Of a stretch of 64,000 nucleotides of DNA, positions 1 through 64,000 are shown piece by piece. The position numbers were made by a program, and so were the translations under genes. The stretch spans positions 186,001 to 250,000 of the forward strand of contig NZ_JADQBZ010000003.1 in the NCBI RefSeq assembly GCF_016278365.1, in the 5' to 3' direction. Each line of letters opens with the position of its first letter. The stretch's first letter is position 1. The DNA is from Methanolobus sp. (GTDB lineage Archaea; Halobacteriota; Methanosarcinia; Methanosarcinales; Methanosarcinaceae). The notes under the pieces are model-generated. The model had not been told where the DNA came from and searched no databases. It saw only the letters and a list, made by a program, of their open reading frames with translations.

Positions 1-411
1 AAAGCCCTGGAGATGTGCAAGGAAGGCTGCAGGCAGATAATGGAGATACAGAAGGAAGCTCTCAGGAGTAAGTTTGCAGATGACCAGCTGGCAATCGAGG
101 TCCCTGACGAGATGGTAGAATCCATCGATATAGCGGTCACTCTTGAAGATGTGGTCGAGGAAGAGAGGGAAACCGAAGTAGAAGCTGAGGCCTCCGCAGA
201 GGAAATCACTAAAAGCGATGCAGAAGCAGGTTCAGAGGATGCAGAAATAGAAGACGCAGAGGATGAGTACTCTGTAGAAGACCTGGAAGAAGCAGACGCT
301 GATGAGGAGATTCTGGAAGTGGAGGAAGAGCCTGTTGACCTCATAGATGAGGAAGCGGGAAATGAAGATGAAAAAGTAGCCACCGAAGGAAGTGAGACTC
401 GTGAGCAATGA
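1..411 (+). CDS. rrp41: Exosome exonuclease Rrp41, C-terminal end (partial at left edge)
   Basis: This is the 3' end of an open frame that enters from the left edge. The first residues (KALEMCKEGCRQIMEIQ) match the last helix of archaeal Rrp41, the RNase PH-type catalytic subunit of the RNA exosome, and the next gene is its partner Rrp42. After about residue 33 the frame becomes an acidic, low-complexity tail of roughly 100 residues, very rich in Glu and Asp. Long acidic tails on Rrp41 are, as I recall, a feature of Methanosarcina-type proteins. The TGA stop at 409-411 overlaps the chosen rrp42 start, which suggests coupled translation. The catalytic domain lies outside the window. Confidence 0.85.
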   Translation, partial: KALEMCKEGCRQIMEIQKEALRSKFADDQLAIEVPDEMVESIDIAVTLEDVVEEERETEVEAEASAEEITKSDAEAGSEDAEIEDAEDEYSVEDLEEADADEEILEVEEEPVDLIDEEAGNEDEKVATEGSETREQ

Positions 412-1183
412 AGTAATGTCTGTGTTGAAAAAGGACTATATCTACAACCTGATGCTTAAGGGAAAGCGCGTCGATGGCCGTGCATTCGATCAGGTTAGGG
501 ATATCACACTGGAGACAAGAGTTATAGATAAGGCGGAAGGCTCTGCCTGGGTGAAGTACGGTGAAACCGAGGTTCTTGTTGGTGTAAAAGTACAGGCTGG
601 CGCGCCATACCCTGACTCTGCCGGAGAGGGAGTTATTATAACCAGTCTGGAGCTGAATCCGCTTGCTTCTCCTGAATTTGAGGCAGGTCCTCCAAAAGAG
701 GGCGCCATTGAGATGGCTCGTGTGACAGACAGAGGTATTCGGGAATCAGGCGCAATTGATTTAAGTAAGTTATGTATTACGAAGGGAGAAGAGGTATGGA
801 TTATCTTTATTGATATTCATGTTCTCAATGATGCTGGCAATATCCAGGACGCTTCATCTATCGGTGCAATTGCGGCTCTCATGACTACGACGATCCCTGC
901 TGAGCGTAATGGGAAAGGAGAAGACATGGCGATGCCTATGAGGGATACACCCCTGGCAATCACAGTGGTGAACATAGGTGGCTCCCTGATGGTTGATCCC
1001 GGACGGGATGAGGAAACTGTCTGTGACACAAAGATCACTATCGTCTCAAACCAGGATGGTTCAATATCCGGAATGCAAAAAAGCGGTGATGGTGCGTTAA
1101 CAGAGGAACAGGCACTCAAGGCTGTCGAAATGGCATGTGAAAAGGCAGCCGAGTTGCGAAAAGTTCATCTGTCAAATATCTAA
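401..1183 (+). CDS. rrp42: Exosome complex component Rrp42
   Basis: Non-catalytic RNase PH-fold subunit that alternates with Rrp41 in the hexameric ring of the archaeal exosome, which degrades and tails RNA in the cytoplasm. It begins with the family pattern KKDYIYNLMLKGKRVDGR and keeps the ring-interface segment VGVKVQAGAPYPDS and LELNPLASPEFE; about 260 residues is the normal length. I chose the GTG at 401 because GGAAGTGAG lies five bases upstream; a GTG at 392 and an ATG at 416 are alternatives in the same frame. It overlaps the end of rrp41 by 11 bases, as expected in the exosome operon. Confidence 0.95.
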   Translation: MSNEVMSVLKKDYIYNLMLKGKRVDGRAFDQVRDITLETRVIDKAEGSAWVKYGETEVLVGVKVQAGAPYPDSAGEGVIITSLELNPLASPEFEAGPPKEGAIEMARVTDRGIRESGAIDLSKLCITKGEEVWIIFIDIHVLNDAGNIQDASSIGAIAALMTTTIPAERNGKGEDMAMPMRDTPLAITVVNIGGSLMVDPGRDEETVCDTKITIVSNQDGSISGMQKSGDGALTEEQALKAVEMACEKAAELRKVHLSNI

Positions 1184-1231
1184 TATTCACACTTCAACTG
1201 AATTCATATTTAACTCAAGGAGATTAGACTC

Positions 1232-1519
1232 ATGGCAAAAAAATATACCAAGAAAGGGAGAGTGACCAGATCCGCAGGCAGGTTTGGTGTACGATACGGT
1301 AGGAAAGATCGTAAACTGGTTGCAGACATTGAAGAAAAGATGCGTATGCCTCATGTATGTGCGAAGTGTGCACGTCCGACTGTAAGCAGGGTTGGCACAG
1401 GCATATGGAAATGCGCGAAATGTGACTATACATTTGCCGGTGGTACCTATATCCCACAGACCAGTGTTGGTAAAACAGTTTCACGCCTTGTCAGGAAAGC
1501 CACTGAACAGTTAGCTTAA
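1232..1519 (+). CDS. rpl37ae: Ribosomal protein L37Ae
   Basis: Small zinc-ribbon protein of the large ribosomal subunit, 95 residues, the usual archaeal size. Two CxxC pairs at Cys43/Cys46 and Cys61/Cys64 form the zinc site, and the basic N-terminus ([19 protein letters not shown]) binds rRNA. A clear ribosome binding site, AAGGAGATTA, precedes the ATG. The gene sits between rrp42 and rpoP, the standard order in the archaeal exosome/ribosome operon. Confidence 0.95.
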
Positions 1520-1526
1520 GGTTAAC

Positions 1527-1664
1527 ATGGATTACAAATGCACGCGCTGCAAACGAAATGTTGAGATCGACTACGAGTACACAGGCATCCGCTGTCCATA
1601 CTGCGGGCACAGGATACTTGTAAAAGAGCGACCGACAACTATCAAGCGCATCAAAGCAGAGTAG
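1527..1664 (+). CDS. rpoP: RNA polymerase subunit P (Rpo12)
   Basis: A 45-residue reading frame starting [20 protein letters not shown]. Cys5, Cys8, Cys23 and Cys26 form the zinc ribbon of RNA polymerase subunit P, the archaeal counterpart of eukaryotic Rpb12, and the tail [16 protein letters not shown] is the family signature. It begins seven bases after the L37Ae stop, so the two are surely co-transcribed. It is short enough to be missed by automated calling. Confidence 0.93.
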
Positions 1665-1670
1665 AAGTAG

Positions 1671-2138
1671 ATGTTAATCACTTCTTCTCGCAAACCTTCC
1701 GCCAGTACGCGTACTTTATGTAAGCTTCTGGCGTCTTTTTTTGGCAGCGATTATTTTAACCGTGGCAAGATGAGCATGAGTGAGGTCCTTGACAATTCTC
1801 ATGGCTCTCCGCTTCTCATAATAGGAGAGTATCATGGGAATCCTGGCAATGTGAGCATATATGATCCGGAAGGATTTTGTGCACTTTCAGCCCACATAAC
1901 TCTCATACCATCTTCCAGCCCATATACCCGCTCTCGTGATTCAATACCTGTTGTAGTCGGAGAAGGTAGCCTTGCATCAGCTTTATCGGGCATGTTGCTG
2001 CTGGAAAATGCAGAGGTGTCCTCCGGTTCTCTGGCGGTTGTTGTTTCAGAGGATAAGATGGATTTCATCGAAAGTGATATCATACTTTTCACCCTGAAAA
2101 TCAGGAGCTACCGGATATACGAGGGTGATTCTCCCTGA
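1671..2138 (+). CDS. Brix domain protein, probable rRNA maturation factor
   Basis: A 155-residue protein that opens with MLITSSRKPSASTRTLCKLL followed by NRGKMSMSEVL, the pattern of archaeal single-domain Brix proteins (Imp4/Rpf2 relatives) that bind rRNA during ribosome assembly. It starts six bases after rpoP and ends in the overlap with pcc1, consistent with the conserved operon. An inverted repeat followed by a T-run near 1704-1743 lies inside the coding part and encodes conserved residues, so I do not read it as a terminator. Confidence 0.85.
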   Translation: MLITSSRKPSASTRTLCKLLASFFGSDYFNRGKMSMSEVLDNSHGSPLLIIGEYHGNPGNVSIYDPEGFCALSAHITLIPSSSPYTRSRDSIPVVVGEGSLASALSGMLLLENAEVSSGSLAVVVSEDKMDFIESDIILFTLKIRSYRIYEGDSP

Positions 2139-2383
2139 GACTGGTTGCCAGGTCAGCACTTGAAACAACCAATGCTTGTAATATTTACAGGTCTTTGAAA
2201 CCTGAGCTTGAAACTCCGGTCACAGAGAGGTCCCGTATAGAGTTAAAGGCAGAGGGGTCCTTTCTGTATCTTACCATAAAGGCAGATGACATTGTTTCTA
2301 TGCGCTCATCACTGAATACCTGGCTGCGCCTGATACAGGTGGCTTACGAAGTGTCTTCATTAAAGGAAGCAGCTTCATATTAA
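2135..2383 (+). CDS. pcc1: KEOPS complex subunit Pcc1
   Basis: Small subunit of the KEOPS complex, which makes the universal t6A modification on tRNA; Pcc1 dimerises and bridges Kae1 units. The frame reads RLVARSALETTNACNIYRSL, then KPELETPVTERSRIELK, with the C-terminal helix SSLNTWLRLIQVAYEVSSL, all typical of Pcc1. No ATG or GTG exists in this frame upstream of the conserved first strand. The best start is a CTG at 2135 that overlaps the Brix TGA as CTGA, preceded by GAGGGTGAT at 2121-2129. A TTG at 2195 would cut off the first strand and helix. The product is certain, the start codon is not. Confidence 0.85.
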   Translation: MRLVARSALETTNACNIYRSLKPELETPVTERSRIELKAEGSFLYLTIKADDIVSMRSSLNTWLRLIQVAYEVSSLKEAASY

Positions 2384-2492
2384 CAAGACCTCATCCTCAT
2401 TAAAAAACGAATTAGTGTGCCTGTTTTTCAAAGGCATCTGTATAGAAACATTAAAATCACTTTAGGTTTATTGGTATGCCAGGTGAAACCAA

Positions 2493-2846
2493 ATGAGTAC
2501 GCAAATACCCCCACAGATACAGAACCAGCTGGCGCAGTTACAGCAAGTTCAGCAGCAGGCACAGTCTCTTGCAATGCAGAAAGCGCAGATGGAATCCTTG
2601 CAGAACGAATCTCAAATGGCGCTTGAAGAGCTTGAGAAACTCTCGGAAGATGCTGTTATTTACAGAACCGTCGGGGAACTCCAGATAAGAACTAACAAGG
2701 AAGACACACTTGTCAAACTTAAAGATAAAGTTGAAACTCTCTCCCTGAGGCTTCAGTCTATTTCCCGGCAGGAGGAACGTATCTCTAAGCGTTTTACGCA
2801 ACTTCAGGAACAACTTGAGCAGGCCATGGGGAACCAGGCACAATAA
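2493..2846 (+). CDS. pfdB: Prefoldin subunit beta
   Basis: Subunit of the hexameric prefoldin co-chaperone, which holds unfolded proteins for the chaperonin. The 117-residue sequence is the expected length and is almost entirely coiled coil: Gln-rich N-terminal helix (QIQNQLAQLQQVQQQAQSLA), a beta-hairpin centre (AVIYRTVGELQIRTNKEDTL) and a C-terminal helix. CAGGTGA lies just upstream of the ATG. It closes the exosome/ribosome operon. Confidence 0.95.
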   Translation: MSTQIPPQIQNQLAQLQQVQQQAQSLAMQKAQMESLQNESQMALEELEKLSEDAVIYRTVGELQIRTNKEDTLVKLKDKVETLSLRLQSISRQEERISKRFTQLQEQLEQAMGNQAQ

Positions 2847-2904
2847 GCCCTATTCCTTACTGGCGTAACCCGGATCAATCTTATATTGATGATCAGAGGT
2901 GTTC

Positions 2905-3897
2905 ATGCAAGTTGAAGAACTGGAGTTTTACAACAGGCTTCTGGATTACCATAATATCCTATATTTATGTCATCGTAATGCCGATCCAGATGCAGTTAGC
3001 AGTGCTTTTGCTCTCGCAGAGGCAATAGGCGGGACCATAGGGCTTGTAGATGGCTGCAACAGAGTTGCTTCCCTTTTGATTGACAGACTGAAAATAAAGG
3101 TAGTTGAAAAGCCCGACCCGGCAGAATATGATATCACACTTGTGGTGGATACGTCCACAATTTCCCAGCTGAATGACATAAAATTAGGGAAGTACTGCGT
3201 TATTGATCATCATGCTACTACTGCACTCATCGAGAATGCCGATTTTTACCTGCACCGCCATGCAACATCCACTGCAGAGATGGTTTTTGGAATCCTTAAG
3301 ATAATGGGAGCGCCCATCATGCGTAGAACCGCCCTGGGCCTGATGACTGGCATTATTACTGACACGGGCCATTTCAAACATGCGACATCAGAAACTTTCA
3401 AAACGGTGTCTGAGATAGTAGCTACAAGCGGAGTGGAATATGCAGAAGTCCTTGAGATGATGGCCACGACCCCACAGGACATATCCATGCGCATAGCTAT
3501 GCTAAAATGCACCACAAGGACCACCATGGAGCGTGTGGATGACTGGCTCATAGTCAATTCACATGTGAACTCTTTCGGAGGGGCAGCTTCCTCCATGTTC
3601 CTTAATATCGGGGCTGACATTGCCCTTATAGGCACATCAAGAGACAATAGTGTAAGGGTCAGTGGAAGAGCCAAGCGTGAGGCAGTGAGTGCCGGTGTCA
3701 ACCTTGGTAAGATCATGGAAGATATAAGTGTTAATTATACCGGGACAGGCGGCGGCCATGCCGGTGCAGCCGGGATAGATGTTGTGGCGGACATGGATGT
3801 CATTGTTGAAGAATGCAAGAGCAGGATACGAAAAGTACTGAAAGGTAAGCCGAATCCTTCCATATGTCCTGCTGTCCTGCAGGAAGACCATGAATAA
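2905..3897 (+). CDS. DHH-family phosphoesterase (RecJ/NrnA-like)
   Basis: Metal-dependent phosphoesterase of the DHH/DHHA1 family. Visible motifs are HRNADPDAVSSAFAL (motif I), VVDTS (motif II) and IDHHAT (motif III, the DHH itself) in the N-terminal domain, and GTGGGHAGAAGID in the C-terminal DHHA1 domain, which grips the substrate. About 330 residues fits NrnA-like enzymes that degrade short oligonucleotides or pAp, but related proteins act on cyclic dinucleotides or single-stranded DNA, so the substrate is open. I prefer the ATG at 2905 over the GTG at 2899 because AGAGGTG lies just upstream. Confidence 0.85.
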   Translation: MQVEELEFYNRLLDYHNILYLCHRNADPDAVSSAFALAEAIGGTIGLVDGCNRVASLLIDRLKIKVVEKPDPAEYDITLVVDTSTISQLNDIKLGKYCVIDHHATTALIENADFYLHRHATSTAEMVFGILKIMGAPIMRRTALGLMTGIITDTGHFKHATSETFKTVSEIVATSGVEYAEVLEMMATTPQDISMRIAMLKCTTRTTMERVDDWLIVNSHVNSFGGAASSMFLNIGADIALIGTSRDNSVRVSGRAKREAVSAGVNLGKIMEDISVNYTGTGGGHAGAAGIDVVADMDVIVEECKSRIRKVLKGKPNPSICPAVLQEDHE

Positions 3898-3915
3898 AAA
3901 TGAAATGGCGATAGA

Positions 3916-5220
3916 ATGAAAGAGTACTGGAACCCATGGATAGAAAGAATGCCTGTTTCCGAGCTGGAAAAGATACAGGAGAAAAAGTTAATCGATCTGG
4001 TAAACTATGTTTACCGGCATTCTGACTTTTACAAAAAGCGTTTTGATGAAGCGGGTGTAAAGCCGGGGGACATAAAATCCCTTGAAGATCTGCAAAAGCT
4101 GCCCTTTACATACAAGAGGGACCTGCGGGACACTTACCCTACAGGTATGTTCTGTGTGCCCAACGAGCAGCTTGTACGCTTCCATGTATCCTCCGGGACA
4201 ACAGGAAAACCTACAGTCGTCGGTTATACCCAGAACGACATTGATGTATGGACCACATCTCTTGCAAGGGCAATGACTTCCATTGGTGTTGGAAGAGGCG
4301 ATATCGTACAGGTAGGTTATGGATATGGCCTGTTCACAGGCGGTCTCGGAGCCCACTATGGTGCCGAGGAGGTAGGTGCAACTGTGCTTCCTGTAAGTTC
4401 AGGCAACACTGAAAGGCAGATAGAACTGATGCAGGACCTGGGTTCAACAGTCATAGCCTGCACTCCATCTTATTTTCTGTTCATGAACGAGGTAGCCAAC
4501 ACAACAGGTATCAGCATAAAGGGGGAGACGCAACTGCGGGTCGGTATCTTCGGCGCGGAGCCATGGACCGAGGAGATGAGGAGGAGGATCGAGGAATTTA
4601 CAGGTATCAAAGCCTATGATATCTATGGCACCTCGGAGCTCAGCGGTCCTCTCTTCACCGAATGCATGTACCAGGACGGCATACACATATGGGCGGACCA
4701 GTTCCTTATCGAGGTCATAGACCCTGTGACAGGCGAGCAGTTATCTGACGGCGAGCGTGGAGAACTTGTCATTACAACACTTGCCAAGGAAGCTCTGCCG
4801 CTTATCAGGTACAGGATAGGCGACATTACCGTCATCAACCGGGGAGAGTGCAAGTGTGGAAGGACCCATCCGCGGATAATGCGCGTACTGGGCCGCGTTG
4901 ACGACATGCTGATCATCAGAGGAATTAATGTCTTCCCAGGGCAGATAGAATCTGTCCTTATGAAAATCCCGCAGGTAGGGGAGCACTTCATGATCGTGGT
5001 GGACAGGATCAACGAACTTGATGTCATGAAAGTCCAGATTGAAATGACCGATGAGGCTTTCAGTGACAAGGTCAATGATATTATGGCGCTTGAATCCAAA
5101 GTGTCATCCTCTCTGAAGCATGTGCTCAATATCGCTGTAAAAGTGGAGCTTGTTGAGAAAGGCAGCCTTCCACGCTCTATGGGTAAAGCTAAGAGAGTTA
5201 TCGACAACAGGAACTTATAA
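3916..5220 (+). CDS. paaK: Phenylacetate-CoA ligase-like enzyme (PaaK family)
   Basis: Adenylate-forming acyl-CoA ligase of 434 residues, normal for PaaK. The ATP-binding motif VSSGTTGKPTVVGYT lies near residue 95, YGTSELSGP near residue 236, and YRIGDITV plus GRVDDMLIIRGINVFPGQIE form the C-terminal lid. The final segment GSLPRSMGKAKRV contains the catalytic Lys region. In methanogens these enzymes are thought to activate aryl acids such as phenylacetate or indoleacetate to CoA esters for making aromatic amino acids. It is followed 42 bases later by an ACT-domain gene, its usual partner. Confidence 0.88.
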   Translation: MKEYWNPWIERMPVSELEKIQEKKLIDLVNYVYRHSDFYKKRFDEAGVKPGDIKSLEDLQKLPFTYKRDLRDTYPTGMFCVPNEQLVRFHVSSGTTGKPTVVGYTQNDIDVWTTSLARAMTSIGVGRGDIVQVGYGYGLFTGGLGAHYGAEEVGATVLPVSSGNTERQIELMQDLGSTVIACTPSYFLFMNEVANTTGISIKGETQLRVGIFGAEPWTEEMRRRIEEFTGIKAYDIYGTSELSGPLFTECMYQDGIHIWADQFLIEVIDPVTGEQLSDGERGELVITTLAKEALPLIRYRIGDITVINRGECKCGRTHPRIMRVLGRVDDMLIIRGINVFPGQIESVLMKIPQVGEHFMIVVDRINELDVMKVQIEMTDEAFSDKVNDIMALESKVSSSLKHVLNIAVKVELVEKGSLPRSMGKAKRVIDNRNL

Positions 5221-5261
5221 TGTCTGTTACGACATAATCTTGATTTGTAAGAGATGGTTCA

Positions 5262-5699
5262 ATGGAAGATAAGATCATAAAGCAAATTTCCATGTTCGCT
5301 GAGAACAAACCGGGTCGTCTTGCCAATATCGCCAGTAACTTCCGCAAGTCCGGGATTAACATAAGGGCGTTCACAATAGCAGAAGCAGGAGACTTCGGCA
5401 TTATCAGAATGGTTGTTGACAGGCCAGACGACGCTCATGAAGTGCTGCATAATGCAGGTTTCACGGTATCTGAGACCAATGTCCTGGGAATCGAGATGGA
5501 AGATGTTCCCGGGGGCCTTGGAAAGATAGCTGACGTGCTGGGTGAAAGGAACATCAATATCGACTATGCATATGCGTTTGTCACAAAGACCGAAAAGGCA
5601 TTGCTGATCCTGAGAGTAAATGATATTGAAGGAGCGATCCTTGTCCTGCAGGGAGCTGGCATCAAACTGATAGATATGGCAGATATCCAGCAGATCTGA
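5262..5699 (+). CDS. Tandem ACT-domain protein
   Basis: A 145-residue protein made of two ACT repeats. The first starts ISMFAENKPGRLANIASNFR and the second GIEMEDVPGGLGKIADVLGE; each has the Pro-Gly-x-Leu turn that binds an amino acid in this fold. Proteins of this type follow PaaK-like ligases in many methanogens and are presumed to sense aromatic amino acids and tune the ligase. No catalytic domain is present, so a purely regulatory role is likely. Confidence 0.85.
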   Translation: MEDKIIKQISMFAENKPGRLANIASNFRKSGINIRAFTIAEAGDFGIIRMVVDRPDDAHEVLHNAGFTVSETNVLGIEMEDVPGGLGKIADVLGERNINIDYAYAFVTKTEKALLILRVNDIEGAILVLQGAGIKLIDMADIQQI

Positions 5700-5774
5700 T
5701 CTGCGGTGATATCTATGCATTTTTACAGTTAGCGACCACCAATATTTTATATTTCTTACTGTTATTCCCTTCAA

Positions 5775-6122
5775 ATGAATGCCGGTATACCTGTGGGTCC
5801 AGTAGACAAACCGAAAAGTAAACTCGGCGGTTCTCACACAACGATCATTGGAGAACGTCAGGGAAAGAAACTTGTGGCTTTGATAAGCCGTCACCCTGAG
5901 ATCAAGAAAATAATCCCTTCAGTGATAACTGTAAAGGGCAAAGCACCTTCAGGCGGAGTCATTACCGGCAAGGTTCAGCGTCCTGATGAACGGGGGAATC
6001 TGAGAATGCTCATCTCCTGTGGTACATCCTTTCAGGAGTTGCGCATCGTCACCACCGTGGGCAACTTGCTGGAAGGTGAGCGGATAATGGGAGAACTGAA
6101 CGCAATGCTTAAAGACGAATGA
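5775..6122 (+). CDS. DUF2103 family protein (function unknown)
   Basis: A 115-residue basic protein. The opening KSKLGGSHTTIIGERQGKKL, the middle IIPSVITVKGKAPSGGVITG and the absence of membrane segments match my recollection of the archaeal DUF2103 family (COG4031), often labelled a predicted metal-binding protein. It lacks a clear Cys cluster, so the metal claim is not supported here. AT-rich sequence about 25-30 bases upstream (ATTTTATATTTC near 5741) may be its TATA box, giving a nearly leaderless mRNA. It lies 16 bases before methanogenesis marker 12, so the two are probably one operon. Confidence 0.7.
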   Translation: MNAGIPVGPVDKPKSKLGGSHTTIIGERQGKKLVALISRHPEIKKIIPSVITVKGKAPSGGVITGKVQRPDERGNLRMLISCGTSFQELRIVTTVGNLLEGERIMGELNAMLKDE

Positions 6123-6138
6123 GTTTCAGGCTGGTAGC

Positions 6139-7116
6139 ATGTTTATCGGAATAGACCATGGTACAACTGCGATGCGTTTTGCATCGAACGGCACGGAAAA
6201 TGCTGAAGTGATCAAGCTGGAAGTCCCAAGACAGGACATTGCTGAGATGAGTGAGGAACAGGTGATATCCCTGATGGAGGAAAGTTTCGGTGTGACAGGC
6301 AGTGAAATTGAAATGATGGCAGTTACTTATTCCATGGGGGACAGCATAACTTCCATTGAGAACATTCACCATGTGCAGAACCGTGGAGTGAGAAGCATTG
6401 AAGGTGCCGGTAAGAGGACCGGAGGAGGCAGCCGTGTGTTCGATGCCATACAGAATTCGGGCATTCCTGCTGTCGTCATACCTGGGATACATGATAAAAG
6501 CCGTACTGATCCCCGCCTTAATGTTTTCTCCCACTCCACAAGTCCTGAGAAGATAGGTATAGCATATCATGCTTTCTGCATGGGTTTTGACGATTTTGTA
6601 CTATCGGACATAAGCTCCAACACCGTCACTCTTGGAGTTGCAAGTGGGAAGGTAATCGGGGCTATAGATGCATGTATCTTCGCTCCGGGACTCATCCACG
6701 GCCCTCTTGATGTGCAGGCGCTAAGAGATGTGGACGCCGGCAAGATCAGTGCCAATGAGGCTTTCACTAAAGCAGGCGTGCTCAGGCATACTCCCTTCTC
6801 AGACAGGCATGAACTGTTAAAAGCAGCTCTTAGCGGTGACCCTGAAGCACTCCTGGCACTGGATACCATAGCTCTTTTCGCAGCCATGGAAATATCCTGT
6901 ATGCAGATCCTGTTGAAAGACTATGGTGTGGTTGGCAAAGTAGTCCTGGAAGGCTCTGTTGGAGAGGTTCCCCGTGTAGTTGAAAAGATTAACGATCACC
7001 TGGGAACAAAATGCCATGTGCTTGACAGGTGGAGCGCTGCTATCGGATGTGCTGAGATAGCGCGCGACATTGCTGCCGGCTCTGACAACATACTGGGCAT
7101 ACCTGTAAATTTATGA
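6139..7116 (+). CDS. Methanogenesis marker protein 12
   Basis: A 325-residue protein of the ASKHA (sugar-kinase/actin) fold: it begins MFIGIDHGTTAMRF, the phosphate-1 loop of that fold, and has a second nucleotide-loop-like segment near residue 160 (LSDISSNTVTLGVASG). The sequence matches methanogenesis marker protein 12 (DUF1464-related), conserved in nearly all methanogens and absent elsewhere, with a role not established. It probably uses or binds ATP. It is followed by a convergent gene pair containing marker 11, so two marker genes lie within 3 kb. Confidence 0.85.
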   Translation: MFIGIDHGTTAMRFASNGTENAEVIKLEVPRQDIAEMSEEQVISLMEESFGVTGSEIEMMAVTYSMGDSITSIENIHHVQNRGVRSIEGAGKRTGGGSRVFDAIQNSGIPAVVIPGIHDKSRTDPRLNVFSHSTSPEKIGIAYHAFCMGFDDFVLSDISSNTVTLGVASGKVIGAIDACIFAPGLIHGPLDVQALRDVDAGKISANEAFTKAGVLRHTPFSDRHELLKAALSGDPEALLALDTIALFAAMEISCMQILLKDYGVVGKVVLEGSVGEVPRVVEKINDHLGTKCHVLDRWSAAIGCAEIARDIAAGSDNILGIPVNL

Positions 7117-7184
7117 ACAACTCCACGTTATGCCTATTGGATATTTGCAACTTCAAACCTTAACACTTCTCCTGACATTAAAGC

Positions 7185-8720
7185 TCAGAATCTCAAGCAC
7201 TTACATTTAACGTAGATCACGGAAACACCTCTGGCCTGCAGTTTGCCTGCAATCATCCGTTCCAGTTCCTTTTCAACTGCTGTTTCCTTTATGCTACAGA
7301 CACCTGCATCAATATCGAATACTGCCATATCCGGAACCAGCGCACGGACCGCTTCCTTAATATCCGGTGTTGGCTGCCCACCTGTCATAGCTGCGATATC
7401 GTTCTGCAGCACAATGATAAGCACATCTGAACCATGATCCACTGCATTTATGAGTCCCACAATACCCGAGTGAGCGAGCCCAAAATCACCTATGACCGCA
7501 ATTCCCTTTTCAGGAAAACCGCAGGCTGTGGAGATAGCTCCTCCCAGTGAGAATCCGGTGTCAACAGCTCCAAGAGGCTCGGGTGCCGTGCGTATGGAGC
7601 ATCCCATATCCCCTGCGATCATAACATCAAGCCTGCGTAGTGTCCGGTAAAGGGGCATGTAGGGACAATCGCTGCATATCGGCTTTGATCCCCTTTCTGC
7701 TATTGTCTGGATGGATGTGTATTCAGTTACATGTGGCCTATCAAGATTCGCCAGGGCAAACCCAATATTTTCCCGGTCCAGGAGCCCGTACGGAAGATGG
7801 CCTGTTTCTTTTCCGGAGATATTACCAAGTATTCTGATATGGGATTCTATAAAGGGCTCGCTCTCCTCCGCAACAAGGAGGCTCTCGTGCTTTTTCACAA
7901 AATTTGCCACCAGCATGTAGGGAAAAGGCGACACTATGCCAAGTGCAAGATGGGAAACCTCCGCCCACCTAGTGTTTTCAGACAGGAGTTCATCTACGAT
8001 CGCAGATGGTATGCCGGAAGATATGATTCCTATAGACCCCCTTATAGATACTCGGCTCAGGGAACTATTTTCCGCCTCCCTGTTTAGGAGTGGATAGGAC
8101 TTCTGGTGGAATCGCTGGTGTTTACCGTGCATTGTGAGTTTCCACATGGACGGGTCAAAGAGCTTCAATTGAGTGTCGCAAGAGCGGGCTATTCTCCGGA
8201 TACTGCCTTCACTTTTCTCAAGCCTGTCCGTGACCCTGACTATTACAGGTGTGCTTGTTTCCTCTGATATCTCAAAGGCCCGGATGAGGCATTTATAAGC
8301 GCTTTCCGGGCCGGAGGGGTCAAAGACTGCAACCTCGGCTATTTTTCCATACCATCTGGAGTCCTGCTCATTCTGGGACCCTATGGCTGCAGGGTCATCA
8401 CCGGCAAGGATGACCACGCCGGCACCGATTGTATGCGTGACCGAGGTTATCAGGGGGTCTGCCAGGAGATTCATCCCGACGTGCTTGACAAGCACGAGTG
8501 ACCTGCAACCAGAGACCGATGCTCCCAACGCAGTTTCCATCGCAGATTTCTCGCTGGTGAACCAGTGGAACTCATATGCTCCCTTGCTTTTTTCCCGGAT
8601 GAACTTCCCGGCGACTGCCGTAATCGGAAAGCCGGCAACTGCAGTAATTCGTTTTACACTGCTGTCAACTGATGCAAGATACAGTGCATCAAGTCCCGTA
8701 GTATGAATATTATCATTCAT
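7185..8720 (-). CDS. IorA-like thiamine pyrophosphate enzyme, no ferredoxin tail
   Basis: A 511-residue 2-oxoacid oxidoreductase-like protein related to the alpha chain of indolepyruvate:ferredoxin oxidoreductase. The N-terminal half resembles the pyrimidine-binding domain. CSDCPYMPLY near residue 360 is the CxxC segment that precedes the TPP domain, and GDFGLAHSGIVGLINAV with VLQND is the TPP/Mg signature. IorA proteins normally exceed 600 residues and end in two 4Fe-4S ferredoxin motifs; this one stops before them and no iorB lies nearby. Its start overlaps the end of methanogenesis marker 11 by 8 bases, so the two are translated together. The substrate is unknown. Confidence 0.75.
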   Translation of the reverse strand: MNDNIHTTGLDALYLASVDSSVKRITAVAGFPITAVAGKFIREKSKGAYEFHWFTSEKSAMETALGASVSGCRSLVLVKHVGMNLLADPLITSVTHTIGAGVVILAGDDPAAIGSQNEQDSRWYGKIAEVAVFDPSGPESAYKCLIRAFEISEETSTPVIVRVTDRLEKSEGSIRRIARSCDTQLKLFDPSMWKLTMHGKHQRFHQKSYPLLNREAENSSLSRVSIRGSIGIISSGIPSAIVDELLSENTRWAEVSHLALGIVSPFPYMLVANFVKKHESLLVAEESEPFIESHIRILGNISGKETGHLPYGLLDRENIGFALANLDRPHVTEYTSIQTIAERGSKPICSDCPYMPLYRTLRRLDVMIAGDMGCSIRTAPEPLGAVDTGFSLGGAISTACGFPEKGIAVIGDFGLAHSGIVGLINAVDHGSDVLIIVLQNDIAAMTGGQPTPDIKEAVRALVPDMAVFDIDAGVCSIKETAVEKELERMIAGKLQARGVSVIYVKCKCLRF

Positions 8721-9639
8721 GTTCTATCTGTTCAAGCTTTGCATCAGGGCGTACGGACTCATCAGGCCGCGCAAACCATGAAAGTGCAGCCAGCGCACCG
8801 ATAATGCCGTTGCCGTCTATCCAGACCTCAACATCATGTTCCTTTGCATACTGAAGAGCGTATCCCCTGTTAAGCTCGCCAGAGCGACATTTCATACTAT
8901 ACTCCTGAACCCCTGTAGCATCGAAGTCTGAAAGCACAACCATGCCTGTATCTTTCGAGACGCTGTATTTGATGAGTGCTGCTCTGATGCTCTGCAGCAG
9001 TTCCTCCTTTGCAACTTCATTGACGCAGGCGAATTCCAGTACTGTGGAGACACAGTTCTGTGTCCTGGCAGCCACCGGGAAGAGTTGCACAAGGGAATGT
9101 GATAGGTATATAGATTCCAGACAATCCAATTCTTTTGCGATATTATGGGTCAGGGTCCACGTGGCTCCCTTTTCCTTGGTGTCAGTGTCATCAATACCGA
9201 TGAGGACCCTCTCTCTTCTGGGAACCACAATGGTACCCTTTGCCGCACGTCCTCCGCCGGATTCGGTGCACTCGTAGCGCAGAACTCCCTCGGCAAGGGC
9301 CCTGCACTTGGTCGCACCGACCCCGCCGCCGCCAAGTCCTGCATATGTTATAGATACTTCGCCGCCGTTAACAAGTACTGACTCGATGCCTGCCGCAAAC
9401 CGGGACGGTCTGAGCTCAAGATTTGATGTGCCTGTCCTCACAAGGTACCGGATCATGTTCCCGATAGATCTTGTCTTCAGGATAAGGGGTGAATGTGAAT
9501 AATGGAACTTCGACCAGGCGGCACCACCGTAGCAGTTAGTATGCTCAATGATCTCCGCATATTCATTGTTTTTATCGCATACGGCATATATTCCTTTATA
9601 GGGAATGGTGTATGGATCTTTAAGTTCTATCTCTTTCAT
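8713..9639 (-). CDS. Methanogenesis marker protein 11
   Basis: A 308-residue protein recognised as methanogenesis marker 11. It contains LIGIDDTDTKEKGATWTLTH, the same GIDDTD core found in TiaS, the archaeal tRNA-Ile2 agmatinylating enzyme, where it binds nucleotide and metal. The C-terminal part (GELNRGYALQYA, VWIDGNGIIGALAALSWF) also recalls TiaS. The gene is conserved across methanogens but its function is not established. It is first in a two-gene minus-strand unit with the IorA-like enzyme. Confidence 0.85.
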   Translation of the reverse strand: MKEIELKDPYTIPYKGIYAVCDKNNEYAEIIEHTNCYGGAAWSKFHYSHSPLILKTRSIGNMIRYLVRTGTSNLELRPSRFAAGIESVLVNGGEVSITYAGLGGGGVGATKCRALAEGVLRYECTESGGGRAAKGTIVVPRRERVLIGIDDTDTKEKGATWTLTHNIAKELDCLESIYLSHSLVQLFPVAARTQNCVSTVLEFACVNEVAKEELLQSIRAALIKYSVSKDTGMVVLSDFDATGVQEYSMKCRSGELNRGYALQYAKEHDVEVWIDGNGIIGALAALSWFARPDESVRPDAKLEQIEHE

Positions 9640-9938
9640 CTGACTGCTTAATTGCCGGACTGTACTTTAAATCTTTTGTTGGTTGCCCGGAGGCTGGTCG
9701 ACAGTCTGTGCCAAAAAGTAATTTCTTACTCCAATGCAACAAAGATTGACACTTCATAAGAGTTCTATGTAGCAGCGTTTGATTAGCCGAACATCGTTTT
9801 CTGTATTGCTTCAAAAAGATTCTTTTTTTATATTGATGACACTAATTTATTGTTCTAATGATTTTTACTCAATCTTTTTGATTGTTCACTGGGTTGTAGC
9901 CTGAATGCTTATCACTGTGTATTTCAATAATAGAACAG
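9640..9938. other. Intergenic region between divergent genes
   Basis: About 300 bases between marker 11 (minus) and the DUF1616 gene (plus), AT-rich and without a convincing gene. It should hold the promoters of both. A short minus-strand frame over 9620-9814 overlaps the marker 11 start, has no recognisable features, and I do not call it. Confidence 0.5.
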
Positions 9939-10820
9939 ATGACTTTTCAAGCAGACCTAAAAGTTATTACAATCTTGGCACTACTCACAGGTTTTTCCAT
10001 AATTGTACCCCCTCTGATCGATAGTCCGATCCGCATGATACTTGCCATTCCAATGGTGCTTTTCATTCCGGGTTATGCACTTGTAGCAGCCCTGTTTCCA
10101 GGGAAGGGTGATCTGGATGGCATAGAGCGTATTGCACTCAGTTTTGGCCTGAGCATTGCTGTGGTTCCTCTTATCGGGTTGTTGTTGAACTATACTCCCT
10201 GGGGAATAAAACTGCTACCTGTACTTGTATCACTTACTGTCTTTACACTGGCAATGGTACTGATTGCCATCCATAGAAGGAGGGCCTTGGGAGGGAACGC
10301 CTTTACAGTTCCTTTCAGACAAATGTATACATCGTTTAAGCATGAAATGCTCACAGTACAGGATACCCGGTTTGACAGAATGCTGAATGTTATTTTGGCA
10401 TCATTGATTTTGATATTGGTGCTGACTCTTGCCTATGTGGTGATTACTCCCACGCAGGGAGAGAACTTCACTGAATTTTACATACTCGGATCCGAGGGTA
10501 TGGCAGAGGATTATAATACGAAACTGGAAGCCGGGGAAAGTGTTGATGTCATAATTGGTATTGTTAATCACGAATCTACAGTGACGAACTATTCTCTTCA
10601 GGTATACCTTGACGATAAGCCAGAGGATATCCCCGGCACTTTTCAGCATATCTCTCTTAATCCTAACGAAACATGGGAACGGCCATTATCACTCGTACCT
10701 GATGATACAGGCAATGACATGAAATTACAGTACCTGCTTTATAAAGAGGACAATATGACAGATCCATATGGAGATCTGCGCCTATGGATCACTGTCACGG
10801 AGGTAGAGGGTGCCATCTGA
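9939..10820 (+). CDS. DUF1616 membrane protein
   Basis: A 293-residue protein with four predicted membrane helices in the first 120 residues (for example MILAIPMVLFIPGYALVAAL and the helices after it), a basic loop, a further helix near residue 160 (ILASLILILVLTLAYVVI), then an extracytoplasmic domain starting PTQGENFTEFYILGSEG. That last part, with SVDVIIGIVNHESTVTNYSL, is the DUF1616 immunoglobulin-like region. These archaeal surface proteins have no proven function. Its end overlaps the start of the CPBP protease, so the pair is one transcription unit. Confidence 0.8.
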   Translation: MTFQADLKVITILALLTGFSIIVPPLIDSPIRMILAIPMVLFIPGYALVAALFPGKGDLDGIERIALSFGLSIAVVPLIGLLLNYTPWGIKLLPVLVSLTVFTLAMVLIAIHRRRALGGNAFTVPFRQMYTSFKHEMLTVQDTRFDRMLNVILASLILILVLTLAYVVITPTQGENFTEFYILGSEGMAEDYNTKLEAGESVDVIIGIVNHESTVTNYSLQVYLDDKPEDIPGTFQHISLNPNETWERPLSLVPDDTGNDMKLQYLLYKEDNMTDPYGDLRLWITVTEVEGAI

Positions 10821-11622
10821 AGGAAATCTAGAACATCAGCTTCGATCTGTTTTATCTGTTGGCGACAACCGGATTATAATCCTTCCTCTTATGATAGTGA
10901 TAGCGGCTGAAATGCTTATCTATTCCGGACATGTGCAGGCAGGAATTATATTCCATATTCTGACATTACTTCTGCTGATAGCCACTATTATGCGTATTCC
11001 GGAATCACATGTTTCCAGGTCCTTACAGGTACTTTTACTGCTCCCGATATTAAGGCTTCTGAACCTATCCATGCCTGTATTTTCAGAGATAACGCTTGAC
11101 ATGTTCATTTCCATATACATACCAATGCTGCTGCCTGCATACCTGGTTCTCAGACATCAGGGTGTGAATCTCTCCGACATTAGAGTGCCCTTAAAAAAGC
11201 TTCCTGGTTACCTGCTCCTGTCTGGCATTGTGGGGGCTATGATTGCATGGGGAGAGTTCCAGATAATAAGGCCTGAAAGCCTTATACCGGATACTTCCTT
11301 CATCAGCCTGTTAAGGTTATCTTTGATAATGATATTTGTTGTAGGGTTTGTGGAAGAACTTATTTTCCGGTTCCTGTTACAGAGCCGTATGGAGCTTTCC
11401 TTCGGAAAACTCAAAGGATTGGTCATAGTAAGTATTGTATTTGGGTTTATGCACTCAGGGTATGGTACCTTTTATGAGGTTCTGTATGTAGTCTGTGTGG
11501 GAATTATTCTGGGCTATATGTTCCAAAAGACCGGGAGTCTATCTCTGGTCAGCCTGACGCATGGATTTGTCAATATCTTCCTATTTGGTATTATTCCCCT
11601 TCTCCCATATTTTTATGTTTGA
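10810..11622 (+). CDS. CPBP-family intramembrane metalloprotease
   Basis: A 270-residue polytopic membrane protein of the CAAX protease/bacteriocin-processing (Abi) family. The catalytic motifs are intact: Glu182-Glu183 with Arg187 (EELIFR), His215 in FGFMHSGYG and His251 with Asn255 (HGFVN). Eight or so hydrophobic segments surround them. It starts at GTG 10810, overlapping the DUF1616 gene, with GGAGGTAGAG just upstream. Such enzymes cleave within the membrane; the neighbour suggests a surface or exported substrate, but that is inference. Confidence 0.88.
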   Translation: MPSEGNLEHQLRSVLSVGDNRIIILPLMIVIAAEMLIYSGHVQAGIIFHILTLLLLIATIMRIPESHVSRSLQVLLLLPILRLLNLSMPVFSEITLDMFISIYIPMLLPAYLVLRHQGVNLSDIRVPLKKLPGYLLLSGIVGAMIAWGEFQIIRPESLIPDTSFISLLRLSLIMIFVVGFVEELIFRFLLQSRMELSFGKLKGLVIVSIVFGFMHSGYGTFYEVLYVVCVGIILGYMFQKTGSLSLVSLTHGFVNIFLFGIIPLLPYFYV

Positions 11623-11699
11623 GGTGTATTGGTATTGGTTATTTTAATTGTACAAGTATACTGACAAGATTCGATATTTGTCAGGAAAGTAGGACAGGA

Positions 11700-11960
11700 T
11701 TATCTAAGGTGTGATAGTTTAAAAACAACAATCGCAACAAAAACTATAACTAGTGGCATAATGGCCATTTTAAGGGTGCAATCAAGTGACTTGCTCCATT
11801 TTGGAGATACTGATAGTACTTCTCTTACAGATAATAGCACAATAAGTACAATAACAGCCAAAACCCCATATTCCGGAAGACCAACAGGTGTAGTTATTAA
11901 CAGAACTCCTGTAGATATACTACTTGTCGTAGTAGTTGATGCTACTATACTTGTAAGCAT
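11700..11960 (-). CDS. Small membrane protein, possible gene
   Basis: An 86-residue frame with a Thr/Ser-rich N-terminus (ASTTTTSSISTG), a conserved-looking VGLPEYG and two hydrophobic helices (GVLAVIVLIVLLSVREVL and AIMPLVIVFVAIVVFKL). The pattern resembles small two-helix membrane proteins found in several copies in Methanosarcinaceae, but I cannot name a family. GGGGAGGTC stands only one base before the ATG, closer than usual, so the true start may differ. Expression is unproven. Confidence 0.45.
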   Translation of the reverse strand: MLTSIVASTTTTSSISTGVLLITTPVGLPEYGVLAVIVLIVLLSVREVLSVSPKWSKSLDCTLKMAIMPLVIVFVAIVVFKLSHLR

Positions 11961-12203
11961 GACCTCCCCGTTCGTATTTACGTGTTCATCCTATTAAGCC
12001 ATTGCTGACTAATACATCTTGATTATAATATAAATCATAAAAATCCAACAAATCTCTTTCATGCTCATCGCTTGAAGAAGCAATTGAAAATAGGTTAGGT
12101 TTTTAGGTAAGATTAATATAAGGATGCATAAAAACCGGTTTTTGAATGCAGCTACTTTCTTCGCAGATATAGTTCACTACTTTCTATAAAAGTGCAGACA
12201 TTA

Positions 12204-12818
12204 TTACTTGTCTGACTTGTACCTGAACTCAAAACCAAGATGGCTCAATGCAAACAATGCTATCATTATTACAAAAAAGATAGACAAGACAAATGCATAG
12301 GATGCCAGCTCGTAATAAAGAAAATAGGTCCTGGCGACTTCCGAATCCAGATATGAGAATATACTGACCGGCCGGTAGAATGGATAAAAATAGTCTATTT
12401 CATATCTTGCGAGATCATCCAGCAATAGGTGCGAAATGAATGCAGATCCTGCAAATAATCCCATGTATGCTGCCTTGCTAAAATTCCTGTACGCCACATA
12501 TCCAACAAATATTCCAAACAGGATTGCAGAAGAACTGAACAGCAGGGAATGTGTCGAAACGGGGCCAATGGTACAATGTTGCATAGAACCGCCTGTTAAG
12601 ATACCGTATGCAGCCATGATATCTGGCAACAGCGCACCGCTGCCTCCTACAAACAGCAGCAATAGGATATGCATGTAATTCTTACGCGAAAGTTCTTTGC
12701 GGGAAAAAGCTCCAAGGACTGCATAAATCATAACCGCACTGATGCAAAGTACAAAGAACATAGTATGTGCAATCGGGTATGGCATGCTAATAGATAAGTG
12801 CTTGAAGCTATAAACCAT
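12204..12818 (-). CDS. DUF457/YdjM-type membrane-bound metal-dependent hydrolase
   Basis: A 204-residue polytopic membrane protein. The family motifs are present: Leu-Pro-Asp (ALLPDIMAAYG), an isolated His in the next helix (STHSLLFSS), His-Leu-Leu-Leu-Asp-Asp (HLLLDDLARYE) and the FYPFYRPV segment. The family is predicted to be metal-dependent hydrolases of the YdjM type with unknown substrate. A TATA-like element (12841-12853, minus) lies about 28 bases before the ATG at 12818, implying a leaderless transcript from this first ATG. The promoter and first 90 codons are duplicated at the start of the next gene upstream. Confidence 0.8.
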   Translation of the reverse strand: MVYSFKHLSISMPYPIAHTMFFVLCISAVMIYAVLGAFSRKELSRKNYMHILLLLFVGGSGALLPDIMAAYGILTGGSMQHCTIGPVSTHSLLFSSSAILFGIFVGYVAYRNFSKAAYMGLFAGSAFISHLLLDDLARYEIDYFYPFYRPVSIFSYLDSEVARTYFLYYELASYAFVLSIFFVIMIALFALSHLGFEFRYKSDK

Positions 12819-12881
12819 TTTTTATATTATCCATTGGGGAAATATATATTAATATGAAAGTATTGAGAATGTATTATCCAC

Positions 12882-14444
12882 TCACCTGGCCAGATGCCAC
12901 CGCCATAAAGAGATCTTGTAGACTATATAGGTCAAGGGATCAGCGAATAACGGGTTTATATTAACGTCAGTATCATGTGATCCAACATTATTGTAGTTCC
13001 CATTTTCATTGTTCCAGACAATGTTGCTTTCCAGGATGAAATTATAATTTTCGCCAAAACGGTTATTGATTCCATAACCATCATTGCTTTGGATAGGAGA
13101 ATTGACAGTATTTATAATGATATTATTCCTTACAAATGTTGTATAGGCAGCATCTTGGGTATTGGGAAATCTCTGGGCATATGCTATTCCATCTCCCATA
13201 CTGGCATCAATTATATTATTCTCAATAATAGTATTGTTCCATCCATCTAACCAGATACCTCCACCATAGGGATGCCCGGTTCTATAATTTGTACCTGACC
13301 CATAGATAATGTTGTTATGGATATGTACGTCTCTTGCACTTGTGACTGGCAGATTGTTAGCACCTCTGGCTGTGGCTAATACAATACCCATTTCGCGAGT
13401 GTCATATATTGCATTATACGCAATTGTAATATTATATGCATCAGCAGCAGAGTCCTGTTTTAATAAGTATATCCCAGAAAGTCCATAAAGTGCAGTGCTA
13501 TCTGTCCATATAGTGTTGTTTGTGACCATCATATTTGTAGAATCATCAAGCCTGATCCCACAATCATGCGCAACAAGGGGGAGTGTGTTGCCATCAACAA
13601 CATCATAATTTCCATGCTTTATAAAAATGTCATCGTGACCGGTGTCATAGATCAAGTTATTTAAAACCTTGTGATGACTTATCCCATTGTTTAATCTAAT
13701 GCCATCTCCGGGTATTTCTTTGATTACCATGTCTCTGACCGTAATATACTCTGAATAATAAAACTGGATCGCGGGGAAGGAATCAATAGCTTTCATTTCG
13801 GATATTGTATTTTGGTTATGTTTATTGCCATCTAATGTAAACCCGCTAATTGTGATGTTTGAACCCTTATTGAAATTTCCAGTAATCACTGTTGTTCCTG
13901 TAATCATTGATTTGAACACATCAGAACGTGTAACACTCCAATCCTCAATCAATTCCACAACTGCATCCGGATCACCTGTCAGTGTCATATCATCCGGAAT
14001 TTCAATACTATCGTCTATAGTGTAAGTTCCTGATTTCAGGTATACTGTGTCGAAATTATTGTTTTTTGCATATTGCAATGCTTCATTGATCTCAACCTGG
14101 TCAGCTGTCCCGTCACAGTTGAAGTTACCACTGCCATCTGTGGCCACAGTTATACTTGGCACAGACGAAGATATAGAATGCGCTGAAGCGGAGACAATAA
14201 CAGTTTGTTCCATAGAAGTATCTGTAAGGGTGTTGTGCACCGCCATATGATCTGACAACAGTGCACCGGTACCTCCTGCAAACAGCAGCAGCAGAATATG
14301 TAAATAATTCTTCTGTGAAAATCCTGTGCGAAGGAAGGCTATAAGGACTGCATAAATTACAGCCGTACTAATGCAAAGTACAAAGAACATATGTTCAATC
14401 GAGTATGGCATGTTAATAGATAAGAATTTGAAGATATAAACCAT
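12882..14444 (-). CDS. Chimeric protein: DUF457 N-terminus fused to beta-helix domain
   Basis: A 520-residue fusion. Residues 1-90 are a diverged copy of the N-terminus of the neighbouring DUF457 protein: MVYIFKFLSINMPYSIEH against MVYSFKHLSISMPYPIAH, with the membrane helix MFFVLCISTAVIYAVLIAF and the helix LHILLLLFAGGTGALL. Leu-Pro-Asp has become Leu-Ser-Asp, so hydrolase function is lost. From about residue 92 (SSSVPSITVATDGSGNFNCD) it is a right-handed parallel beta-helix almost identical to the next two proteins. The join is near 14,160-14,180. It ends early after LFADPLTYIVYKI, short of the domains seen in its paralogs. The upstream region is also copied from the DUF457 gene. Confidence 0.8.
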   Translation of the reverse strand: MVYIFKFLSINMPYSIEHMFFVLCISTAVIYAVLIAFLRTGFSQKNYLHILLLLFAGGTGALLSDHMAVHNTLTDTSMEQTVIVSASAHSISSSVPSITVATDGSGNFNCDGTADQVEINEALQYAKNNNFDTVYLKSGTYTIDDSIEIPDDMTLTGDPDAVVELIEDWSVTRSDVFKSMITGTTVITGNFNKGSNITISGFTLDGNKHNQNTISEMKAIDSFPAIQFYYSEYITVRDMVIKEIPGDGIRLNNGISHHKVLNNLIYDTGHDDIFIKHGNYDVVDGNTLPLVAHDCGIRLDDSTNMMVTNNTIWTDSTALYGLSGIYLLKQDSAADAYNITIAYNAIYDTREMGIVLATARGANNLPVTSARDVHIHNNIIYGSGTNYRTGHPYGGGIWLDGWNNTIIENNIIDASMGDGIAYAQRFPNTQDAAYTTFVRNNIIINTVNSPIQSNDGYGINNRFGENYNFILESNIVWNNENGNYNNVGSHDTDVNINPLFADPLTYIVYKISLWRWHLAR

Positions 14445-14516
14445 TTATTATATTATCTTCGGGGAGTATATATATTAACAAAAAGACAATAAAAAAAGTG
14501 GCGCACTATATGCGCC

Positions 14517-17084
14517 TTAGTTTACAATTTCGCCGAAGTGGTTTACCACAATAGAAACATCCTGGAGGTCCACAATCCCGTCCTGGTTGACGTCCCATCG
14601 TGGAAGAGATGTTGTGGATACCGGACCACTATTCTGACATATCAGATCGATGTCCTGAATATCTACAACCCCGTCCTCGTTTACATCCCATATCGGGTGA
14701 ACGTCGGTTACCGAAACGGCGTGGGAACTGGTAACAGTGTTCACACTGTCGCTCACAGTGACCTCAATGACATGTGACCCTGCGGATGCATAGTCAAGGT
14801 ACCATTCATAGCTTGTGGAAGTGCTTACCTCTGTACCATCTATTGTAATAGAGTAGCTGAGTTCGTCACCTTCAGCGTCGACAGCTTCCACGTTGATATT
14901 GACAGTGCTTCCCTCTTCGAATACTGCAGCATCTACAGGCTCGAAGAGAGTGATTATTGGTGCACGGCTGGCAGGTTCTGTGTTGTCAGACACTGTGCTG
15001 TCAATGTTCAGTTGTGGCCTCTGGTCCTGGCCATCCCAGTCAGAGCTGTAGAAGGCTATGTAATTATTGTTCTCATCCCGTGCTTTCAGGAAAAAGCCGG
15101 TATTTTCGTATTCTCCACTTACATAGTCCTGAACAAGTTCTGTGATATCAAACTCATAATGTCTGTTATCAGGCATATCACCGGCTTTGAAGGTTATTGA
15201 TGCATAAGGTTCATCGCCCTGAGCTACACCGTTCTTGTCGAACCAGTCTCCACCCGGATTGTCCCATGGAGTATTTGCGTCTTTGTTATTCCAGCTTACA
15301 TACGCCGGGTTCCAGTCGGCCGGCCTGTATATCTCTACTATCGTATCACTGCCTCTTGCTGTGTTTGAAGGATAGTACCAGTCCAGGGAAAGTGTTGCAT
15401 TGGTAATCGTATCAGTTGCGTTATATTCGCTCAGGTCGAACCACATAACATCCCTGTAACTGCCTACACCACCAAGATTTCCGATGTCAACAAAACTGCT
15501 TTCTCCAAGATTAGCATTTGGAGAAGCTTCTCGTAGTCTGTTGTCGTATACCAATCGATCCTCGGGAACTATAATTGGCTCATCCGAAGGGCTCCGGGAT
15601 GCTTCAGCGGTATTGCCATATCGTCCGATATTGATCCTGTTACCGTTTGGTGCAGGTTCCTGACTGTAATCGGACTTCGGACTTCCCGCATCTATTGCTG
15701 GACTAGTTACTGTGTCAAATACCCAGCTATTGCCAGTCCACCGGCCTGCAGCACTTTTCAGGCTGTAATCCTGGTTTGAGGGATCTGCGAAGAGTGGGTC
15801 TACATTGATATCAGTACCATGTGAACCAACATTCCCATAGTTCCCTTTGACATTGTTCCAGACAAGATTGTTTTCCAGGACGAACTTATAGTTACTGCCA
15901 AGGCGGTTGTTAATACCATAGCCATCATTGGTCAGGACAGGAGAATCAACAGTGTTTGTGACAATGTTATTCCTCACAATTGTTGTATAGGTAGCACTTT
16001 GGGTATTGGCGAACCTCTGCCCATATGCTATTCCATCTCCCATACTGCCGTCAACCACATTATTTTCGATGATGACATTGCTCCATCCGTCAAGCCATAT
16101 TCCTCCGCCATAGGGATATCCGGTCCTGTAATTGGTACCTGCACCATGGATAGTGTTGTGATGTATATGTACGTCTCTTGCACTTGTGGCTGGCAGATTG
16201 TTAGCACCTGCGCCTATTGCTAATACAATACCCATTTCGCGAGTGTCATATATTGTATTATATGCAATTGTTATATTGTACATATCACGAGTTGGAAGGT
16301 TATGCTTAAGCAGGTATATGCCGGAGCATCCGTAAAGCGCATTTTTATCTGTCCACATGGTATTGTTTGTAACCATCGTGTTTGTAGCATCATCAAGCCT
16401 GATCCCACAATCGTGCGCAACACGGGTAAGTGTGTTACCATCGATGACATCATAATTCCCATATTTTATGAAAATATCATCATGACCGGTATCATGGATC
16501 GTGTTGTTCAGGATCTGATGGTGGCTTTTTCCACCGTTGAGTCTGATACCGTCTCCAGCTATATTCCTGATCATCATATCTTTGATGGTGATATATTCCG
16601 AATTATAGAACTGGATCGCCGGGAAGGAATCTACTTCCTTCATTGCTGTTATTACATCTTGATTGTACTTGTTACCGTCTAATGTGAATCCACTAATTGT
16701 AATTTCTGAACTGGCTATAGTTGCTCCTGTGATCATTGGTGTGAACATATCAGAACGTGTAACGTCCCAGTTCGCAATGAGTTTCACAGTTGCATCCGAA
16801 TCGCCTGTCAGTGTCATACCATCCGGAATCTTAATACTATCGTCTATAGTGTAAGTTCCTGATTTCAGGTATACTGCACCGAAATTATTGTTCTTTGCAT
16901 ATACTAATGCCTTATTAATTTCAATTTGGTCAGCTGTCCCGTCACAGTTGAAGTTACCACTGCCATCTGTGGCCACAGTTATACTTGGCACAGATGAAGA
17001 AGAACCTTGGGCAGCAGGAATGCTAATACAGATTAGCAGACATAACCCTATCATTACGTTTTTTTTTAGTACGTTTTTATTCAT
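14517..17084 (-). CDS. Secreted beta-helix / DNRLRE / Ig-like / dockerin protein
   Basis: An 855-residue modular surface protein. A signal peptide (VMIGLCLLICISIPAAQG) is followed by a right-handed beta-helix (about 30-470) with many NNTI/NNIV turns, then a disaggregatase-related DNRLRE domain (about 508-700: VYDNRLREASPNANLGESSF through YIAFYSSDWDGQDQRPQLNI), an Ig/cadherin-like domain (VDAAVFEEGSTVNINVEA), and two dockerin-type calcium repeats from residue 797 (WDVNEDGVVDIQD and WDVNQDGIVDLQD). It may bind or cut surface polysaccharide such as methanochondroitin. AAGGTGG precedes the ATG. No cohesin partner is seen in this window. Confidence 0.85.
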   Translation of the reverse strand: MNKNVLKKNVMIGLCLLICISIPAAQGSSSSVPSITVATDGSGNFNCDGTADQIEINKALVYAKNNNFGAVYLKSGTYTIDDSIKIPDGMTLTGDSDATVKLIANWDVTRSDMFTPMITGATIASSEITISGFTLDGNKYNQDVITAMKEVDSFPAIQFYNSEYITIKDMMIRNIAGDGIRLNGGKSHHQILNNTIHDTGHDDIFIKYGNYDVIDGNTLTRVAHDCGIRLDDATNTMVTNNTMWTDKNALYGCSGIYLLKHNLPTRDMYNITIAYNTIYDTREMGIVLAIGAGANNLPATSARDVHIHHNTIHGAGTNYRTGYPYGGGIWLDGWSNVIIENNVVDGSMGDGIAYGQRFANTQSATYTTIVRNNIVTNTVDSPVLTNDGYGINNRLGSNYKFVLENNLVWNNVKGNYGNVGSHGTDINVDPLFADPSNQDYSLKSAAGRWTGNSWVFDTVTSPAIDAGSPKSDYSQEPAPNGNRINIGRYGNTAEASRSPSDEPIIVPEDRLVYDNRLREASPNANLGESSFVDIGNLGGVGSYRDVMWFDLSEYNATDTITNATLSLDWYYPSNTARGSDTIVEIYRPADWNPAYVSWNNKDANTPWDNPGGDWFDKNGVAQGDEPYASITFKAGDMPDNRHYEFDITELVQDYVSGEYENTGFFLKARDENNNYIAFYSSDWDGQDQRPQLNIDSTVSDNTEPASRAPIITLFEPVDAAVFEEGSTVNINVEAVDAEGDELSYSITIDGTEVSTSTSYEWYLDYASAGSHVIEVTVSDSVNTVTSSHAVSVTDVHPIWDVNEDGVVDIQDIDLICQNSGPVSTTSLPRWDVNQDGIVDLQDVSIVVNHFGEIVN

Positions 17085-17521
17085 AAAACCACCTTATAGA
17101 TGACTATTTAGTACTTTTTGTAGTCATCAGGATTTGCTTATAGAATTCATTATATATATAATGTAGTATATACTGTCTAATATTTATGGCACATATGGGA
17201 ATATTATGTTCATAATATCGACTTTTTGAGACAAGAACATATTAATATATTCTCAGTAAGTCAGTTTCTTATAAAAATATGATATGCAATCATGTATTGA
17301 TACGTTATAATTAAGTTCAAGCAGTAACTATGCATGTTTCTTGAACCGGTGATATTTGAATCAGGAAGGCTTTGTCCAGCAGAGAAATGGATGAACGGGC
17401 GTTTCCCTTCTTTCGTGAAAATGGAGAGATCAGGGCGGAATACATTAGGATATATAAAAGACGATTCAACTGAAATAATATGCACAACCCGGCATTCATG
17501 CCAGGGTTGTTTCTGATCAGG
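17085..17521. other. AT-rich intergenic region
   Basis: About 440 bases upstream of the 855-residue gene. The part nearest the gene (17,100-17,260) is very AT-rich and should carry its promoter. Two short overlapping frames on opposite strands at 17,261-17,530 show no recognisable features; I leave them uncalled. Confidence 0.4.
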
Positions 17522-17579
17522 ATTGTTCAAGCCAGAGCTGTAGAAGGCTATGTACTTGTTGCTCTCATTTAGGGTGACA
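17522..17579 (-). pseudogene. Remnant of a DNRLRE domain
   Basis: The stretch around 17,529-17,568 (CAGAGCTGTAGAAGGCTATG and what follows) nearly repeats the DNA at 15,042-15,076 that encodes YIAFYSSDWDG of the DNRLRE domain in the neighbouring gene. It leads straight into DNA matching the Ig-like region. The frame is interrupted by the stop of the 602-residue gene. It looks like the scar left when most of a DNRLRE module was deleted from this copy. Confidence 0.55.
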
Positions 17580-19388
17580 TCAAGCTACCGAAACGTTATG
17601 GGAACTGGTGACAGTGTTCACACCGTCGCTCACAGTAACCTCAATGACATGTGACCCTGCGGATGCATAGTCAAGGTACCATTCGTAGCTTGTGGAAGTG
17701 CTTACCTCTGTGCCATCTATTGTAATAGAGTAGCTGAGTTCGTCGCCTTCAGCATCGACCGCTCCCACGCTGATATTGACAGTGCTTCCCTCTTCTAATA
17801 CTGCAGCTTCTACAGGCTCGAAGATAGTGATTATTGGAGCTCGGTTATCGTCCACTAAAGATGGTTTATCCGAAGCACTTTTGGATGCTTCAGTAGCGTT
17901 ACTGTATTGGTCAACGTTAATGCTGTCACCGTTTGGTTCAGATCCATTAATGGAATCTGATGCCGGATTTCCGTCTTCAGTGAGTGGATTTGTCATCGAA
18001 CTCATTAAGCGGAAATCATGGTTTGAGGGATCTACGAAGAGTGGGTCTTCGTTAATGTCAGTATCAGATGATTGAACATTATTGTAGTTCCCATTTATAT
18101 TGTTCCAGATAACGTTGTTTTCCAGGACGAACTTATAGTTACTGCCAAGGCGGTTGTTGATGCCAAAACCGTCATTGTTCAGGACAGGTGAATCAACAGT
18201 GTTTGTGATGATGTTATTCCTCACAATTGTTGTATAGGTAGCACTTTGAGTATTGGCGAATCTCTGCCCATATGCTATTCCATCTCCCATACTTCCATCT
18301 ATCACATTATTTTCGATGATGACATTGCTCCATCCGTCAAGCCATATTCCTCCACCATAGGGATATCCGGTCCTGTAATTTGTACCTGCACCATGAATGG
18401 TATTGTTGTATATATGTACGTCTCTTGCATATGTAGTTGGCAGATTATTAGCATCTTTGGCTATGGCCAGTACAATGCCCATCTCGCGTGTGTCGTATAT
18501 TGTATTATATGCGATTGTGATGTTGTATGACTCGAGCTGATTGGCATGCTTAAGCAGGTATATGCCGGAGCATCCGTAAAGCGCATTTTTGTCTGTCTGG
18601 ATGGAGTTGTTTGTAACCATCGTGTTTGCGCAATTATCAAGCCTTATACCACAGTCAGCAGCGACGCGGGATAGTGTATTACCATCGATGGTAACATGAT
18701 TCTCGGATTTTAGGAAAATGTCATCATGACCGGTATCATGGATCGTATTATTCAGGATCTTGTGGTGTCCTTTTCCACCATGGATCTTGACACCGTCTCC
18801 TGCTATATCCCGAATTACCATGTCCTTTACCGTAATGCGCTCAGAACTGAAGAATTGGATTGCGGGGAAGGAATCGACTTCTTTCATGGCTATGATGGCG
18901 TTCTGATCATATCTGTTGCCGTTTATCGTGAATCCGCTTATCGTAATGTCTGAACTGGCTGTAGTTGCTCCTGTGATCATCGGTGTCAACATATCAGAAC
19001 GGGTAACACGCCATCCTTTGACCAGTTCCACAGTCGCATCCGAATCGCCTGTCAGTGTCATACCATCCGGGACTCTAATACTATCGTCTATAGTATAAGT
19101 TCCTGATTTAATGTATACTGTGTCGAAATTATTGTTTTTTGCATATTGTAATGCTTCATTAATTTCAACCTGGTCAGCTATTCCATCGCAATTGTAGTCG
19201 CCACTGCCATCTATGGCTACATAAATGACCGGTACTGATGAAATGGTGTTGTCTTTGGAAACGCTTACTGTGTTGTTATTCTCTTCACCGGCGGTGGTGT
19301 CGGCCGCTGAAGCAATTGCTGTTCCCAGACTTAAGCCAAGGAGCAGACATATCATTAAAAAGCTGGGGATTTTTCTTCTATAAACCAT
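17580..19388 (-). CDS. Secreted beta-helix protein with Ig-like domain
   Basis: A 602-residue paralog of the 855-residue protein. It has its own signal peptide (FLMICLLLGLSLGTAIASAA), then the same right-handed beta-helix (about 50-470), a short Ser/Asn-rich linker and the Ig-like domain (EPVEAAVLEEGSTVNISVGA to VTSSHNVSVA), where it stops. The DNRLRE module is missing between helix and Ig domain, and the dockerin is missing at the end. GAGAGG lies upstream of the ATG. An extracellular role on surface polysaccharide is likely by family; no catalytic residues can be assigned. Confidence 0.85.
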   Translation of the reverse strand: MVYRRKIPSFLMICLLLGLSLGTAIASAADTTAGEENNNTVSVSKDNTISSVPVIYVAIDGSGDYNCDGIADQVEINEALQYAKNNNFDTVYIKSGTYTIDDSIRVPDGMTLTGDSDATVELVKGWRVTRSDMLTPMITGATTASSDITISGFTINGNRYDQNAIIAMKEVDSFPAIQFFSSERITVKDMVIRDIAGDGVKIHGGKGHHKILNNTIHDTGHDDIFLKSENHVTIDGNTLSRVAADCGIRLDNCANTMVTNNSIQTDKNALYGCSGIYLLKHANQLESYNITIAYNTIYDTREMGIVLAIAKDANNLPTTYARDVHIYNNTIHGAGTNYRTGYPYGGGIWLDGWSNVIIENNVIDGSMGDGIAYGQRFANTQSATYTTIVRNNIITNTVDSPVLNNDGFGINNRLGSNYKFVLENNVIWNNINGNYNNVQSSDTDINEDPLFVDPSNHDFRLMSSMTNPLTEDGNPASDSINGSEPNGDSINVDQYSNATEASKSASDKPSLVDDNRAPIITIFEPVEAAVLEEGSTVNISVGAVDAEGDELSYSITIDGTEVSTSTSYEWYLDYASAGSHVIEVTVSDGVNTVTSSHNVSVA

Positions 19389-19752
19389 TTTAGGCCTCTC
19401 ACTATATGTAATAGCCGTTTTTCGGTTATCTGGGTCAAGCTGTCAAAAACAAGTCTATGGGTCAAACTTGTCCTTTGAAGAAAAACACGTATGACACCTG
19501 GGGAGGGTGTCCGTTATTTCGTCAATGGATCAAGTGGGGTAACTACATTTTGTGACGAGCTCCTCGATAATATACGTTGATGTATATATATCATTGCAGG
19601 TCCAAAAAAGACTTTAAGTTACTCAAAAGTCATTTTAAAGCTATTTTAAGACTCTTTTAAACAAGAAGTAATTAGTTAAACAAGAAGTAATTAGTTGCAA
19701 TAAATTGAAACTCACTTTTCAAAAAAGAAGATATGCTTTTTTAGGACATAAG
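19389..19752. other. Intergenic region between surface-protein genes and glycan cluster
   Basis: About 360 AT-rich bases without a gene. They separate the end of the flippase gene from the promoter of the beta-helix gene. The only structure I see is the short tandem repeat listed separately and several loosely similar TTTTAA-containing decamers around 19,610-19,660. Confidence 0.5.
19657..19696. repeat. Two-copy 19-bp tandem repeat
   Basis: The sequence TTAAACAAGAAGTAATTAGT occurs twice with a period of 19 bases. There are only two copies and no spacers, so this is not a CRISPR array. It may be slippage DNA or a protein-binding pair downstream of the flippase gene. Confidence 0.7.
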
Positions 19753-21240
19753 TTAAAAAAGATGGGCTTTCAAATTCAGTTTCTTATCTGTTGTGATAAT
19801 ATATCCATAGTAGATAGCAATAAGGAGAACAGAAACAGCTACAATAACAAACTGGTTTACTTCAAGTAATTTCAAAATAATAAGGATAGTTCCTGCAGGG
19901 ATAAAATATAGCAGATTAGAAGTAACAATCTGTGCCACTCTGGACATTTTCACCCCTGCGAAATACATCATCTTTAGGCACAAATATCCATATACCATAA
20001 TACCTGATGCTGCAAAAAGAATCAATGCTAATCTTGCACTGCCCAAATAGCCTCCTATTGCAAGAGATAATATCCGGGTTGCAAAGTTAAAAGCATTGAA
20101 TTTGAGACCAAATTGTTGTTTCTCCAATACCACATAGATCGAACTTAGTGGAGAGGAAATGAACCATACAAATGCCCAAATGCTCAGGATCTGCGCATAT
20201 ACTCCTGCTTCGGTCCAAGTTTGTCCAAAGACTACACTGAAAATATCGCTCCCAACAATTGTAACAGTAAGTATGGGAAACATCCCGACTACCACAAGAG
20301 CTCTGAATACATTTTCAACAAGTAAGTTCAAGTTGTTTTCGTAATTGGCAATCGAAGCTCTTTGGAAGAACACTTGTGAAATAGATTTACCGACAAAGTT
20401 CATAGGCATTTGAAGCAGACGAAATCCTAACGAATAAAATCCTACAATAGCAGGAGAGAAAAAAAATGCAAGTAAAAATGCTGGAAGTTGCCAGGAAATA
20501 GCGTTCAGAAGAGCAGACCAGCTATCAATGAGGGGAAATTTCCGATGTCTTTTAAGACCAATAAGCATTTTCCTTGGATGAATGTATGTTCTAAACAGTT
20601 TTTTATCGTCTTTCCATATCTGTCCTCCAAGGACGCTTGTAGAGATAAACGTTCCAACAAAACTCCCAGCGATCAAACCAATCTCTGTTGTATATCCGCT
20701 GACTCCAGCACCTATCTGGGTTCCAGTTGACGAGAGTGAACTGGAAACCTGAGCAAAAGATAGTCTCTTAAAATTTTTTGTTCTGGAGTTCCAGTAATTC
20801 AGAGCAAGGAAAACCCCACTAATAAGGATAAATGGCGGTATTAACCACACATAATTTTCAAGCTGAGGAGAGTTGAGAGCTACAACCAGGGGAGCCTTGA
20901 ATATGTATATTAATGGAATCGTTACTATTGATGTCATTATAACGATGGCAATACTCAAAGCAAGAAGATTTATAGCATCATCATCTGACTCCGGCAGCAT
21001 TATTGAAAGTTCATATCGAAGACAGGCAATAACCCCTATAATTCCGGTAACGGAAATGAATAGGGCCCACACTCCAAAATCTTCTGGCCCGTAGAGCCTT
21101 GTAAGTATAGGAGCCGCTAATAGGCTGACTATTTGAGCAAAAGTTGTTCCACCAACAAGTGTTAAAACATCAGATGCGAAGCTTTTATGCTTTTTTTGAT
21201 TGGTAGAAGTATCGTTTGTTTTTTCCTCCTCATGATTCAT
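19753..21240 (-). CDS. Polysaccharide flippase (Wzx/PST family)
   Basis: A 495-residue integral membrane protein with about 12-14 hydrophobic helices. The opening after a charged N-tail (SDVLTLVGGTTFAQIVSLLA) and LTRLYGPEDFGVWALFIS are the classic start of Wzx-type oligosaccharide flippases of the MATE-like superfamily. It should move lipid-linked sugar units across the membrane. It is the last gene of the minus-strand glycan cluster and stands about 70 bases from the preceding glycosyltransferase. Confidence 0.88.
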   Translation of the reverse strand: MNHEEEKTNDTSTNQKKHKSFASDVLTLVGGTTFAQIVSLLAAPILTRLYGPEDFGVWALFISVTGIIGVIACLRYELSIMLPESDDDAINLLALSIAIVIMTSIVTIPLIYIFKAPLVVALNSPQLENYVWLIPPFILISGVFLALNYWNSRTKNFKRLSFAQVSSSLSSTGTQIGAGVSGYTTEIGLIAGSFVGTFISTSVLGGQIWKDDKKLFRTYIHPRKMLIGLKRHRKFPLIDSWSALLNAISWQLPAFLLAFFFSPAIVGFYSLGFRLLQMPMNFVGKSISQVFFQRASIANYENNLNLLVENVFRALVVVGMFPILTVTIVGSDIFSVVFGQTWTEAGVYAQILSIWAFVWFISSPLSSIYVVLEKQQFGLKFNAFNFATRILSLAIGGYLGSARLALILFAASGIMVYGYLCLKMMYFAGVKMSRVAQIVTSNLLYFIPAGTILIILKLLEVNQFVIVAVSVLLIAIYYGYIITTDKKLNLKAHLF

Positions 21241-21309
21241 TTATTTGTACCTTTATTCAAAATTCGCTGTTAAACCTATAGTTATATAAATAGTATTTAT
21301 AAAAATCAG

Positions 21310-22431
21310 TCATAGCTTGCTGTATAATTCTAATAGTTTTTTTTCTTCATTTTCCCAATTTAAATTATTCTTTGCAATTTCAGTATTTTGTTTCATTTCT
21401 TCATACTCCTCCCTGTTGCTGAAAAATTTCACGATGCATTTAGCAAAATCCTCGGGATTTTCACTATCCGCTAGCAAACCAATCTTGTATTTTAATACAT
21501 TCTCTTTTAGAAATGGGTAATCTGGAACCAGTACTGGAATATTGGAATGGATATATTCAAAGAATTTGTTTGGTGCCATGTAATAATGACTTAAATTATA
21601 TTTCTCTGGATAAATTACACCCAGATGTGCAATTTTTGTGTATGAAAGCAATTCTTCGTGAGGAATCCTTCCTGTGAAATGGATTTTTTGACCTAGTGAT
21701 AATTGTTTAGACAGATCAATCAATTCATCAAGGAGAGGTCCATCACCTATTATAAGTAAATTATAGTCATCGCTCAGATAAGCAACAGATTTGATCAAAT
21801 TTCTTAAGCCCAGACCTTCCCTTATTATTCCCTGGAAAACAATAACATTTTTTCCATCATACTTTGACTCCAGTTCGGTATTTGTATTACATTCGTTAGA
21901 ATTACGCAGGGAGGGACAATTCATGATTACAGACGGAACATTTTTAAGATCATAACGTTGCTGTAATTCTTGAGCTATAAAATCATTGACAGTAATTATT
22001 AGATCAACTTTCTTTATAAGGAAACGTTCCAGGTAGTAATAGATATTTTTATAGTTATTTTTACTATTGAAGTCTCTTATAAACAGTTCATGGGAGTCAT
22101 ATACTACTTTTGATCTATTCCATTTTGAAGCAATATAGCATTCTAACAAAGTACTCATATCGTGAGCATGATAAACATCTGCATTTTCTTTAATTGAATG
22201 AGATATAAACTTTGGAGAATGCTCTAGTTTTCCCATGAACGAGTTCTCCTTCATTTTTTTATTAATTCTTTTTATAGAAAAACCATCTTTCTGTTGGAAT
22301 TTCGGTGTTTCATCTTTAGATATTGCCCAGATCACTACCTCATGTCCACCTTTGGAGAGAGAAGTAGCTTCTTTTAATACTCTTGCATCAGTTGTACAAG
22401 GATTTGTAACCAGCATACAGATTTTCACCAT
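21310..22431 (-). CDS. Glycosyltransferase family 4-like
   Basis: A GT-B fold glycosyltransferase of 373 residues. The N-terminal domain starts MVKICMLVTNPCTTDARVLK, and the donor-binding half contains VFQGIIREGLGLRNLIKSV, LLIIGDGPLLDELI and YIHSNIPVLVPD. I moved the start to the ATG at 22431, 13 codons inside the longest frame, because GGGAG stands four bases before it. Base composition is strongly AT-rich, like the whole cluster. The sugar donor cannot be told. Confidence 0.85.
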   Translation of the reverse strand: MVKICMLVTNPCTTDARVLKEATSLSKGGHEVVIWAISKDETPKFQQKDGFSIKRINKKMKENSFMGKLEHSPKFISHSIKENADVYHAHDMSTLLECYIASKWNRSKVVYDSHELFIRDFNSKNNYKNIYYYLERFLIKKVDLIITVNDFIAQELQQRYDLKNVPSVIMNCPSLRNSNECNTNTELESKYDGKNVIVFQGIIREGLGLRNLIKSVAYLSDDYNLLIIGDGPLLDELIDLSKQLSLGQKIHFTGRIPHEELLSYTKIAHLGVIYPEKYNLSHYYMAPNKFFEYIHSNIPVLVPDYPFLKENVLKYKIGLLADSENPEDFAKCIVKFFSNREEYEEMKQNTEIAKNNLNWENEEKKLLELYSKL

Positions 22432-22484
22432 ATTACTCCCTTCAAATAAAATGTATAATAAACGTTCCAAATTGGAAAAGACTT

Positions 22485-24416
22485 TTAATAATATACCTCT
22501 ACATGAGAATTTGAGTAAAGTTTATTTCTTTTTTCAAACTCTGAGCTCATCCGATTCCATTCCGGACTATCTGATCTCATATCCACCATTCCTCCGTCCC
22601 CTACTCTTAAACCTGACTCAAGGAAAGCTTTGTTACGCCAGACTATGTATCCGTTGGTTCTCTGAATATTGCGTACGCTAAGAGAAGTCCGAAAACTTTC
22701 ATTATAATAGGGAAGCCCTAAAGTTTCAGTCTGACTAAAATTTTGGAATGGTATATATCTTCTAGTAAAATAATCTGAATATAATTGGGAACCATATGGG
22801 ATGTAATCGAAGACATAGTTGAAAGAAGCCACTTCCGCGGAATCAAAATATCTTCTTTCAGAATCGATGCTATAACTCGGTTCCGGAGATGTGGATATTA
22901 TTGAAGAGACCACAAGTATTGATAGGAGTAAAAGTGAAATGGTGTAAAAGTAGCTTTTATTTATTTTTTTAAATTGAAAAAGCTCCATTAAGTAAATTAA
23001 ACCTAAGGCCATCATAAAAGCTATAAAGGGACTCACTAACAAGATGAATCTATCAAATCTAAAGAATGTCATTGTATTCCAAAAAAGTTGCAAAGGAGTA
23101 GGAATATACAGTGGTAGTATCAACAACGAAATCAGAGCAAATACTTGCAGGTAACTTTTTTTATGTACATACCATGTCCCTCCGATTCCTACCAATGCCA
23201 AAAAAGTAACTGCAGAATAACCGATATTGTTGAAAATAAAATACCATTGATTACCTGCCTGGATAGTTGGTTTCATTGACAAAGATTCATAATTTGTAGA
23301 ATCAAAGTACAGTGCCGTTAATGATTGAGTAAAGGCATAGCTTACATAAAGCCAATAAGCAATGAAGCTAACTATTAGAAGTAACACGTATGTTTGACTT
23401 ATATAGCTACTTTTGTCTTGCATTATCTTACCTAGTACTATTTCAACAAATAGAATTAGGAAAAAGATGACAATTATTTGTGGTATTGACACTTGATGAA
23501 CTAATATGATGAACATCCCAAATAAAAGCCCTAATGTTTTTAAAAGAGGTGATTTTTTACTATTTCTATTGTATATTAAATATAAGATTATAACAAAACC
23601 AATAAATGCCATAGTTCGTGTCACCATATACATCCCGGAATAAACAGTAACACTAAATGTTGAAAAAAGCAAAGACGATAATAGTGATACTCTCTTATCA
23701 TTAGAGATATTAAGCATTACTAAATATACAAAAAATATAGAAGTTGCAAAGACAGGCGCTGTTATTAAAAAATAAGAGATCTGGATATTGGAACCAAGTA
23801 AATATGAAACCTCAGATATAAAAATATGAAATAATGGAAAATCCGCATAAGCGCTACTCAAATCTATAGGAATAGTGTGACCTGACAAAAAAGTTACCTC
23901 TGAAAGGAACATATGTGGCAATATATCAGTTCCACCAAAGTATAATGAATATTTTAAAGTGACACTATACGTTAAATTTAATAGTAGAAAGAATATTTCA
24001 AATAAAATTATATGGGGACTATTTGATCGAGTGAATATTTGAATGAAAACAATGAAATATAATATTAATATAATAGTTAAATACTGTAAAGGTCGAGTAG
24101 TTGACATGAGCAGGATGATGAGACTCGCCAAGTAAAGAATACAAAATAATTTTATACACTTCTTTTCGCTTAAGTTGACCAAACTAGAATTATGCTCTTT
24201 TCTTTCATTTGAGTTTTTATAGATATAAGATAAAGTAACTGCAGCAAATATTCCTGGAACTGCTATTATTGAACCTCTTATAAGTAAGTCAAATCTATTG
24301 AGAATAACTGCTCCAAAAACACCACTTAATATAGCAAAAACAATTAGAAACGGCAAAATTAAAGCTAAATTAATGGTAATATTATCTTTGAGTGGTTTTT
24401 TAACTTTAATGATCAT
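22485..24416 (-). CDS. Polytopic membrane protein, GT-C-like glycosyltransferase candidate
   Basis: A 643-residue protein with about 14 membrane helices and a soluble C-terminal domain of roughly 120 residues. The first large loop carries GGTDILPHMFLSEVTFLSG and AYADFPLFHIFISE, an acidic-plus-His arrangement like the catalytic loop of GT-C enzymes that use lipid-linked sugars. I cannot assign a family. It could also be a polysaccharide polymerase. GAGGTAGAC precedes the ATG. It lies between two glycosyltransferases, which supports a role in glycan assembly. Confidence 0.65.
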   Translation of the reverse strand: MIIKVKKPLKDNITINLALILPFLIVFAILSGVFGAVILNRFDLLIRGSIIAVPGIFAAVTLSYIYKNSNERKEHNSSLVNLSEKKCIKLFCILYLASLIILLMSTTRPLQYLTIILILYFIVFIQIFTRSNSPHIILFEIFFLLLNLTYSVTLKYSLYFGGTDILPHMFLSEVTFLSGHTIPIDLSSAYADFPLFHIFISEVSYLLGSNIQISYFLITAPVFATSIFFVYLVMLNISNDKRVSLLSSLLFSTFSVTVYSGMYMVTRTMAFIGFVIILYLIYNRNSKKSPLLKTLGLLFGMFIILVHQVSIPQIIVIFFLILFVEIVLGKIMQDKSSYISQTYVLLLIVSFIAYWLYVSYAFTQSLTALYFDSTNYESLSMKPTIQAGNQWYFIFNNIGYSAVTFLALVGIGGTWYVHKKSYLQVFALISLLILPLYIPTPLQLFWNTMTFFRFDRFILLVSPFIAFMMALGLIYLMELFQFKKINKSYFYTISLLLLSILVVSSIISTSPEPSYSIDSERRYFDSAEVASFNYVFDYIPYGSQLYSDYFTRRYIPFQNFSQTETLGLPYYNESFRTSLSVRNIQRTNGYIVWRNKAFLESGLRVGDGGMVDMRSDSPEWNRMSSEFEKRNKLYSNSHVEVYY

Positions 24417-24546
24417 TGTCTACCTCATTAAGCTAAATATTCTTTTATCACTGCTCATAATCAAACCACGATGGCCCTTAAATCAGAGAACACCATACTA
24501 TAGATTTTCAAGGAAATTTATAAAAATAACATTTTAATTCCTAATG

Positions 24547-25653
24547 TTATTTGCATGGAGGAGATGTATAAATATATTGAACCTGCGCAGCTATATTCTC
24601 CCACTGGTATTGTTGGACATGATTCAAAATTTTCTTCTCGTCCCACTTTTTCTCCAAAGCAATGCCTATCTTCTCTGCCAGATCCTGCGAGTTACCCGGT
24701 TCAACAAGTAGCCCGTAATCATCAGAAATTATAATTTCTTCACTACCACCATTGCGAGTGGCAACAACAGGTTTCCCACATCCCATTGCTTCGATCTGGA
24801 CAATACCAAAACTTTCTCCATCTAAAAAGCTTGGAAATATCAATAATTCTGCAGAATTCAGATATAATGGTAAATCATCCCATTTAGCTCTTCCAGTGAG
24901 AATTACAGAACCTTCAAGAGAATGCTCTTCTATCAAACTCTCTAATTCGTTGTAGCTAGGACCATTTCCTACAATATAGCACAGCAGATTGTCCAGCTGG
25001 AACTTTTGTTTGAGTATGCTTACAGCCTCGATCAGATTCTTATGTCCTTTATGTGGCAACAAATTACCAATACTTACAATGACAATCGATTCAGAAGGAA
25101 TTTGAAGCTTCTTTTTTGACTCCTCTTTCAAAAGGGGCCTGAACAAATTGTCATCATAGCCATTAGGTATGACCTTTATTTTCGATGCACAGTTATCGGC
25201 AACATAGTCCAGCAATAATCGTTTGTTTCTTTCTGAAACAGTAACAAAAGTATCACAATTTTGAATTACAAAACTGATAATTCCATGATATCTTTTATAG
25301 AAATCGATCCATGAAAAATGGAATGTGACAACAGAATGTTTTTTTAACATTTTAGCTGCTGCGATTCCGCTGATTGAAGATATGAAACTGAAAATACCAC
25401 CCGAGGTCTGAATGTGAATTATATCGTATTCACTTCTTTTCCTATACGATTCAATAACCAATCCTAATGTTCTGTAATATGTTTTTCTGAAAGCACCTAC
25501 TTCAGAAGGCTCCAATTCTTTTTCCGAATCTCCCAGAAAACTGTATGGAATTACAGTTGAGCCTGTTCTTAATAGTGAATTCGTCAAGTTAATGGTATGT
25601 GCTGAAACACCGCCTGCTTTTGCAATCGGTCCACACATCAGTACCCTTGTCAT
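24547..25653 (-). CDS. Glycosyltransferase family 4
   Basis: A GT-B glycosyltransferase of 368 residues. MTRVLMCGPIAKAGGVSAHT is the N-terminal glycine loop, and IVSIGNLLPHKGHKNLIEAV, PSFLDGESFGIVQIEAMGCG and GLLVEPGNSQDLAEKI are the donor-site motifs, with the E-x7-E pair in the second. I place the start at 25653, where ATG overlaps the upstream TGA as ATGA, rather than at the longer in-frame start. Confidence 0.9.
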   Translation of the reverse strand: MTRVLMCGPIAKAGGVSAHTINLTNSLLRTGSTVIPYSFLGDSEKELEPSEVGAFRKTYYRTLGLVIESYRKRSEYDIIHIQTSGGIFSFISSISGIAAAKMLKKHSVVTFHFSWIDFYKRYHGIISFVIQNCDTFVTVSERNKRLLLDYVADNCASKIKVIPNGYDDNLFRPLLKEESKKKLQIPSESIVIVSIGNLLPHKGHKNLIEAVSILKQKFQLDNLLCYIVGNGPSYNELESLIEEHSLEGSVILTGRAKWDDLPLYLNSAELLIFPSFLDGESFGIVQIEAMGCGKPVVATRNGGSEEIIISDDYGLLVEPGNSQDLAEKIGIALEKKWDEKKILNHVQQYQWENIAAQVQYIYTSPPCK

Positions 25654-26873
25654 TTTACCATCTCTGCTCTTTCCAGATAAGTGGATAAAGCTAACATCAT
25701 CCAACCCTGACACCACCTCATATGAGGAATTTTGTTTGTGAAAAACCGATGTTTGTAATAGTAGAAATAACCGGAATCATCCTGCATGTTTGAAATAGTC
25801 CATCTGGCAATTTTTCCTGCAAAATCTAAGTATTCGGGTTCGTAAAGACTAAATTTGCTGAAAGTAATTATGCCCTGGGCCTGACTATGTGCATCATTCG
25901 GATAAAATCGAGGATAACGGAAATGACATCTGCCATCGTCAAGGAATTGTTTGTTTCGGTAAAAGTCTATGCCCTTTTGGATCGATTCGAGTACAGTTGC
26001 TTTTTCATCCGTAGCAGCAAACGGTAAATACTCGATCAATCCATCCAATATGAACCCTTGGTGAAAATCTGTTTGTATCCTCTCTTTTCCATTATGATAT
26101 TTACTGTATACCCAGGAACCATCTGATCGTTGTGTTTTTATTAAGAGATCACAAAGATTGCGGGCTATCTCTTTCATTTCTTTATCGTTCTCAAACAAAT
26201 ACATCAATTTAGATATAGCTTCTAATCCTAAAGCAGAAGCATTTATCACCATTTTGTCGTTATCCAATGGACTGTACATTAAATAGAAAAGGCCATCTTC
26301 TGTTTCTTTTAAAAGATAATTTCGTATGAACTGATAAGCACTTTCGCTCATTTCTTTCAAATCATCTCTTTGAACCACGAAATAACTGTCAACCAGTGAT
26401 TTAATGACATTGGATGTTGTAATTACATCGGGTACTCTGGGGGACAATATGTTTTTGTCAGCACTTGTGTAATTAAAATAGTGAGACCAGCAATCATAAC
26501 CATATTCAGATTTGACTGACTCTTTTTTAAAAATCTCTATAGCGTTTAATATATCGGCCTTATATTTATCATCCTTTGTAATATTATACATTTTAGAGAA
26601 TGATTGATTAAATAGGCCCATACCTTTCATATCGACTCCTTTATTTATCTTAAGGAGAGATCTGAAATTTAGTGGAGAATATTTGTTAAATTGGGTTGCT
26701 ATTATTTGAAGTGGTTTTTGGTCCATACAGATTTTCTGGACTAATTCACTATTCAATGCATCATAAATGTCCCAACCACAATAACTCTCATTTTTTGTCC
26801 AATCGTAAAGGGATTTTTCTGATTCCCATACAAAGTTATTACTATCTCCAATACCCACGCTCTCAAACCCCAA
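25650..26873 (-). CDS. Alpha/alpha-toroid-like protein, possible polysaccharide-modifying enzyme
   Basis: A 407-residue soluble protein rich in paired helices with Trp, Tyr and His in the loops (YGYDCWSHYFNYTS, QTDFHQGFILDGLIEYLPF, CHFRYPRFYPNDAHSQAQG, HMRWCQGWMMLALSTYLE). This pattern suggests an (alpha/alpha)6 toroid like that of glucuronyl C5-epimerases or unsaturated-sugar hydrolases. I cannot name the family. The start is uncertain: the longest frame begins with TTG, a GTG lies five codons later, and the first ATG is near codon 50. Its stop overlaps the next glycosyltransferase start, so the two are coupled. Confidence 0.6.
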   Translation of the reverse strand: MGFESVGIGDSNNFVWESEKSLYDWTKNESYCGWDIYDALNSELVQKICMDQKPLQIIATQFNKYSPLNFRSLLKINKGVDMKGMGLFNQSFSKMYNITKDDKYKADILNAIEIFKKESVKSEYGYDCWSHYFNYTSADKNILSPRVPDVITTSNVIKSLVDSYFVVQRDDLKEMSESAYQFIRNYLLKETEDGLFYLMYSPLDNDKMVINASALGLEAISKLMYLFENDKEMKEIARNLCDLLIKTQRSDGSWVYSKYHNGKERIQTDFHQGFILDGLIEYLPFAATDEKATVLESIQKGIDFYRNKQFLDDGRCHFRYPRFYPNDAHSQAQGIITFSKFSLYEPEYLDFAGKIARWTISNMQDDSGYFYYYKHRFFTNKIPHMRWCQGWMMLALSTYLERAEMVK

Positions 26874-26992
26874 CGTAAATAGTAGATTTAATCAATAAAT
26901 ATCTTGTCATCAACATTTCAATTAGTCTTAATTTTGTTCCATTGCATTGAAATGTCTCTGACCTTTAATGTGACCAAAGTAAGTAATATTTA

Positions 26993-28198
26993 CTATACGC
27001 TTTCAAAACATTCGTATAGTATCTTCTCCATTCTATCCCATGAATATTCTTCTTCGTATCTTTGTCTGGAGCTAATGATCATCTTTCTGGTTTCTTCCGG
27101 GTTTTTAAAACACCAAAGTATTCTTTCTGCCAGCTCGTCTGCATTTCCGGGCTCATAAAATAGTATCTCTTTCTCAGAAAAAGTCAAAGCCATTCCTTTT
27201 AACCTTGATGCGATTATTGGTTTTTCATGAATGGTATATTCAAATAATTTATTTGGGACCCCTCTTTCGTTGACCTTTGTCTTTAAGAAGGGAATTACGC
27301 AAACATCTGCAATAGAAATGTATTTTGAAAGTGTATTTAAATCTACCCACCCGGTAAATTTGACGAAGTCATTAAGGTCTTTCTCAACAACAATATCTTT
27401 TAAGTATTGTAGGGAGGGACCATCGCCAACAACTAAAAAGCAAATAGGTATAGTGTCTTTTAACAGCTCTACGGCATCTATAACAGTTTGAATACCTCTT
27501 CTTTTCCAGATGGTTCCTTCAAATAAGACAATAAATCTATTCTCAAGCCCATAATCTTCTTTCACTGCAGTTTCTATAGTGTAGTGTTTTAAGTTTGGTA
27601 TATTCATTACAACAAATATCTTATCAGGATCAACGTTATTTCGAGCTGAAATGATTTCTTTATCATATGAATTCGTAGCTATGATAGCATCGGAAAAGTG
27701 AACTGCTACTTTTTCAATAATCTTTGATACCTGCACTAAAATCCCACTTCCCTTGAACTGTAAGTTACTTTCCACAGCCTCAGGAAGCATATCATGCAAA
27801 TCCAGAATTATCCGGGAACCATAGATCAGTTTGAATGGAATAGCTATTAAAATTAAATAATCCGGAGGATTATGTACATGAAAAAAAGAATATTTTTGTG
27901 AGTTATTTAAGAGAGAAATTCTATAAAATGCTTTTATACCAAATAATATATGATTTGTGAAAACTGTTAGAAAATTATCTGTTTGCAATTCCTCTGTTAC
28001 CCTGATTATGTTTATATCGTTTATTCTCTCTGTGCCCTGATGATCTTTATATTTTAAGGATACAAAGTCCACATCATATCCATTATTATGCAGCGATCGG
28101 GATATTTTCATCCTGTTAATATCCCTCGGTAAAGATCTATATGCAACCATACATACATTGTCGTTTTTTTTTCTGTGTGAATTATCACTGTGCGTCAT
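26993..28198 (-). CDS. Glycosyltransferase family 4, copy A
   Basis: A 401-residue GT-B glycosyltransferase. Motifs include ILDLHDMLPEAVESNLQ in the acceptor half, VLFEGTIWKRRGIQTVIDAV, FLVVGDGPSLQYLKDI, and the C-terminal KLFEYTIHEKPIIASRLKG. It is a close paralog of the gene at 30027-31253, and the DNA of the C-terminal thirds is nearly identical (155 bases perfectly so). Two unrelated genes lie between the copies. Confidence 0.88.
   Translation of the reverse strand: MTHSDNSHRKKNDNVCMVAYRSLPRDINRMKISRSLHNNGYDVDFVSLKYKDHQGTERINDINIIRVTEELQTDNFLTVFTNHILFGIKAFYRISLLNNSQKYSFFHVHNPPDYLILIAIPFKLIYGSRIILDLHDMLPEAVESNLQFKGSGILVQVSKIIEKVAVHFSDAIIATNSYDKEIISARNNVDPDKIFVVMNIPNLKHYTIETAVKEDYGLENRFIVLFEGTIWKRRGIQTVIDAVELLKDTIPICFLVVGDGPSLQYLKDIVVEKDLNDFVKFTGWVDLNTLSKYISIADVCVIPFLKTKVNERGVPNKLFEYTIHEKPIIASRLKGMALTFSEKEILFYEPGNADELAERILWCFKNPEETRKMIISSRQRYEEEYSWDRMEKILYECFESV
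27138..27292. repeat. 155-bp perfect direct repeat, copy A
   Basis: These 155 bases are identical to 30193-30347, at an offset of 3,055 bases in the same orientation. They encode the ADELAERILW-proximal to VPFLKTKVNERGVPN part of the two paralogous glycosyltransferases. Similarity continues on both sides with scattered differences. A perfect block this long points to recent duplication or gene conversion. Confidence 0.93.
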
Positions 28199-28232
28199 TT
28201 ATCCTCTAAAACAGGTGGAATATTCAGAATTT

Positions 28233-29258
28233 TTAATATAAATGCTTGAAAAGTATTTCGCTAACTGGTTTATACATTTTAATCGGCATTTCTCTAAAAA
28301 CCTGTCTTCCCAATTTATACTTTAAGTTATCACGATTCATAATTGATGAAGTAGGGATATTTGGATAGTAACTATAGCATATTTCAGTCTCAACAGCTCC
28401 CCATCTTTCTTTGAAAGCAATCAATCCTTTATTGTCATATGATGAACGCCCAAAATTGTAGTATTTATAGTTATTTACACATGCATCTTCGATACTTTTC
28501 CAAACAATTAAATTATTAGGGCGCAGATCAAGATAACCGGGATTGCAAGCGGCATATCCGAAAGTAACAGTATCTTTAAAATACTGAAAAACCCCTCCTG
28601 CAATAATCTCATTGTTATATTTTACAACATAAAGAATAACATATTCATCCATCAACTCAAACAAATTTTCAAAAAATTTCCATGGATGACATGGGACGCC
28701 AATCTTTTTTTTAGTAATGCAATTTAACTCGCAAAATTCTTTCAGATCTTCCAGGCTTTTAGTAGAATAAACAGAGAGGCCATTCTTGATTGGTTTTTTA
28801 GTTGAACTTCTAGTACCCCTACTTATTTTTTGCCAGACTTCATTAGGATCTGAGGATAATTCAACGGTATGTGCACAAAATGAATTTTGAAACTGGAATT
28901 TATCATGATTTACTTTATCTCTGATCTCAAACCGATCAGCATTTAATTTATGATATAGATTTATCCCCTCGTCTAACAAATCCTTTTTTGCAGACTCTGA
29001 ACCAATACAACTGCTATTGTAGGAGAATGGGACTGTGCAAAGTTCATTGCCTCTTAATTTGCTTCTAACATAGAATGAAGCTAACAACCCTATAATATTC
29101 TCACTTTCATCTTTTGCAAATAGATATTTGGATTTATATCCAAAGGTTTTTTCCAAAAATGTTTTCCATTCGGGAGTGTGGTAAATAGTCGCATCATCAC
29201 ATGTGTATAGAAATTTTTCCCATGCTTCTTCTGTAACATTCTCTATTATTTCTATCAT
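28233..29258 (-). CDS. FemAB/GNAT-like aminoacyl or acyl transferase
   Basis: A 341-residue protein with the FemAB-type double GNAT fold. Visible are TIYHTPEWKTFLEKTFGYKS at the N-terminus, SRGTRSSTKKPIKNGLSVY in the middle, IAGGVFQYFKDTVTFGYAA and the final YKYYNFGRSSYDNKGLIAFKE, which is the family's 'GLxxFKxxW' tail. Bacterial relatives transfer amino acids from tRNA to peptidoglycan precursors or modify exported polysaccharide. Methanogens of this group have no murein, so a surface glycan acceptor is plausible. Its ATG overlaps the deacetylase TGA as ATGA. Confidence 0.75.
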   Translation of the reverse strand: MIEIIENVTEEAWEKFLYTCDDATIYHTPEWKTFLEKTFGYKSKYLFAKDESENIIGLLASFYVRSKLRGNELCTVPFSYNSSCIGSESAKKDLLDEGINLYHKLNADRFEIRDKVNHDKFQFQNSFCAHTVELSSDPNEVWQKISRGTRSSTKKPIKNGLSVYSTKSLEDLKEFCELNCITKKKIGVPCHPWKFFENLFELMDEYVILYVVKYNNEIIAGGVFQYFKDTVTFGYAACNPGYLDLRPNNLIVWKSIEDACVNNYKYYNFGRSSYDNKGLIAFKERWGAVETEICYSYYPNIPTSSIMNRDNLKYKLGRQVFREMPIKMYKPVSEILFKHLY

Positions 29259-30061
29259 GATCTTGTCATCCTCAAAAACTCCTTCCCTAAATTGAAAACC
29301 ATGTCTTTAGAATAAAATAACAGCCATTCAAAACCATTTGAGGACCATCTTTCCGGATGAGTTAAAATGTAAAAATTGTTAGTTTTGCCGCCTTCAATTA
29401 ATTGAATAAGATCATTAGTCGAATTAATACGAATATTTTCTTTTTTATTAGGAATAAAATCTCTTATACAATGATCAAAATTCCAGTTTCGTCCAGTATC
29501 ACATAAATAATTTACAGAATCGCCAATAGACAAATAAGCTTCTCCGAGAATTCCAAAATCCCTGTAATCATATTTTTTCCATAGATCACGATTATCATAT
29601 TTTGACAACGGTTGCCCATGCATACATACAGTTTTTACATCACATAGATCTTTAAACCTTTTCAAATTAGACTCAAAAAGCTTTATTGCTTCTTCATAAT
29701 TACCCTTACACTCATTTAGAACCTCATAGTGGTATCCGATCTCATGCCCCATTTTTTTGACTTTGTTTATAATTTCCGGACAAAATAGTTTATCGTTAAT
29801 TGCCCTAAAATAATAAGTTGCTTTTATGTTATAATCCTGCTCAATTCTTGCAGTTTCCAGTGCTTTTGAGGGGTTTCTGTCAATATCATGACGCATCATC
29901 ATATACTTTTCAGGTAATATGTCCGCTGTCATATATTCAGCCAGAGTAATTGGGAGGTAGTTATTTTCCTCTAATGAAAAGCAGAGCTGCTCGAACTTAT
30001 CCATTGTAAAATCAAAATCATGGTCTTTAATCACAAGAACACTTCCCTTCAAATGAGTCAT
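29255..30061 (-). CDS. Polysaccharide deacetylase-like protein
   Basis: A 268-residue protein of the NodB-type fold. MMMRHDIDRNPSKALETARI carries the His-Asp-(Ile)-Asp metal/catalytic motif, GHEIGYHYEVL gives the second motif with its His, and FYILTHPERWSSNG gives the third. In this subfamily TFDDG is replaced by RHDID, as seen in many glycan-cluster members. It should remove N-acetyl groups or otherwise hydrolyse a sugar-linked acyl group. The ATG at 30061 overlaps the previous gene by 35 bases; an internal ATG at 30004 is an alternative. Confidence 0.75.
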   Translation of the reverse strand: MTHLKGSVLVIKDHDFDFTMDKFEQLCFSLEENNYLPITLAEYMTADILPEKYMMMRHDIDRNPSKALETARIEQDYNIKATYYFRAINDKLFCPEIINKVKKMGHEIGYHYEVLNECKGNYEEAIKLFESNLKRFKDLCDVKTVCMHGQPLSKYDNRDLWKKYDYRDFGILGEAYLSIGDSVNYLCDTGRNWNFDHCIRDFIPNKKENIRINSTNDLIQLIEGGKTNNFYILTHPERWSSNGFEWLLFYSKDMVFNLGKEFLRMTRS

Positions 30062-31253
30062 ATGATCTCAACAATTCGTTCTCCATTTTCTCCCATGAAT
30101 ATTCTTCTTCGTATCTTCGTTTGGCATCACTGATCATCTTCCTGGTTTCTTCCGGGTTATTAAAACACCAAAGTATCTTTTCTGCCAGATCATCTGCATT
30201 TCCGGGCTCATAAAATAGTATCTCTTTCTCAGAAAAAGTCAAAGCCATTCCTTTTAACCTTGATGCGATTATTGGTTTTTCATGAATGGTATATTCAAAT
30301 AATTTATTTGGGACCCCTCTTTCGTTGACCTTTGTCTTTAAGAAGGGGATTACACAAACATCTGCCATAGAAATGTATTTTGAAAGTGTGTTTAAGTCTA
30401 CCCACCCGGTAAATTCGACGAGATCATTGAGATCTTTCTCAGCCACAATATCTTTTAAGTTCTCTACAAATGGACCATCGCCGACAATTATCAGGTAAAT
30501 GGGTATCTTATTTTTTAATTGATTAACAGAATCTATTATAGTTTGAATGCCCCTTCTTTTCCAGACGGTTCCCTGAAATAGGACAATGAATTTATTCTCA
30601 AGACCGTAATCTTTTTTCACCGCATTTTCTATAGTATACTGTTTTAAGTTTGGTGTGTTCATCACAACAAATATCTTATCAGGGTCAACTTTATTTCGAG
30701 ATGCAATGATTTCTTTGTCATACGAATTAGTTGCTATGATCGCGTCTGAAAAAGAAATAGAGATTCTCTCTATCATCTCTGATAACTTAACTAATATGCT
30801 ACTTCCTTTAAAACGTAAGTTACTTTCCACAGCTTCTGGAAACATATCATGTAAATCCAAAATTATTCTGGACCCATAGATCAGTTTAAATGGAATAGCT
30901 ATTACTATAAGAAAATCAGGAGGCGTATGAATATGAAAATAGGAATATCTTTTCGTTCGGTTTAGATCAAGGACCTTGAAAAAGGATCGTGTAATAAATG
31001 ATATATAATTATACAGTAGTTTAGAATAATCCTTCCTCTGATGATCGCCGTTTATCCGGATAACATTTACATCATATATTTTTTCTTCCGATTGTTGATT
31101 TTCATCTAATATGCAAATGAAGTCAACATCACATTCCTTTTCGCATAAAGATTGGGCTATCTTTAATCTATTCATAAATTTAGGTATGGAACGATATGCA
31201 ATCATACACACATTGGTTTTTTCAATTTGTGTTCTTTGGATTGGTGGAATCAT
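30027..31253 (-). CDS. Glycosyltransferase family 4, copy B
   Basis: A 408-residue paralog of the copy A glycosyltransferase, with the same motifs (ILDLHDMFPEAVESNLRFKG, VLFQGTVWKRRGIQTIIDSV, KLFEYTIHEKPIIASRLKG). The N-terminal half has diverged more than the C-terminal half, the usual picture when acceptor choice changes after duplication or when the C-terminal DNA is kept alike by gene conversion. It is the first gene of the block glycosyltransferase-deacetylase-FemAB-glycosyltransferase. Confidence 0.88.
   Translation of the reverse strand: MIPPIQRTQIEKTNVCMIAYRSIPKFMNRLKIAQSLCEKECDVDFICILDENQQSEEKIYDVNVIRINGDHQRKDYSKLLYNYISFITRSFFKVLDLNRTKRYSYFHIHTPPDFLIVIAIPFKLIYGSRIILDLHDMFPEAVESNLRFKGSSILVKLSEMIERISISFSDAIIATNSYDKEIIASRNKVDPDKIFVVMNTPNLKQYTIENAVKKDYGLENKFIVLFQGTVWKRRGIQTIIDSVNQLKNKIPIYLIIVGDGPFVENLKDIVAEKDLNDLVEFTGWVDLNTLSKYISMADVCVIPFLKTKVNERGVPNKLFEYTIHEKPIIASRLKGMALTFSEKEILFYEPGNADDLAEKILWCFNNPEETRKMISDAKRRYEEEYSWEKMENELLRSYDSFEGKCSCD
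30193..30347. repeat. 155-bp perfect direct repeat, copy B
   Basis: Perfect partner of 27138-27292. The two copies flank the deacetylase and FemAB-like genes, so recombination between them would delete about 3 kb and leave a single hybrid glycosyltransferase in frame. Confidence 0.93.
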
Positions 31254-31479
31254 TTTACAACCTTAATCCCAATTCAATGACTTCGTCTTTATTTTTATGA
31301 TTTTATGATAAAAATATGAATTTCACTGATCATGAACAAATATTCTTTTCAATACCTTCCATCTGCAACAATATATTTGCAGAGTATGTACCATCCGTAC
31401 TATTATCTCTAAAACAATGTATATAGAATTATAGGAAACACTAAAAATAAAAAACACAGACCGTTTTATGGTTTTCCAA

Positions 31480-32724
31480 TCAAGCTATACTCTTATTATA
31501 ATTGAGCTCCAATCCTGTTTGCTTCGACAGGACGTTTTTTGAATCTACGATATTTGGATTTTTCATCATATGATACAAATCATCAGGGTTCATTTCCCGA
31601 AACTCCGAATGATCCGTCAGCACAACAATACAATCACTTCCCTTAACAGCCTCTTCCAGGCTCAAAATAGGATACTCGAACTCCTTAACAAATGGATCAT
31701 AGATCCTGATAGTAAACCCTTCCTTCTCTGCCAGTTTGATGAATTTCAGCGCAGGAGTTGCTCTTGTATCTGCAATATCTCCCTTATAGGCCACCCCAAA
31801 GACAGTGATCACAGGGTTCTCTATACCGTTGACAAGATCTTTAACTTTCTTTAAAACATGGATAGGCATGGAGTCGTTGATATTGCGGGCTAAAGTTATC
31901 AGACTACTATCGCTTGTGTTTTCAGTAAGGAACCAGGGGTCAATAGCTATACAATGTCCACCTACTCCAGGGCCAGGTTTGTGGATGTTTACCCTGGGAT
32001 GCTTGTTTGCTATCTCTATAGCTTCCCATATGTTGATGTCGTAGTCCTCGGCGAGCATTGAAAGCTCATTAGCAAGAGCGATGTTCACATCACGGTAGGT
32101 GTTCTCCATGAGCTTGATCATCTCTGCTGTGGTGCTGGTTGTGAGATAGAGGTTGCCTTTAACAAAACTGGAGTACAGATCACGGGTGAGTTCGGTGGCC
32201 TTCTCATCAAGGCCGCCGATAACCCTGTCGTTGTTGACCATCTCATGCAGAGTATTACCGGGGATAGCACGCTCTGGGCAGTGGGATATGTAGAAGTCCT
32301 GTGATGCTTTCAGGCCGGATCGTTCCAGTATTCTTCTGACCCTTTTCTCGCAGGTCTTGGGCGGGATGGTGGACTCAATGATAACAATGTTACCTTTCTC
32401 CAAATGGGGGATTATCATCTCGCAGGCGGAAACCACGTATTTCAGATCAGCCATACGGAGCTCTGCATCAAAAGGGGTGGGAACAGCTACAAGAAAAACG
32501 TCAGCTTTCTCTACTTTTGTGCTTGCTCTGAAGCTTTCCTTTTTGCATGCCCCATCTAAGAGTTCCTGAAAACCTTTCTCTTCAAAAGGCATCTTGCAGT
32601 CTTTAAGGGTATTTACAACTCTTTCGTTGATGTCCACTCCAACAACATCCATTCCATTGTTTGCAAACAGGAGTGCAGTAGGAAGGCCAATGTAGCCCAA
32701 TCCCAGAACACATAATTTTATCAT
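31480..32724 (-). CDS. wecC: UDP-N-acetyl-D-mannosamine dehydrogenase
   Basis: NAD-dependent nucleotide-sugar 6-dehydrogenase of 414 residues that oxidises UDP-ManNAc to UDP-ManNAcA. The Rossmann start MIKLCVLGLGYIGLPTALLF, VPTPFDAELRMADL, the catalytic-region PGPGVGGHCIAIDPWFL with its Cys, and VFGVAYKGDIADTRATP all match the family. I use the ATG at 32724, preceded by AGGTGC; a longer in-frame start at 32778 would overlap wecB. It lies 34 bases after wecB, as expected for a two-step pathway. Confidence 0.93.
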   Translation of the reverse strand: MIKLCVLGLGYIGLPTALLFANNGMDVVGVDINERVVNTLKDCKMPFEEKGFQELLDGACKKESFRASTKVEKADVFLVAVPTPFDAELRMADLKYVVSACEMIIPHLEKGNIVIIESTIPPKTCEKRVRRILERSGLKASQDFYISHCPERAIPGNTLHEMVNNDRVIGGLDEKATELTRDLYSSFVKGNLYLTTSTTAEMIKLMENTYRDVNIALANELSMLAEDYDINIWEAIEIANKHPRVNIHKPGPGVGGHCIAIDPWFLTENTSDSSLITLARNINDSMPIHVLKKVKDLVNGIENPVITVFGVAYKGDIADTRATPALKFIKLAEKEGFTIRIYDPFVKEFEYPILSLEEAVKGSDCIVVLTDHSEFREMNPDDLYHMMKNPNIVDSKNVLSKQTGLELNYNKSIA

Positions 32725-32758
32725 GGTAGCACCTATCGTCTTTATATTTGTAGATTTG

Positions 32759-33829
32759 TCAACCAAGGATCTTGTCAATTATCAATTCGGCTGCGTTTCC
32801 CCTGCCATAGGGATTATTCCAGCTTGTTGCAGAGTCTGTCATTTCCTTTGCAAGTTGTGTTATATTGCTGTTCACTCCGGCTATGACATTAGCTCCCACA
32901 TCAACTGTTTCAGGCCTCTCAGTATTGTCCCTTAAAGTGATGCAAGGCACACCAAGGATGCATCCTTCTTCCTGCAATCCTCCGCTATCAGTGAGTATCA
33001 GCTTTGCATCACCTTCAAGCTGCAGGAAATCCAGATATCCGATTGGTTCGATCAATTTTGTACCATCTGGAATCTTCAGGTCAAATTCCCGTATCTTCTT
33101 TACAGTTCGCGGATGGGCAGGGAAAATAATTGGCAGGCTGAACGCCTGATATATTTGTTCAAAGCCAGTAAGTATACTTGAAAGACGTTCTTTTTTATCC
33201 GTGTTCTCTGCCCTGTGAACAGTTGTCAGGAAATATTCGTCTTTTTTCATATTTAGTTCAGACAGAGTATGTCTGGTTTCTTTTGATATCTCCAGATTCT
33301 GATAAATGGCATCAACAACAGTGTTGCCTGTAACGAAGATCTTTTCTTCGGGGATACCTTCGGCAAGAAGATACTTTTTTGAATGCTCAGTGGGCGCAAA
33401 CAGATAATCTGAAATATGATCCGCAACGATTCTGTTGATCTCTTCAGGCATGCTTCGGTCAAAGCTTCTCAGGCCAGCTTCCACATGACCTATCATGACA
33501 TGCAGTTTGGAGGCGGCTAACGCACCGGCAAGGACAGTATTGGTATCGCCCTGGACAAATACTACATCAGGAGTATCCTGTATTAGTATTTTCTCGATGC
33601 CTGATATCATCTTTGCAGTCTGTTCACCATGTAAACCTGAACCAACATCAAGATTGTACTTCGGCACAGGCAGTTTCAGGTCATTAAAAAATACTTTGTC
33701 CATCTCGAAGGAATAGTGCTGGCCTGTATGCAATATATAGTAGTCAATACCCCGATTCTCACATTCTCTGATAAGCGGGCTCATTTTAATGATCTCGGGA
33801 CGGGTTCCAAGGATGATTGCAATCTTCAT
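32759..33829 (-). CDS. wecB: UDP-N-acetylglucosamine 2-epimerase (non-hydrolysing)
   Basis: A 356-residue enzyme converting UDP-GlcNAc to UDP-ManNAc. It starts MKIAIILGTRPEIIKMSPLI and has VFVQGDTNTVLAGALAASKL, GHVEAGLRSFDRSMPEEINR and LTDSGGLQEEGCILGVPCIT, the diagnostic signatures. With wecC it supplies UDP-ManNAcA for the glycan made by this cluster. It is probably the first gene of the main cluster, as an AT-rich region of 250 bases separates it from the acyltransferase upstream. Confidence 0.95.
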   Translation of the reverse strand: MKIAIILGTRPEIIKMSPLIRECENRGIDYYILHTGQHYSFEMDKVFFNDLKLPVPKYNLDVGSGLHGEQTAKMISGIEKILIQDTPDVVFVQGDTNTVLAGALAASKLHVMIGHVEAGLRSFDRSMPEEINRIVADHISDYLFAPTEHSKKYLLAEGIPEEKIFVTGNTVVDAIYQNLEISKETRHTLSELNMKKDEYFLTTVHRAENTDKKERLSSILTGFEQIYQAFSLPIIFPAHPRTVKKIREFDLKIPDGTKLIEPIGYLDFLQLEGDAKLILTDSGGLQEEGCILGVPCITLRDNTERPETVDVGANVIAGVNSNITQLAKEMTDSATSWNNPYGRGNAAELIIDKILG

Positions 33830-34083
33830 CTTCTTTCCCCCTTTTTAAAATATATTCCTTCAGTACCCCTTATGCTTTCCTTCAACCACTCGTTTTTCCT
33901 CCCAATTCTCTTTATGTTATCAATTATCAGTATCATCTTAGGAACAAACCCCTTTTATTCCTTTGACCCCCAGTATAATTTAACTTAACACCAGTAAGAT
34001 CCACTCTTCACTTATCGATCCTCAATGCCCCCTTAAGAACACCCCACTTCGACCCTTTCATAACACCTAATATAATATAATAT

Positions 34084-34659
34084 TTATAATTTTGAAACTG
34101 GCTTCTTGTCAAATTGAAATACCGCTTCAGCAGGATTACCCCGTGCGATGCAATTTGAAGGAATATCTTTACTTACAACTGATCCCGCTGTGACTATTGA
34201 ATTCTCCCCAATAGTGACTCCTGGTAATATCACAACACCTACAGCAATCCAAGCTCCTCTTTTAATTGTCACCGGCGATGTCTTTGTAAACATCTTCGAT
34301 ATCCTAGGATGCGTTTCACTAAAATATAAGGGAGGAGAAGTATGGACCAATATTAAGTTCCTTCCACTGAGAGCCACATCGTCTTCTATCTTTATCATAT
34401 GCGGATATACAGGGTCGATATAAACTTCAAAACCAATGAACACGTTTTTCCCAATATCAACCCCTCTGATCTTTTGGCATCGTGCTCTCATGTTTGGGGC
34501 CATCGGCAGGTATAATGCAAACATTTGGATAAAGCGGCCTAATATCGCTTTAACCAATGAGCCAAAGTCTTCTTCTTCCAATTTAGCTGTTCCCATTCCA
34601 ACTCTGATCTTTCGATAAAAATAATTACCAAAACTCATAGTACTCCATAAATAGGGCAT
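34084..34659 (-). CDS. Hexapeptide-repeat acyltransferase
   Basis: A 191-residue protein of the left-handed beta-helix (LbH) O-acyltransferase type. Hexapeptide turns such as VDIGKNVFIGFEVYI, IKRGAWIAVGVVILPGVTIG and ENSIVTAGSVVSKDIP are clear, with His109 in LVHTSPP as a candidate catalytic base. Family members acetylate sugars or serine using acyl-CoA. It belongs by position to the glycan cluster and is the gene nearest to the carrier-protein cluster on the other strand. Confidence 0.82.
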   Translation of the reverse strand: MPYLWSTMSFGNYFYRKIRVGMGTAKLEEEDFGSLVKAILGRFIQMFALYLPMAPNMRARCQKIRGVDIGKNVFIGFEVYIDPVYPHMIKIEDDVALSGRNLILVHTSPPLYFSETHPRISKMFTKTSPVTIKRGAWIAVGVVILPGVTIGENSIVTAGSVVSKDIPSNCIARGNPAEAVFQFDKKPVSKL

Positions 34660-35144
34660 TATAGTGCATTATCTGACAGTCATCTACCCGTTAATATTCC
34701 TGAAGAATTAACTCCAAAGGCCGGAAGTAGACTCTCATGAATAAATGGCCGGTAGTAAGCACTTTCTTTACACTTTACAGAATCAGAGTAGACTGGATGA
34801 GGGCCCTGAATAATTTTCCAGAGTTTCCTCCAGGCAATCGATAATATGATCCCTATAATATTAAATCCCCCCAACTGCAGCTATCATAGGAAAAGAGAAT
34901 AGCATTACTCACAGCGAGATTGTCACCTCTCTTTCCCTTAATAATTGTTTATGATGATAAGCGCGGCTTAATAAGCTCTCATTGCTCATCACTGAGTTCT
35001 CTGAACTCCATCATTCTCCCATACGTTAATTGTAAGAAGTAGTATTTATAGTTTGAAAATGGATTTATCAGACTGGAGTAAATAACTGACATTTAACTTA
35101 CATTTAACTGATATTACGATGTTTTTTTGATTTAAACATTCCTG
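34660..35144. other. Divergent intergenic region between glycan and carrier-protein clusters
   Basis: About 485 AT-rich bases separating the minus-strand glycan cluster from the plus-strand carrier-protein cluster. A 64-codon minus frame at 34680-34874 begins with a hydrophobic stretch but matches nothing I know and may be a gene remnant. The rest should contain the promoters of both clusters. Confidence 0.45.
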
Positions 35145-35153
35145 CTTATATAG
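35145..35153 (+). promoter_or_regulatory. Probable TATA box of the PPTase gene
   Basis: CTTATATAG lies 33-41 bases before the ATG at 35186. With the usual archaeal spacing of about 25 bases, transcription would begin near 35174, leaving a short leader that contains AGGGA before the start codon. Confidence 0.5.
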
Positions 35154-35185
35154 AGGTTACCCTAAAAGGAAATAAGGGAATCAGT

Positions 35186-35881
35186 ATGGAACCTAAAACA
35201 TTAAACATATCATCCACTGTCTCTCTTGAGGACATACCTCATTTATGGGAACAGAATGATACTCTTATCCTTGTTATAAACATTAATGATTATGGCACAC
35301 TGAGCTATGATCATCTCGACAACATCGAGAAGGAACATCTGGAAAACTTACAAACCGGATATTTCAGAAAAAGATATAATATCTCCCGAATGGTTTTGAA
35401 ATGCATCCTATGTGTTCTGCTTGAGAAGCAATCCACTTTCGATGTATCCATCTACAAAGACAAATATGGTCGGCTCCATGTGCCTGACCATGATGAATTT
35501 AACATCTGTATTTCATATACAGGAGATGTATTCTTTCTGGCTATCTCAAAGATCAAGGTTGGTATTGATGCAGAAAAATGGAAACACACATCTCTTAGAA
35601 ATGTTTCAAAGTATATGCAGATAAAAAAATTATGTGCTGATGGATGCGCAACCGACCTTATGTGTTTGACATCATGGACCCTGAAAGAAGCGTATTGCAA
35701 ATTTTCTAATCAGAGCATTTTTTCTTATCTCAATAAAGCACCAGATATTGATAATATATGCCATTCCAGCTATTTTATAAACAACAAATACATACTTACC
35801 GTTGTTACAGGTTCAGTACGGTACAAAATCAATATAAGTTTTTTTGAAAAATATTCTCACAGCAAGATTATATTTGAATAA
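35186..35881 (+). CDS. 4'-phosphopantetheinyl transferase (Sfp superfamily)
   Basis: A 231-residue enzyme that would load the phosphopantetheine arm of CoA onto a carrier protein. The two key motifs are present: VGIDAE at 125-130 (Asp128 for Mg) and W164-xx-KEA-xx-K172 (WTLKEAYCK), with Glu168 as the second metal ligand. An ISYTGD segment near 109 corresponds to the family's first motif. Length suits Sfp-type enzymes. PPTases are uncommon in archaea, and an ACP gene follows directly, so the pair is very likely functional together. The middle of the protein is quite diverged. Confidence 0.82.
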   Translation: MEPKTLNISSTVSLEDIPHLWEQNDTLILVININDYGTLSYDHLDNIEKEHLENLQTGYFRKRYNISRMVLKCILCVLLEKQSTFDVSIYKDKYGRLHVPDHDEFNICISYTGDVFFLAISKIKVGIDAEKWKHTSLRNVSKYMQIKKLCADGCATDLMCLTSWTLKEAYCKFSNQSIFSYLNKAPDIDNICHSSYFINNKYILTVVTGSVRYKINISFFEKYSHSKIIFE

Positions 35882-35982
35882 TAGTCTGTGACGTGGTCAG
35901 CTTAAAAATTGGCAGAAGGCACATATTCGGTATGTGGTAATTACTATATACTTAGATCATCACAGTCGGATGCCTAATAATT

Positions 35983-35992
35983 CTTATATATC
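35983..35992 (+). promoter_or_regulatory. Probable TATA box of the ACP operon
   Basis: CTTATATATC in the 218-base gap after the PPTase gene. Transcription would start near 36013 and run into the ACP gene at 36100, so the carrier protein and the five genes after it may form their own unit. Confidence 0.45.
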
Positions 35993-36099
35993 ATAAACCA
36001 CATTGTTTATTTCGGGAGCGAATCAGTCTGTGTTATCTACCAGTTGGCATGAGACACTAATTATTGAACTGATTCTCAAAAAGGGGATGTGGATAGCAA

Positions 36100-36354
36100 A
36101 TGGAAAAGATAAGGGACGATATAATTGACTTTTTGAAAGGCCAGTCTTTCATGGATAGTAACACTCAGTTCGCTGACAACGAATCTCTTACTAAGGCCGG
36201 AATAATAGACTCTATTGGCTTGCTAGAACTTCTGGATCACATAAGCGAGAGCTATTCAATAGAAATCCCGGAAGATATGTTAACTCCGGATAATTTAGAT
36301 TCACTGCAAGGGATTACCAATCTTATCCTCAAACTGAAATACGAGAGATCATGA
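36100..36354 (+). CDS. Acyl carrier protein
   Basis: An 84-residue acidic four-helix carrier protein. The attachment site is GIIDSIGLLELLD with Ser38 as the residue that would receive phosphopantetheine, and YSIEIPEDMLTPDNLDSLQG is helix III and its loop. Length is typical for a free-standing ACP/PCP. AAGGGGATGTGG stands upstream of the ATG. The stop overlaps the ligase start as ATGA, giving tight coupling with the enzyme likely to load it. Confidence 0.88.
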   Translation: MEKIRDDIIDFLKGQSFMDSNTQFADNESLTKAGIIDSIGLLELLDHISESYSIEIPEDMLTPDNLDSLQGITNLILKLKYERS

Positions 36355-37829
36355 GAATTGATTCTTTTGTAGCAAAAAATGCAAACGAAAACCCTCATCA
36401 GATTGCTTTGGAAGAAGGGGAAAAAACAATTTCCTACAGCTGCCTTGATAACGATATAGATAGAATCGCTTCCTCAATGGCGGAATTTGGGAATTGCAGA
36501 TTTGCAGTACTGGCGGAATCGGGCATACAGTATATTAAGATGCTCATGGCAGTTTATCGATCAGATAATACTGCAATACCCCTGCCAATAGAACTGGCGA
36601 CTTTCAATATGGAGCGAATTCTTGATACTGCCCGCATCAATAACATAATTGTAACGGAAGCGCAGTATTCAAGATTTGGCGAGGCTTTTTTCAAGCGTTT
36701 TGAAACAGTTATAGTTGTTTCGGATGATGACTCTGTAAACACTTTGTGTAAAAGGGTCATAGAGGAATATAACAATCCGAATCTTCGATTGGTGCTGTAC
36801 ACTTCCGGCACAACCGGCACACCAAAAGGTGTCATGTTGAGTGACAGGAACCTAATCGCAAACGCAGCGTCCATAATCGAGATACTTGGAATAACACCTG
36901 CTGATAAGGCTGCACTGGTCATATCGCCTCATCATGCTTTCGGTAATTCCATTATCAATTCTCACCTTATGGCCGGAGGATGTATAAGTATAGTTTCCAT
37001 GAATTTCATGGGCTTGATCTTCAGTATGATGAGATCAGGGATATCCATGTTCTATGGGGTTCCCAGTACTTACCGTCTGCTCCTCCGATATCCGGAAAAG
37101 TTCAAAGATGCTTTCAGGAACGTAAGACTTGCTGCGACTGCAGGTGGGGCCATTGATGATATCATTGTGAAGAATTTAAAGGATTCAAATCCTGATATCA
37201 GGGTGATGCCAATGTATGGTCAGACCGAGGCCACAGCCCGGCTTGCCTACCTGCCTTCAGAGGATGTGGAAGAATTTGTTGATACTATAGGAAAAGCTAT
37301 TCCCGGTGTTATCCTGGACGTGTTCGATGCAAATAACTGCTCTGCTGAACCAAACATTACAGGTGAACTGGTTGCCAGGGGCGACAATATCATGCTGGGT
37401 TATCTGGATGACGAGATTGCCACTGAGAGAAAGATCATCAATGGCTGGATGTACACTGGAGACCTTGCAAAGAAGTTACCCAATGGCTATTTCAAATTAT
37501 TGGGACGTAAGGACGATCTTATAAAAATAGGTGATCATCGTGTTAATCCAAGAGAGCTTGAAAAATATATAGAGAGCAACAATGATGTTTCCGGGGTTTT
37601 TGTTGTCCCTGTTTCCCATGAGCTTCTGGGAAATGCGATCAGTCTAATGGTGATACCTAACCACGACATGGATGCCACTTGCATTTCCTCTTTCTGCCGG
37701 AAGAATCTGCCTGGTTACCTGCATCCTTTAGAGGTACTTTTTATCGACCATCTTCCGCTAAGCGAGAACGGGAAAATATCCAATCGATCTATTATTGAGG
37801 GTTACCACAATGTCAAGAACAGTATGTAA
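36351..37829 (+). CDS. Acyl-AMP ligase (carrier-protein loading, class I adenylate-forming)
   Basis: A 492-residue ANL-superfamily enzyme. YTSGTTGTPKGVMLS (150-164) is the ATP loop, MYGQTEATARLAYL the A5 motif, GWMYTGDLAKKLPNGYFKLL plus GRKDDLIKIGDHRVNPRELE the A7/A8 hinge, and LPLSENGKISNR carries Lys475, the adenylation lysine. It should activate a carboxylic acid and pass it to the ACP encoded just before it (ATGA overlap). The substrate pocket cannot be read with confidence; small acids, fatty acids and amino acids are all possible. Confidence 0.88.
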   Translation: MRIDSFVAKNANENPHQIALEEGEKTISYSCLDNDIDRIASSMAEFGNCRFAVLAESGIQYIKMLMAVYRSDNTAIPLPIELATFNMERILDTARINNIIVTEAQYSRFGEAFFKRFETVIVVSDDDSVNTLCKRVIEEYNNPNLRLVLYTSGTTGTPKGVMLSDRNLIANAASIIEILGITPADKAALVISPHHAFGNSIINSHLMAGGCISIVSMNFMGLIFSMMRSGISMFYGVPSTYRLLLRYPEKFKDAFRNVRLAATAGGAIDDIIVKNLKDSNPDIRVMPMYGQTEATARLAYLPSEDVEEFVDTIGKAIPGVILDVFDANNCSAEPNITGELVARGDNIMLGYLDDEIATERKIINGWMYTGDLAKKLPNGYFKLLGRKDDLIKIGDHRVNPRELEKYIESNNDVSGVFVVPVSHELLGNAISLMVIPNHDMDATCISSFCRKNLPGYLHPLEVLFIDHLPLSENGKISNRSIIEGYHNVKNSM

Positions 37830-38820
37830 AAAATGCATTCTGGACTCGGATATTCCAGGAATAACTATTGATGAAGATAGCGGGTTATGCCATTTCTGTG
37901 AGATATATAAGCCATTTTCTCCGGGAGAAAAGGAAGAGTATATAGTTCGAATGGAAGAGTTATTTCAAGAGGAAAGCGGCAGAGGGAAATATGACGTGAT
38001 CTTTGCACTTTCCGGTGGCAAAGATTCTTCATACACGCTCTATGAACTTAATAAAAGATATCCTTTCCTGAAGGTAATGGCTGTTCAGTTTGATAACGGT
38101 TTCATATCTGATAATGCAATTGAGAACGCAAAAAAGATGTGTGAGATCACAGGATGCGACTATTTCAAACTGAGCATGGAAGATGAGGTACTGTACGACA
38201 TGTTCCGCAAGGCTGCAAATTCTTATGATGCATTTCCCAGGTATGCCAAATACAGAGCAAGTGACATATGTAATACCTGTATAGGCATCATTAAACAGAA
38301 ATTGATAGAACAGGCAATTGTTCATAAAGCACCTTTCATTATGTTTGCATTTACATCGGGACAAACTCCAAATCCTATTATCGACCTGTCTGCCAGTTTT
38401 ATAAAGTGGTCAAGGAATCTTTTTGTGAAACAACTTCAAAAGATAGATATCGATGATAAGGATGAGATGTTCGTTGTAAAAAAGGAAGTAATTGAAAATA
38501 TGGATAATATTGTTCCAAAGATCATACATCCTTTGTGCCTGTGGGATTATAATGAAGGTAAGATCCTGGAGAAACTGGTTGAGATCGGATGGAATCCTCC
38601 TGACATCCATGACAGTAATTCGACCAACTGTACTTTGAACTCATTTGCTTGTTACAATCATCTGCAAAAATATGGCATTCATGCTTATGCTTTTGATATC
38701 GCAGGAATTGTTCGAAGCGGTGATATGTCCCGTGAAGAGGGACTGAAAAAACTAAATCAGGAATTATGTCAGCCTCTGATATTGGATGCTGCGAAGAAAC
38801 TTAACTTAAAGGTGGAATAA
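37810..38820 (+). CDS. PP-loop ATPase, N-acetyl sugar amidotransferase-like (WbpG family)
   Basis: A 336-residue PP-loop protein. Two CxxC pairs (Cys6/Cys9 in CKKCILDSDIPGITIDE, Cys27/Cys30 in LCHFC) form a probable zinc site, followed by the ATP loop LSGGKDSS at 67-74 and YRASDICNTCIG further on. This matches WbpG-type proteins of O-antigen clusters, which with HisH/HisF-like partners form an acetamidino group on a sugar. No HisH or HisF homolog is nearby, so the nitrogen source and target differ or lie elsewhere. ATG 37810 overlaps the ligase gene by 20 bases. Confidence 0.8.
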   Translation: MSRTVCKKCILDSDIPGITIDEDSGLCHFCEIYKPFSPGEKEEYIVRMEELFQEESGRGKYDVIFALSGGKDSSYTLYELNKRYPFLKVMAVQFDNGFISDNAIENAKKMCEITGCDYFKLSMEDEVLYDMFRKAANSYDAFPRYAKYRASDICNTCIGIIKQKLIEQAIVHKAPFIMFAFTSGQTPNPIIDLSASFIKWSRNLFVKQLQKIDIDDKDEMFVVKKEVIENMDNIVPKIIHPLCLWDYNEGKILEKLVEIGWNPPDIHDSNSTNCTLNSFACYNHLQKYGIHAYAFDIAGIVRSGDMSREEGLKKLNQELCQPLILDAAKKLNLKVE

Positions 38821-38836
38821 TTAGGGGAGTAGTATT

Positions 38837-39811
38837 ATGCAAATATTAGAAGAATTGAACAAAGATATTGGCAAACTGTCTCTGGACCTCGGGGGTTTCA
38901 TAAAACAGAATGTTGCTGATTTCAGGAAGAAGGGAGTACTGTTAGGAGTCTCGGGTGGTGTTGATTCCGCAGTGACACTTACACTTTCTGTACAGGAGCT
39001 GGGTGCGGAAAATGTGTATGGGCTTCTCCTCCCTGAGAAAGAATCTGCTCCTTCCAGTACGCCTCTGGGAGCAGAGATATGTGAAAGTCTGGGCGTGCAA
39101 TATGAAGAGGTACCTATATCTCCCATACTGGAATCACTTGATATATATAATAGGAAAGACCAGGTCATAAAGCGGGCCTGTCCGGAATACGACCCGGAAG
39201 TGCACAAAACATCACTTGTATTACCTGATTTCCTGGATGGGGGATCAATGAACGTTCCATATATAAAGCTGGCAAAGGACGGTGAGGTCGTTGCACAGCA
39301 CAGGTTGAAGGCAAAGGATTATCTGGAACTCATCGGATTGCAGGGCGTTAAGCAACGGTCAAGGATGATCGTCCAGTATATGTATGCCGAGAAAATGAAC
39401 TATGCCGTTTGCGGGACGACCAACAAGACCGAAATGGTTCTGGGTCAGTTTGTAAAATATGGGGACGGAGGTGTGGATATCGAACCCCTGGCTGATTGCT
39501 ACAAGACCCAGGTCTACGCTTTGGCAAAACACCTTAATGTCAGTGAGGCGATAAGAGAAAGACCCCCAAGTCCCGATACGTGGAGCCATTACACATCCGA
39601 TCAGGATTTCTACTGGCGTATGCCCATGAATGCAATTGACCAGTTGCTTTATGCTCAGGAACACCAGCTTCCCTTGGATGTGATCAAGGAGAACACAGGG
39701 TTGCCCGAAGAGAAAATAATCAAAGCCCAGAAGCACTTTGATGTCGTCAAGAAAAACACAGAGTATATTCGTGCGGCTGCGCCGGTATTCTCTCTTAATG
39801 GCAATCACTGA
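38837..39811 (+). CDS. NAD synthase-like amide-forming enzyme
   Basis: A 324-residue member of the NadE family. SGGVDS at 39-44 is the ATP pyrophosphatase loop, GTTNKTE at 193-199 and KYGDGG at 207-212 are NadE signatures. Single-domain ammonia-dependent NadE proteins are about 250-275 residues; here about 50-70 extra residues lie between the ATP loop and the second motif (roughly 104-175). There is no glutaminase domain. The location inside a carrier-protein operon suggests a carboxylate other than nicotinate adenine dinucleotide, but true NAD synthase activity cannot be excluded. AGGGGAG precedes the ATG. Confidence 0.8.
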   Translation: MQILEELNKDIGKLSLDLGGFIKQNVADFRKKGVLLGVSGGVDSAVTLTLSVQELGAENVYGLLLPEKESAPSSTPLGAEICESLGVQYEEVPISPILESLDIYNRKDQVIKRACPEYDPEVHKTSLVLPDFLDGGSMNVPYIKLAKDGEVVAQHRLKAKDYLELIGLQGVKQRSRMIVQYMYAEKMNYAVCGTTNKTEMVLGQFVKYGDGGVDIEPLADCYKTQVYALAKHLNVSEAIRERPPSPDTWSHYTSDQDFYWRMPMNAIDQLLYAQEHQLPLDVIKENTGLPEEKIIKAQKHFDVVKKNTEYIRAAAPVFSLNGNH

Positions 39812-39813
39812 AA

Positions 39814-40554
39814 ATGCTTTTGGGTAAAGTTTTACTGGTTACCGGGGCAAGCAGGGGAATCGGGAGAGCTGCGGCCCTGATGGCAGCAGAAAACCATGCA
39901 CACGTGATCATCAATTACAATAAGAGTGAAGAACAGGCATCTGAACTGATGGATCAGTTACTTGAAAGAGGTCTTCATTCTTCGATGATCAGAGCCGATG
40001 TCTCATCCGAAGAAGATGTGAAGGCGATGTTCAAGTACATAAAGGAGGAGCACTCCCGGCTTGATGTACTTGTCAACAATGCAGGGGTTATGAAAAATAG
40101 CCTCCTGGCACTTTCAAATACAGAACTTTTCGACCAGACTATCGGCGTCAATCTTAAGGGTATGTTCCTGTGCACCAGATACGCAGCGAACATGATGAGA
40201 AAACAAAGATATGGAAGGATCATCAATCTGTCATCCACTGCAGGGCTCAATGGGGATGCCGGACAGACAGTGTATTCTGCAAACAAGGCTGCAGTTGTTG
40301 GATTTACAAGGTCCGTAGCAAAGGAACTGGGCATGTATGGGATAACGGTCAACGCCATAGCTCCTGGTCTGATTGAGACGGACCTGATAAAAGATATCAA
40401 AGCTGAGACTCGGGAGAAAATTTTATCAAATATCGCTCTTGGACGTATCGGTACGCCGGAGGATGTCGCAAAGGTGATATTGTTTTTGAGTTCGGATCTT
40501 GGGGATTATGTCAGCGGAGAAGTCATTGTGGTGGATGGCTGCCAGATAATGTGA
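39814..40554 (+). CDS. FabG-like short-chain dehydrogenase/reductase
   Basis: A 246-residue classical SDR. TGASRGIG at 10-17 is the NAD(P) loop, LVNNAG at 86-91 the structural motif, and Ser140, Tyr154 and Lys158 (YSANK) form the catalytic triad. The closing APGLIETDL and VSGEVIVVDG are typical of 3-oxoacyl-ACP reductases. Beside a carrier protein it may reduce a 3-ketoacyl-ACP to the 3-hydroxyacyl form. It begins two bases after the NadE-like gene, so it is clearly in the same operon. No ketosynthase is present. Confidence 0.88.
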   Translation: MLLGKVLLVTGASRGIGRAAALMAAENHAHVIINYNKSEEQASELMDQLLERGLHSSMIRADVSSEEDVKAMFKYIKEEHSRLDVLVNNAGVMKNSLLALSNTELFDQTIGVNLKGMFLCTRYAANMMRKQRYGRIINLSSTAGLNGDAGQTVYSANKAAVVGFTRSVAKELGMYGITVNAIAPGLIETDLIKDIKAETREKILSNIALGRIGTPEDVAKVILFLSSDLGDYVSGEVIVVDGCQIM

Positions 40555-40574
40555 TCGTTATCGACATCGGAATG

Positions 40575-41267
40575 TTATTTCACATACCCTTCATCCTTCA
40601 AACTCACATACCTGCCCTCTCCGATAACAACATGATCCAGCACATCTATGCCCAGCAGTTTGCCGCCCTCTATGAGCTTTTCTGTAACTGCGATGTCCTC
40701 CCTGCTTGGTGTGGGGTCCCCTGAAGGATGATTATGCGAGAGTATGACAGAGGCGCACGATTCCATAAGTGCGACCTTGAAGACCTCCCTGGGGTGGACG
40801 ATGTTGGCGTTCAGGCTGCCGATGGAAATGACCTCCTCCCGGAGTACCTGGTTCTTCGTGTCAAGTAGCAGGGCTACAAGTCGTTCTCTTTTCTGCTCCC
40901 GCATCTTCGGATAGAGCAGCGAGTACACATCCGCAGGGGACCGTATCTTCCTACGGGGCTCGTCTGTAAATCCTTCAAGCTTGCGAGCGAGCTCGAAAAC
41001 CGCTGCTATCTGGGCTGCCTTTGCATTACCTATACCGTGGATCTCTGTGAGCTTACTTATGTTGGCCTGGCTCAATTGTTTGATGCTGTACTCTGAAAAT
41101 ATACGGCTGCAGAGGTTGATAATGTTCTCTTTCTGTGTGCCGGTCCTCAGGATGATCGCCAGCAGTTCTGCGTTTGAGAGTGCTTCGGGGCCGTATTTGA
41201 GCAGTCGTTCCCGGGGTCTCTCGTCCTCGGGCATTTCGCGGATACAAATTTTGTACTGGTTGTTCAT
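40575..41267 (-). CDS. radC: RadC-family JAB/MPN protein
   Basis: A 230-residue protein with the normal RadC plan: an N-terminal UPF0758 segment (RPRERLLKYGPEALSNAELL), a helix-hairpin-helix (EIHGIGNAKAAQI, 75-87) and the C-terminal JAMM metal site with His178, His180 and Asp184 (HNHPSGDPTPSRED). Once named a repair protein, its role is unsettled; many copies sit on mobile DNA. It is convergent with the carrier-protein operon, separated by only 20 bases. Confidence 0.92.
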   Translation of the reverse strand: MNNQYKICIREMPEDERPRERLLKYGPEALSNAELLAIILRTGTQKENIINLCSRIFSEYSIKQLSQANISKLTEIHGIGNAKAAQIAAVFELARKLEGFTDEPRRKIRSPADVYSLLYPKMREQKRERLVALLLDTKNQVLREEVISIGSLNANIVHPREVFKVALMESCASVILSHNHPSGDPTPSREDIAVTEKLIEGGKLLGIDVLDHVVIGEGRYVSLKDEGYVK

Positions 41268-41367
41268 GGGAAGCAGGAGAATTTTCCTATTTATAAATTT
41301 TTCTAAATTGGTTTATTATAAATTAATATGGTTCTAAAATAGTTTAAAAATGCTTTTCGCCGCGTAC

Positions 41368-41379
41368 TTATATTATAAA
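41368..41379 (+). promoter_or_regulatory. TATA box deciding the MobB-MoaE start
   Basis: CTTATATTATAA ends at the first in-frame ATG (41379), which would thus lie inside the promoter. A transcript started about 25 bases downstream begins at or next to the second ATG (41397), indicating a leaderless mRNA. Confidence 0.6.
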
Positions 41380-41396
41380 TGCTCATAATCTTCCTC

Positions 41397-42236
41397 ATGA
41401 AAGTCATTTGTGTGTCAGGCTACAAGAATACGGGCAAGACAACGCTTGTCACCCGCCTTGTAGAGGCGCTATCAAAAAAAGGCCAGGTGGGCACGGTCAA
41501 ACTGATGTTCCATCATCGATTCAATCCCGCAGGCACCGATACAGGAAAACACTTCGATGCGGGCGCAGATGCTGTTGTTGCTATTACAGACTCCGAGCTT
41601 GTGACAATAAAGCGCGATCCTACACTGGAACAGGCCCTTGACTCGCTGGCCGACAGTGGAATGGACTTCGCTATTGTGGAAGGCGCAAAGAGCAGTTCCC
41701 TTCCCAAGATCTTTCTCGGGGATGCAACTCAGAGTAAGGATATTGAGAACGTGGTTGTAAGTCTTCCCGAAAAGTCCGACTGGGACATTGAAAGCCTTGT
41801 GAAGCTTATTCAGGAGCAAGAAGACTGGGTAACTCTGGGTTCTCTTGTTAGGAAAATAAAGAGTAATCCTGATATCAGATTCTCAGGCGGAATCGCAACT
41901 TTTACGGGTATTGTCCGTGAAGTAACAGGTAAGACCCATACGCAGGCCCTGGAGTTTGAAAAATATCCTGATGTCGCGGACCGTGCTATGGAGAGAATAT
42001 GCACCGAGATGAAGCAGAAAGAAGGGATCATCGATATCCTGATGCATCACAGGACCGGTCTTATAAAAGCAGGTGAGGACATAGTTTACATTGTCGTTGC
42101 GGCAGGTCACAGAAAAGAACTTTTCGTGACTCTGGTGGATGCCCTGGAGCGTCTGAAAGACGAAGTCCCCATATGGAAAAAAGAGTTCACGCTAGAAGGT
42201 GATTTCTGGGTCCATGACAAAAGCAGCGAGGAGTGA
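41397..42236 (+). CDS. MobB-MoaE fusion protein (molybdopterin synthase large subunit)
   Basis: A 279-residue two-domain protein. Residues 1-140 are MobB-like, with the P-loop GYKNTGKTT (8-16), a GTP-binding factor used when the guanine nucleotide is added to molybdopterin. Residues about 145-279 are MoaE, the large subunit of molybdopterin synthase, with FTGIVREVTG, LEFEKYPDVAD and the catalytic-lysine signature PIWKKE. The fusion joins cofactor sulfuration to later maturation, serving enzymes such as formylmethanofuran dehydrogenase encoded in this window. The small MoaD-type partner is not nearby. Confidence 0.88.
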   Translation: MKVICVSGYKNTGKTTLVTRLVEALSKKGQVGTVKLMFHHRFNPAGTDTGKHFDAGADAVVAITDSELVTIKRDPTLEQALDSLADSGMDFAIVEGAKSSSLPKIFLGDATQSKDIENVVVSLPEKSDWDIESLVKLIQEQEDWVTLGSLVRKIKSNPDIRFSGGIATFTGIVREVTGKTHTQALEFEKYPDVADRAMERICTEMKQKEGIIDILMHHRTGLIKAGEDIVYIVVAAGHRKELFVTLVDALERLKDEVPIWKKEFTLEGDFWVHDKSSEE

Positions 42237-42295
42237 ATCCGGGGAATGGACACTGGTAAAAGGCAGGTATTTTCTACTCCTGTCTGATCACCCAT

Positions 42296-42706
42296 TTATC
42301 TGTTCTTCAGCCCCATCTGCCTGTCTATCTCTTCTGCTATTTCCTCAAGTTCATCAAATATTCTGTCGGAGTCCTTTCTCATTTCCCGGACTGCGGCTTT
42401 CAGGCTGCCGCCCCTGAGACAGAGTGCCCTTCTCTCCCTGTACAAAAGCCCTGTGCTTATAAGGTTCCTCACATGGTGGTTAATTCTGGAGGGTGTGACC
42501 TCCAGGTCCTCGGCTATCTTTTCGGATGATACTCGTTCTTCATTTGTAGCTAGTTGCTTTAACAAGTCTATCACGATCTGCGTGGCGATGTTTTCAGTAT
42601 CCCTGCCGGAGGATAGCCCGAAACTGTTACATAACCAGTTTATATCATGCTCGAGTTTTTTCTCTCTTGGCTTTTCAAGATTGATGAGTATGATCTGTTG
42701 TGGCAT
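42296..42706 (-). CDS. Winged-helix transcriptional regulator, candidate groESL repressor
   Basis: A 136-residue DNA-binding protein. Residues 45-100 form a winged helix (IVIDLLKQLATNEERVSSEK, IAEDLEVTPSRINHHVRNL, ISTGLLYRERRALCLRGGS), followed by a helical dimerisation tail. It resembles ArsR/MarR-type regulators; I cannot assign a named family. It is divergent from groES across 170 bases, with an inverted repeat between. A TATA element (42731-42738, minus) about 28 bases before the ATG implies a leaderless mRNA. Control of the chaperonin genes is inferred from position. Confidence 0.75.
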   Translation of the reverse strand: MPQQIILINLEKPREKKLEHDINWLCNSFGLSSGRDTENIATQIVIDLLKQLATNEERVSSEKIAEDLEVTPSRINHHVRNLISTGLLYRERRALCLRGGSLKAAVREMRKDSDRIFDELEEIAEEIDRQMGLKNR

Positions 42707-42746
42707 GAATTTGAGTATCTTCGTAAGGGATTATATACTTTTCCGT

Positions 42747-42759
42747 ATTTCATCGAAAT
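42747..42759. promoter_or_regulatory. Inverted repeat, possible operator
   Basis: ATTTC-ATC-GAAAT is a perfect 5-bp palindrome with a 3-base centre. It lies next to the TATA box of the regulator gene and about 40 bases upstream of the groES promoter, a position where the regulator could act on itself and the chaperonin genes. Confidence 0.35.
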
Positions 42760-42800
42760 CATATCTACAAAAAATAAATAAAATAGATTTTAGTGAAAAG

Positions 42801-42810
42801 ATTTAAGTAT
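42801..42810 (+). promoter_or_regulatory. Probable groES promoter (BRE/TATA)
   Basis: GTGAAAAG followed by ATTTAAGTAT resembles an archaeal BRE plus TATA box. Transcription would start near 42,833, giving a leader of about 40 bases with the strong ribosome binding site GGAGGATAAT before the groES ATG. Confidence 0.45.
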
Positions 42811-42875
42811 TAGTTTTGTTATATTGTGTGTTGTAATCCGGATGTTGCCGGAATAACTCTGGAGGATAATTAACT

Positions 42876-43151
42876 ATGATGATCAGACCAATCGGAGAAC
42901 GAGTATTAATCAAAGCTATCAAGAAAGCGGAAGTTACAGAAAGCGGCATATATATTCCCGATTCTGCCCAGGAAGAGAAAAAAGAGGGCATAGTGGTCGG
43001 AGTAGGTACTTTTGAGGATGGCAAGGCGCTCCCGCTCAAAGTGGGTGACCATGTTATCTATGGTGGATACAAGAGCGATGAGATCGATTTCAATGGTGAA
43101 TCACACATGTTCATCGATTTCAAGGATCTATTGGCAGTAGTTGAGGAGTGA
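42876..43151 (+). CDS. groES: Co-chaperonin GroES
   Basis: A 91-residue group I co-chaperonin, the heptameric lid of GroEL. MMIRPIGERVLIKAIKKAEV, the mobile loop ESGIYIPDSAQEEKKEGIVV and GDHVIYGGYKSDEI are all in place. Group I chaperonins are bacterial; their presence in Methanosarcina beside the thermosome is documented as a transfer. It is followed by groEL after 44 bases. Confidence 0.95.
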   Translation: MMIRPIGERVLIKAIKKAEVTESGIYIPDSAQEEKKEGIVVGVGTFEDGKALPLKVGDHVIYGGYKSDEIDFNGESHMFIDFKDLLAVVEE

Positions 43152-43180
43152 AACTGCTGCATTTATAATAATATAATTAG

Positions 43181-44803
<1,623 letters not shown>

Positions 44804-45041
44804 TCGTTCCTTCTTTATTACGAAGCCGGGGAGTGTTGTGCGTGCATTCAATGCAGGACAGGCCCCTGCTTAATAGTCCCTGTACCGGGGAAGAAACTGG
44901 ATTCGGGGCTCGATCAGGTAATCAGTGTTGCGGGGAGTCACACTTTCATATACGATGCGCTCTCTCTAGGTCTATCATACTACCAGATATTCATTGGCAA
45001 ACTTTTGTTTGGCAAATTTTACTACTATCAAGAGGAATAAA

Positions 45042-46268
45042 ATGTTATTCAAAGACCTAAATCTTATCGACCCTCTTCAGAGGGCCCTTACTAAAGAAGG
45101 CTACATAGCGCCCACCCCTATACAGGTACAGGCTATACCACAACTGCTTAAAGGCAAAGACCTGATAGGGATCGCCCAGACAGGCACAGGCAAGACCGCT
45201 GCATTTGTGCTGCCCATACTCCAGAGGATGCACGAGAAACACAAGCATGTGACGCCAGGATTTCCCAGGGTGCTTGTACTTGCACCCACCAGGGAGCTTG
45301 CTGCGCAGATCGGTGATAGTTTTGCCGCATACGGCCATTTCCTGCATTTCAAACACACTGTCGTATTTGGTGGCGTAAGCCAGGTACCTCAGTTCAAGAG
45401 TATCACAAAGGGAGTGGATATATTAGTGGCCACTCCGGGAAGGCTGCTTGACCTGATGGACCAGGGTATTGTCAAGCTTAGCGGTGTCGAGTTCTTTGTT
45501 CTGGATGAGGCTGACAGGATGCTTGACATGGGATTCATCAAGGATGTCAACAGGATCGTATCGATGCTGCCTCACAAGCGCCATTCACTCTTCTTTTCGG
45601 CGACTATGTCTCCCCAGATAAGCGAGCTTACCAAGAGACTTCTGACAGATCCTGTGCGCGTTGAAGTGACACCTCAGGCAACGACTGTGGAGCGTATAGA
45701 GCAGAAGGTCTTCTTTGTGGACCAGGATAATAAGGATGCTCTCCTGTTGAGCCTTCTCCAGCAGGATCACCTCAACTGCGTACTGGTGTTCACCCGCACA
45801 AAGCACAGGGCTAACAAGGTGGCACAAACACTTAACAAGAACCGTGTGGGTGCTGATGCTATCCATGGTAACAAATCGCAGGCCCATCGTACCAGGGTGA
45901 TGGAGAGTTTCAGGGCCGGAGAACTTCAGGTGCTGGTAGCGACCGATATCGCAGCACGAGGCATCGATATCGAGGACATATCCCACGTTATAAATTATGA
46001 TCTGCCCAACGAACCTGAGAGCTATGTGCATAGAATAGGACGCACGGCACGGGCAGGAGCAGAGGGTACGGCATATTCGTTCTGTGCAGCGGATGAACGC
46101 AGCTTCCTTCGCAGTATAGAAAAGCTCACTAGAATGGAAATAGATGTAATGAGGCACCGCTACCATTCACAGCGGGCACAGGATGCAGTTGGGGAAGAAG
46201 CAAAGCCGGCTCCTAGAAAGCCGCGTGCTCCTCCAAGAAGGCAGGGGCACAGCACCCACAAAAGATAG
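45042..46268 (+). CDS. DEAD-box RNA helicase (RhlE-like)
   Basis: A 408-residue ATP-dependent RNA helicase. Motifs in order are the Q motif PTPIQVQAIP, AQTGTGKTAAF (I), PTRELA (Ia), DEADRML (II), FSATMS (III), VATDIAARGIDI (V) and HRIGRTARAG (VI), followed by a basic tail (PRKPRAPPRRQGH) that may bind RNA. I start at ATG 45042, preceded by AGAGGAA, not at the longer frame. It looks bacterial in type and stands between groEL and clpB, suggesting a stress or cold role. Confidence 0.92.
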   Translation: MLFKDLNLIDPLQRALTKEGYIAPTPIQVQAIPQLLKGKDLIGIAQTGTGKTAAFVLPILQRMHEKHKHVTPGFPRVLVLAPTRELAAQIGDSFAAYGHFLHFKHTVVFGGVSQVPQFKSITKGVDILVATPGRLLDLMDQGIVKLSGVEFFVLDEADRMLDMGFIKDVNRIVSMLPHKRHSLFFSATMSPQISELTKRLLTDPVRVEVTPQATTVERIEQKVFFVDQDNKDALLLSLLQQDHLNCVLVFTRTKHRANKVAQTLNKNRVGADAIHGNKSQAHRTRVMESFRAGELQVLVATDIAARGIDIEDISHVINYDLPNEPESYVHRIGRTARAGAEGTAYSFCAADERSFLRSIEKLTRMEIDVMRHRYHSQRAQDAVGEEAKPAPRKPRAPPRRQGHSTHKR

Positions 46269-46426
46269 ATTCGACATTATTCGGCCCCCTACTCTTATTT
46301 TTTGTGCGGAGGAATAAGAGACCAAAACAAGGGCGACATCTGTTAGACTGGCACCAACGGATACCCGGCACATGCAGATTAATTATTAAGGGAGAAAACT
46401 CCAATAATAATATGGGAGATGAGATC

Positions 46427-49084
46427 GTGGATCTGAATCGTTTCACTCAAAAGGCCCAAGAGGCTGTTCAGGATTCAACAACGATTGCTGCGAGATACAG
46501 AAACCAGCAGATAGATTGTGAACACCTGTTGCTTGCGATGCTCGAACAGACAGGAGGCCTTGTGCCTACCGTGCTCAATAACCTGGGTGCAGACCTTGAG
46601 CAGATGACGCAGAAAGTAGAGCTGCATCTTGAGGGACTTCCCCAGGTATCGGGTCCTGGTGGCGAACAGGTCTATATGACACAAACCCTGCGACGCGTGC
46701 TGGACTCAGCTTCACGGGAAGCAGGGAAGATGAAAGATGAGTATGTCAGCGTCGAGCATCTTCTGCTTGCAATTGTTAGTGAGAGCAGTTGTTCAAGCAG
46801 TAAGATACTTGCTTCTGAGGGTGTCACAAGGGACAGGCTTCTGAATACCATCAAGGATGTAAGGGGTAACAGGAGGGTGACCTCGGAAAACCCGGAGGCT
46901 ACCATGGAGCCTCTCAAGAAGTACGGGATCGACTTTACGGATCTTGCATCCCAGGGAAAGCTCGATCCCGTGATAGGCAGGGATCAGGAAATAAGGCACT
47001 CCATAGAGATCCTTTCCCGACGCAGAAAGAACAATCCTGTGCTTATCGGTGAAGCAGGTGTGGGTAAGACCGCTATCGTGGAGGGACTTGCCCAGCGTGT
47101 GGCAAAGAGGGATGTGCCCGAGGCTATGAAGGATAAAAGGATCATAGCTCTTGATATGGGTGCACTTGTTGCGGGTGCCAAGTTCAGGGGTGAATTTGAG
47201 GAAAGGCTCAAGGCCGTTCTTAAGGAAGTGTCCGATTCTGAAGGTCAGATCATCCTGTTCATCGATGAGATCCACACAATCGTGGGTGCGGGTGCAACGG
47301 AAGGTGCGATGGATGCCGGTAACCTGCTCAAGCCCATGCTCGCCCGCGGCGAACTGCACTGCATAGGCGCAACGACTCTGGATGAGTACCGCAAGTACAT
47401 CGAGAAGGATGCTGCCCTGGAGCGTCGTTTCCTTCCAGTGCTTGTGGAAGAGCCCACTGTAGAGGACACTATTTCTATATTGCGTGGCCTGAAGGAGAAG
47501 TATGAGGTGCACCACGGGGTACGCCTGAAAGACTCTGCACTTGTCGCGGCCGCTGTAATGAGCAGCCGCTATATTTCTGACAGGTTCCTGCCTGACAAAG
47601 CCATAGACCTTGTGGACGAGGCCGCTGCCAAGAAGAGGACTGCCATCGACAGCAAGCCTGCCGAGCTCGATGAGGCGGACCGCAAAATAATGCAGCTTGA
47701 GATCGAGCGTGAAGCTCTTAAAAAGGAAAAGGACGAGGCTTCCAAAGAGAGGCTTGAAGCACTGGAAAAGGAGCTTGCTGACATAAGAGCAGAGTCTGAT
47801 GCCATGAGAGCCAGATGGGACATGGAAAAGCAGGCTATTTCAAAGCTTAATGCTCTTAAGCAGCAGATAGAAGATACCAAGGTGCAGCTTGAGATTGCGG
47901 AAAATGACAATAACCTGGAACTTGCATCAAGGCTGAAGTACGGCACCCTTATCCCCCTACAGAAGGAGTACACGCAGGAAGAGACTCGCCTTAAGGAAAT
48001 GCAGGGTGACATGCTCCTGAGTGAGGAGGTAGGCGAGGAGGATATTGCAGAGGTAGTGAGCCAGTGGACTCGCATACCTATAACCCGGCTGATGGAAGGC
48101 CAGCGTGAAAAGCTCATGCATTTCGAGGAGAATCTCCACAACCGTATCATCGGACAGGAGGAAGCCGTCAAGGCCGTGTCTGATGCGGTGATACGCAATT
48201 ATGCAGGTATCAAGGATCCGAAGCGGCCAATTGGCAGCTTTATATTCCTGGGCCCCACGGGTGTGGGTAAGACCGAGCTTGTAAAGGCTTTGGCGGCAGA
48301 ACTGTTCGACGATGAGAACAGCATGATACGCATTGACATGTCGGAGTACATGGAAAAGCACACTGTTGCTCGCCTTATCGGTGCTCCGCCCGGGTATATC
48401 GGCTATGATGAGGGCGGCCAGCTCACCGAAGCTGTGCGCAGACGGCCATACTCTGTGGTGCTGTTCGATGAGATCGAGAAAGCGCATCCGGATGTTTTCA
48501 ACGTCATGCTGCAGATACTGGACGACGGCAGGCTCACAGATTCTAAGGGGCGTACTGTGGACTTCAAGAATACCCTGATAACGATGACTTCCAACATTTT
48601 CGGAGGCGATCTTACCCAGCTGCTGGGCGACAGCAGCGGCACTTACAGGCCTGAGCAGGATTTCCCGCAACCGCAGAGCAGGAAGGAGGCTGATTATGCC
48701 GAGCTGCAGATAAGGGCCATGCAGGAGCTTGGCAAGTATTTCAGGCCGGAGTTCCTCAACCGCATCGATGAGGTTGTCATCTTCCATGCGCTCAAGCCCG
48801 AAGAACTGGCGCAGATAGTTGATATCAAGGTCGCGGACTTGCAGGAAAGACTTAAGGAGAAGAGGATAACCCTCAACATAACAGAAGATGCAAAGCTCTA
48901 TCTTGGTCGGGCAGGTTACAGCGAGACCTTCGGTGCAAGACCTCTTAAGCGTGTCATACAGAACGAGGTCGAGACAAAGATCGCCAAACTCATAGTTGCA
49001 GGCAAGGTGCCGGAAGGCTCTACAGTGACAGTGAACTCCGATGGTAAAGGTATATCTGTAAATGTAACTGAAGCTGCAGGATAA
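46427..49084 (+). CDS. clpB: ClpB disaggregase
   Basis: Hsp100 AAA+ disaggregase of 885 residues that rescues aggregated proteins, usually with DnaK. An N-terminal Clp domain ([19 protein letters not shown]), first ATPase module (GEAGVGKT, and [12 protein letters not shown]), the long coiled-coil middle domain around 400-530 with many Glu/Lys, and the second ATPase module ([23 protein letters not shown]) are all complete. I choose GTG 46427 because GGGAGATGAG lies just upstream and it gives the standard N-terminus; an in-frame ATG at 46412 is possible. Probably bacterial in origin, as are its neighbours. Confidence 0.95.
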
Positions 49085-49122
49085 GACTGGTTCCGGAGAA
49101 AGAGAGCATCTTTAAGAAGAGT

Positions 49123-49151
49123 AAGGATGGAGAGAGGATGGCTCCATCCTT
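49123..49151. terminator. Hairpin between convergent clpB and the 673-residue gene
   Basis: AAGGATGGAG pairs perfectly with CTCCATCCTT across a 9-base loop. It lies between two convergent genes and could end transcripts from both sides. Confidence 0.5.
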
Positions 49152-49179
49152 CTTGCTTAAGTTTTAAATTCTGACTGCA

Positions 49180-51201
49180 TTACAGCCCCAATGCCATTCT
49201 GATAAGGACTATCAAGCCCACAAAGAGGTTAAGGACGACAAGTCCACCTACTGCCATGGCGCCTATCTTTATCATGTTTGTGTTCAGTTTTGAACCCGTA
49301 TCAAGGAGTGAAAGGGCTTTCTGTACTGATTCCATGGTTTCGTTCGCTTTTGTAATTGCTTCTTTTGATTCTGTCAGGTTTGCATTGAGGTTGTCAAGCA
49401 ACAGGTCTATCCTTGGTTGTTCTTCTGTCCTGACTGTCCGAAGCACCGCATTCAATTCTTCAAGAGTACCCGGCACACCAGTGTTGAGATTATCAAGTAG
49501 CGCGTCTATACGCGGCTGTTCTTCTGTCCTGACGACCTGGAGCACACCATGTAGTTCCTCGAGTGTTCTTGGGACCTCTGCGTTAAGGTTATCAAGCAAT
49601 ATGTCTATGCGCGGTTGCTCTTCAGTTCTTACGCGGTTCAGGACTCCATGAAGCTCTTCAAGTGTCCCGGGGATAACTCCGGGAACCTCTACCCATTTAT
49701 TAGCTAGTTTCTCATATTTTTTATCCAGCTTCTGGGCCTGCCTGGCGTAGAACGCTTTCTGCGCCTTCATGGAATCATAGTTGCGCTGATAGCCATCGAA
49801 CTTGGTGCTAAGGGATGCGGATATCCGGGCGCCGTGTGGCTGCATTGAGGAATGCACGTAAGTATTGGAATTGGACGCTGCAGTCCCTGTTGCGACAGCT
49901 GCGGCGGTGGAGAGGGCTCTTAGACTTGCGCTGACATCCTTCGCTGCAAGGGTATCTCCTTCCTCCAATGCATTTACAATAGCACGATTAGCCTTAGATG
50001 CAATGGGACCGTCTTTACCGGCAGCTGATCCTATGGATCCTGCAGTTGAGCCTGATACTCCATCAACTTTGACGAGATTTCCGGTTTCCCGAATGACATC
50101 TGTTTCTAATGTGGCATCTTTCCCTATAATAGTGCCTGTATTTATGGAATCTTCCCGGACCGCTTCGATGACTACTGCTTCATCTTTTATGTTAACTACA
50201 GTGGTCATGTCGTCCTTTACGTTAACGACGCCGGCTTCATCTGTTATGTTAATGACGTTGGTTACATCATCTTTGATATTTCCTGCATTGATGAGGTCAT
50301 CCTTAATATTTTCCTGATTGATAGTGCTGTCGATGACGTTACCGATATTCATGACGCTGTCAAGAATATCTGATGCATAGATGTTCTCTTTTGGGACCCT
50401 GATGGAATCTATACCTATCTGGAATACATTTTCCGGGTAGACGCGGATCACATCTGCCATTCTGGATGTGAGAATTTCCTTTCTTGTCAGCAGTTTGTTA
50501 TAGTATTGTTTGTCGACCCTGATAGCTTCAAGATTGTCTTTAAGAGACTCGCTCTGCTCAGTGACAGGGATCGATACTTTCGTTGTGCTCACAAAGAGCT
50601 TTTTGATTTCCCGGAGTATTTCTTCACTAACTTCAAGGTTATCATCCAGAGAGGCCAGGATATCTTCTATCATGGGCTGCTCTATAGTGTTGAAACGCTC
50701 TAGTGATTCCTTTGCGTTGTATATGCCGGTTGTCAGCACCCCGGGTTCCTGATAGAATATGTTCTGTATCTCTTTATTGACTGCTGCAAGCCTGCCAAGA
50801 AGCTGGAACTGTTTGATCACCAGGTCCATATTCGATACAATGTCCCAGAAGTTGAAACTGAAACTTGAAGGATTGCTGACCCCAAGCTCCTTAAGTTCAT
50901 TTTCTACTTTCGTTTTCTCCTGCTTCAGGACATTAAGCCTTGATTTTTCTTCGTCCCACAGGTCCGCCTCACTTCTTGGTGTCAGCCTGTTGATAGTCAG
51001 GAGCTCTTCTGCTTCTTTCAGAGTGGATATTAGCTGCTCCCCTAATGTCTCGATCGTTGAACCGATGACTGCAATTGCAAGCCCTGCTTCTTCTGCGGCA
51101 TCGCCTGCAGATTCTGCTGCATTGCCTGCCTGATAGGCAGCTTTTCCTATAGTATATAATCCGCCTGTTGCAATACCTGCAACAACATCAAACCATCCCA
51201 T
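49180..51201 (-). CDS. Repeat-containing membrane-anchored coiled-coil protein, unknown function
   Basis: A 673-residue protein I do not recognise. The N-terminus (MGWFDVVAGIATGGLYTIGK) is amphipathic, followed by an Ala-rich helix and long charged helices (about 60-250). Residues about 270-370 hold loosely repeated NIKDD/NITDE units of 11-14 residues. A Gly/Ala/Ser-rich linker follows (370-460), then three 33-residue repeats (513-611) and a single membrane helix at the end (MIKIGAMAVGGLVVLNLFVG and on). It may be anchored by its tail with the bulk inside the cell. It is monocistronic and convergent with clpB. Confidence 0.75.
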   Translation of the reverse strand: MGWFDVVAGIATGGLYTIGKAAYQAGNAAESAGDAAEEAGLAIAVIGSTIETLGEQLISTLKEAEELLTINRLTPRSEADLWDEEKSRLNVLKQEKTKVENELKELGVSNPSSFSFNFWDIVSNMDLVIKQFQLLGRLAAVNKEIQNIFYQEPGVLTTGIYNAKESLERFNTIEQPMIEDILASLDDNLEVSEEILREIKKLFVSTTKVSIPVTEQSESLKDNLEAIRVDKQYYNKLLTRKEILTSRMADVIRVYPENVFQIGIDSIRVPKENIYASDILDSVMNIGNVIDSTINQENIKDDLINAGNIKDDVTNVINITDEAGVVNVKDDMTTVVNIKDEAVVIEAVREDSINTGTIIGKDATLETDVIRETGNLVKVDGVSGSTAGSIGSAAGKDGPIASKANRAIVNALEEGDTLAAKDVSASLRALSTAAAVATGTAASNSNTYVHSSMQPHGARISASLSTKFDGYQRNYDSMKAQKAFYARQAQKLDKKYEKLANKWVEVPGVIPGTLEELHGVLNRVRTEEQPRIDILLDNLNAEVPRTLEELHGVLQVVRTEEQPRIDALLDNLNTGVPGTLEELNAVLRTVRTEEQPRIDLLLDNLNANLTESKEAITKANETMESVQKALSLLDTGSKLNTNMIKIGAMAVGGLVVLNLFVGLIVLIRMALGL
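49369..49665 (-). repeat. Three tandem 99-bp repeats in the coding region
   Basis: Three units of 33 codons each begin TLEELHGVL or TLEELNAVL and contain VRTEEQPRID and LLDNLN. Units run 49567-49665, 49468-49566 and 49369-49467 in protein order. A shorter relative (FNTIEQPMIEDILASLDDNL) occurs near residue 170, so the motif was present before the tandem expansion. Confidence 0.88.
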
Positions 51202-51340
51202 GTTTTTCCTCCGTTGAATGTTTTAAAATGTTTCTATTAAATATGCTGTTAATATTTTATTAACTTCTGAAAATATAAACCTACCTATTTTTAAAATCAA
51301 TGATGACTTGAGGAGGATTGTCTCCTGTCTTTCTGGAAAG

Positions 51341-51350
51341 GTTTTTATAG
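51341..51350 (+). promoter_or_regulatory. Probable TATA box of the DUF169 gene
   Basis: GTTTTTATAG with AAAGG before it would direct a start near 51,372, about 60 bases before the DUF169 ATG. A short inverted repeat, AGGAG-GATTGT-CTCCT (51311-51326), lies just upstream and could bind a regulator. Confidence 0.4.
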
Positions 51351-51433
51351 GCTGATATCACAGTTGTGTATGTTTTTCACACATCCCTATTTCAAAACAT
51401 GTCGAGATAATTTACAGATGGAGATTGAACAAA

Positions 51434-52126
51434 ATGGAACTTAAAGAAATTAACAAATTTGGACGAGAGCTTAAAGAAATATTAAACCTGAAGACATCTC
51501 CTGTCGCAGTTGGGCTTGCTGCTGATGAGAATGACATTCCTCAAGGCATGGAAAAGATCGGTGAATCTACCAGGCATTGCCAGATGGTAGACAATGTTAG
51601 AAGGACTGGTTCTGCATTCTATACAACTTTGGATGATCACCAGTGTAAAGGAGGGGCTGCTGTAATGGGCATGAGTGAAATGGGAGAGAAGCTGAAGAAC
51701 GGCGAGTTCTACTTCCACCTTAATCACTTTGGCAACCTTGAAGCTGCAAGGAAGACCATGGAAAAAGTGCCTTATGTAACACCATTTTCTGTCAAGTCCA
51801 TCATGTACGCTCCACTGGAACAGGCAACATTCATACCGGACATTGTAGTCATAGTCACAACTCCCCGACATGTTATGGAACTGTCCCAGGCTTTACTTTA
51901 CACTTCAGGCGGCAGAATCGCTTCAAGCTTTGCAGGCAAGCAGAGCCTGTGCGGTGATGGCGTTGCACTCCCATATACTACAGGGGAGGTAGGTGTGACC
52001 GTAGGTTGCAGTGGAAGCCGCAAGTACACCCAGATACAGGATGAAGAGATGATTATCAGTATTCCTGTTGAGAAGCTTCCTGAACTGGTGAAGGCTGCAG
52101 ACAAGATGTTTGGCCAGCCCTGTTAA
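51434..52126 (+). CDS. DUF169 family protein
   Basis: A 230-residue soluble protein of the DUF169/COG2043 family common in methanogens and anaerobes. Recognisable parts are LNLKTSPVAVGLAADENDIP, TRHCQMVDNVRRTG, YAPLEQATFIPDIVVIVTTP, and the Cys-containing CGDGVALPYTTGEVGVTVGC. Conserved Cys residues hint at metal or cofactor binding; the function is unknown. I start at ATG 51434 because the TTG at 51425 is too close to GGAG. CobW-type metal GTPases follow it. Confidence 0.82.
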   Translation: MELKEINKFGRELKEILNLKTSPVAVGLAADENDIPQGMEKIGESTRHCQMVDNVRRTGSAFYTTLDDHQCKGGAAVMGMSEMGEKLKNGEFYFHLNHFGNLEAARKTMEKVPYVTPFSVKSIMYAPLEQATFIPDIVVIVTTPRHVMELSQALLYTSGGRIASSFAGKQSLCGDGVALPYTTGEVGVTVGCSGSRKYTQIQDEEMIISIPVEKLPELVKAADKMFGQPC

Positions 52127-52205
52127 AATCTCGTTCTGCAGATGGACAGGCATGGTTTCTTAACCTGCCTGTCATCTTCTATTATCCAGGATTTCTTGTT
52201 TTGTT

Positions 52206-52670
52206 CCTGATTTTATCCTTGTAGAACCCTCTGGCCTCGCTTTTGCCGACGTTATCATGCAAAACCTTGAGTTGATGAACTTTGGGGACTCCCTTGCTGT
52301 AGCGCCTGTTGTGACTCTTATCGACGGAACTCGCTTTAAGGATCTCATGAAAGGCTTAAGGACCTATATGCTCAGGCAGATCGGCAATTCGGAAATCCTG
52401 GTAATCACTAAAGTCGATGTTCTGGATCCTATTCAGGTTTCCTTAATTGAAGACTCCTTGAAGCAGTTGAACCCTTTGGCTACAGTGCTGAAGATGTCTC
52501 TTAAAACAGAATCCGCAGGTTTTGATGAACTGCTCAGGTTGATATCTCCACGCGTCTTAGATGCAAAGTCAGCTCCTGCACAAATGGCCACACCAGCACC
52601 AATAATGTGCACGACTACTGTTATACGGAAGTCTGTTGGAAACTCTCTTCCGTATTCCCGACAAGCTTGA
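52206..52670 (+). pseudogene. CobW-type GTPase fragment, truncated at both ends
   Basis: The frame from 52206 reads PDFILVEPSGLAFADVIMQN and continues colinear with the gene at 53046-54317 (about residues 86-200 of that protein), at roughly 60% identity. The P-loop, the CxCC metal motif and the whole C-terminal domain are missing, and the guanine motif NKVD has become TKVD. After about 52,560 similarity is lost. It is a decayed duplicate and cannot be an active GTPase. Confidence 0.8.
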
Positions 52671-53045
52671 TGGGCACCTGGCTTTTCTTGCTGCTCTTTT
52701 TAGATGTGGTCCCTATTTTTTTACTTCTTTCTGTTTTGGTATATACACAAACATTGCCACAATAGTATTTTTATTAGGATGTTAACTAATCAGTATCAAT
52801 TAGCTTATAATTTGTCCAGATAATTGCTTCCCCATTTATTGAAATTGGTACCTATTCAAAGATTGCTTGTATATCTTGTTTTTTTATATGTCTTTTTCAT
52901 TTTTATGCGTCATTAGATTGCGATAAATAATTCAGGACGTGCATGTGTTTTTTAATGCTAATTTGGCATAATACCAAAATACTACATGAGTTTATATATT
53001 ATGAACAATTAGTATTCTGTACATATCTATTATGGAGGATTTCAG
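52671..53045. other. AT-rich intergenic region with CobW promoter
   Basis: A 375-base region without a gene. TTTATATATT at 52991-53000 is a good TATA box; it predicts a start near 53,022 and a leader of about 24 bases carrying GGAGGATTT before the CobW ATG. Confidence 0.5.
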
Positions 53046-54317
53046 ATGGATGCGATTGTGATTGGTGGCTTCTTAGGTAGCGGAAAGACAACGACTGTGA
53101 TAAATATAGGTAAATCTCTGGCTGAAAGAGGTCATAGTGTAGCGATAATAGTTAACGAGGTAGGCGAGGTTGGAATTGATGGTGATATCATCTCCAAATA
53201 TGGGCTGGATACCAAGGAGATAACTAACGGCTGTATCTGCTGCACGCTCAAGCTGAACATGAAAGCCACATTGACAGAACTTCGTAACTCATATAATCCC
53301 GATTTTATTATAGTAGAACCCTCGGGCATCGCTTTTCCAAATGTGATAAAACAGAATCTTGAACTGATGAACTTTGGAGAATCCATAAGAGTGGCTCCTC
53401 TTGTAACCCTTATAGACGGAAGCCGTTTTAAAGATATAATGAAGTCCGTAAAGAACTATGCTGTAAGGCAGATAGAAGATGCAGAGATCCTTGTGATCAA
53501 TAAAGTGGACATTGTAGACCCCATCCGCGTCCCCATAATTGAAGAATCGGTGCAGCAGTTAAATCGCAAGGCCAAAATCCTGAAGATGTCATTGAGAAAG
53601 GAAGATGAAGGTTTCTATGAGATGATGAAGCTCATAGCTCCATCCGTAACAATTAAGGACGCGCCCAATGACACTCATGCAGAAGCTATTGGAACTCCGG
53701 CAAATTCATCGTCATCCGAAATTGCACTCCCTGTGTTAAATCCCCCGGGAGGACACACCCATTATGACAGCCACTCTTCAGGACTCGCTTCTTATGCCAA
53801 CGATTACAGGATACTGGAAGAGGATATTGGCAGAGAGGAAGCAAGATCAATTGCAATGGACATTGCAGCGGCAGTAAAATCTGCAATAATGCAGACTAGT
53901 CCGGAGTTTGTAGGTCACATCAAGATGTTCCTGGAGTCTCCCCGTGAGACTGTGAAGATAAGTATTACTTCCTACGCCGAGAATCCTGTACTTGATATTA
54001 TAAGGACGGCATCAGGAAATGCCCCCCGTTTCAAGATATTGACTGCAGTATCGGGTATGGAGGAGGACGGGCTCATCAAGCTGGTCGATGAGAGCGTGAA
54101 GGCTGTTTTTAGCAGAAACAACATGCTCTCCCAACGGTTGCATGAGCCGAAAGATCATGATCACGACCATGATCACCACGACCACCATGACCACGATGAA
54201 AATCCTGATCACCATCATAAACATCATCACAAGCTTCCCCCGGAGCAGGAAGTGCTGGATGACATCTATGATCACGATCTGGTAAATTCCGATAGTGAAG
54301 GTACTTGCCATCTGTAA
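53046..54317 (+). CDS. CobW-type G3E GTPase with His-rich tail
   Basis: A 423-residue metal-chaperone GTPase. GGFLGSGKTTTV (7-18) is the P-loop, VNEVGEVGIDG the switch, GCICCTL (Cys63, Cys65, Cys66) the conserved metal site, VEPSGIAFP and INKVD the G3 and G4 motifs. A CobW C-terminal domain follows, and the end (about 365-400) is packed with His and Asp (HDHDHDHHDHHDHDENPDHH). Such tails store or sense zinc, nickel or cobalt. Family members insert metals into target enzymes; the client here is not known. GGAGGATTTC precedes the ATG. Confidence 0.9.
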   Translation: MDAIVIGGFLGSGKTTTVINIGKSLAERGHSVAIIVNEVGEVGIDGDIISKYGLDTKEITNGCICCTLKLNMKATLTELRNSYNPDFIIVEPSGIAFPNVIKQNLELMNFGESIRVAPLVTLIDGSRFKDIMKSVKNYAVRQIEDAEILVINKVDIVDPIRVPIIEESVQQLNRKAKILKMSLRKEDEGFYEMMKLIAPSVTIKDAPNDTHAEAIGTPANSSSSEIALPVLNPPGGHTHYDSHSSGLASYANDYRILEEDIGREEARSIAMDIAAAVKSAIMQTSPEFVGHIKMFLESPRETVKISITSYAENPVLDIIRTASGNAPRFKILTAVSGMEEDGLIKLVDESVKAVFSRNNMLSQRLHEPKDHDHDHDHHDHHDHDENPDHHHKHHHKLPPEQEVLDDIYDHDLVNSDSEGTCHL

Positions 54318-54394
54318 GTCCTTCTTCTACCTCCTTTTTTCGAATCTCCGGGTTACTAAGTAAAGACTAATACAGATTTATAGGGTGCATCTTC

Positions 54395-55459
54395 ATGAAA
54401 ATATTCCTCCTAAGCGGTTTTCTGGGCAGCGGTAAGACAACCTCCGTTATTAAGATTGGCAGATATTTCAAAAACAAAGGCTATAGCGTATCTGTGCTTG
54501 TCAATGATGTCGGCGACGTGGGTGTGGACGGGCAGGTCATAAGCGAGAACGGGCTGGAATCCAAGGAGATGCCAAGAGGATGTATTTGCTGCACCCTGAG
54601 GTATGCTCTTGAGGCAAACATTGCCCTGGTTCAGGCACAGTACGACCCGGACATTCTTCTGATAGAGCCTACTGGTGTGGCTTTCCCCCAAAGGATCAAA
54701 GAGGAGATCGAGAAAATGGATTTTGGACCTGAAGTAAGCATGGGCTCTATCATCTCTATCCTTGATGGCAGCAAGTTCGACGTGATCATGAAACGCTCAA
54801 AGGATTCCATTGTGAAACAGACCAAAGATGCAGGTATAATACTGCTGAACAAGAAGGACCTGATAGAGCCGGGGAAACTCTCTGGTATAACTGCCACTAT
54901 TAAGGAAATGAACCCGGATGCGCGGCTTTTTTCATTGTCACTAAAAGAGGAAGACGGATTATTCCTGAACATGATGGACATGCTGGAAGCGGAGTTACAG
55001 GGCGTAATACCCCACTCAAGAGTTAAAAGTGGAAAAGAGCAGGATTCTTTTGACGTTTTATCTGAAGGTTCATGTACAGTTGGTGAAGATGATGATTTCG
55101 ATCATTTCAATGTAAGCAGTTATGCCGAATCATATGATATAAACAGTTCTCTTGACAAGGAAACGGCTACAAACCTTGCCCTGGACGTGATGCGTTCCAT
55201 CAAGAGCGGCGTGGTAAGGCTGAACCCTGCGTTCCTCGGGCATCTTAAAATGTTCCTGCAGACTGAAGCAGTATCATTAAGAGTAAGTGTGACATCTTTC
55301 AGGGACGATCCCGAAGTGGAACTTATCAGCACCAATGGCGCAGAGAAAAATAAATTCACGGTGTTTGCTGCTGTCACTGATATCGCGCGGGACGAACTTG
55401 CAGATATCGTAGAAGGCTCGGTATTTGCCAGATCTGGCGGGCTTGGCATAAGCACCTAG
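54395..55459 (+). CDS. CobW-type G3E GTPase, second copy
   Basis: A 354-residue paralog with the same plan: SGFLGSGKTTSV P-loop, VNDVGDVGVDG switch, GCICCTL at Cys63/65/66, IEPTGVAFP and LNKKD. It lacks the His-rich tail. The C-terminal domains share the segment SIKSGVVRLNPAFLGHLKMF. The two proteins may act as a pair, for example as loader and regulator in metal delivery. AGGGTG lies six bases before the ATG. It lies 77 bases after the first copy, so one transcript is likely. Confidence 0.88.
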   Translation: MKIFLLSGFLGSGKTTSVIKIGRYFKNKGYSVSVLVNDVGDVGVDGQVISENGLESKEMPRGCICCTLRYALEANIALVQAQYDPDILLIEPTGVAFPQRIKEEIEKMDFGPEVSMGSIISILDGSKFDVIMKRSKDSIVKQTKDAGIILLNKKDLIEPGKLSGITATIKEMNPDARLFSLSLKEEDGLFLNMMDMLEAELQGVIPHSRVKSGKEQDSFDVLSEGSCTVGEDDDFDHFNVSSYAESYDINSSLDKETATNLALDVMRSIKSGVVRLNPAFLGHLKMFLQTEAVSLRVSVTSFRDDPEVELISTNGAEKNKFTVFAAVTDIARDELADIVEGSVFARSGGLGIST

Positions 55460-55479
55460 CTTTCATCAATTCAAGAAAG

Positions 55480-55501
55480 AAGCTGTGTTTATACACAGCT
55501 T
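55480..55501. terminator. Hairpin between convergent cobW and cfbA genes
   Basis: AAGCTGTGT and ACACAGCTT form a perfect 9-bp stem with a TTAT loop, placed exactly between two convergent genes, the last two bases reaching the cfbA stop codon. It could end transcripts on both strands. Confidence 0.55.
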
Positions 55502-55896
55502 TAGAAAACTTCCTGTGCTCTCTTGAAGATAAGCTCCGCGATGAGCTTGTCACTGCCAAGGGGATTTCCATAGACGATCTTGACATTCTTACCATCGAAC
55601 TCTATGTTCCCTTCGTGAGTTTCCGGGTCCAGCTTAAGGATAGCCGGGATGTCCTGTGTGATATGGATGCCGGATGCAAGGAATACAGGCACTGCAGCTA
55701 TTTTTGTTACACCTGTACCTGCAAATGACTGGAGTGCTTCTTCGACAGTAGGTGTGCTGTTCTCCATAAATCCTGCTTTTACAATGTATTCAGGGTGGCT
55801 TTCTGATATCATATCTGCGATCTCTGTTACAACCTGGTTGTTATATGGTAATCTGCTGCCGTGCCCAATTGCAAGTATTCCTATCTTTTCACTCAT
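55501..55896 (-). CDS. cfbA: Sirohydrochlorin nickel/cobalt chelatase (CfbA/CbiX-S)
   Basis: A 131-residue single-domain chelatase, the normal size of the archaeal short form, which works as a homodimer. His12 ([11 protein letters not shown]) and His78 ([11 protein letters not shown]) are the metal-handling residues. In methanogens this enzyme inserts nickel into sirohydrochlorin as the first step to coenzyme F430, and can also insert cobalt on the way to cobamides. GGTGATAAA precedes the ATG. It lies after fdhD on the same strand. Confidence 0.92.
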
Positions 55897-56025
55897 TTTA
55901 TCACCAATTTATATAAGTATTATAAACATTATTAAAAGTGCTACTAAAGACGGCTTTAGTTTATATTAATGTAATATAACTCTTTTGCTTTTAAGCGGAC
56001 CTCCCCGTAGTCTTGCATGAAAGCC

Positions 56026-56832
56026 TCATAAGACAACGATTCTCTCCTCCATGCTATATATCTGCATACCCGGCTTCCGGGCAAAGGCTACAAGTGTAAT
56101 CCCGGACTTGTTCGCAAGTTCCACTGCTTCCCGGACTGTCGCACCTTTACTTGCAACAAGAGGAAAACCCGCATTTACCGCCTTTGAAACCATTGTGAAT
56201 GCAAGTCTGCCAGTAGTCACGAGTGCGCACTGCGAGAGGTCCGTACCACTTAGCAGGGCTTTACCGACTACCTTGTCTACAGAACATGCCCTTCCGACAT
56301 CCTCGCAGAAGAAGAGAACTTCACCATGGGTATTGCACACCATGGACGTGTGAGCTCCCCCGGTCCTGTGCCAGGCCTTTCCTTTTTCCTTGAGTTGTTC
56401 CACGGCATTAAGGATGGCGTCTTTACTAAAACGTATATCAGAGACGATATGACAGGCTGCGTCTTTGCGGTAGGAAGTGGTCCCACACCTCTGCTGGTGT
56501 GTCAGGGTTGCAAGTTCTGTCGCATCGATATCAAGTATACAGTGAATAGAACCTGATGCCACATTAATGGGGCCTGTCTTTGCGCCGGGTTCAATGAAAC
56601 CCTCGCAGACCAGAAATCCCAGAGCAAGCTCTTTCAGTTCCACAGGGCTTGCAAAAAAAGTGGTTATGTGGATATTATTTACGAAAAGGTCAAACCTTTC
56701 CTCAACAATGACATCCACATTTACGTAATGATCCTGTTTATCAGTGATTTCCAGACACTTCATGGGGATATAAAAGGGAGAGGGGCGGATTTCCTCATCC
56801 CCGGAAGCCTTCAGCGGCCTTCCTGTTCCCAT
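56026..56832 (-). CDS. FdhD-like sulfur carrier protein, altered active site
   Basis: A 268-residue relative of FdhD, which hands sulfur to the molybdenum cofactor of formate dehydrogenase. GRLAFTMVSKAVNAGFPLVA, TVREAVELANKSGITLVAFA and EDVGRACSVDKVVG are family segments. Two hallmark features are changed: the CxxC sulfur-transfer motif is reduced to a single Cys (RCGTTSYRKD), and the usual EDVGRHN is EDVGRAC. It starts 13 bases after fwdB, so it probably serves formylmethanofuran dehydrogenase, which has the same kind of cofactor. Confidence 0.82.
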   Translation of the reverse strand: MGTGRPLKASGDEEIRPSPFYIPMKCLEITDKQDHYVNVDVIVEERFDLFVNNIHITTFFASPVELKELALGFLVCEGFIEPGAKTGPINVASGSIHCILDIDATELATLTHQQRCGTTSYRKDAACHIVSDIRFSKDAILNAVEQLKEKGKAWHRTGGAHTSMVCNTHGEVLFFCEDVGRACSVDKVVGKALLSGTDLSQCALVTTGRLAFTMVSKAVNAGFPLVASKGATVREAVELANKSGITLVAFARKPGMQIYSMEERIVVL

Positions 56833-56845
56833 GTGAACACCTTTT

Positions 56846-58159
56846 TCACTTAGCTGCTTCCTTCTTGGCCTTTACCTTTTCAAAGAGCATCTTGAGTGTT
56901 TCTTCGTTGCTCTTTGTTTCAGGGAACGGGGATTCTGTGAACGGCTCGAAGTGAACCGGCACGTTGTCCAGCCTGTAGAAAGTACCGTCACATTCCATGG
57001 CGTCAATGACACCGGGCAGAACTACATCGGCTGCTGTTGTTGTGGGGCATGGTGCGATATCCATACATACCATTGGTATATTTGCAAGATACTTCGCACT
57101 GTCCGCAGGTATGTGGTTAACAAGGTCTCCGCACATCACAAATGCAGCATCGACGTCCTTCTCCCTGAGCAGGTCCACGGTAGTGGTCTCTCCAGGGTTG
57201 TACCTTGGGTATCCCTTTGTGAAATCGATACCGAAGGGGTAACCGTAGAGGTAGGACGCAAGCTGGTTGAATCCTGCCACGTTACAGTGACCTCTCAACG
57301 CACCAAGGTTACACTTGGTGTAGTTGTTGAGTTCCTTGACCATGTTCAGGGCGATTTCGATGTTCCTGTGTTTTCCGTATGATGAAGAGACACCAAGTCC
57401 TACAAAGATGCCGACGTACTTTGCCTCTTTCATCATCTCAACGGTCTGTTTCATCACAGCGATCGGGATTCCTGTTATCTCCTCGACCGAGTGGTGTGGT
57501 TCCTTACCATTGAGGATTGTGAACATAGCGCTCAGGAGTTCATAGTCACTGTTGGGGTTAAGCTGTATGTGCATATCCGAAGCTGCAGCTGTTGGCGTTA
57601 CCCTTGGGTCGACCGTGACAATTGTCCTGTCAAATCTTCCCCTCTTTGTCCAGTACCCTCTGGGGAAGACACCGTACCTTGACATGTGCCTTGGCATGGA
57701 TTCGAGTGCATTGACTCCCCAGTAGATGATAACATCGGCCCTGTTCTTTGCCTGACCCGCAGTTGCTCCTACACAGCCGGCTTCCTGTATGCCCATGACT
57801 GTCGGTCCGTGACAGATAGTTGCATTTGAGTCTGCTATTCCACCAAGATATTCGGCGATGTGCAGTCCCACTTCCTGGGCTTCGCAGGATGTCTCGCTTC
57901 CAAGGAAGAAGAGTGGCTTCTTTGCATTGACCAGGATATCTGCTGCCTTATCAAGCGCTTCCTCCCAGCTTGCTTCCTTTGCCTTGCCATTCTCTCTGAC
58001 AGTGGGCTTCCTTATCCTGTGTGAGCTCACGACTTCCTGGAACTTGGCGTTACCCATCTTACATGCGTTCTGGACGTCTATCTTTCCGTCCTTGAGTTCC
58101 ACCTGGATATCGTCACAGGAGCCTCCGCAGACGGGGCAGATAATGTTCTTATAGACCAT
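56846..58159 (-). CDS. fwdB: Formylmethanofuran dehydrogenase subunit B
   Basis: Catalytic molybdopterin subunit of 437 residues. It reduces CO2 to formate within the complex, or the reverse when methyl groups are oxidised. Cys8, Cys11, Cys15 and Cys33 bind a 4Fe-4S cluster; Cys116 (ICHGPTVMG) matches the Cys that ligates tungsten or molybdenum. A selenocysteine form is not present. Whether this is the W (fwd) or Mo (fmd) isoform cannot be decided from sequence. It follows fwdD with no gap. Confidence 0.93.
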   Translation of the reverse strand: MVYKNIICPVCGGSCDDIQVELKDGKIDVQNACKMGNAKFQEVVSSHRIRKPTVRENGKAKEASWEEALDKAADILVNAKKPLFFLGSETSCEAQEVGLHIAEYLGGIADSNATICHGPTVMGIQEAGCVGATAGQAKNRADVIIYWGVNALESMPRHMSRYGVFPRGYWTKRGRFDRTIVTVDPRVTPTAAASDMHIQLNPNSDYELLSAMFTILNGKEPHHSVEEITGIPIAVMKQTVEMMKEAKYVGIFVGLGVSSSYGKHRNIEIALNMVKELNNYTKCNLGALRGHCNVAGFNQLASYLYGYPFGIDFTKGYPRYNPGETTTVDLLREKDVDAAFVMCGDLVNHIPADSAKYLANIPMVCMDIAPCPTTTAADVVLPGVIDAMECDGTFYRLDNVPVHFEPFTESPFPETKSNEETLKMLFEKVKAKKEAAK

Positions 58160-58160
58160 T

Positions 58161-58550
58161 TTATTCGCCTCCCATGTACAGCTTCAGGACAACTTCCTCG
58201 GCGCTGAGTACCTCTTCATCTGTAGGCGCAACCGTGACAGGACTTCCCTTGTAAAGTGGGGAGCCGGTAGAGAAGGTGCCTGGTTCTACCACTATATTGG
58301 CCCAGATGGACCTTGGAATGAACACATGGCCACTTCTCACTGACTCTGTTACTTTTGAATAGACCGCAATGGAGTGTTTACCATCCCTGGTTGTAACCTT
58401 CACTTTCTCAGGACGCCCGAGTGCTTCATAATCCTGGGCACACATCCAGCAGACTCCGCATTCCTTAGTGTAGGCGGCAGAATACTTGTCGCCTCCCTTG
58501 GCAAGCCTGCCTTCTTCTATAGTACTTCCTGTATTGAGTAATGCTTGCAT
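58161..58550 (-). CDS. fwdD: Formylmethanofuran dehydrogenase subunit D
   Basis: A 129-residue subunit with the molydopterin-dinucleotide-binding fold that completes the cofactor site of FwdB. VTTRDGKHSIAVYSKVTESV and GHVFIPRSIWANIVVEPGTF are typical. I set the start at ATG 58550 (MQALLNTGSTIEEG); a much longer frame running into fwdC is an artefact. It begins 10 bases after the fwdC stop. Confidence 0.9.
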   Translation of the reverse strand: MQALLNTGSTIEEGRLAKGGDKYSAAYTKECGVCWMCAQDYEALGRPEKVKVTTRDGKHSIAVYSKVTESVRSGHVFIPRSIWANIVVEPGTFSTGSPLYKGSPVTVAPTDEEVLSAEEVVLKLYMGGE

Positions 58551-58560
58551 GAAAATCAAC

Positions 58561-59370
58561 TCACAGATCCTCGTTGTTCTGCGCGGATACATACAGTACG
58601 CCCTTTCCCTTCTGCGGAATGGCGTAGTCTCCTGCGAACTTCTTGTATTCCCCTGGACATTCGATGTCATTGAACCTGAGGTCCGATTCCACTGCTGTCT
58701 GCATGAATCCCGGGGTGAACTTATCGATGGCGCCTCCAATAACAAGCGTACCACCGGTCATCTCTGCTCCAACGGTCCTGATGGCATTACCCTTTACGGC
58801 TATAAGGCCGCCATTCATACGGGTGCCGCAGAAGTTATCAACATTGCCGCCAACGATGATCTCTCCTCCGCTCATGCCGCCGCCTACCTGGTTACCTGCG
58901 TTGCCATCAATAACGATGCGTCCGCCGGTCATACCATGCCAGCTTCCGCGGTATGCGGATCCCACATGGTCAAGTGCGTTCCCTGTAATGTGCAGGAGAC
59001 CGCCCTTCATTTCCATCCCGGGCCATGAGTCGGTGTTTCCTTCCACAAGGATCTCTCCGCCAATCATAGCAGCTCCTGTGTGCATACCGGTTGAACCCTT
59101 TACCTGGATCTTGCCAGCAGTCATGCCTTCCCCTATGCGCTTTACTCTGATGACATCTCCGTCAATGACGATGGTAGTGTCCTGTGCGGAACTTCCACCA
59201 TTACCCACAACCTCAAAAAAGTCTGAGATCGGGAATTGCTTCGGACCCTGCCACACAAGTAACTTTCCTATATCTTGCGCGTTCTTTCCGGCAAAGTTGT
59301 CGGGTGTGACCACTTCTGCCTCTACTGTCAGGTCGAAGTTACCTGTCGGTTTAAGAATTACTTCTGCCAT
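58561..59370 (-). CDS. fwdC: Formylmethanofuran dehydrogenase subunit C
   Basis: A 269-residue subunit that is mostly a right-handed beta-helix of the GXGXG type, as in glutamate synthase. Repeats such as GMKGGLLHITGNALDHVG, GRIVIDGNAGNQVGGGMSGG and GGLIAVKGNAIRTVGAEMTG mark each turn. It is the scaffold between FwdA and FwdB. I use ATG 59370, with AGAGGTGTGA upstream; a GTG at 59379 overlaps the fwdA stop but has no room for a binding site. Confidence 0.93.
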   Translation of the reverse strand: MAEVILKPTGNFDLTVEAEVVTPDNFAGKNAQDIGKLLVWQGPKQFPISDFFEVVGNGGSSAQDTTIVIDGDVIRVKRIGEGMTAGKIQVKGSTGMHTGAAMIGGEILVEGNTDSWPGMEMKGGLLHITGNALDHVGSAYRGSWHGMTGGRIVIDGNAGNQVGGGMSGGEIIVGGNVDNFCGTRMNGGLIAVKGNAIRTVGAEMTGGTLVIGGAIDKFTPGFMQTAVESDLRFNDIECPGEYKKFAGDYAIPQKGKGVLYVSAQNNEDL

Positions 59371-59375
59371 TGGAT

Positions 59376-61133
59376 TCACACCTCTGCATCTATCTTGATA
59401 GGAGTCGGGTTTGCAAGGTACTTCTCAGGTGTCGGGTAGTTGCTGAAACCTATTGTGTAGTACTTGAACCAGTTCTTCACGTCATCTATCATTTTCTTTT
59501 CTTCTTCAGCATTCACTGTTATATCGGTGTAGTAAGTCTTCTTCTCAGGGATTGCTACTATCTCTCCCTTCTGGCACACTACTTCTCCGCCCTTTACAGT
59601 ATATGCTGCATTCTCAAAGGCCCTGATAATGCTCTCATAATCGCTGACCTCGAGTTTTGCAGGGTTGATGTCGTAAACGGCTACATCCCCGTCAGCTCCG
59701 ATGCCGAGGGTACCCTTGCTGTGTGAAAGGCCTATGGTCCTTGCAGCGTTTGCACGGGTAACAATAGCTATCTCGTTGAGTGTCATTTCCCTGGTCTCGC
59801 TAGCCAGGCCTGCCCTGTCACTTGCCCACTTGTGGCACTCGTTCAGTGTATCCTGTCTTGCCTTGTTGGACATGAGCCAGGCAATGACCTGCGGATACTT
59901 TATAAATGGTCCGCCGTTGGGACTGTCAGTGGTCATGATACTCTTCCATGCATCCTTGACATAGAGCAGTACCTCAAGGCCCATTGCCCACTGTACGCTG
60001 TGTACGGGATTGCTCTTAAGGTAGGTGAACGGCAGTACTCCTGAGCCGCATTCACACTCGACATCAGTGTTGGACCACTTGTTACCGGTAAGCACGTAAA
60101 GGTCGTGGATTGCAGGCCCGTCGCCGGTCATCACTGTGGCGTCACCGAATGGGACACAGCCGCTGTCCATTACGACATGTTCATGGCTGTTGACGTAGTC
60201 AGTGATTCCCTTTACACCGGACTCGAAGTCTCTCCAGGATGTTCCGCCAAAAGCATTGAACTGGCAGTGTGTAAGGTACACGGATTCGTGCCTTTTGGGG
60301 TTGACCTTTGTCTCAGCCCACTCAACATTGGGGTCTTTGGGTTTGGCTTTTACACTCTTTGGGATCTTGAGGGAGTCCCTTGTGATTTCCCAGCAGCCAG
60401 GGTGCCCGAGGTTGTTTGCATGCAGGTGCACAGGCATTGAAAATCCCAGCATCTCATTCAGCTCTGCAAGGCCCTTAATGATATCTTCAGGTGTGACCTC
60501 GAAGTGGATGTTTGCCTGGTCAAGGGCATTAACGTTCTCTCCCCATCCCCAGTTCTCAACACCGGCAGGGTTGACACACTTTATACCATAGGTCTTGTGG
60601 GTCCTCATCATCCAGGCAATGTAAGCTGCAGCCTTTTCGATGTCCCCTTCCTTGAGGTATCTCATCAGGAACCAGTTGTTGCCCAGTACCAGATATCCAC
60701 CCATGTCGATCATAGGAGTGGAGCGCATTTCCTCATGGGTGTGACGGGCTTCCATCGGAGGGACAGCTGCCTCAAAAACAGTTGTATATCCCATCTTGGA
60801 ATACTCGTATCCTCCAAGGTATACAGAAGGAACACTGTACCCGCATCCGGAGTGCGTAAGTGGTGTCTTCTTCTGGTAGAACTTGTAGTGGTCCTCCGGC
60901 CTCATCATCCTGCCGACGTTGACCTTGGCACCGGCTACGTGTGAGTGGGAATCGACCCCGCCGGGCATTACTGTCTTGCCGGATGCATCGATCTCCTTGG
61001 CGTCCTTGAGCTCGGCTGCGGATAGTTCTGTTACGACCTTCCCGTTCCTGATAAAAATGTCCATTCTGTCCCCTTTGATCTCATTGAGGGGATCGAAGAC
61101 ATGACCGTTTTTGATTACTATAGTTCCAGTCAT
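59376..61133 (-). CDS. fwdA: Formylmethanofuran dehydrogenase subunit A
   Basis: A 585-residue amidohydrolase subunit with a two-metal site that joins formate to methanofuran. His63 and His65 (DSHSHVAGAK), HLHANNLGHPGCWEITRDS and the later His/Asp residues (IMTTDSPNGGPF) form the metal centre. Sequence and length are those of methanogen FwdA/FmdA. It ends in the overlap with fwdC and starts directly after fwdF. Confidence 0.95.
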   Translation of the reverse strand: MTGTIVIKNGHVFDPLNEIKGDRMDIFIRNGKVVTELSAAELKDAKEIDASGKTVMPGGVDSHSHVAGAKVNVGRMMRPEDHYKFYQKKTPLTHSGCGYSVPSVYLGGYEYSKMGYTTVFEAAVPPMEARHTHEEMRSTPMIDMGGYLVLGNNWFLMRYLKEGDIEKAAAYIAWMMRTHKTYGIKCVNPAGVENWGWGENVNALDQANIHFEVTPEDIIKGLAELNEMLGFSMPVHLHANNLGHPGCWEITRDSLKIPKSVKAKPKDPNVEWAETKVNPKRHESVYLTHCQFNAFGGTSWRDFESGVKGITDYVNSHEHVVMDSGCVPFGDATVMTGDGPAIHDLYVLTGNKWSNTDVECECGSGVLPFTYLKSNPVHSVQWAMGLEVLLYVKDAWKSIMTTDSPNGGPFIKYPQVIAWLMSNKARQDTLNECHKWASDRAGLASETREMTLNEIAIVTRANAARTIGLSHSKGTLGIGADGDVAVYDINPAKLEVSDYESIIRAFENAAYTVKGGEVVCQKGEIVAIPEKKTYYTDITVNAEEEKKMIDDVKNWFKYYTIGFSNYPTPEKYLANPTPIKIDAEV

Positions 61134-61134
61134 T

Positions 61135-62157
61135 TTATAACTCCCTTACTACTAATTTAATTGCATCGACCGGACATATCATGGCGCAGGCACCGCAGGA
61201 GCCGCAGAGTTCCTGATCGACCACATTGACAACACCATTCCTTATCTCAAGAAGTTTCTTGCTGTCAACCTCATTAAGGTAGCCGGCACCGACGTCCGCA
61301 TCAGTTGCGTTAACAGGACATACGATAACACAGTTACCACATCCCAGGCAGGCTTCTTCGTCCGTAACAAGTTCTGATGTAAGTGTTGGCCTTGGTGCTT
61401 CCTTGTTGAGCAGTTTTTTCTCAAGGAGCGCCTTCTTCTCAACTTCAGGAACGATGGCTGTCTTTGTCACTGTAATTGCGTTGACAGGGCAGGCTACATC
61501 ACAGGCACCACAGTAGATACATACATCCGGGCGCTGTGCGACCTTATCTACCCTCTCGCCAGACTCCCATTCAGGATTGAAGAGTGCATTGCACGGGCAG
61601 GTATCCACACAGGTCCTGCATGCAGTACATGTCGCCTCGTCCCTGTGCCAGGTACCCTCGAATGGCTTCTCAACAGTGATAGCATCTACAGGACATACCT
61701 CCATACACCATCCACAGTGGATACAGCACTCATTATCTATTTGTGTTTCTCCCTCAACACGTGCGCTGCCATCATCTGCGAGCCATTGCTTTACCTCAAT
61801 GCAGGCCTGCGGGCAGATCTGTTCACAGTGGCCACAATGTACACACTTTTCTTCATCTACAGTTGTTTCTTTGAGCGCTACGCTGATGTAGCTATTGTCA
61901 TTTACCGCTTTGCCGGCCTGTCTCAGTTCAAGTGCGCCTGTCGGGCAAGTCTTGGCACATATTCCGCACAAAATGCAGAGTTCTGATCTGTTCTCCAGGA
62001 AATCCTTGTCTATAAGCCCTCTGGCAACGGCTCCCACTGAGCCTATTACCAATGAACCTTTAGGACATGCCATTACGCACGTTCCACAACCAATACATTT
62101 TTCGGGAATGTATACGAGTTGCTTGTCGTCTTTTACTCCAAACACTAATTCGCTCAT
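61135..62157 (-). CDS. fwdF: Formylmethanofuran dehydrogenase polyferredoxin subunit F
   Basis: A 340-residue electron carrier with eight complete CxxCxxCxxxCP motifs (for example CIGCGTCVMACP, CVHCGHCEQICP, CLGCGNCVIVCP, CGSCGACAMICP), so it can hold eight 4Fe-4S clusters that wire FwdB to electron partners. I start at ATG 62157 (MSELVFGVKDD) with GGAG upstream; 26 extra codons in the longest frame have no support. It opens the operon F-A-C-D-B followed by the FdhD-like gene. Confidence 0.93.
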   Translation of the reverse strand: MSELVFGVKDDKQLVYIPEKCIGCGTCVMACPKGSLVIGSVGAVARGLIDKDFLENRSELCILCGICAKTCPTGALELRQAGKAVNDNSYISVALKETTVDEEKCVHCGHCEQICPQACIEVKQWLADDGSARVEGETQIDNECCIHCGWCMEVCPVDAITVEKPFEGTWHRDEATCTACRTCVDTCPCNALFNPEWESGERVDKVAQRPDVCIYCGACDVACPVNAITVTKTAIVPEVEKKALLEKKLLNKEAPRPTLTSELVTDEEACLGCGNCVIVCPVNATDADVGAGYLNEVDSKKLLEIRNGVVNVVDQELCGSCGACAMICPVDAIKLVVREL

Positions 62158-62470
62158 CTCATTTTCTCCGTAATCCTGCCTTTTGATTCCACATGCTTTG
62201 TAAGGTTGTTTCGTTTGGTGGACACAAAGCCTCAAAATTCATGGCAGAGTCCAATATATGCGTCCACTGGAAATTCCCATAATCAAGCACAACTTCTTGC
62301 ATTTGTGGCATGAATACGCCATTTTCAGGGTAATCCCGGATCTTCTCAGAGAATTCCGGAAGGATATCCAGGTTTACCTGTGTAATATTCATCTTTGATT
62401 ACCATGTCAATAATTCATAATCCCGGAAGCCTCTGGGCTCCTGGAATTGTAAATATAGTAACACCTATTT

Positions 62471-62480
62471 GTTATAAAAG
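62471..62480 (-). promoter_or_regulatory. Probable TATA box of the fwd operon
   Basis: Read on the minus strand, CTTTTATAAC is a good archaeal TATA element. Transcription would begin near 62,449, giving fwdF an unusually long leader of about 290 bases. A weak 77-codon frame (62159-62392) inside it has no ribosome binding site. Confidence 0.4.
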
Positions 62481-62542
62481 TATCGTTTGCATGTATTGAA
62501 TATCAGGGGTGGTATAATCTATTTTACCCATAATATTTTCAT

Positions 62543-62641
62543 ATGGATTTAGGCTCTCCGATACAACTTGGACTCGGAATGTTTGCGATGATTATTTATA
62601 CTACTTTTGTCCCCCTTTCTTATGGGTTAGTATCAATATAG
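62543..62641 (+). CDS. Possible 32-residue membrane peptide
   Basis: A short frame beginning MDLGSPIQLGLGMFAMIIYT and ending in SYGLVSI, almost entirely one hydrophobic helix. No ribosome binding site is visible. It may be a real small membrane protein or chance; it is listed because the spacing upstream of the DUF1638-like gene is otherwise empty. Confidence 0.25.
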   Translation: MDLGSPIQLGLGMFAMIIYTTFVPLSYGLVSI

Positions 62642-62693
62642 GCTAATGCAGGATTCAAAAGTGCTGCATATTGTAGAAAAGATGAGAATTAAT

Positions 62694-62795
62694 ATGCCGG
62701 GCATGATCCGTTGCATCTGCACCTGCAAAGGGAGGTGTTTGTTCTGCACGCCTTACTTTGATAGATCCAGGAGTGACTACATATGCCATTATTAA
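62694..62795 (+). CDS. Possible Cys-rich 33-residue leader peptide
   Basis: A frame beginning MPGMIRCICTCKGRCLFCTP has six Cys in 33 residues (positions 7, 9, 11, 15, 18 and 31) and overlaps the first 13 bases of the DUF1638-like gene in another frame. This arrangement could couple translation or bind a metal, but expression is unproven and the ribosome binding site is weak. Confidence 0.3.
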   Translation: MPGMIRCICTCKGRCLFCTPYFDRSRSDYICHY

Positions 62796-63334
62796 GTATA
62801 ATAGGCTGTGAATTATTTAAAAAAGAAATTGCACAAGTATTATTGAAAGATGGCGCGATAGAAAGCCTTATTCTTGTCAACGGTAAGGACACCGATTTTA
62901 AAAAGACACTAGAAGATACAGGAGCCATAGTTAAGGCTGTATCTGCAGATTCAATTCCCACAACGCTGAAAAAGAGTTCAGGATTCAATGTTATTGTAGC
63001 CATACAGGGTGTTTTTCAGGATTTTGACAATTGCAAGCTTAACCGGGAAATATATGAGAAAATCCGGTTCTACGGAAATATATCAGACGGTATCCTTCTT
63101 CTTTACGGACATGGTGATGATGAATTAGAGACTGTGCTGTCCAACTTTAAACGATCCAGATTTTACCTTAAATCGATCGGGAGCTGTATGGATAGTTCCT
63201 CGGGCAATAGCATGCTCCTGCAACATGGGGACAAGGCAGATAAAAGAGAAATTGACCAGGCAGTAGTGTCAGTCTATGAAAAGTTATATTCGGATATTAG
63301 GGCAGAACTGGGCCTAACCGGCCAATTTACATAA
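62783..63334 (+). CDS. DUF1638-like protein
   Basis: A 183-residue protein starting MPLLSIIGCELFKKEIAQVL, close to the opening of DUF1638 proteins, which occur in Methanosarcina near methyltransferase genes. DGILLLYGHGDD corresponds to the family's DGILLLYGLCGN segment, with the Cys lost. CMDSSSGNSMLLQHGD and a Tyr-rich tail follow. AGGAGTGA sits a few bases before the ATG, supporting this start. The function is unknown, and the family call is tentative. Confidence 0.6.
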   Translation: MPLLSIIGCELFKKEIAQVLLKDGAIESLILVNGKDTDFKKTLEDTGAIVKAVSADSIPTTLKKSSGFNVIVAIQGVFQDFDNCKLNREIYEKIRFYGNISDGILLLYGHGDDELETVLSNFKRSRFYLKSIGSCMDSSSGNSMLLQHGDKADKREIDQAVVSVYEKLYSDIRAELGLTGQFT

Positions 63335-63382
63335 ATTGCAAAAAAGTAAATAAAGGGACCCTTTAAAGCCTTTCCTTTATTA

Positions 63383-63547
63383 TCATGTTACATTCATGTC
63401 CTTTCCACAACAGTTAAATGTTATGTTGCAGCCCTCAGCAGGACATCCTTTGCATTCTTCGACGACCTCTAAAGTGATTCCACACTCCTCACATTTTATT
63501 CTTTGTCCTTTATTTAGAACACTGCACGAGTTGACAGAAGATGCCAT
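63383..63547 (-). CDS. Desulforedoxin-like 54-residue metal protein
   Basis: A small frame with a strong ribosome binding site (AAAGGAGGAGTGG) nine bases before the ATG. It reads KCEECGITLEVVEECKGC and later FNCCGKDMNVT. The CxxC plus CCGxxM layout is that of desulforedoxin and the N-terminal domain of desulfoferrodoxin, which bind one iron by four Cys; this version has an extra Cys pair between. A role in oxygen or redox stress is likely by family. Confidence 0.7.
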   Translation of the reverse strand: MASSVNSCSVLNKGQRIKCEECGITLEVVEECKGCPAEGCNITFNCCGKDMNVT

Positions 63548-63749
63548 TTATCCACTCCTCCTTTAATTACATAGAGCTTTTATCTGCTCTGATTAACACT
63601 TTTTTGCCCATGATAAATAAAGGTATCCTGCTATACCAAATACATTTGCAGTCGAACTTTTGAATATAAAACATTTAAGTATAATACGTACTATTAGGGA
63701 GACATGTCAATAATGCGGAGCGAGCCATGTTCTCAGACAGGTGTAGGCC

Positions 63750-64000
63750 ATGACATTTGAGGGTAAAGCTTACTCTTTGGGTGCAGGCACAGTCATCAAT
63801 GCAATTGCGACCTGGAAGGGTGCGGCTTTTGGCATCGACCTGAAAACCTTTGCACATGTAGAGGTAGCCCATAGCGAAACTATTATTCGGGGAACTATTG
63901 ATGGAATGCCGGATGGTGATACCGGCCTCATTGAGAATTGTGTCCGGTATGTGCTGGATCACTTCGGGCTTGAGATGGGTGGCACTGTCAGGACCAGCAG
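63750..64000 (+). CDS. aroK: Archaeal shikimate kinase (GHMP type), partial at right edge
   Basis: The first 83 residues of a protein starting MTFEGKAYSLGAGTVINAIA, with GAAFGIDLKTFAHVEV following. This is the start of archaeal shikimate kinase, a GHMP-family enzyme unrelated to bacterial AroK; it phosphorylates shikimate for aromatic amino acid synthesis. AGGTGT precedes the ATG. The ATP-binding loop and the rest lie beyond the window. Confidence 0.85.
   Translation, partial: MTFEGKAYSLGAGTVINAIATWKGAAFGIDLKTFAHVEVAHSETIIRGTIDGMPDGDTGLIENCVRYVLDHFGLEMGGTVRTS

Follow-up and report, generated by a model that had tools for sequence, protein, structure and literature searches.

A DUF457/beta-helix fusion gene in Methanolobus, probably formed by tandem duplication, with comparable joints in other Methanosarcinaceae

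The birth of chimeric genes by tandem duplication is already known; exon shuffling and chimeric genes reportedly arose by this route in Drosophila yakuba, and in E. coli a new tandem-duplication joint is said to have placed citT under another promoter. That archaeal genes can originate by fusion is reportedly the theme of work on composite genes in haloarchaea, which, going by the title of the study, concerns components of bacterial origin. Bacterial tandem duplication is described as able to activate genes by promoter capture (PMC11111574). The gene presented here shares with these systems a new joint that gives a gene another promoter or makes a chimera, but differs in being archaeal and in-frame, in the swap of a signal peptide for a putative membrane anchor, and in an apparent repetition at the same gene boundary. 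Unlike the haloarchaeal composites with their bacterial components, both of its donors are local neighbours. An archaeal tandem-duplication chimera with a signal-peptide-to-anchor swap would be new, and the titles and abstract openings of the literature searched hold no description of this fusion or of DUF457 with a disaggregatase.

An extracellular disaggregatase is described for Methanosarcina mazei; it cleaves methanochondroitin and breaks up aggregates (PMC12369344). The fusion gene lies in the window, the whole 64,000-nucleotide stretch of a Methanolobus genome (G000) that was analysed, and resembles the Methanosarcina disaggregatase and related beta-helix proteins (PF08480/PF06848) in its beta-helix fold, in belonging to the same archaeal family, and in matching PF08480 (Disaggr_assoc; 1.8e-37, 129.6 bits) well above the gathering cut-off of 22.6, in addition to PF13229 (Beta_helix). 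Both unfused genes upstream of the fusion also match PF08480, and NCBIfam assigns no family to the fusion protein. Where the M. mazei enzyme is extracellular, the fusion carries a DUF457 transmembrane (TM) segment in the place of a signal peptide. The likeness to YdjM/DUF457 (PF04307) is confined to the promoter and the first ~80 residues, which appear to derive from that family; the DUF457 part is cut before TM3, the protein does not match PF04307 at E 0.01, and the DUF457 motif LPD reads LSD.

Table 1. Features of the fusion locus and its surroundings (window positions; all on the reverse strand)
Feature	Position	Strand	Details
Captured DUF457 promoter region	14412..14478	(-)	83% identical to DUF457 copy; boxes TTAATATATAT (14478-14467) and TTTATAT (14440-14434)
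Fusion gene	12882..14444	(-)	520 aa, or 509 aa if the start is codon 12 (ATG at 14411); open frame
DUF457/YdjM-derived N-terminal anchor, codons 12-91	14172..14411	(-)	Two predicted helices (residues 16-39, 44-70); rapidly evolving
Disaggregatase-related right-handed beta-helix	12927..14171	(-)	Starts right after parent's signal-peptide region; constrained, omega 0.18
C-terminal tail ...WRWHLAR	12882..12926	(-)	In place of parent's GRWTGNSW and all domains downstream of it
Intact DUF457/YdjM gene, donor of promoter and anchor	12204..12818	(-)	193-204 aa; PF04307 2e-10, 40.9 bits, cut-off 29
Unfused neighbour, likely beta-helix parent	14517..17084	(-)	855 aa; signal peptide, Disaggr_assoc, Disaggr_repeat, Ig-like, dockerin
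Second unfused paralog	17580..19388	(-)	602 aa; Disaggr_assoc and Ig-like
Adjacent surface-polysaccharide gene block	19753..33829	(-)	Flippase, glycosyltransferases, UDP-sugar dehydrogenase, UDP-GlcNAc 2-epimerase, FemAB

That this gene joins a DUF457 gene to a beta-helix gene had been proposed in a first-pass annotation, and the repeat search, the Pfam matches and an ortholog in Methanolobus halotolerans bear it out. The frame (14444..12882) has no internal stop over its 520 codons; its ~91 N-terminal codons and the DNA upstream, including the TATA region, repeat the DUF457 gene (12818..12204), and from about codon 92 the remainder repeats the beta-helix of the two unfused neighbours (17084..14517 and 19388..17580). 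On the DUF457 side the repeated segments are 12547-12762 against 14176-14391 (73% identity) and, across the start and upstream DNA, 12764-12852 against 14390-14478 (83%); on the beta-helix side, 13891-14171 matches 16720-17000 (88%). Nucleotide alignment thus fixes the breakpoint, where these segments end and begin, at ~14172-14175. SSVPSITVATDGSG is common to the fusion and the unfused neighbour, and the joint lies right behind the neighbour's signal-peptide-like segment, so that in the alignment the DUF457 TM segment of the fusion takes the place of the neighbour's signal-peptide region. Separately, a dockerin type I domain (PF00404, 1.9e-07) is present in the likely parent (14517-17084), an archaeal surface protein.

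The promoter region appears to have travelled with the joint, as the first-pass annotation had suggested. The TATA-to-ATG spacing is equal in the DUF457 and fusion copies, with the distal TATA-like box TTAATATATAT 34 nt ahead of the upstream ATG and a second box, TTTATA, 29 nt ahead of the ATG at codon 12. A box 29 nt upstream of the ATG is also kept in DUF457 genes of group g7, and a DUF457-type box at this distance precedes the fusions of Methanolobus and of genomes G044, G050 and G051. Translation may begin at codon 12 (MPYS...), since this is where DUF457 genes of other genera start, in group g7 with a TATA box ~29 nt upstream; against this, codons 1-11 of the two Methanolobus DUF457 genes differ by three synonymous changes and one non-synonymous change, a pattern that looks coding. 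The likely parent has a Shine-Dalgarno-like aggtg 10 nt ahead of its ATG, a type of motif absent from all five fusions checked. This contrast in leaders is limited to the window's parent gene, because the unfused beta-helix genes checked mostly lack the motif too (present in one of two in the window and none of five in group g7). With a DUF457-type box and no Shine-Dalgarno-like motif, the fusion would be expected to follow DUF457 rather than its parent in expression, the start having presumably switched from a leadered, Shine-Dalgarno-type form to a leaderless-type DUF457 promoter.

The order of the locus (parent, fusion, second DUF457 promoter, intact DUF457 gene) is what a single tandem duplication would leave, and such an event is therefore proposed. 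One end would have fallen in the beta-helix gene, just behind its signal peptide, and the other in the DUF457 gene downstream of it, past the second TM helix, so that the inner joint of the duplication formed a new gene running from the DUF457 promoter through the DUF457 N-terminal TM hairpin to the mature disaggregatase-type beta-helix. A later deletion has to be assumed in addition, because the fusion stops at the position of the parent's GRWTGNSW and thus lacks the parent's C-terminal repeat, Ig-like and dockerin domains. A 3' frameshift at the parent's GRW motif was considered as the source of the new stop and dismissed, the alignment showing a 3-nt gap and then divergence only. By eye, DUF457 and the beta-helix parent have GTTCTTCT in common at the joint, a microhomology too short to carry weight.

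Among 27 Methanolobus genomes, the fusion is present in two, that of the window and that of M. halotolerans SY-01 (G003), where an ortholog of 522 aa (L033 8001-9569; 84% identical) stands in the same gene order and likewise reads LSD; the unusual C-terminus WRWHL[A/T]R is common to both. Quartet sites favour orthology over conversion in the anchor plus upstream DNA (28:9:1, orthologous ahead of conversion-type) and in the beta-helix (126:14:6), which suggests that the fusion has been kept since before the two species split. The 5' tract of the window fusion's beta-helix has eight conversion sites and no orthologous ones, pointing to later gene conversion with the neighbour at the beta-helix start. 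The unfused beta-helix pair itself (window 14517-19388; L033 1989-7929) shows concerted evolution (51:41:17, with 51 conversion-type and 41 orthologous sites).

Between the two species, omega is 0.176 for the beta-helix (dS 0.32) and 0.104 for the first 90 codons of the true DUF457 gene, against 0.625 for the anchor, the last being an estimate for which no significant difference from 1 is claimed. The anchor's dN (0.235) is likewise far above that of the same part of DUF457 (0.050), so that DUF457-specific residues would no longer matter in the anchor. TM1 has stayed more hydrophobic than neutral evolution gives in simulation (fractions 0.016 and 0.096), the hydropathy of TM2 does not depart from the simulation (0.39 and 0.33), and a stop codon arose in 77% of simulated copies. 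In the first-pass annotation the change from Leu-Pro-Asp to Leu-Ser-Asp had been taken to mean that the hydrolase part serves only as an anchor; the change itself stands and on its own is a weak argument for that role. The reduction is better seen in the truncation of DUF457 after ~80 of 193 residues and in the loss of constraint, with anchoring the likely remaining function.

A structural model of the fusion (pLDDT 66.8) has a helical hairpin at the predicted helices, a disordered linker and, at residues 107-480, the right-handed beta-helix fold of the PF08480 family; confidence is low in the anchor and linker (ten-residue means 25-66). The top structural matches are the mannuronan C-5 epimerases AlgE6 (Z 35.5, 328 aligned) and AlgE4 (Z 35.2, 325 aligned), with an rmsd of 2.6, followed by other beta-helix carbohydrate enzymes and some tailspikes and adhesins. 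A predicted AlgE4/AlgE6-like fold is not proof of activity. A sequence search for solved relatives returned none at E 0.001 and a profile search a single chance-level match. Under the positive-inside rule the charged loop of a membrane hairpin stays inside, and the beta-helix would therefore face outward, so that a secreted polysaccharide-active protein would have become membrane-tethered; the conversion of a secreted into an anchored protein proposed at first pass accordingly holds as the best reading. Given the adjacent flippase, glycosyltransferase and UDP-sugar genes (Pfam matches in seven of the ten proteins scanned from this block) and the activity of the M. mazei disaggregatase, the most likely role would be for a tethered protein to trim or release polysaccharide of the cell's own surface, at the membrane and beside the export cluster.

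Beyond what the first-pass annotation had claimed, the beta-helix proves to be disaggregatase-related and the same kind of fusion is seen in sequences from other lineages. A profile of the DUF457 N-terminus was searched against 111 genomes of the family, in which ordinary frames have ~200 residues, and long frames with a beta-helix were found in nine: the two Methanolobus genomes, three of the 11 genomes of group g7 (G044, G050, G051) and all four of group g5 (G032-G035), the frames having been read in all but G032 and G035, which are profile hits only. A search of 185 genomes across the order gave no further fusion, and a long frame in one of these (G154) was, by eye, an unrelated membrane protein. 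The anchors differ in length by lineage (about 80, 57-66 and 26 residues), those of G044/G051 resembling Methanolobus in a charged loop that separates two hydrophobic stretches, and every joint lies on or close to the boundary of the parent's signal peptide. Among 45 beta-helix domains placed in a tree, the fusions form three clades (Methanolobus; G044 and G051; G050), each beside unfused neighbours of its own genome or genus. The anchor tree (40 rows of a short alignment, with many weak forks and the 26-residue G050 anchor left out for its length) places the Methanolobus anchors with the adjoining Methanolobus DUF457 (support 98/95) and those of G044/G051 with the DUF457 copy beside dag in G042 (90/68). 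G042 and G049 have a decayed DUF457 ~170-175 bp downstream of a dag gene, at the fusion position of the others.

Other DUF457 surroundings were also surveyed. A general synteny of dag and DUF457 was set aside, the dag profile matching at only two (L119, L127) of 37 loci around DUF457-type hits elsewhere (40 regions minus three g5 fusion flanks; a subset of such hits). Decayed DUF457 copies occur at L096 6508-7000, L097 14934-15300, L098 3230-3600, L146, L149 and L150, some directly downstream of disaggregatase-type genes. A DUF457 gene of G066 (L101 3057-3971) is extended at its C-terminus by a part that closes with a PEF-CTERM sorting signal (TIGR03024, 42.4 bits) and reads as another kind of DUF457 chimera. 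Adjoining another DUF457 gene of the window's genome is a 419-aa protein (L065 2780-4039), which we take to be of the TnpB/OrfB transposon type.

The mechanism appears most directly in G050 (L096), where both duplicated flanks are visible: the dag gene and 175 bp downstream recur in a second copy, the alignment having internal deletions and 2030 identical bases out of 2143, and between the two boundary copies lies the fusion, followed by a decayed DUF457. Its DUF457 piece of ~26 residues stands in place of the signal peptide. Parent and fusion are identical at 1355 of 1362 positions after the joint (99.5%), despite two clearly different DUF457 upstream copies, so that either the copy was homogenised or the event is recent. 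The anchor has a single TM segment with no charged flank and the fusion copy is truncated, and it may be decaying. In group g5 the anchor joins a different beta-helix family at the signal-peptide boundary of its neighbour. A three-part fusion is found here (L099 2909-4702, L103 4134-5924), consisting of a disaggregatase N-terminal piece, the DUF457 anchor and this other beta-helix; the dag-N-terminus-like piece is present in G033, G034 and G035 and is not detected by profile in G032. The g5 anchors form one clade, whereas the fused beta-helix halves cluster genome by genome in G032, G033 and G034, so that gene conversion can imitate independent origin. The count is therefore put at three origins that are fairly firm, with a fourth, in g5, probable.

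That same capacity of conversion could make the recurrence only apparent, if a single ancient, family-wide DUF457/beta-helix fusion had afterwards been converted piecewise by its neighbours. Besides the g5 halves, the window fusion's 8:0 tract, the 51:41:17 sites of its neighbours and the near-identity of G050 after its joint speak for conversion of this kind. We nevertheless consider one ancient fusion unlikely: the anchors are of unequal length, the donors that the two halves follow differ from lineage to lineage, forcing all five fusions of the tree into one clade is rejected (p-AU 3.4e-5), and G050 retains both copies of its own duplicated boundary. An assembly join or annotation artefact is more remote still, to the point of being negligible. 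The frameshift or assembly join at about 14,170 raised in the first-pass annotation is contradicted by the independent M. halotolerans assembly, in which this gene stands intact at the corresponding position, and no point was found in favour of it.

Two further readings concern the function of the anchor. The DUF457 piece might act as a cleaved export signal, leaving the protein secreted, which would suit the position of every joint at or near the signal-peptide boundary and the single, signal-peptide-like hydrophobic helix of G050; the paired hydrophobic stretches and charged loop of the Methanolobus and G044/G051 pieces are unlike a signal peptide, and we regard this as rather improbable. 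Alternatively, the joints could be neutral or decaying by-products of a recombining gene pair, with a functionless anchor. The truncated C-termini of the window and G050 copies, the decayed DUF457 that follows a dag gene in each of G042, G049 and G050, and the anchor omega of 0.63 would all fit, but an open frame with a beta-helix omega of 0.18 over a dS of 0.32 in Methanolobus, and fused frames retained in G044/G051 and in every g5 genome, make this quite unlikely. The account preferred here, comprising tandem-duplication origin, promoter capture, tethering, retention, recurrence and a role at the surface polysaccharide, is as a whole probable.

Because comparable joints appear to have arisen again in other Methanosarcinaceae, the beta-helix/DUF457 boundary would be a recurrent birthplace of anchored versions. 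The stronger proposition, that the dag/DUF457 boundary is a fusion factory that has produced at least three, probably four, in-frame and promoter-bearing chimeras by tandem duplication, several of them selected as cell-tethered polysaccharide enzymes, seems to us evenly poised. The Methanolobus locus offers an archaeal gene birth in which the parents, the joint, the captured promoter and the later fate can all be read, with the G050 version exposing the mechanism. If the recurrence holds, these fusions would serve as natural replicates for weighing mutation bias against selection in repeated chimeric genes, and membrane-tethered polysaccharide depolymerases would be predicted in methanogens.

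Follow-up and report, generated by a model that had tools for sequence, protein, structure and literature searches.

Few archaea are known to have carrier proteins, and an operon arranged around one in a methanogen raises the question of what it makes and where the product goes. We analyzed a 64,000-nt stretch of Methanolobus sp. (GCF_016278365.1, NZ_JADQBZ010000003.1, positions 186,001-250,000, forward strand), hereafter the window. Reading of the ORFs placed six genes on the + strand at 35186-40554, encoding a 4'-phosphopantetheinyl transferase (PPTase), an acyl carrier protein (ACP), an acyl-AMP ligase, a PP-loop protein, a NadE-like protein, and a short-chain reductase (SDR) (Table 1). The ACP and ligase genes share a 4-base ATGA overlap, the ligase and PP-loop genes overlap by 20 bases, and gaps of 16 and 2 bases separate the NadE-like gene from the PP-loop and SDR genes, respectively. 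The original prediction had described these six ORFs and the junctions from the ACP on exactly. Its family assignments were upheld, with caveats for the PPTase (no Pfam match) and for the PP-loop protein and SDR (below cut-offs).

Table 1. Cassette genes and neighboring features in the window, with the evidence for each assignment
Feature	Position	Strand	Evidence
PPTase, Sfp-type 4'-phosphopantetheinyl transferase	35186..35881	+	Motifs, weak AusB match, Sfp-type Foldseek matches
Stand-alone ACP, Ser38 in DSIG	36100..36354	+	PF00550, AmcB, invariant DS motif
Class I adenylate-forming acyl-ACP ligase	36351..37829	+	PF00501, PF13193, core motifs
PP-loop ATP-pyrophosphatase, NASAT-like, two cysteine sites	37810..38820	+	TIGR03573, SGGKDS, tetracysteine, AlphaFold/Foldseek
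Predicted NadE-like ATP-dependent amide-forming enzyme, PRK00876 subfamily	38837..39811	+	NF002048
FabG-like SDR reductase, accessory	39814..40554	+	PF13561, TIGR01830, motifs
LbH (hexapeptide) acyltransferase, candidate acceptor enzyme	34084..34659	-	PF00132
FemAB/GNAT-type transferase of glycan cluster, candidate acceptor enzyme	28233..29258	-	PF02388 53 bits, PF13480 38 bits
UDP-sugar dehydrogenase and UDP-GlcNAc 2-epimerase, adjacent glycan cluster	31480..33829	-	PF03721/PF00984/PF03720, PF02350
YdjM-like membrane protein and three disaggregatase-related proteins, far end of glycan island	12204..19388	-	PF06848/PF08480 in 14517-17084

Predicted loading of the carrier protein

The PPTase matched 0 Pfam families at E <= 0.001, and its similarity to the AusB profile (25.9 bits) is weak; phmmer scored it at 18.9 bits against Sfp 1qr0. 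Its motifs VGIDAE and WTLKEAYCK, which fit the G[IV]D and WxxKEAxxK patterns of Sfp-type PPTases, show little or no variation across 11 homologues, and the top Foldseek matches to its low-confidence model (mean pLDDT 55) were all Sfp or AASDHPPT. The ACP scored 21.1 bits against PF00550 (cut-off 20.8) and 41 bits against AmcB, and its Ser38 belongs to a DSIG motif conserved without exception among the archaeal homologues. The ligase matched PF00501 (176 bits) and PF13193 (36 bits) and carries the core motifs YTSGTTGTPKG, YTGD, and NGK. An Asp in the A4 region is typical of amino-acid-activating A domains; the A4 region of the ligase, PHHAFGN, is without it, and the substrate is probably a free carboxylic acid, not an alpha-amino acid.

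Judging from its motifs and position, the PPTase would convert the ACP to its holo form, and the ligase, by its family and conserved coupling, would adenylate a free carboxylic acid and load it onto Ser38. In support of the original prediction, we found neither a condensation domain nor a convincing ketosynthase in the whole genome; the single ketosynthase match is a partial one of 25 bits, to a family with matches in all control genomes as well.

Distribution among Methanosarcinales

Of 186 Methanosarcinales genomes, 52 carry the NadE-like gene and exactly these carry the PP-loop gene; a protein search found the ACP gene in 49 of the 52 and in 0 others (a whole-genome PF00550 scan at E 0.001 overlooked the window ACP itself, and the protein search was used for distribution). 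The order ACP-ligase-PP-loop-NadE is syntenic, and nearly all copies have the identical 20-base ligase/PP-loop overlap. The distribution is patchy, with the cassette in only three Methanolobus genomes. The original prediction, which had called for a search for the gene set in other genomes, survived this comparison. The carrier-protein cassette is real, conserved, and all-or-none far beyond chance: an archaeal ACP is tied in this manner to four or five further genes across the majority of Methanosarcina and in several genera related to it. That unrelated metabolic genes merely became neighbors by accident, a possibility for which we found no support, is contradicted by the identical genome sets and conserved overlaps and has a negligible probability.

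The six genes were not an obligatory unit, as had been proposed. The SDR scored 218 bits against PF13561 and carries TGASRGIG, NNAG, and YSANK, and its score against FabG TIGR01830 (265 bits) is below the 298 cut-off. Most Methanosarcina cassettes have no FabG gene beside them, and searches of seven of these genomes recovered no close ortholog, which rules it out as a core member. Reduction at C3, predicted as a step of the pathway, is therefore optional, and FabG-type reduction would be a tailoring reaction. A DUF362-ferredoxin protein was also rejected as a pathway member, as it is linked to the cassette only in Methanosarcina and relatives and has no ortholog in the window genome. No relatives of the cassette PP-loop protein were present in the phage records or viral contigs searched.

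Two ATP-pyrophosphatase-type enzymes

The NadE-like protein passed two models named NAD(+) synthase, NF002048 (PRK00876; 455 bits, cut-off 313) and the TIGR00552 domain model (159 bits, cut-off 64). It shares its ATP-PPase core and amide-forming motifs with NH3-dependent NAD+ synthetase, retaining SGGVDS and KYGDGGVDIEPLADCYKTQV. These features would fit a normal, additional NAD synthetase whose gene just happens to lie in the operon, but we consider this very unlikely: the housekeeping NadE is encoded elsewhere (G000:C4:12060-12782) and falls in a separate clade from this paralog, the score against the equivalog PRK13980 (195 bits) is below the 255 cut-off, and in the 186 genomes the gene occurs only together with the PP-loop gene. 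Moreover, the protein differs from NAD+ synthetase in a C-terminal extension, an insertion of ~60 residues, and an altered substrate segment, PPSxDTWS, the latter two being common to rhizobial ACP-linked NadE. Though annotated as NAD-making, it is probably not a NAD-making enzyme, as far as its sequence indicates; NaAD could still be its substrate. The NF002048/PRK00876 family, publicly named NAD(+) synthase, may largely be something else. Given the retained ATP-PPase motifs and the gene context, the enzyme would adenylate another free carboxylate, on the ACP-bound acid or on its precursor, and replace it with NH3 to yield a primary amide.

In rhizobia and Azospirillum, the same NadE subfamily is found beside an ACP, a ligase, and AsnB, with AsnB replacing the PP-loop protein. 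These NadE proteins are 34-37% identical to the window protein over most of its length, and the AsnB-linked NadE of S. medicae scored 532 bits against NF002048. The rhizobial/Azospirillum asnB-acp-ligase-nadE operon is plasmid-borne, and Azospirillum keeps all four genes in shuffled order. The same ACP type, a class I ligase, and a second ATP-PPase amidotransferase are common to both systems, whereas AsnB has a glutaminase domain and no FabG or PPTase adjoins the bacterial operon. The cassette ligase also scored 223 bits against the exosortase A/PEP-CTERM ligase TIGR03098 (below the 592 cut-off) and rhizobial AsnB 443 bits against the exosortase A amidotransferase TIGR03108 (below 817). The cassette, unlike those systems, has no exosortase, and the resemblance suggests ACP-ligase-amidotransferase modules in exopolysaccharide clusters. 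Literature searches found no published description of the rhizobial and Azospirillum operon, and those on the archaeal gene set, DUF362, and closthioamide enzymes likewise returned nothing on point.

The PP-loop protein scored 105 bits against TIGR03573 (WbuX, N-acetyl sugar amidotransferase [NASAT]), below the 203 cut-off. Its SGGKDS, invariant in 15 copies, fits the SGGxDS motif of NASATs (WbpG/WbuX, LpNASAT 8WEX), and its invariant C6/C9/C27/C30 and G25 fit the CXXC...[GN]XCXXC tetracysteine zinc motif defined for these enzymes (PMC10607449). The fold is shared as well: the nearest solved structure to the AlphaFold model (pLDDT 88) in Foldseek was the NASAT 8wex, with a TM of 0.69. The protein groups with the NRPS/ACP-linked PP-loop proteins, and relatives of it are fused to or adjacent to NRPS, condensation, ACP, and ketosynthase genes, a setting that suggests carrier-bound substrates.

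A second cysteine site, C154/C157/C274, showed no variation in any of the cassette copies checked or in the NRPS/ACP-linked relatives; many NASATs, in contrast, have E/D, T, or other residues there. HMMER aligned the CxxC region to PCSFCGVIRRK of TtuA 6scy, TtuA structures rank after NASAT in Foldseek, and the flanking genes that were scanned or read included no HisH/HisF2 ammonia donor, whereas HisH/HisF genes adjoin several true NASATs. The protein might accordingly be a sulfur transferase that binds an Fe-S cluster on these cysteines and uses free sulfide to convert an ACP-bound amide to a thioamide (or an acid to a thioacid). In that case, the cassette would encode a thiotemplated route to thioamides in archaea with a loose resemblance to the closthioamide pathway, in which an AANH thioamide synthetase acts on a carrier-bound amide. 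We regard this as improbable, if far from negligible. The tRNA thiolation enzymes TtuA/TtcA do share the PP-loop core and CxxC...C, but the TM to TtuA is at most 0.40, and in a wider NASAT control the same triad appeared in two HisH/HisF-linked proteins, L108 and L115, of which L115 exceeds the NASAT cut-off. The pattern is not decisive between sulfide and NH3 because HisH/HisF-linked sugar amidotransferases have it too, and sulfur transfer was dropped as a proven role. Amidation by the PP-loop enzyme, as originally predicted, stands as one option, and sulfide transfer may be another. With ATP, the PP-loop protein would activate the amide or acid and exchange O for NH (amidine, NASAT-like) or S (thioamide, TtuA-like).

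Proposed destination of the acyl group

Our best reading is that the group made is an ACP-tethered amidated (or amidino/thioamide) acyl for a surface polysaccharide. The proposal as a whole, that this conserved archaeal cassette uses its carrier protein to assemble an acyl group modified with nitrogen and hands it to surface polysaccharide, we hold to be evenly balanced between true and false. The acyl group would be passed to an amino sugar of the exopolysaccharide by an LbH, GNAT, or FemAB-type transferase. A glycan cluster adjoins the cassette in the window and at two further loci (L037 and L038), both of which keep the UDP-sugar dehydrogenase and UDP-GlcNAc 2-epimerase and have, at the same place, an LbH with ~78% identity to that of the window. 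In two other archaeal families (L067, L068), the set lies inside glycan clusters with GNATs. These clusters, in Methanolobus and beyond, support the predicted surface-glycan link. LbH, proposed as an acceptor enzyme, stands as a candidate but not as a conserved partner: single-linkage clustering joined 16/16 loci, but the identities split them into two separate subfamilies, with the window LbH ~33% identical to that linked to the Methanosarcina cassette.

Disaggregatase-related genes lie beside the cassette at four loci (L040, L043, L047, L077). A YdjM-like gene adjoins the Methanosarcina cassette, and its window ortholog sits next to disaggregatases; homologues of these genes from the far end of the window's glycan island adjoin the cassette in other genera. 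Disaggregatase-related genes may be common in these genomes, which would weaken the argument from adjacency.

Counting against a glycan role, the typical Methanosarcina cassette is outside any glycosyltransferase cluster, and the cassette of one genus (g7) has no transferase next to it. The product may instead be a soluble small molecule that serves as a compatible solute, a signal, or a cofactor-like amide rather than as a decoration of the surface. We think this unlikely but a serious contender: the operon stands alone in most Methanosarcina and in rhizobia, where in two cases it is beside minCDE and outside glycan clusters, and the patchy distribution and the DUF362-ferredoxin protein as an extra partner are in keeping with it. 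Set against it are the association with glycan clusters in Methanolobus, L067, and L068 and the LbH/GNAT and disaggregatase/YdjM neighbors.

Returning to the surface-polysaccharide reading, we tentatively put forward a broader scheme, which we consider doubtful in its entirety. In both archaea and alphaproteobacteria, the NadE fold would have been taken over as a dedicated amide synthase for acids bound to carrier proteins, working alongside a second ATP-PPase (PP-loop or AsnB). The methanogen product would be a thioamide or amidine acyl decorating exopolysaccharide, made by an archaeal carrier pathway with no relation to the synthesis of lipids, polyketides, or nonribosomal peptides. The archaeal-rhizobial match means that the chemistry common to both can be sought in two genetically tractable organisms, Sinorhizobium and Methanosarcina acetivorans, and in the genome of the latter the NadE-like gene was found above the cut-off.

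Conservation and order of the cassette

The original prediction described a carrier-protein operon of six genes (PPTase, ACP, AMP ligase, PP-loop protein, NadE-like protein and FabG-like SDR), and on rereading the window we recovered all six and their junctions. The window, G000:C5:186001-250000, belongs to a Methanolobus genome; its close relatives L037 and L038 also bear that genus name. Family scans backed the ACP, ligase, NAD synthase-like and SDR assignments, and matched the PP-loop protein to WbuX under the cut-off. These scans gave no Pfam match for the PPTase, which carries both Sfp-type motifs, matches Sfp weakly by phmmer and yields a low-confidence model with Sfp-like Foldseek matches.

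Recurrence of the gene set in other genomes, put forward as a check in that prediction, was clear. Of the 186 genomes of the order, 52 have a protein above the NF002048 (NadE-like) cut-off, and precisely these 52 also encode the PP-loop protein. The ACP was confined to this group, where it was found in 49; the three cassette genomes lacking it are incomplete, fragmented assemblies. In the 17 loci from named genomes and the 20 whole-genome stretches, every intact cassette in Methanosarcinaceae ran ACP-ligase-PP-loop-NadE. The PPTase usually lay a few hundred bases upstream, and nearly every copy had a ligase/PP-loop overlap of precisely 20 bases. Some genomes (G148, G153, G177) have at least two copies. 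Split ligase or DUF362 genes (see table) may reflect cassette decay in some strains or assembly errors.

The SDR directly follows NadE in Methanolobus, Methanomethylovorans, Methanococcoides and some Methanosarcina-like genomes. It is absent from the cassette in most Methanosarcina, and seven such genomes searched held no close ortholog (best SDRs about 40% identical, or none); it is therefore an accessory member. In place of the SDR or besides it, most Methanosarcina carry a hexapeptide transferase together with a DUF362 protein that ends in a 2[4Fe-4S] tail.

The two ATP-dependent enzymes and a bacterial parallel

The cassette NadE is likely not for NAD synthesis: a normal NadE is encoded elsewhere in the genome, and the cassette protein splits from housekeeping NadE in tree and alignment, with an insertion of about 60 residues (about 103-160) just ahead of the KQRSR motif, an altered PPSxDTWS segment and a longer C-terminus. 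Binding of the nicotinate ring in NAD synthetases involves a loop close to the insertion point (PMC6946656), so a different substrate is likely; we infer that the insertion lies within this loop.

Its closest non-archaeal relatives found here are plasmid-borne, in Rhizobium, Sinorhizobium, Shinella, Nitratireductor and Azospirillum, and inspected loci held a four-gene set, asnB-acp-ligase-nadE (order shuffled in Azospirillum). The rhizobial-type NadE has the same insertion, the S. medicae protein scores 532 bits to NF002048, the model matched by the archaeal cassette NadE, and the ACPs are of the same type, all arguing that ACP, ligase and this NadE subfamily form one module that crosses domains, the second ATP-PPase amidotransferase being AsnB in bacteria and the PP-loop protein in methanogens. 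The operon adjoins minCDE in Rhizobium and S. medicae, and its NadE is annotated NAD(+) synthase. The searches made in this analysis turned up no description of the rhizobial operon.

The PP-loop protein has the SGGKDS loop and zinc tetracysteine, features that define N-acetyl sugar amidotransferases (NASATs; PMC10607449), and the closest structure to its model (pLDDT 88, confident) is the LpNASAT structure 8WEX (TM 0.69). Its further cysteines C154, C157 and C274 form a pattern resembling the Fe-S ligands of TtuA. This triad also occurs in HisH/HisF-linked proteins (control: archaeal and plasmid NASATs), so transfer of ammonia and of sulfide would both fit. In trees the protein clusters with PP-loop proteins tied to NRPS or carrier-protein genes: a Streptomyces fusion of PP-loop and condensation domains, encoded after AsnB and an A-PCP protein; a Roseovarius domain inside an NRPS; and, from another Streptomyces, a free-standing protein whose gene neighbours include ACP and KS. 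Such joined domains suggest a tailoring role on carrier-bound substrates.

NASAT-like PP-loop proteins with CxxC...C also occur in Methanosarcinaceae at L123, L124, L125, L126, L128, L131 and L132; no HisH/HisF was seen beside these genes, and several have a methyltransferase-like gene upstream (uroporphyrinogen decarboxylase type, judged by eye).

Surface glycan setting and proposed route

The Methanolobus cassette borders on a glycan cluster that encodes UDP-sugar dehydrogenase, UDP-GlcNAc 2-epimerase, glycosyltransferases, a FemAB-like protein and a flippase; in two genomes from other families of the phylum the cassette lies within glycan clusters, with a GNAT-like protein adjoining. Disaggregatase-related genes adjoin it at four loci (L040, L043, L047, L077). 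A YdjM-like gene adjoins it in Methanosarcina, and the window relative (50-57% identical) lies beside three disaggregatase-related genes at the opposite end of the glycan island. These neighbours tentatively favour a surface polysaccharide as acceptor. We consider a soluble product, one of two main rival readings, possible but doubtful.

Carrier-protein modification of an acid with a surface acceptor has, in our estimate, about an even chance of being right. Genes, distribution, synteny, NadE subfamily and parallels are observed, and around them we infer the reaction steps. The PPTase would prime the ACP and the ligase would load an acid, probably not an alpha-amino acid because its A4 region lacks the Asp that marks amino-acid-activating A domains. 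The NadE-like enzyme would then use NH3 to form an amide, the PP-loop enzyme would yield an amidine or thioamide, and an optional reduction would precede acyl transfer to a sugar. The thioamide route, the other main rival, which the cysteine triad would accommodate and which overlaps with the other readings, seems unlikely.

Positions of loci and features (L069, L070 and L071 on the reverse complement)
Locus	Positions	Feature
L054	7151-9969	asnB-acp-ligase-nadE operon, rhizobial plasmid
L055	5143-9903	same
L060	5155-9876	same
L062	6742-11552	same
L058 (Roseovarius)	6424-14472	NASAT-like PP-loop domain in NRPS, right before AMP-binding C-terminal part
L057 (Streptomyces)	8935-11115	NASAT-like PP-loop domain joined to condensation domain
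L042	7433-8919	ligase or DUF362 gene broken by frameshift/stop
L080	6444-7797	same
L073	11252-12064	same
L046	2-962	same
L069	8844-9815	another NadE-like group, scoring about 200 bits against NF002048; seen in other archaea and, as an additional copy, in some Methanosarcina; no ACP/ligase adjoining
L070	9545-10510	same
L071	7994-8941	same
Window	12882-19388	row of three beta-helix proteins related to disaggregatase
Window	14517-17084	one of the disaggregatase-related proteins, with dockerin-like and Big_7/PKD segment
Window	42876-44803	bacterial-type GroES/GroEL pair downstream of cassette (judged from sequence)
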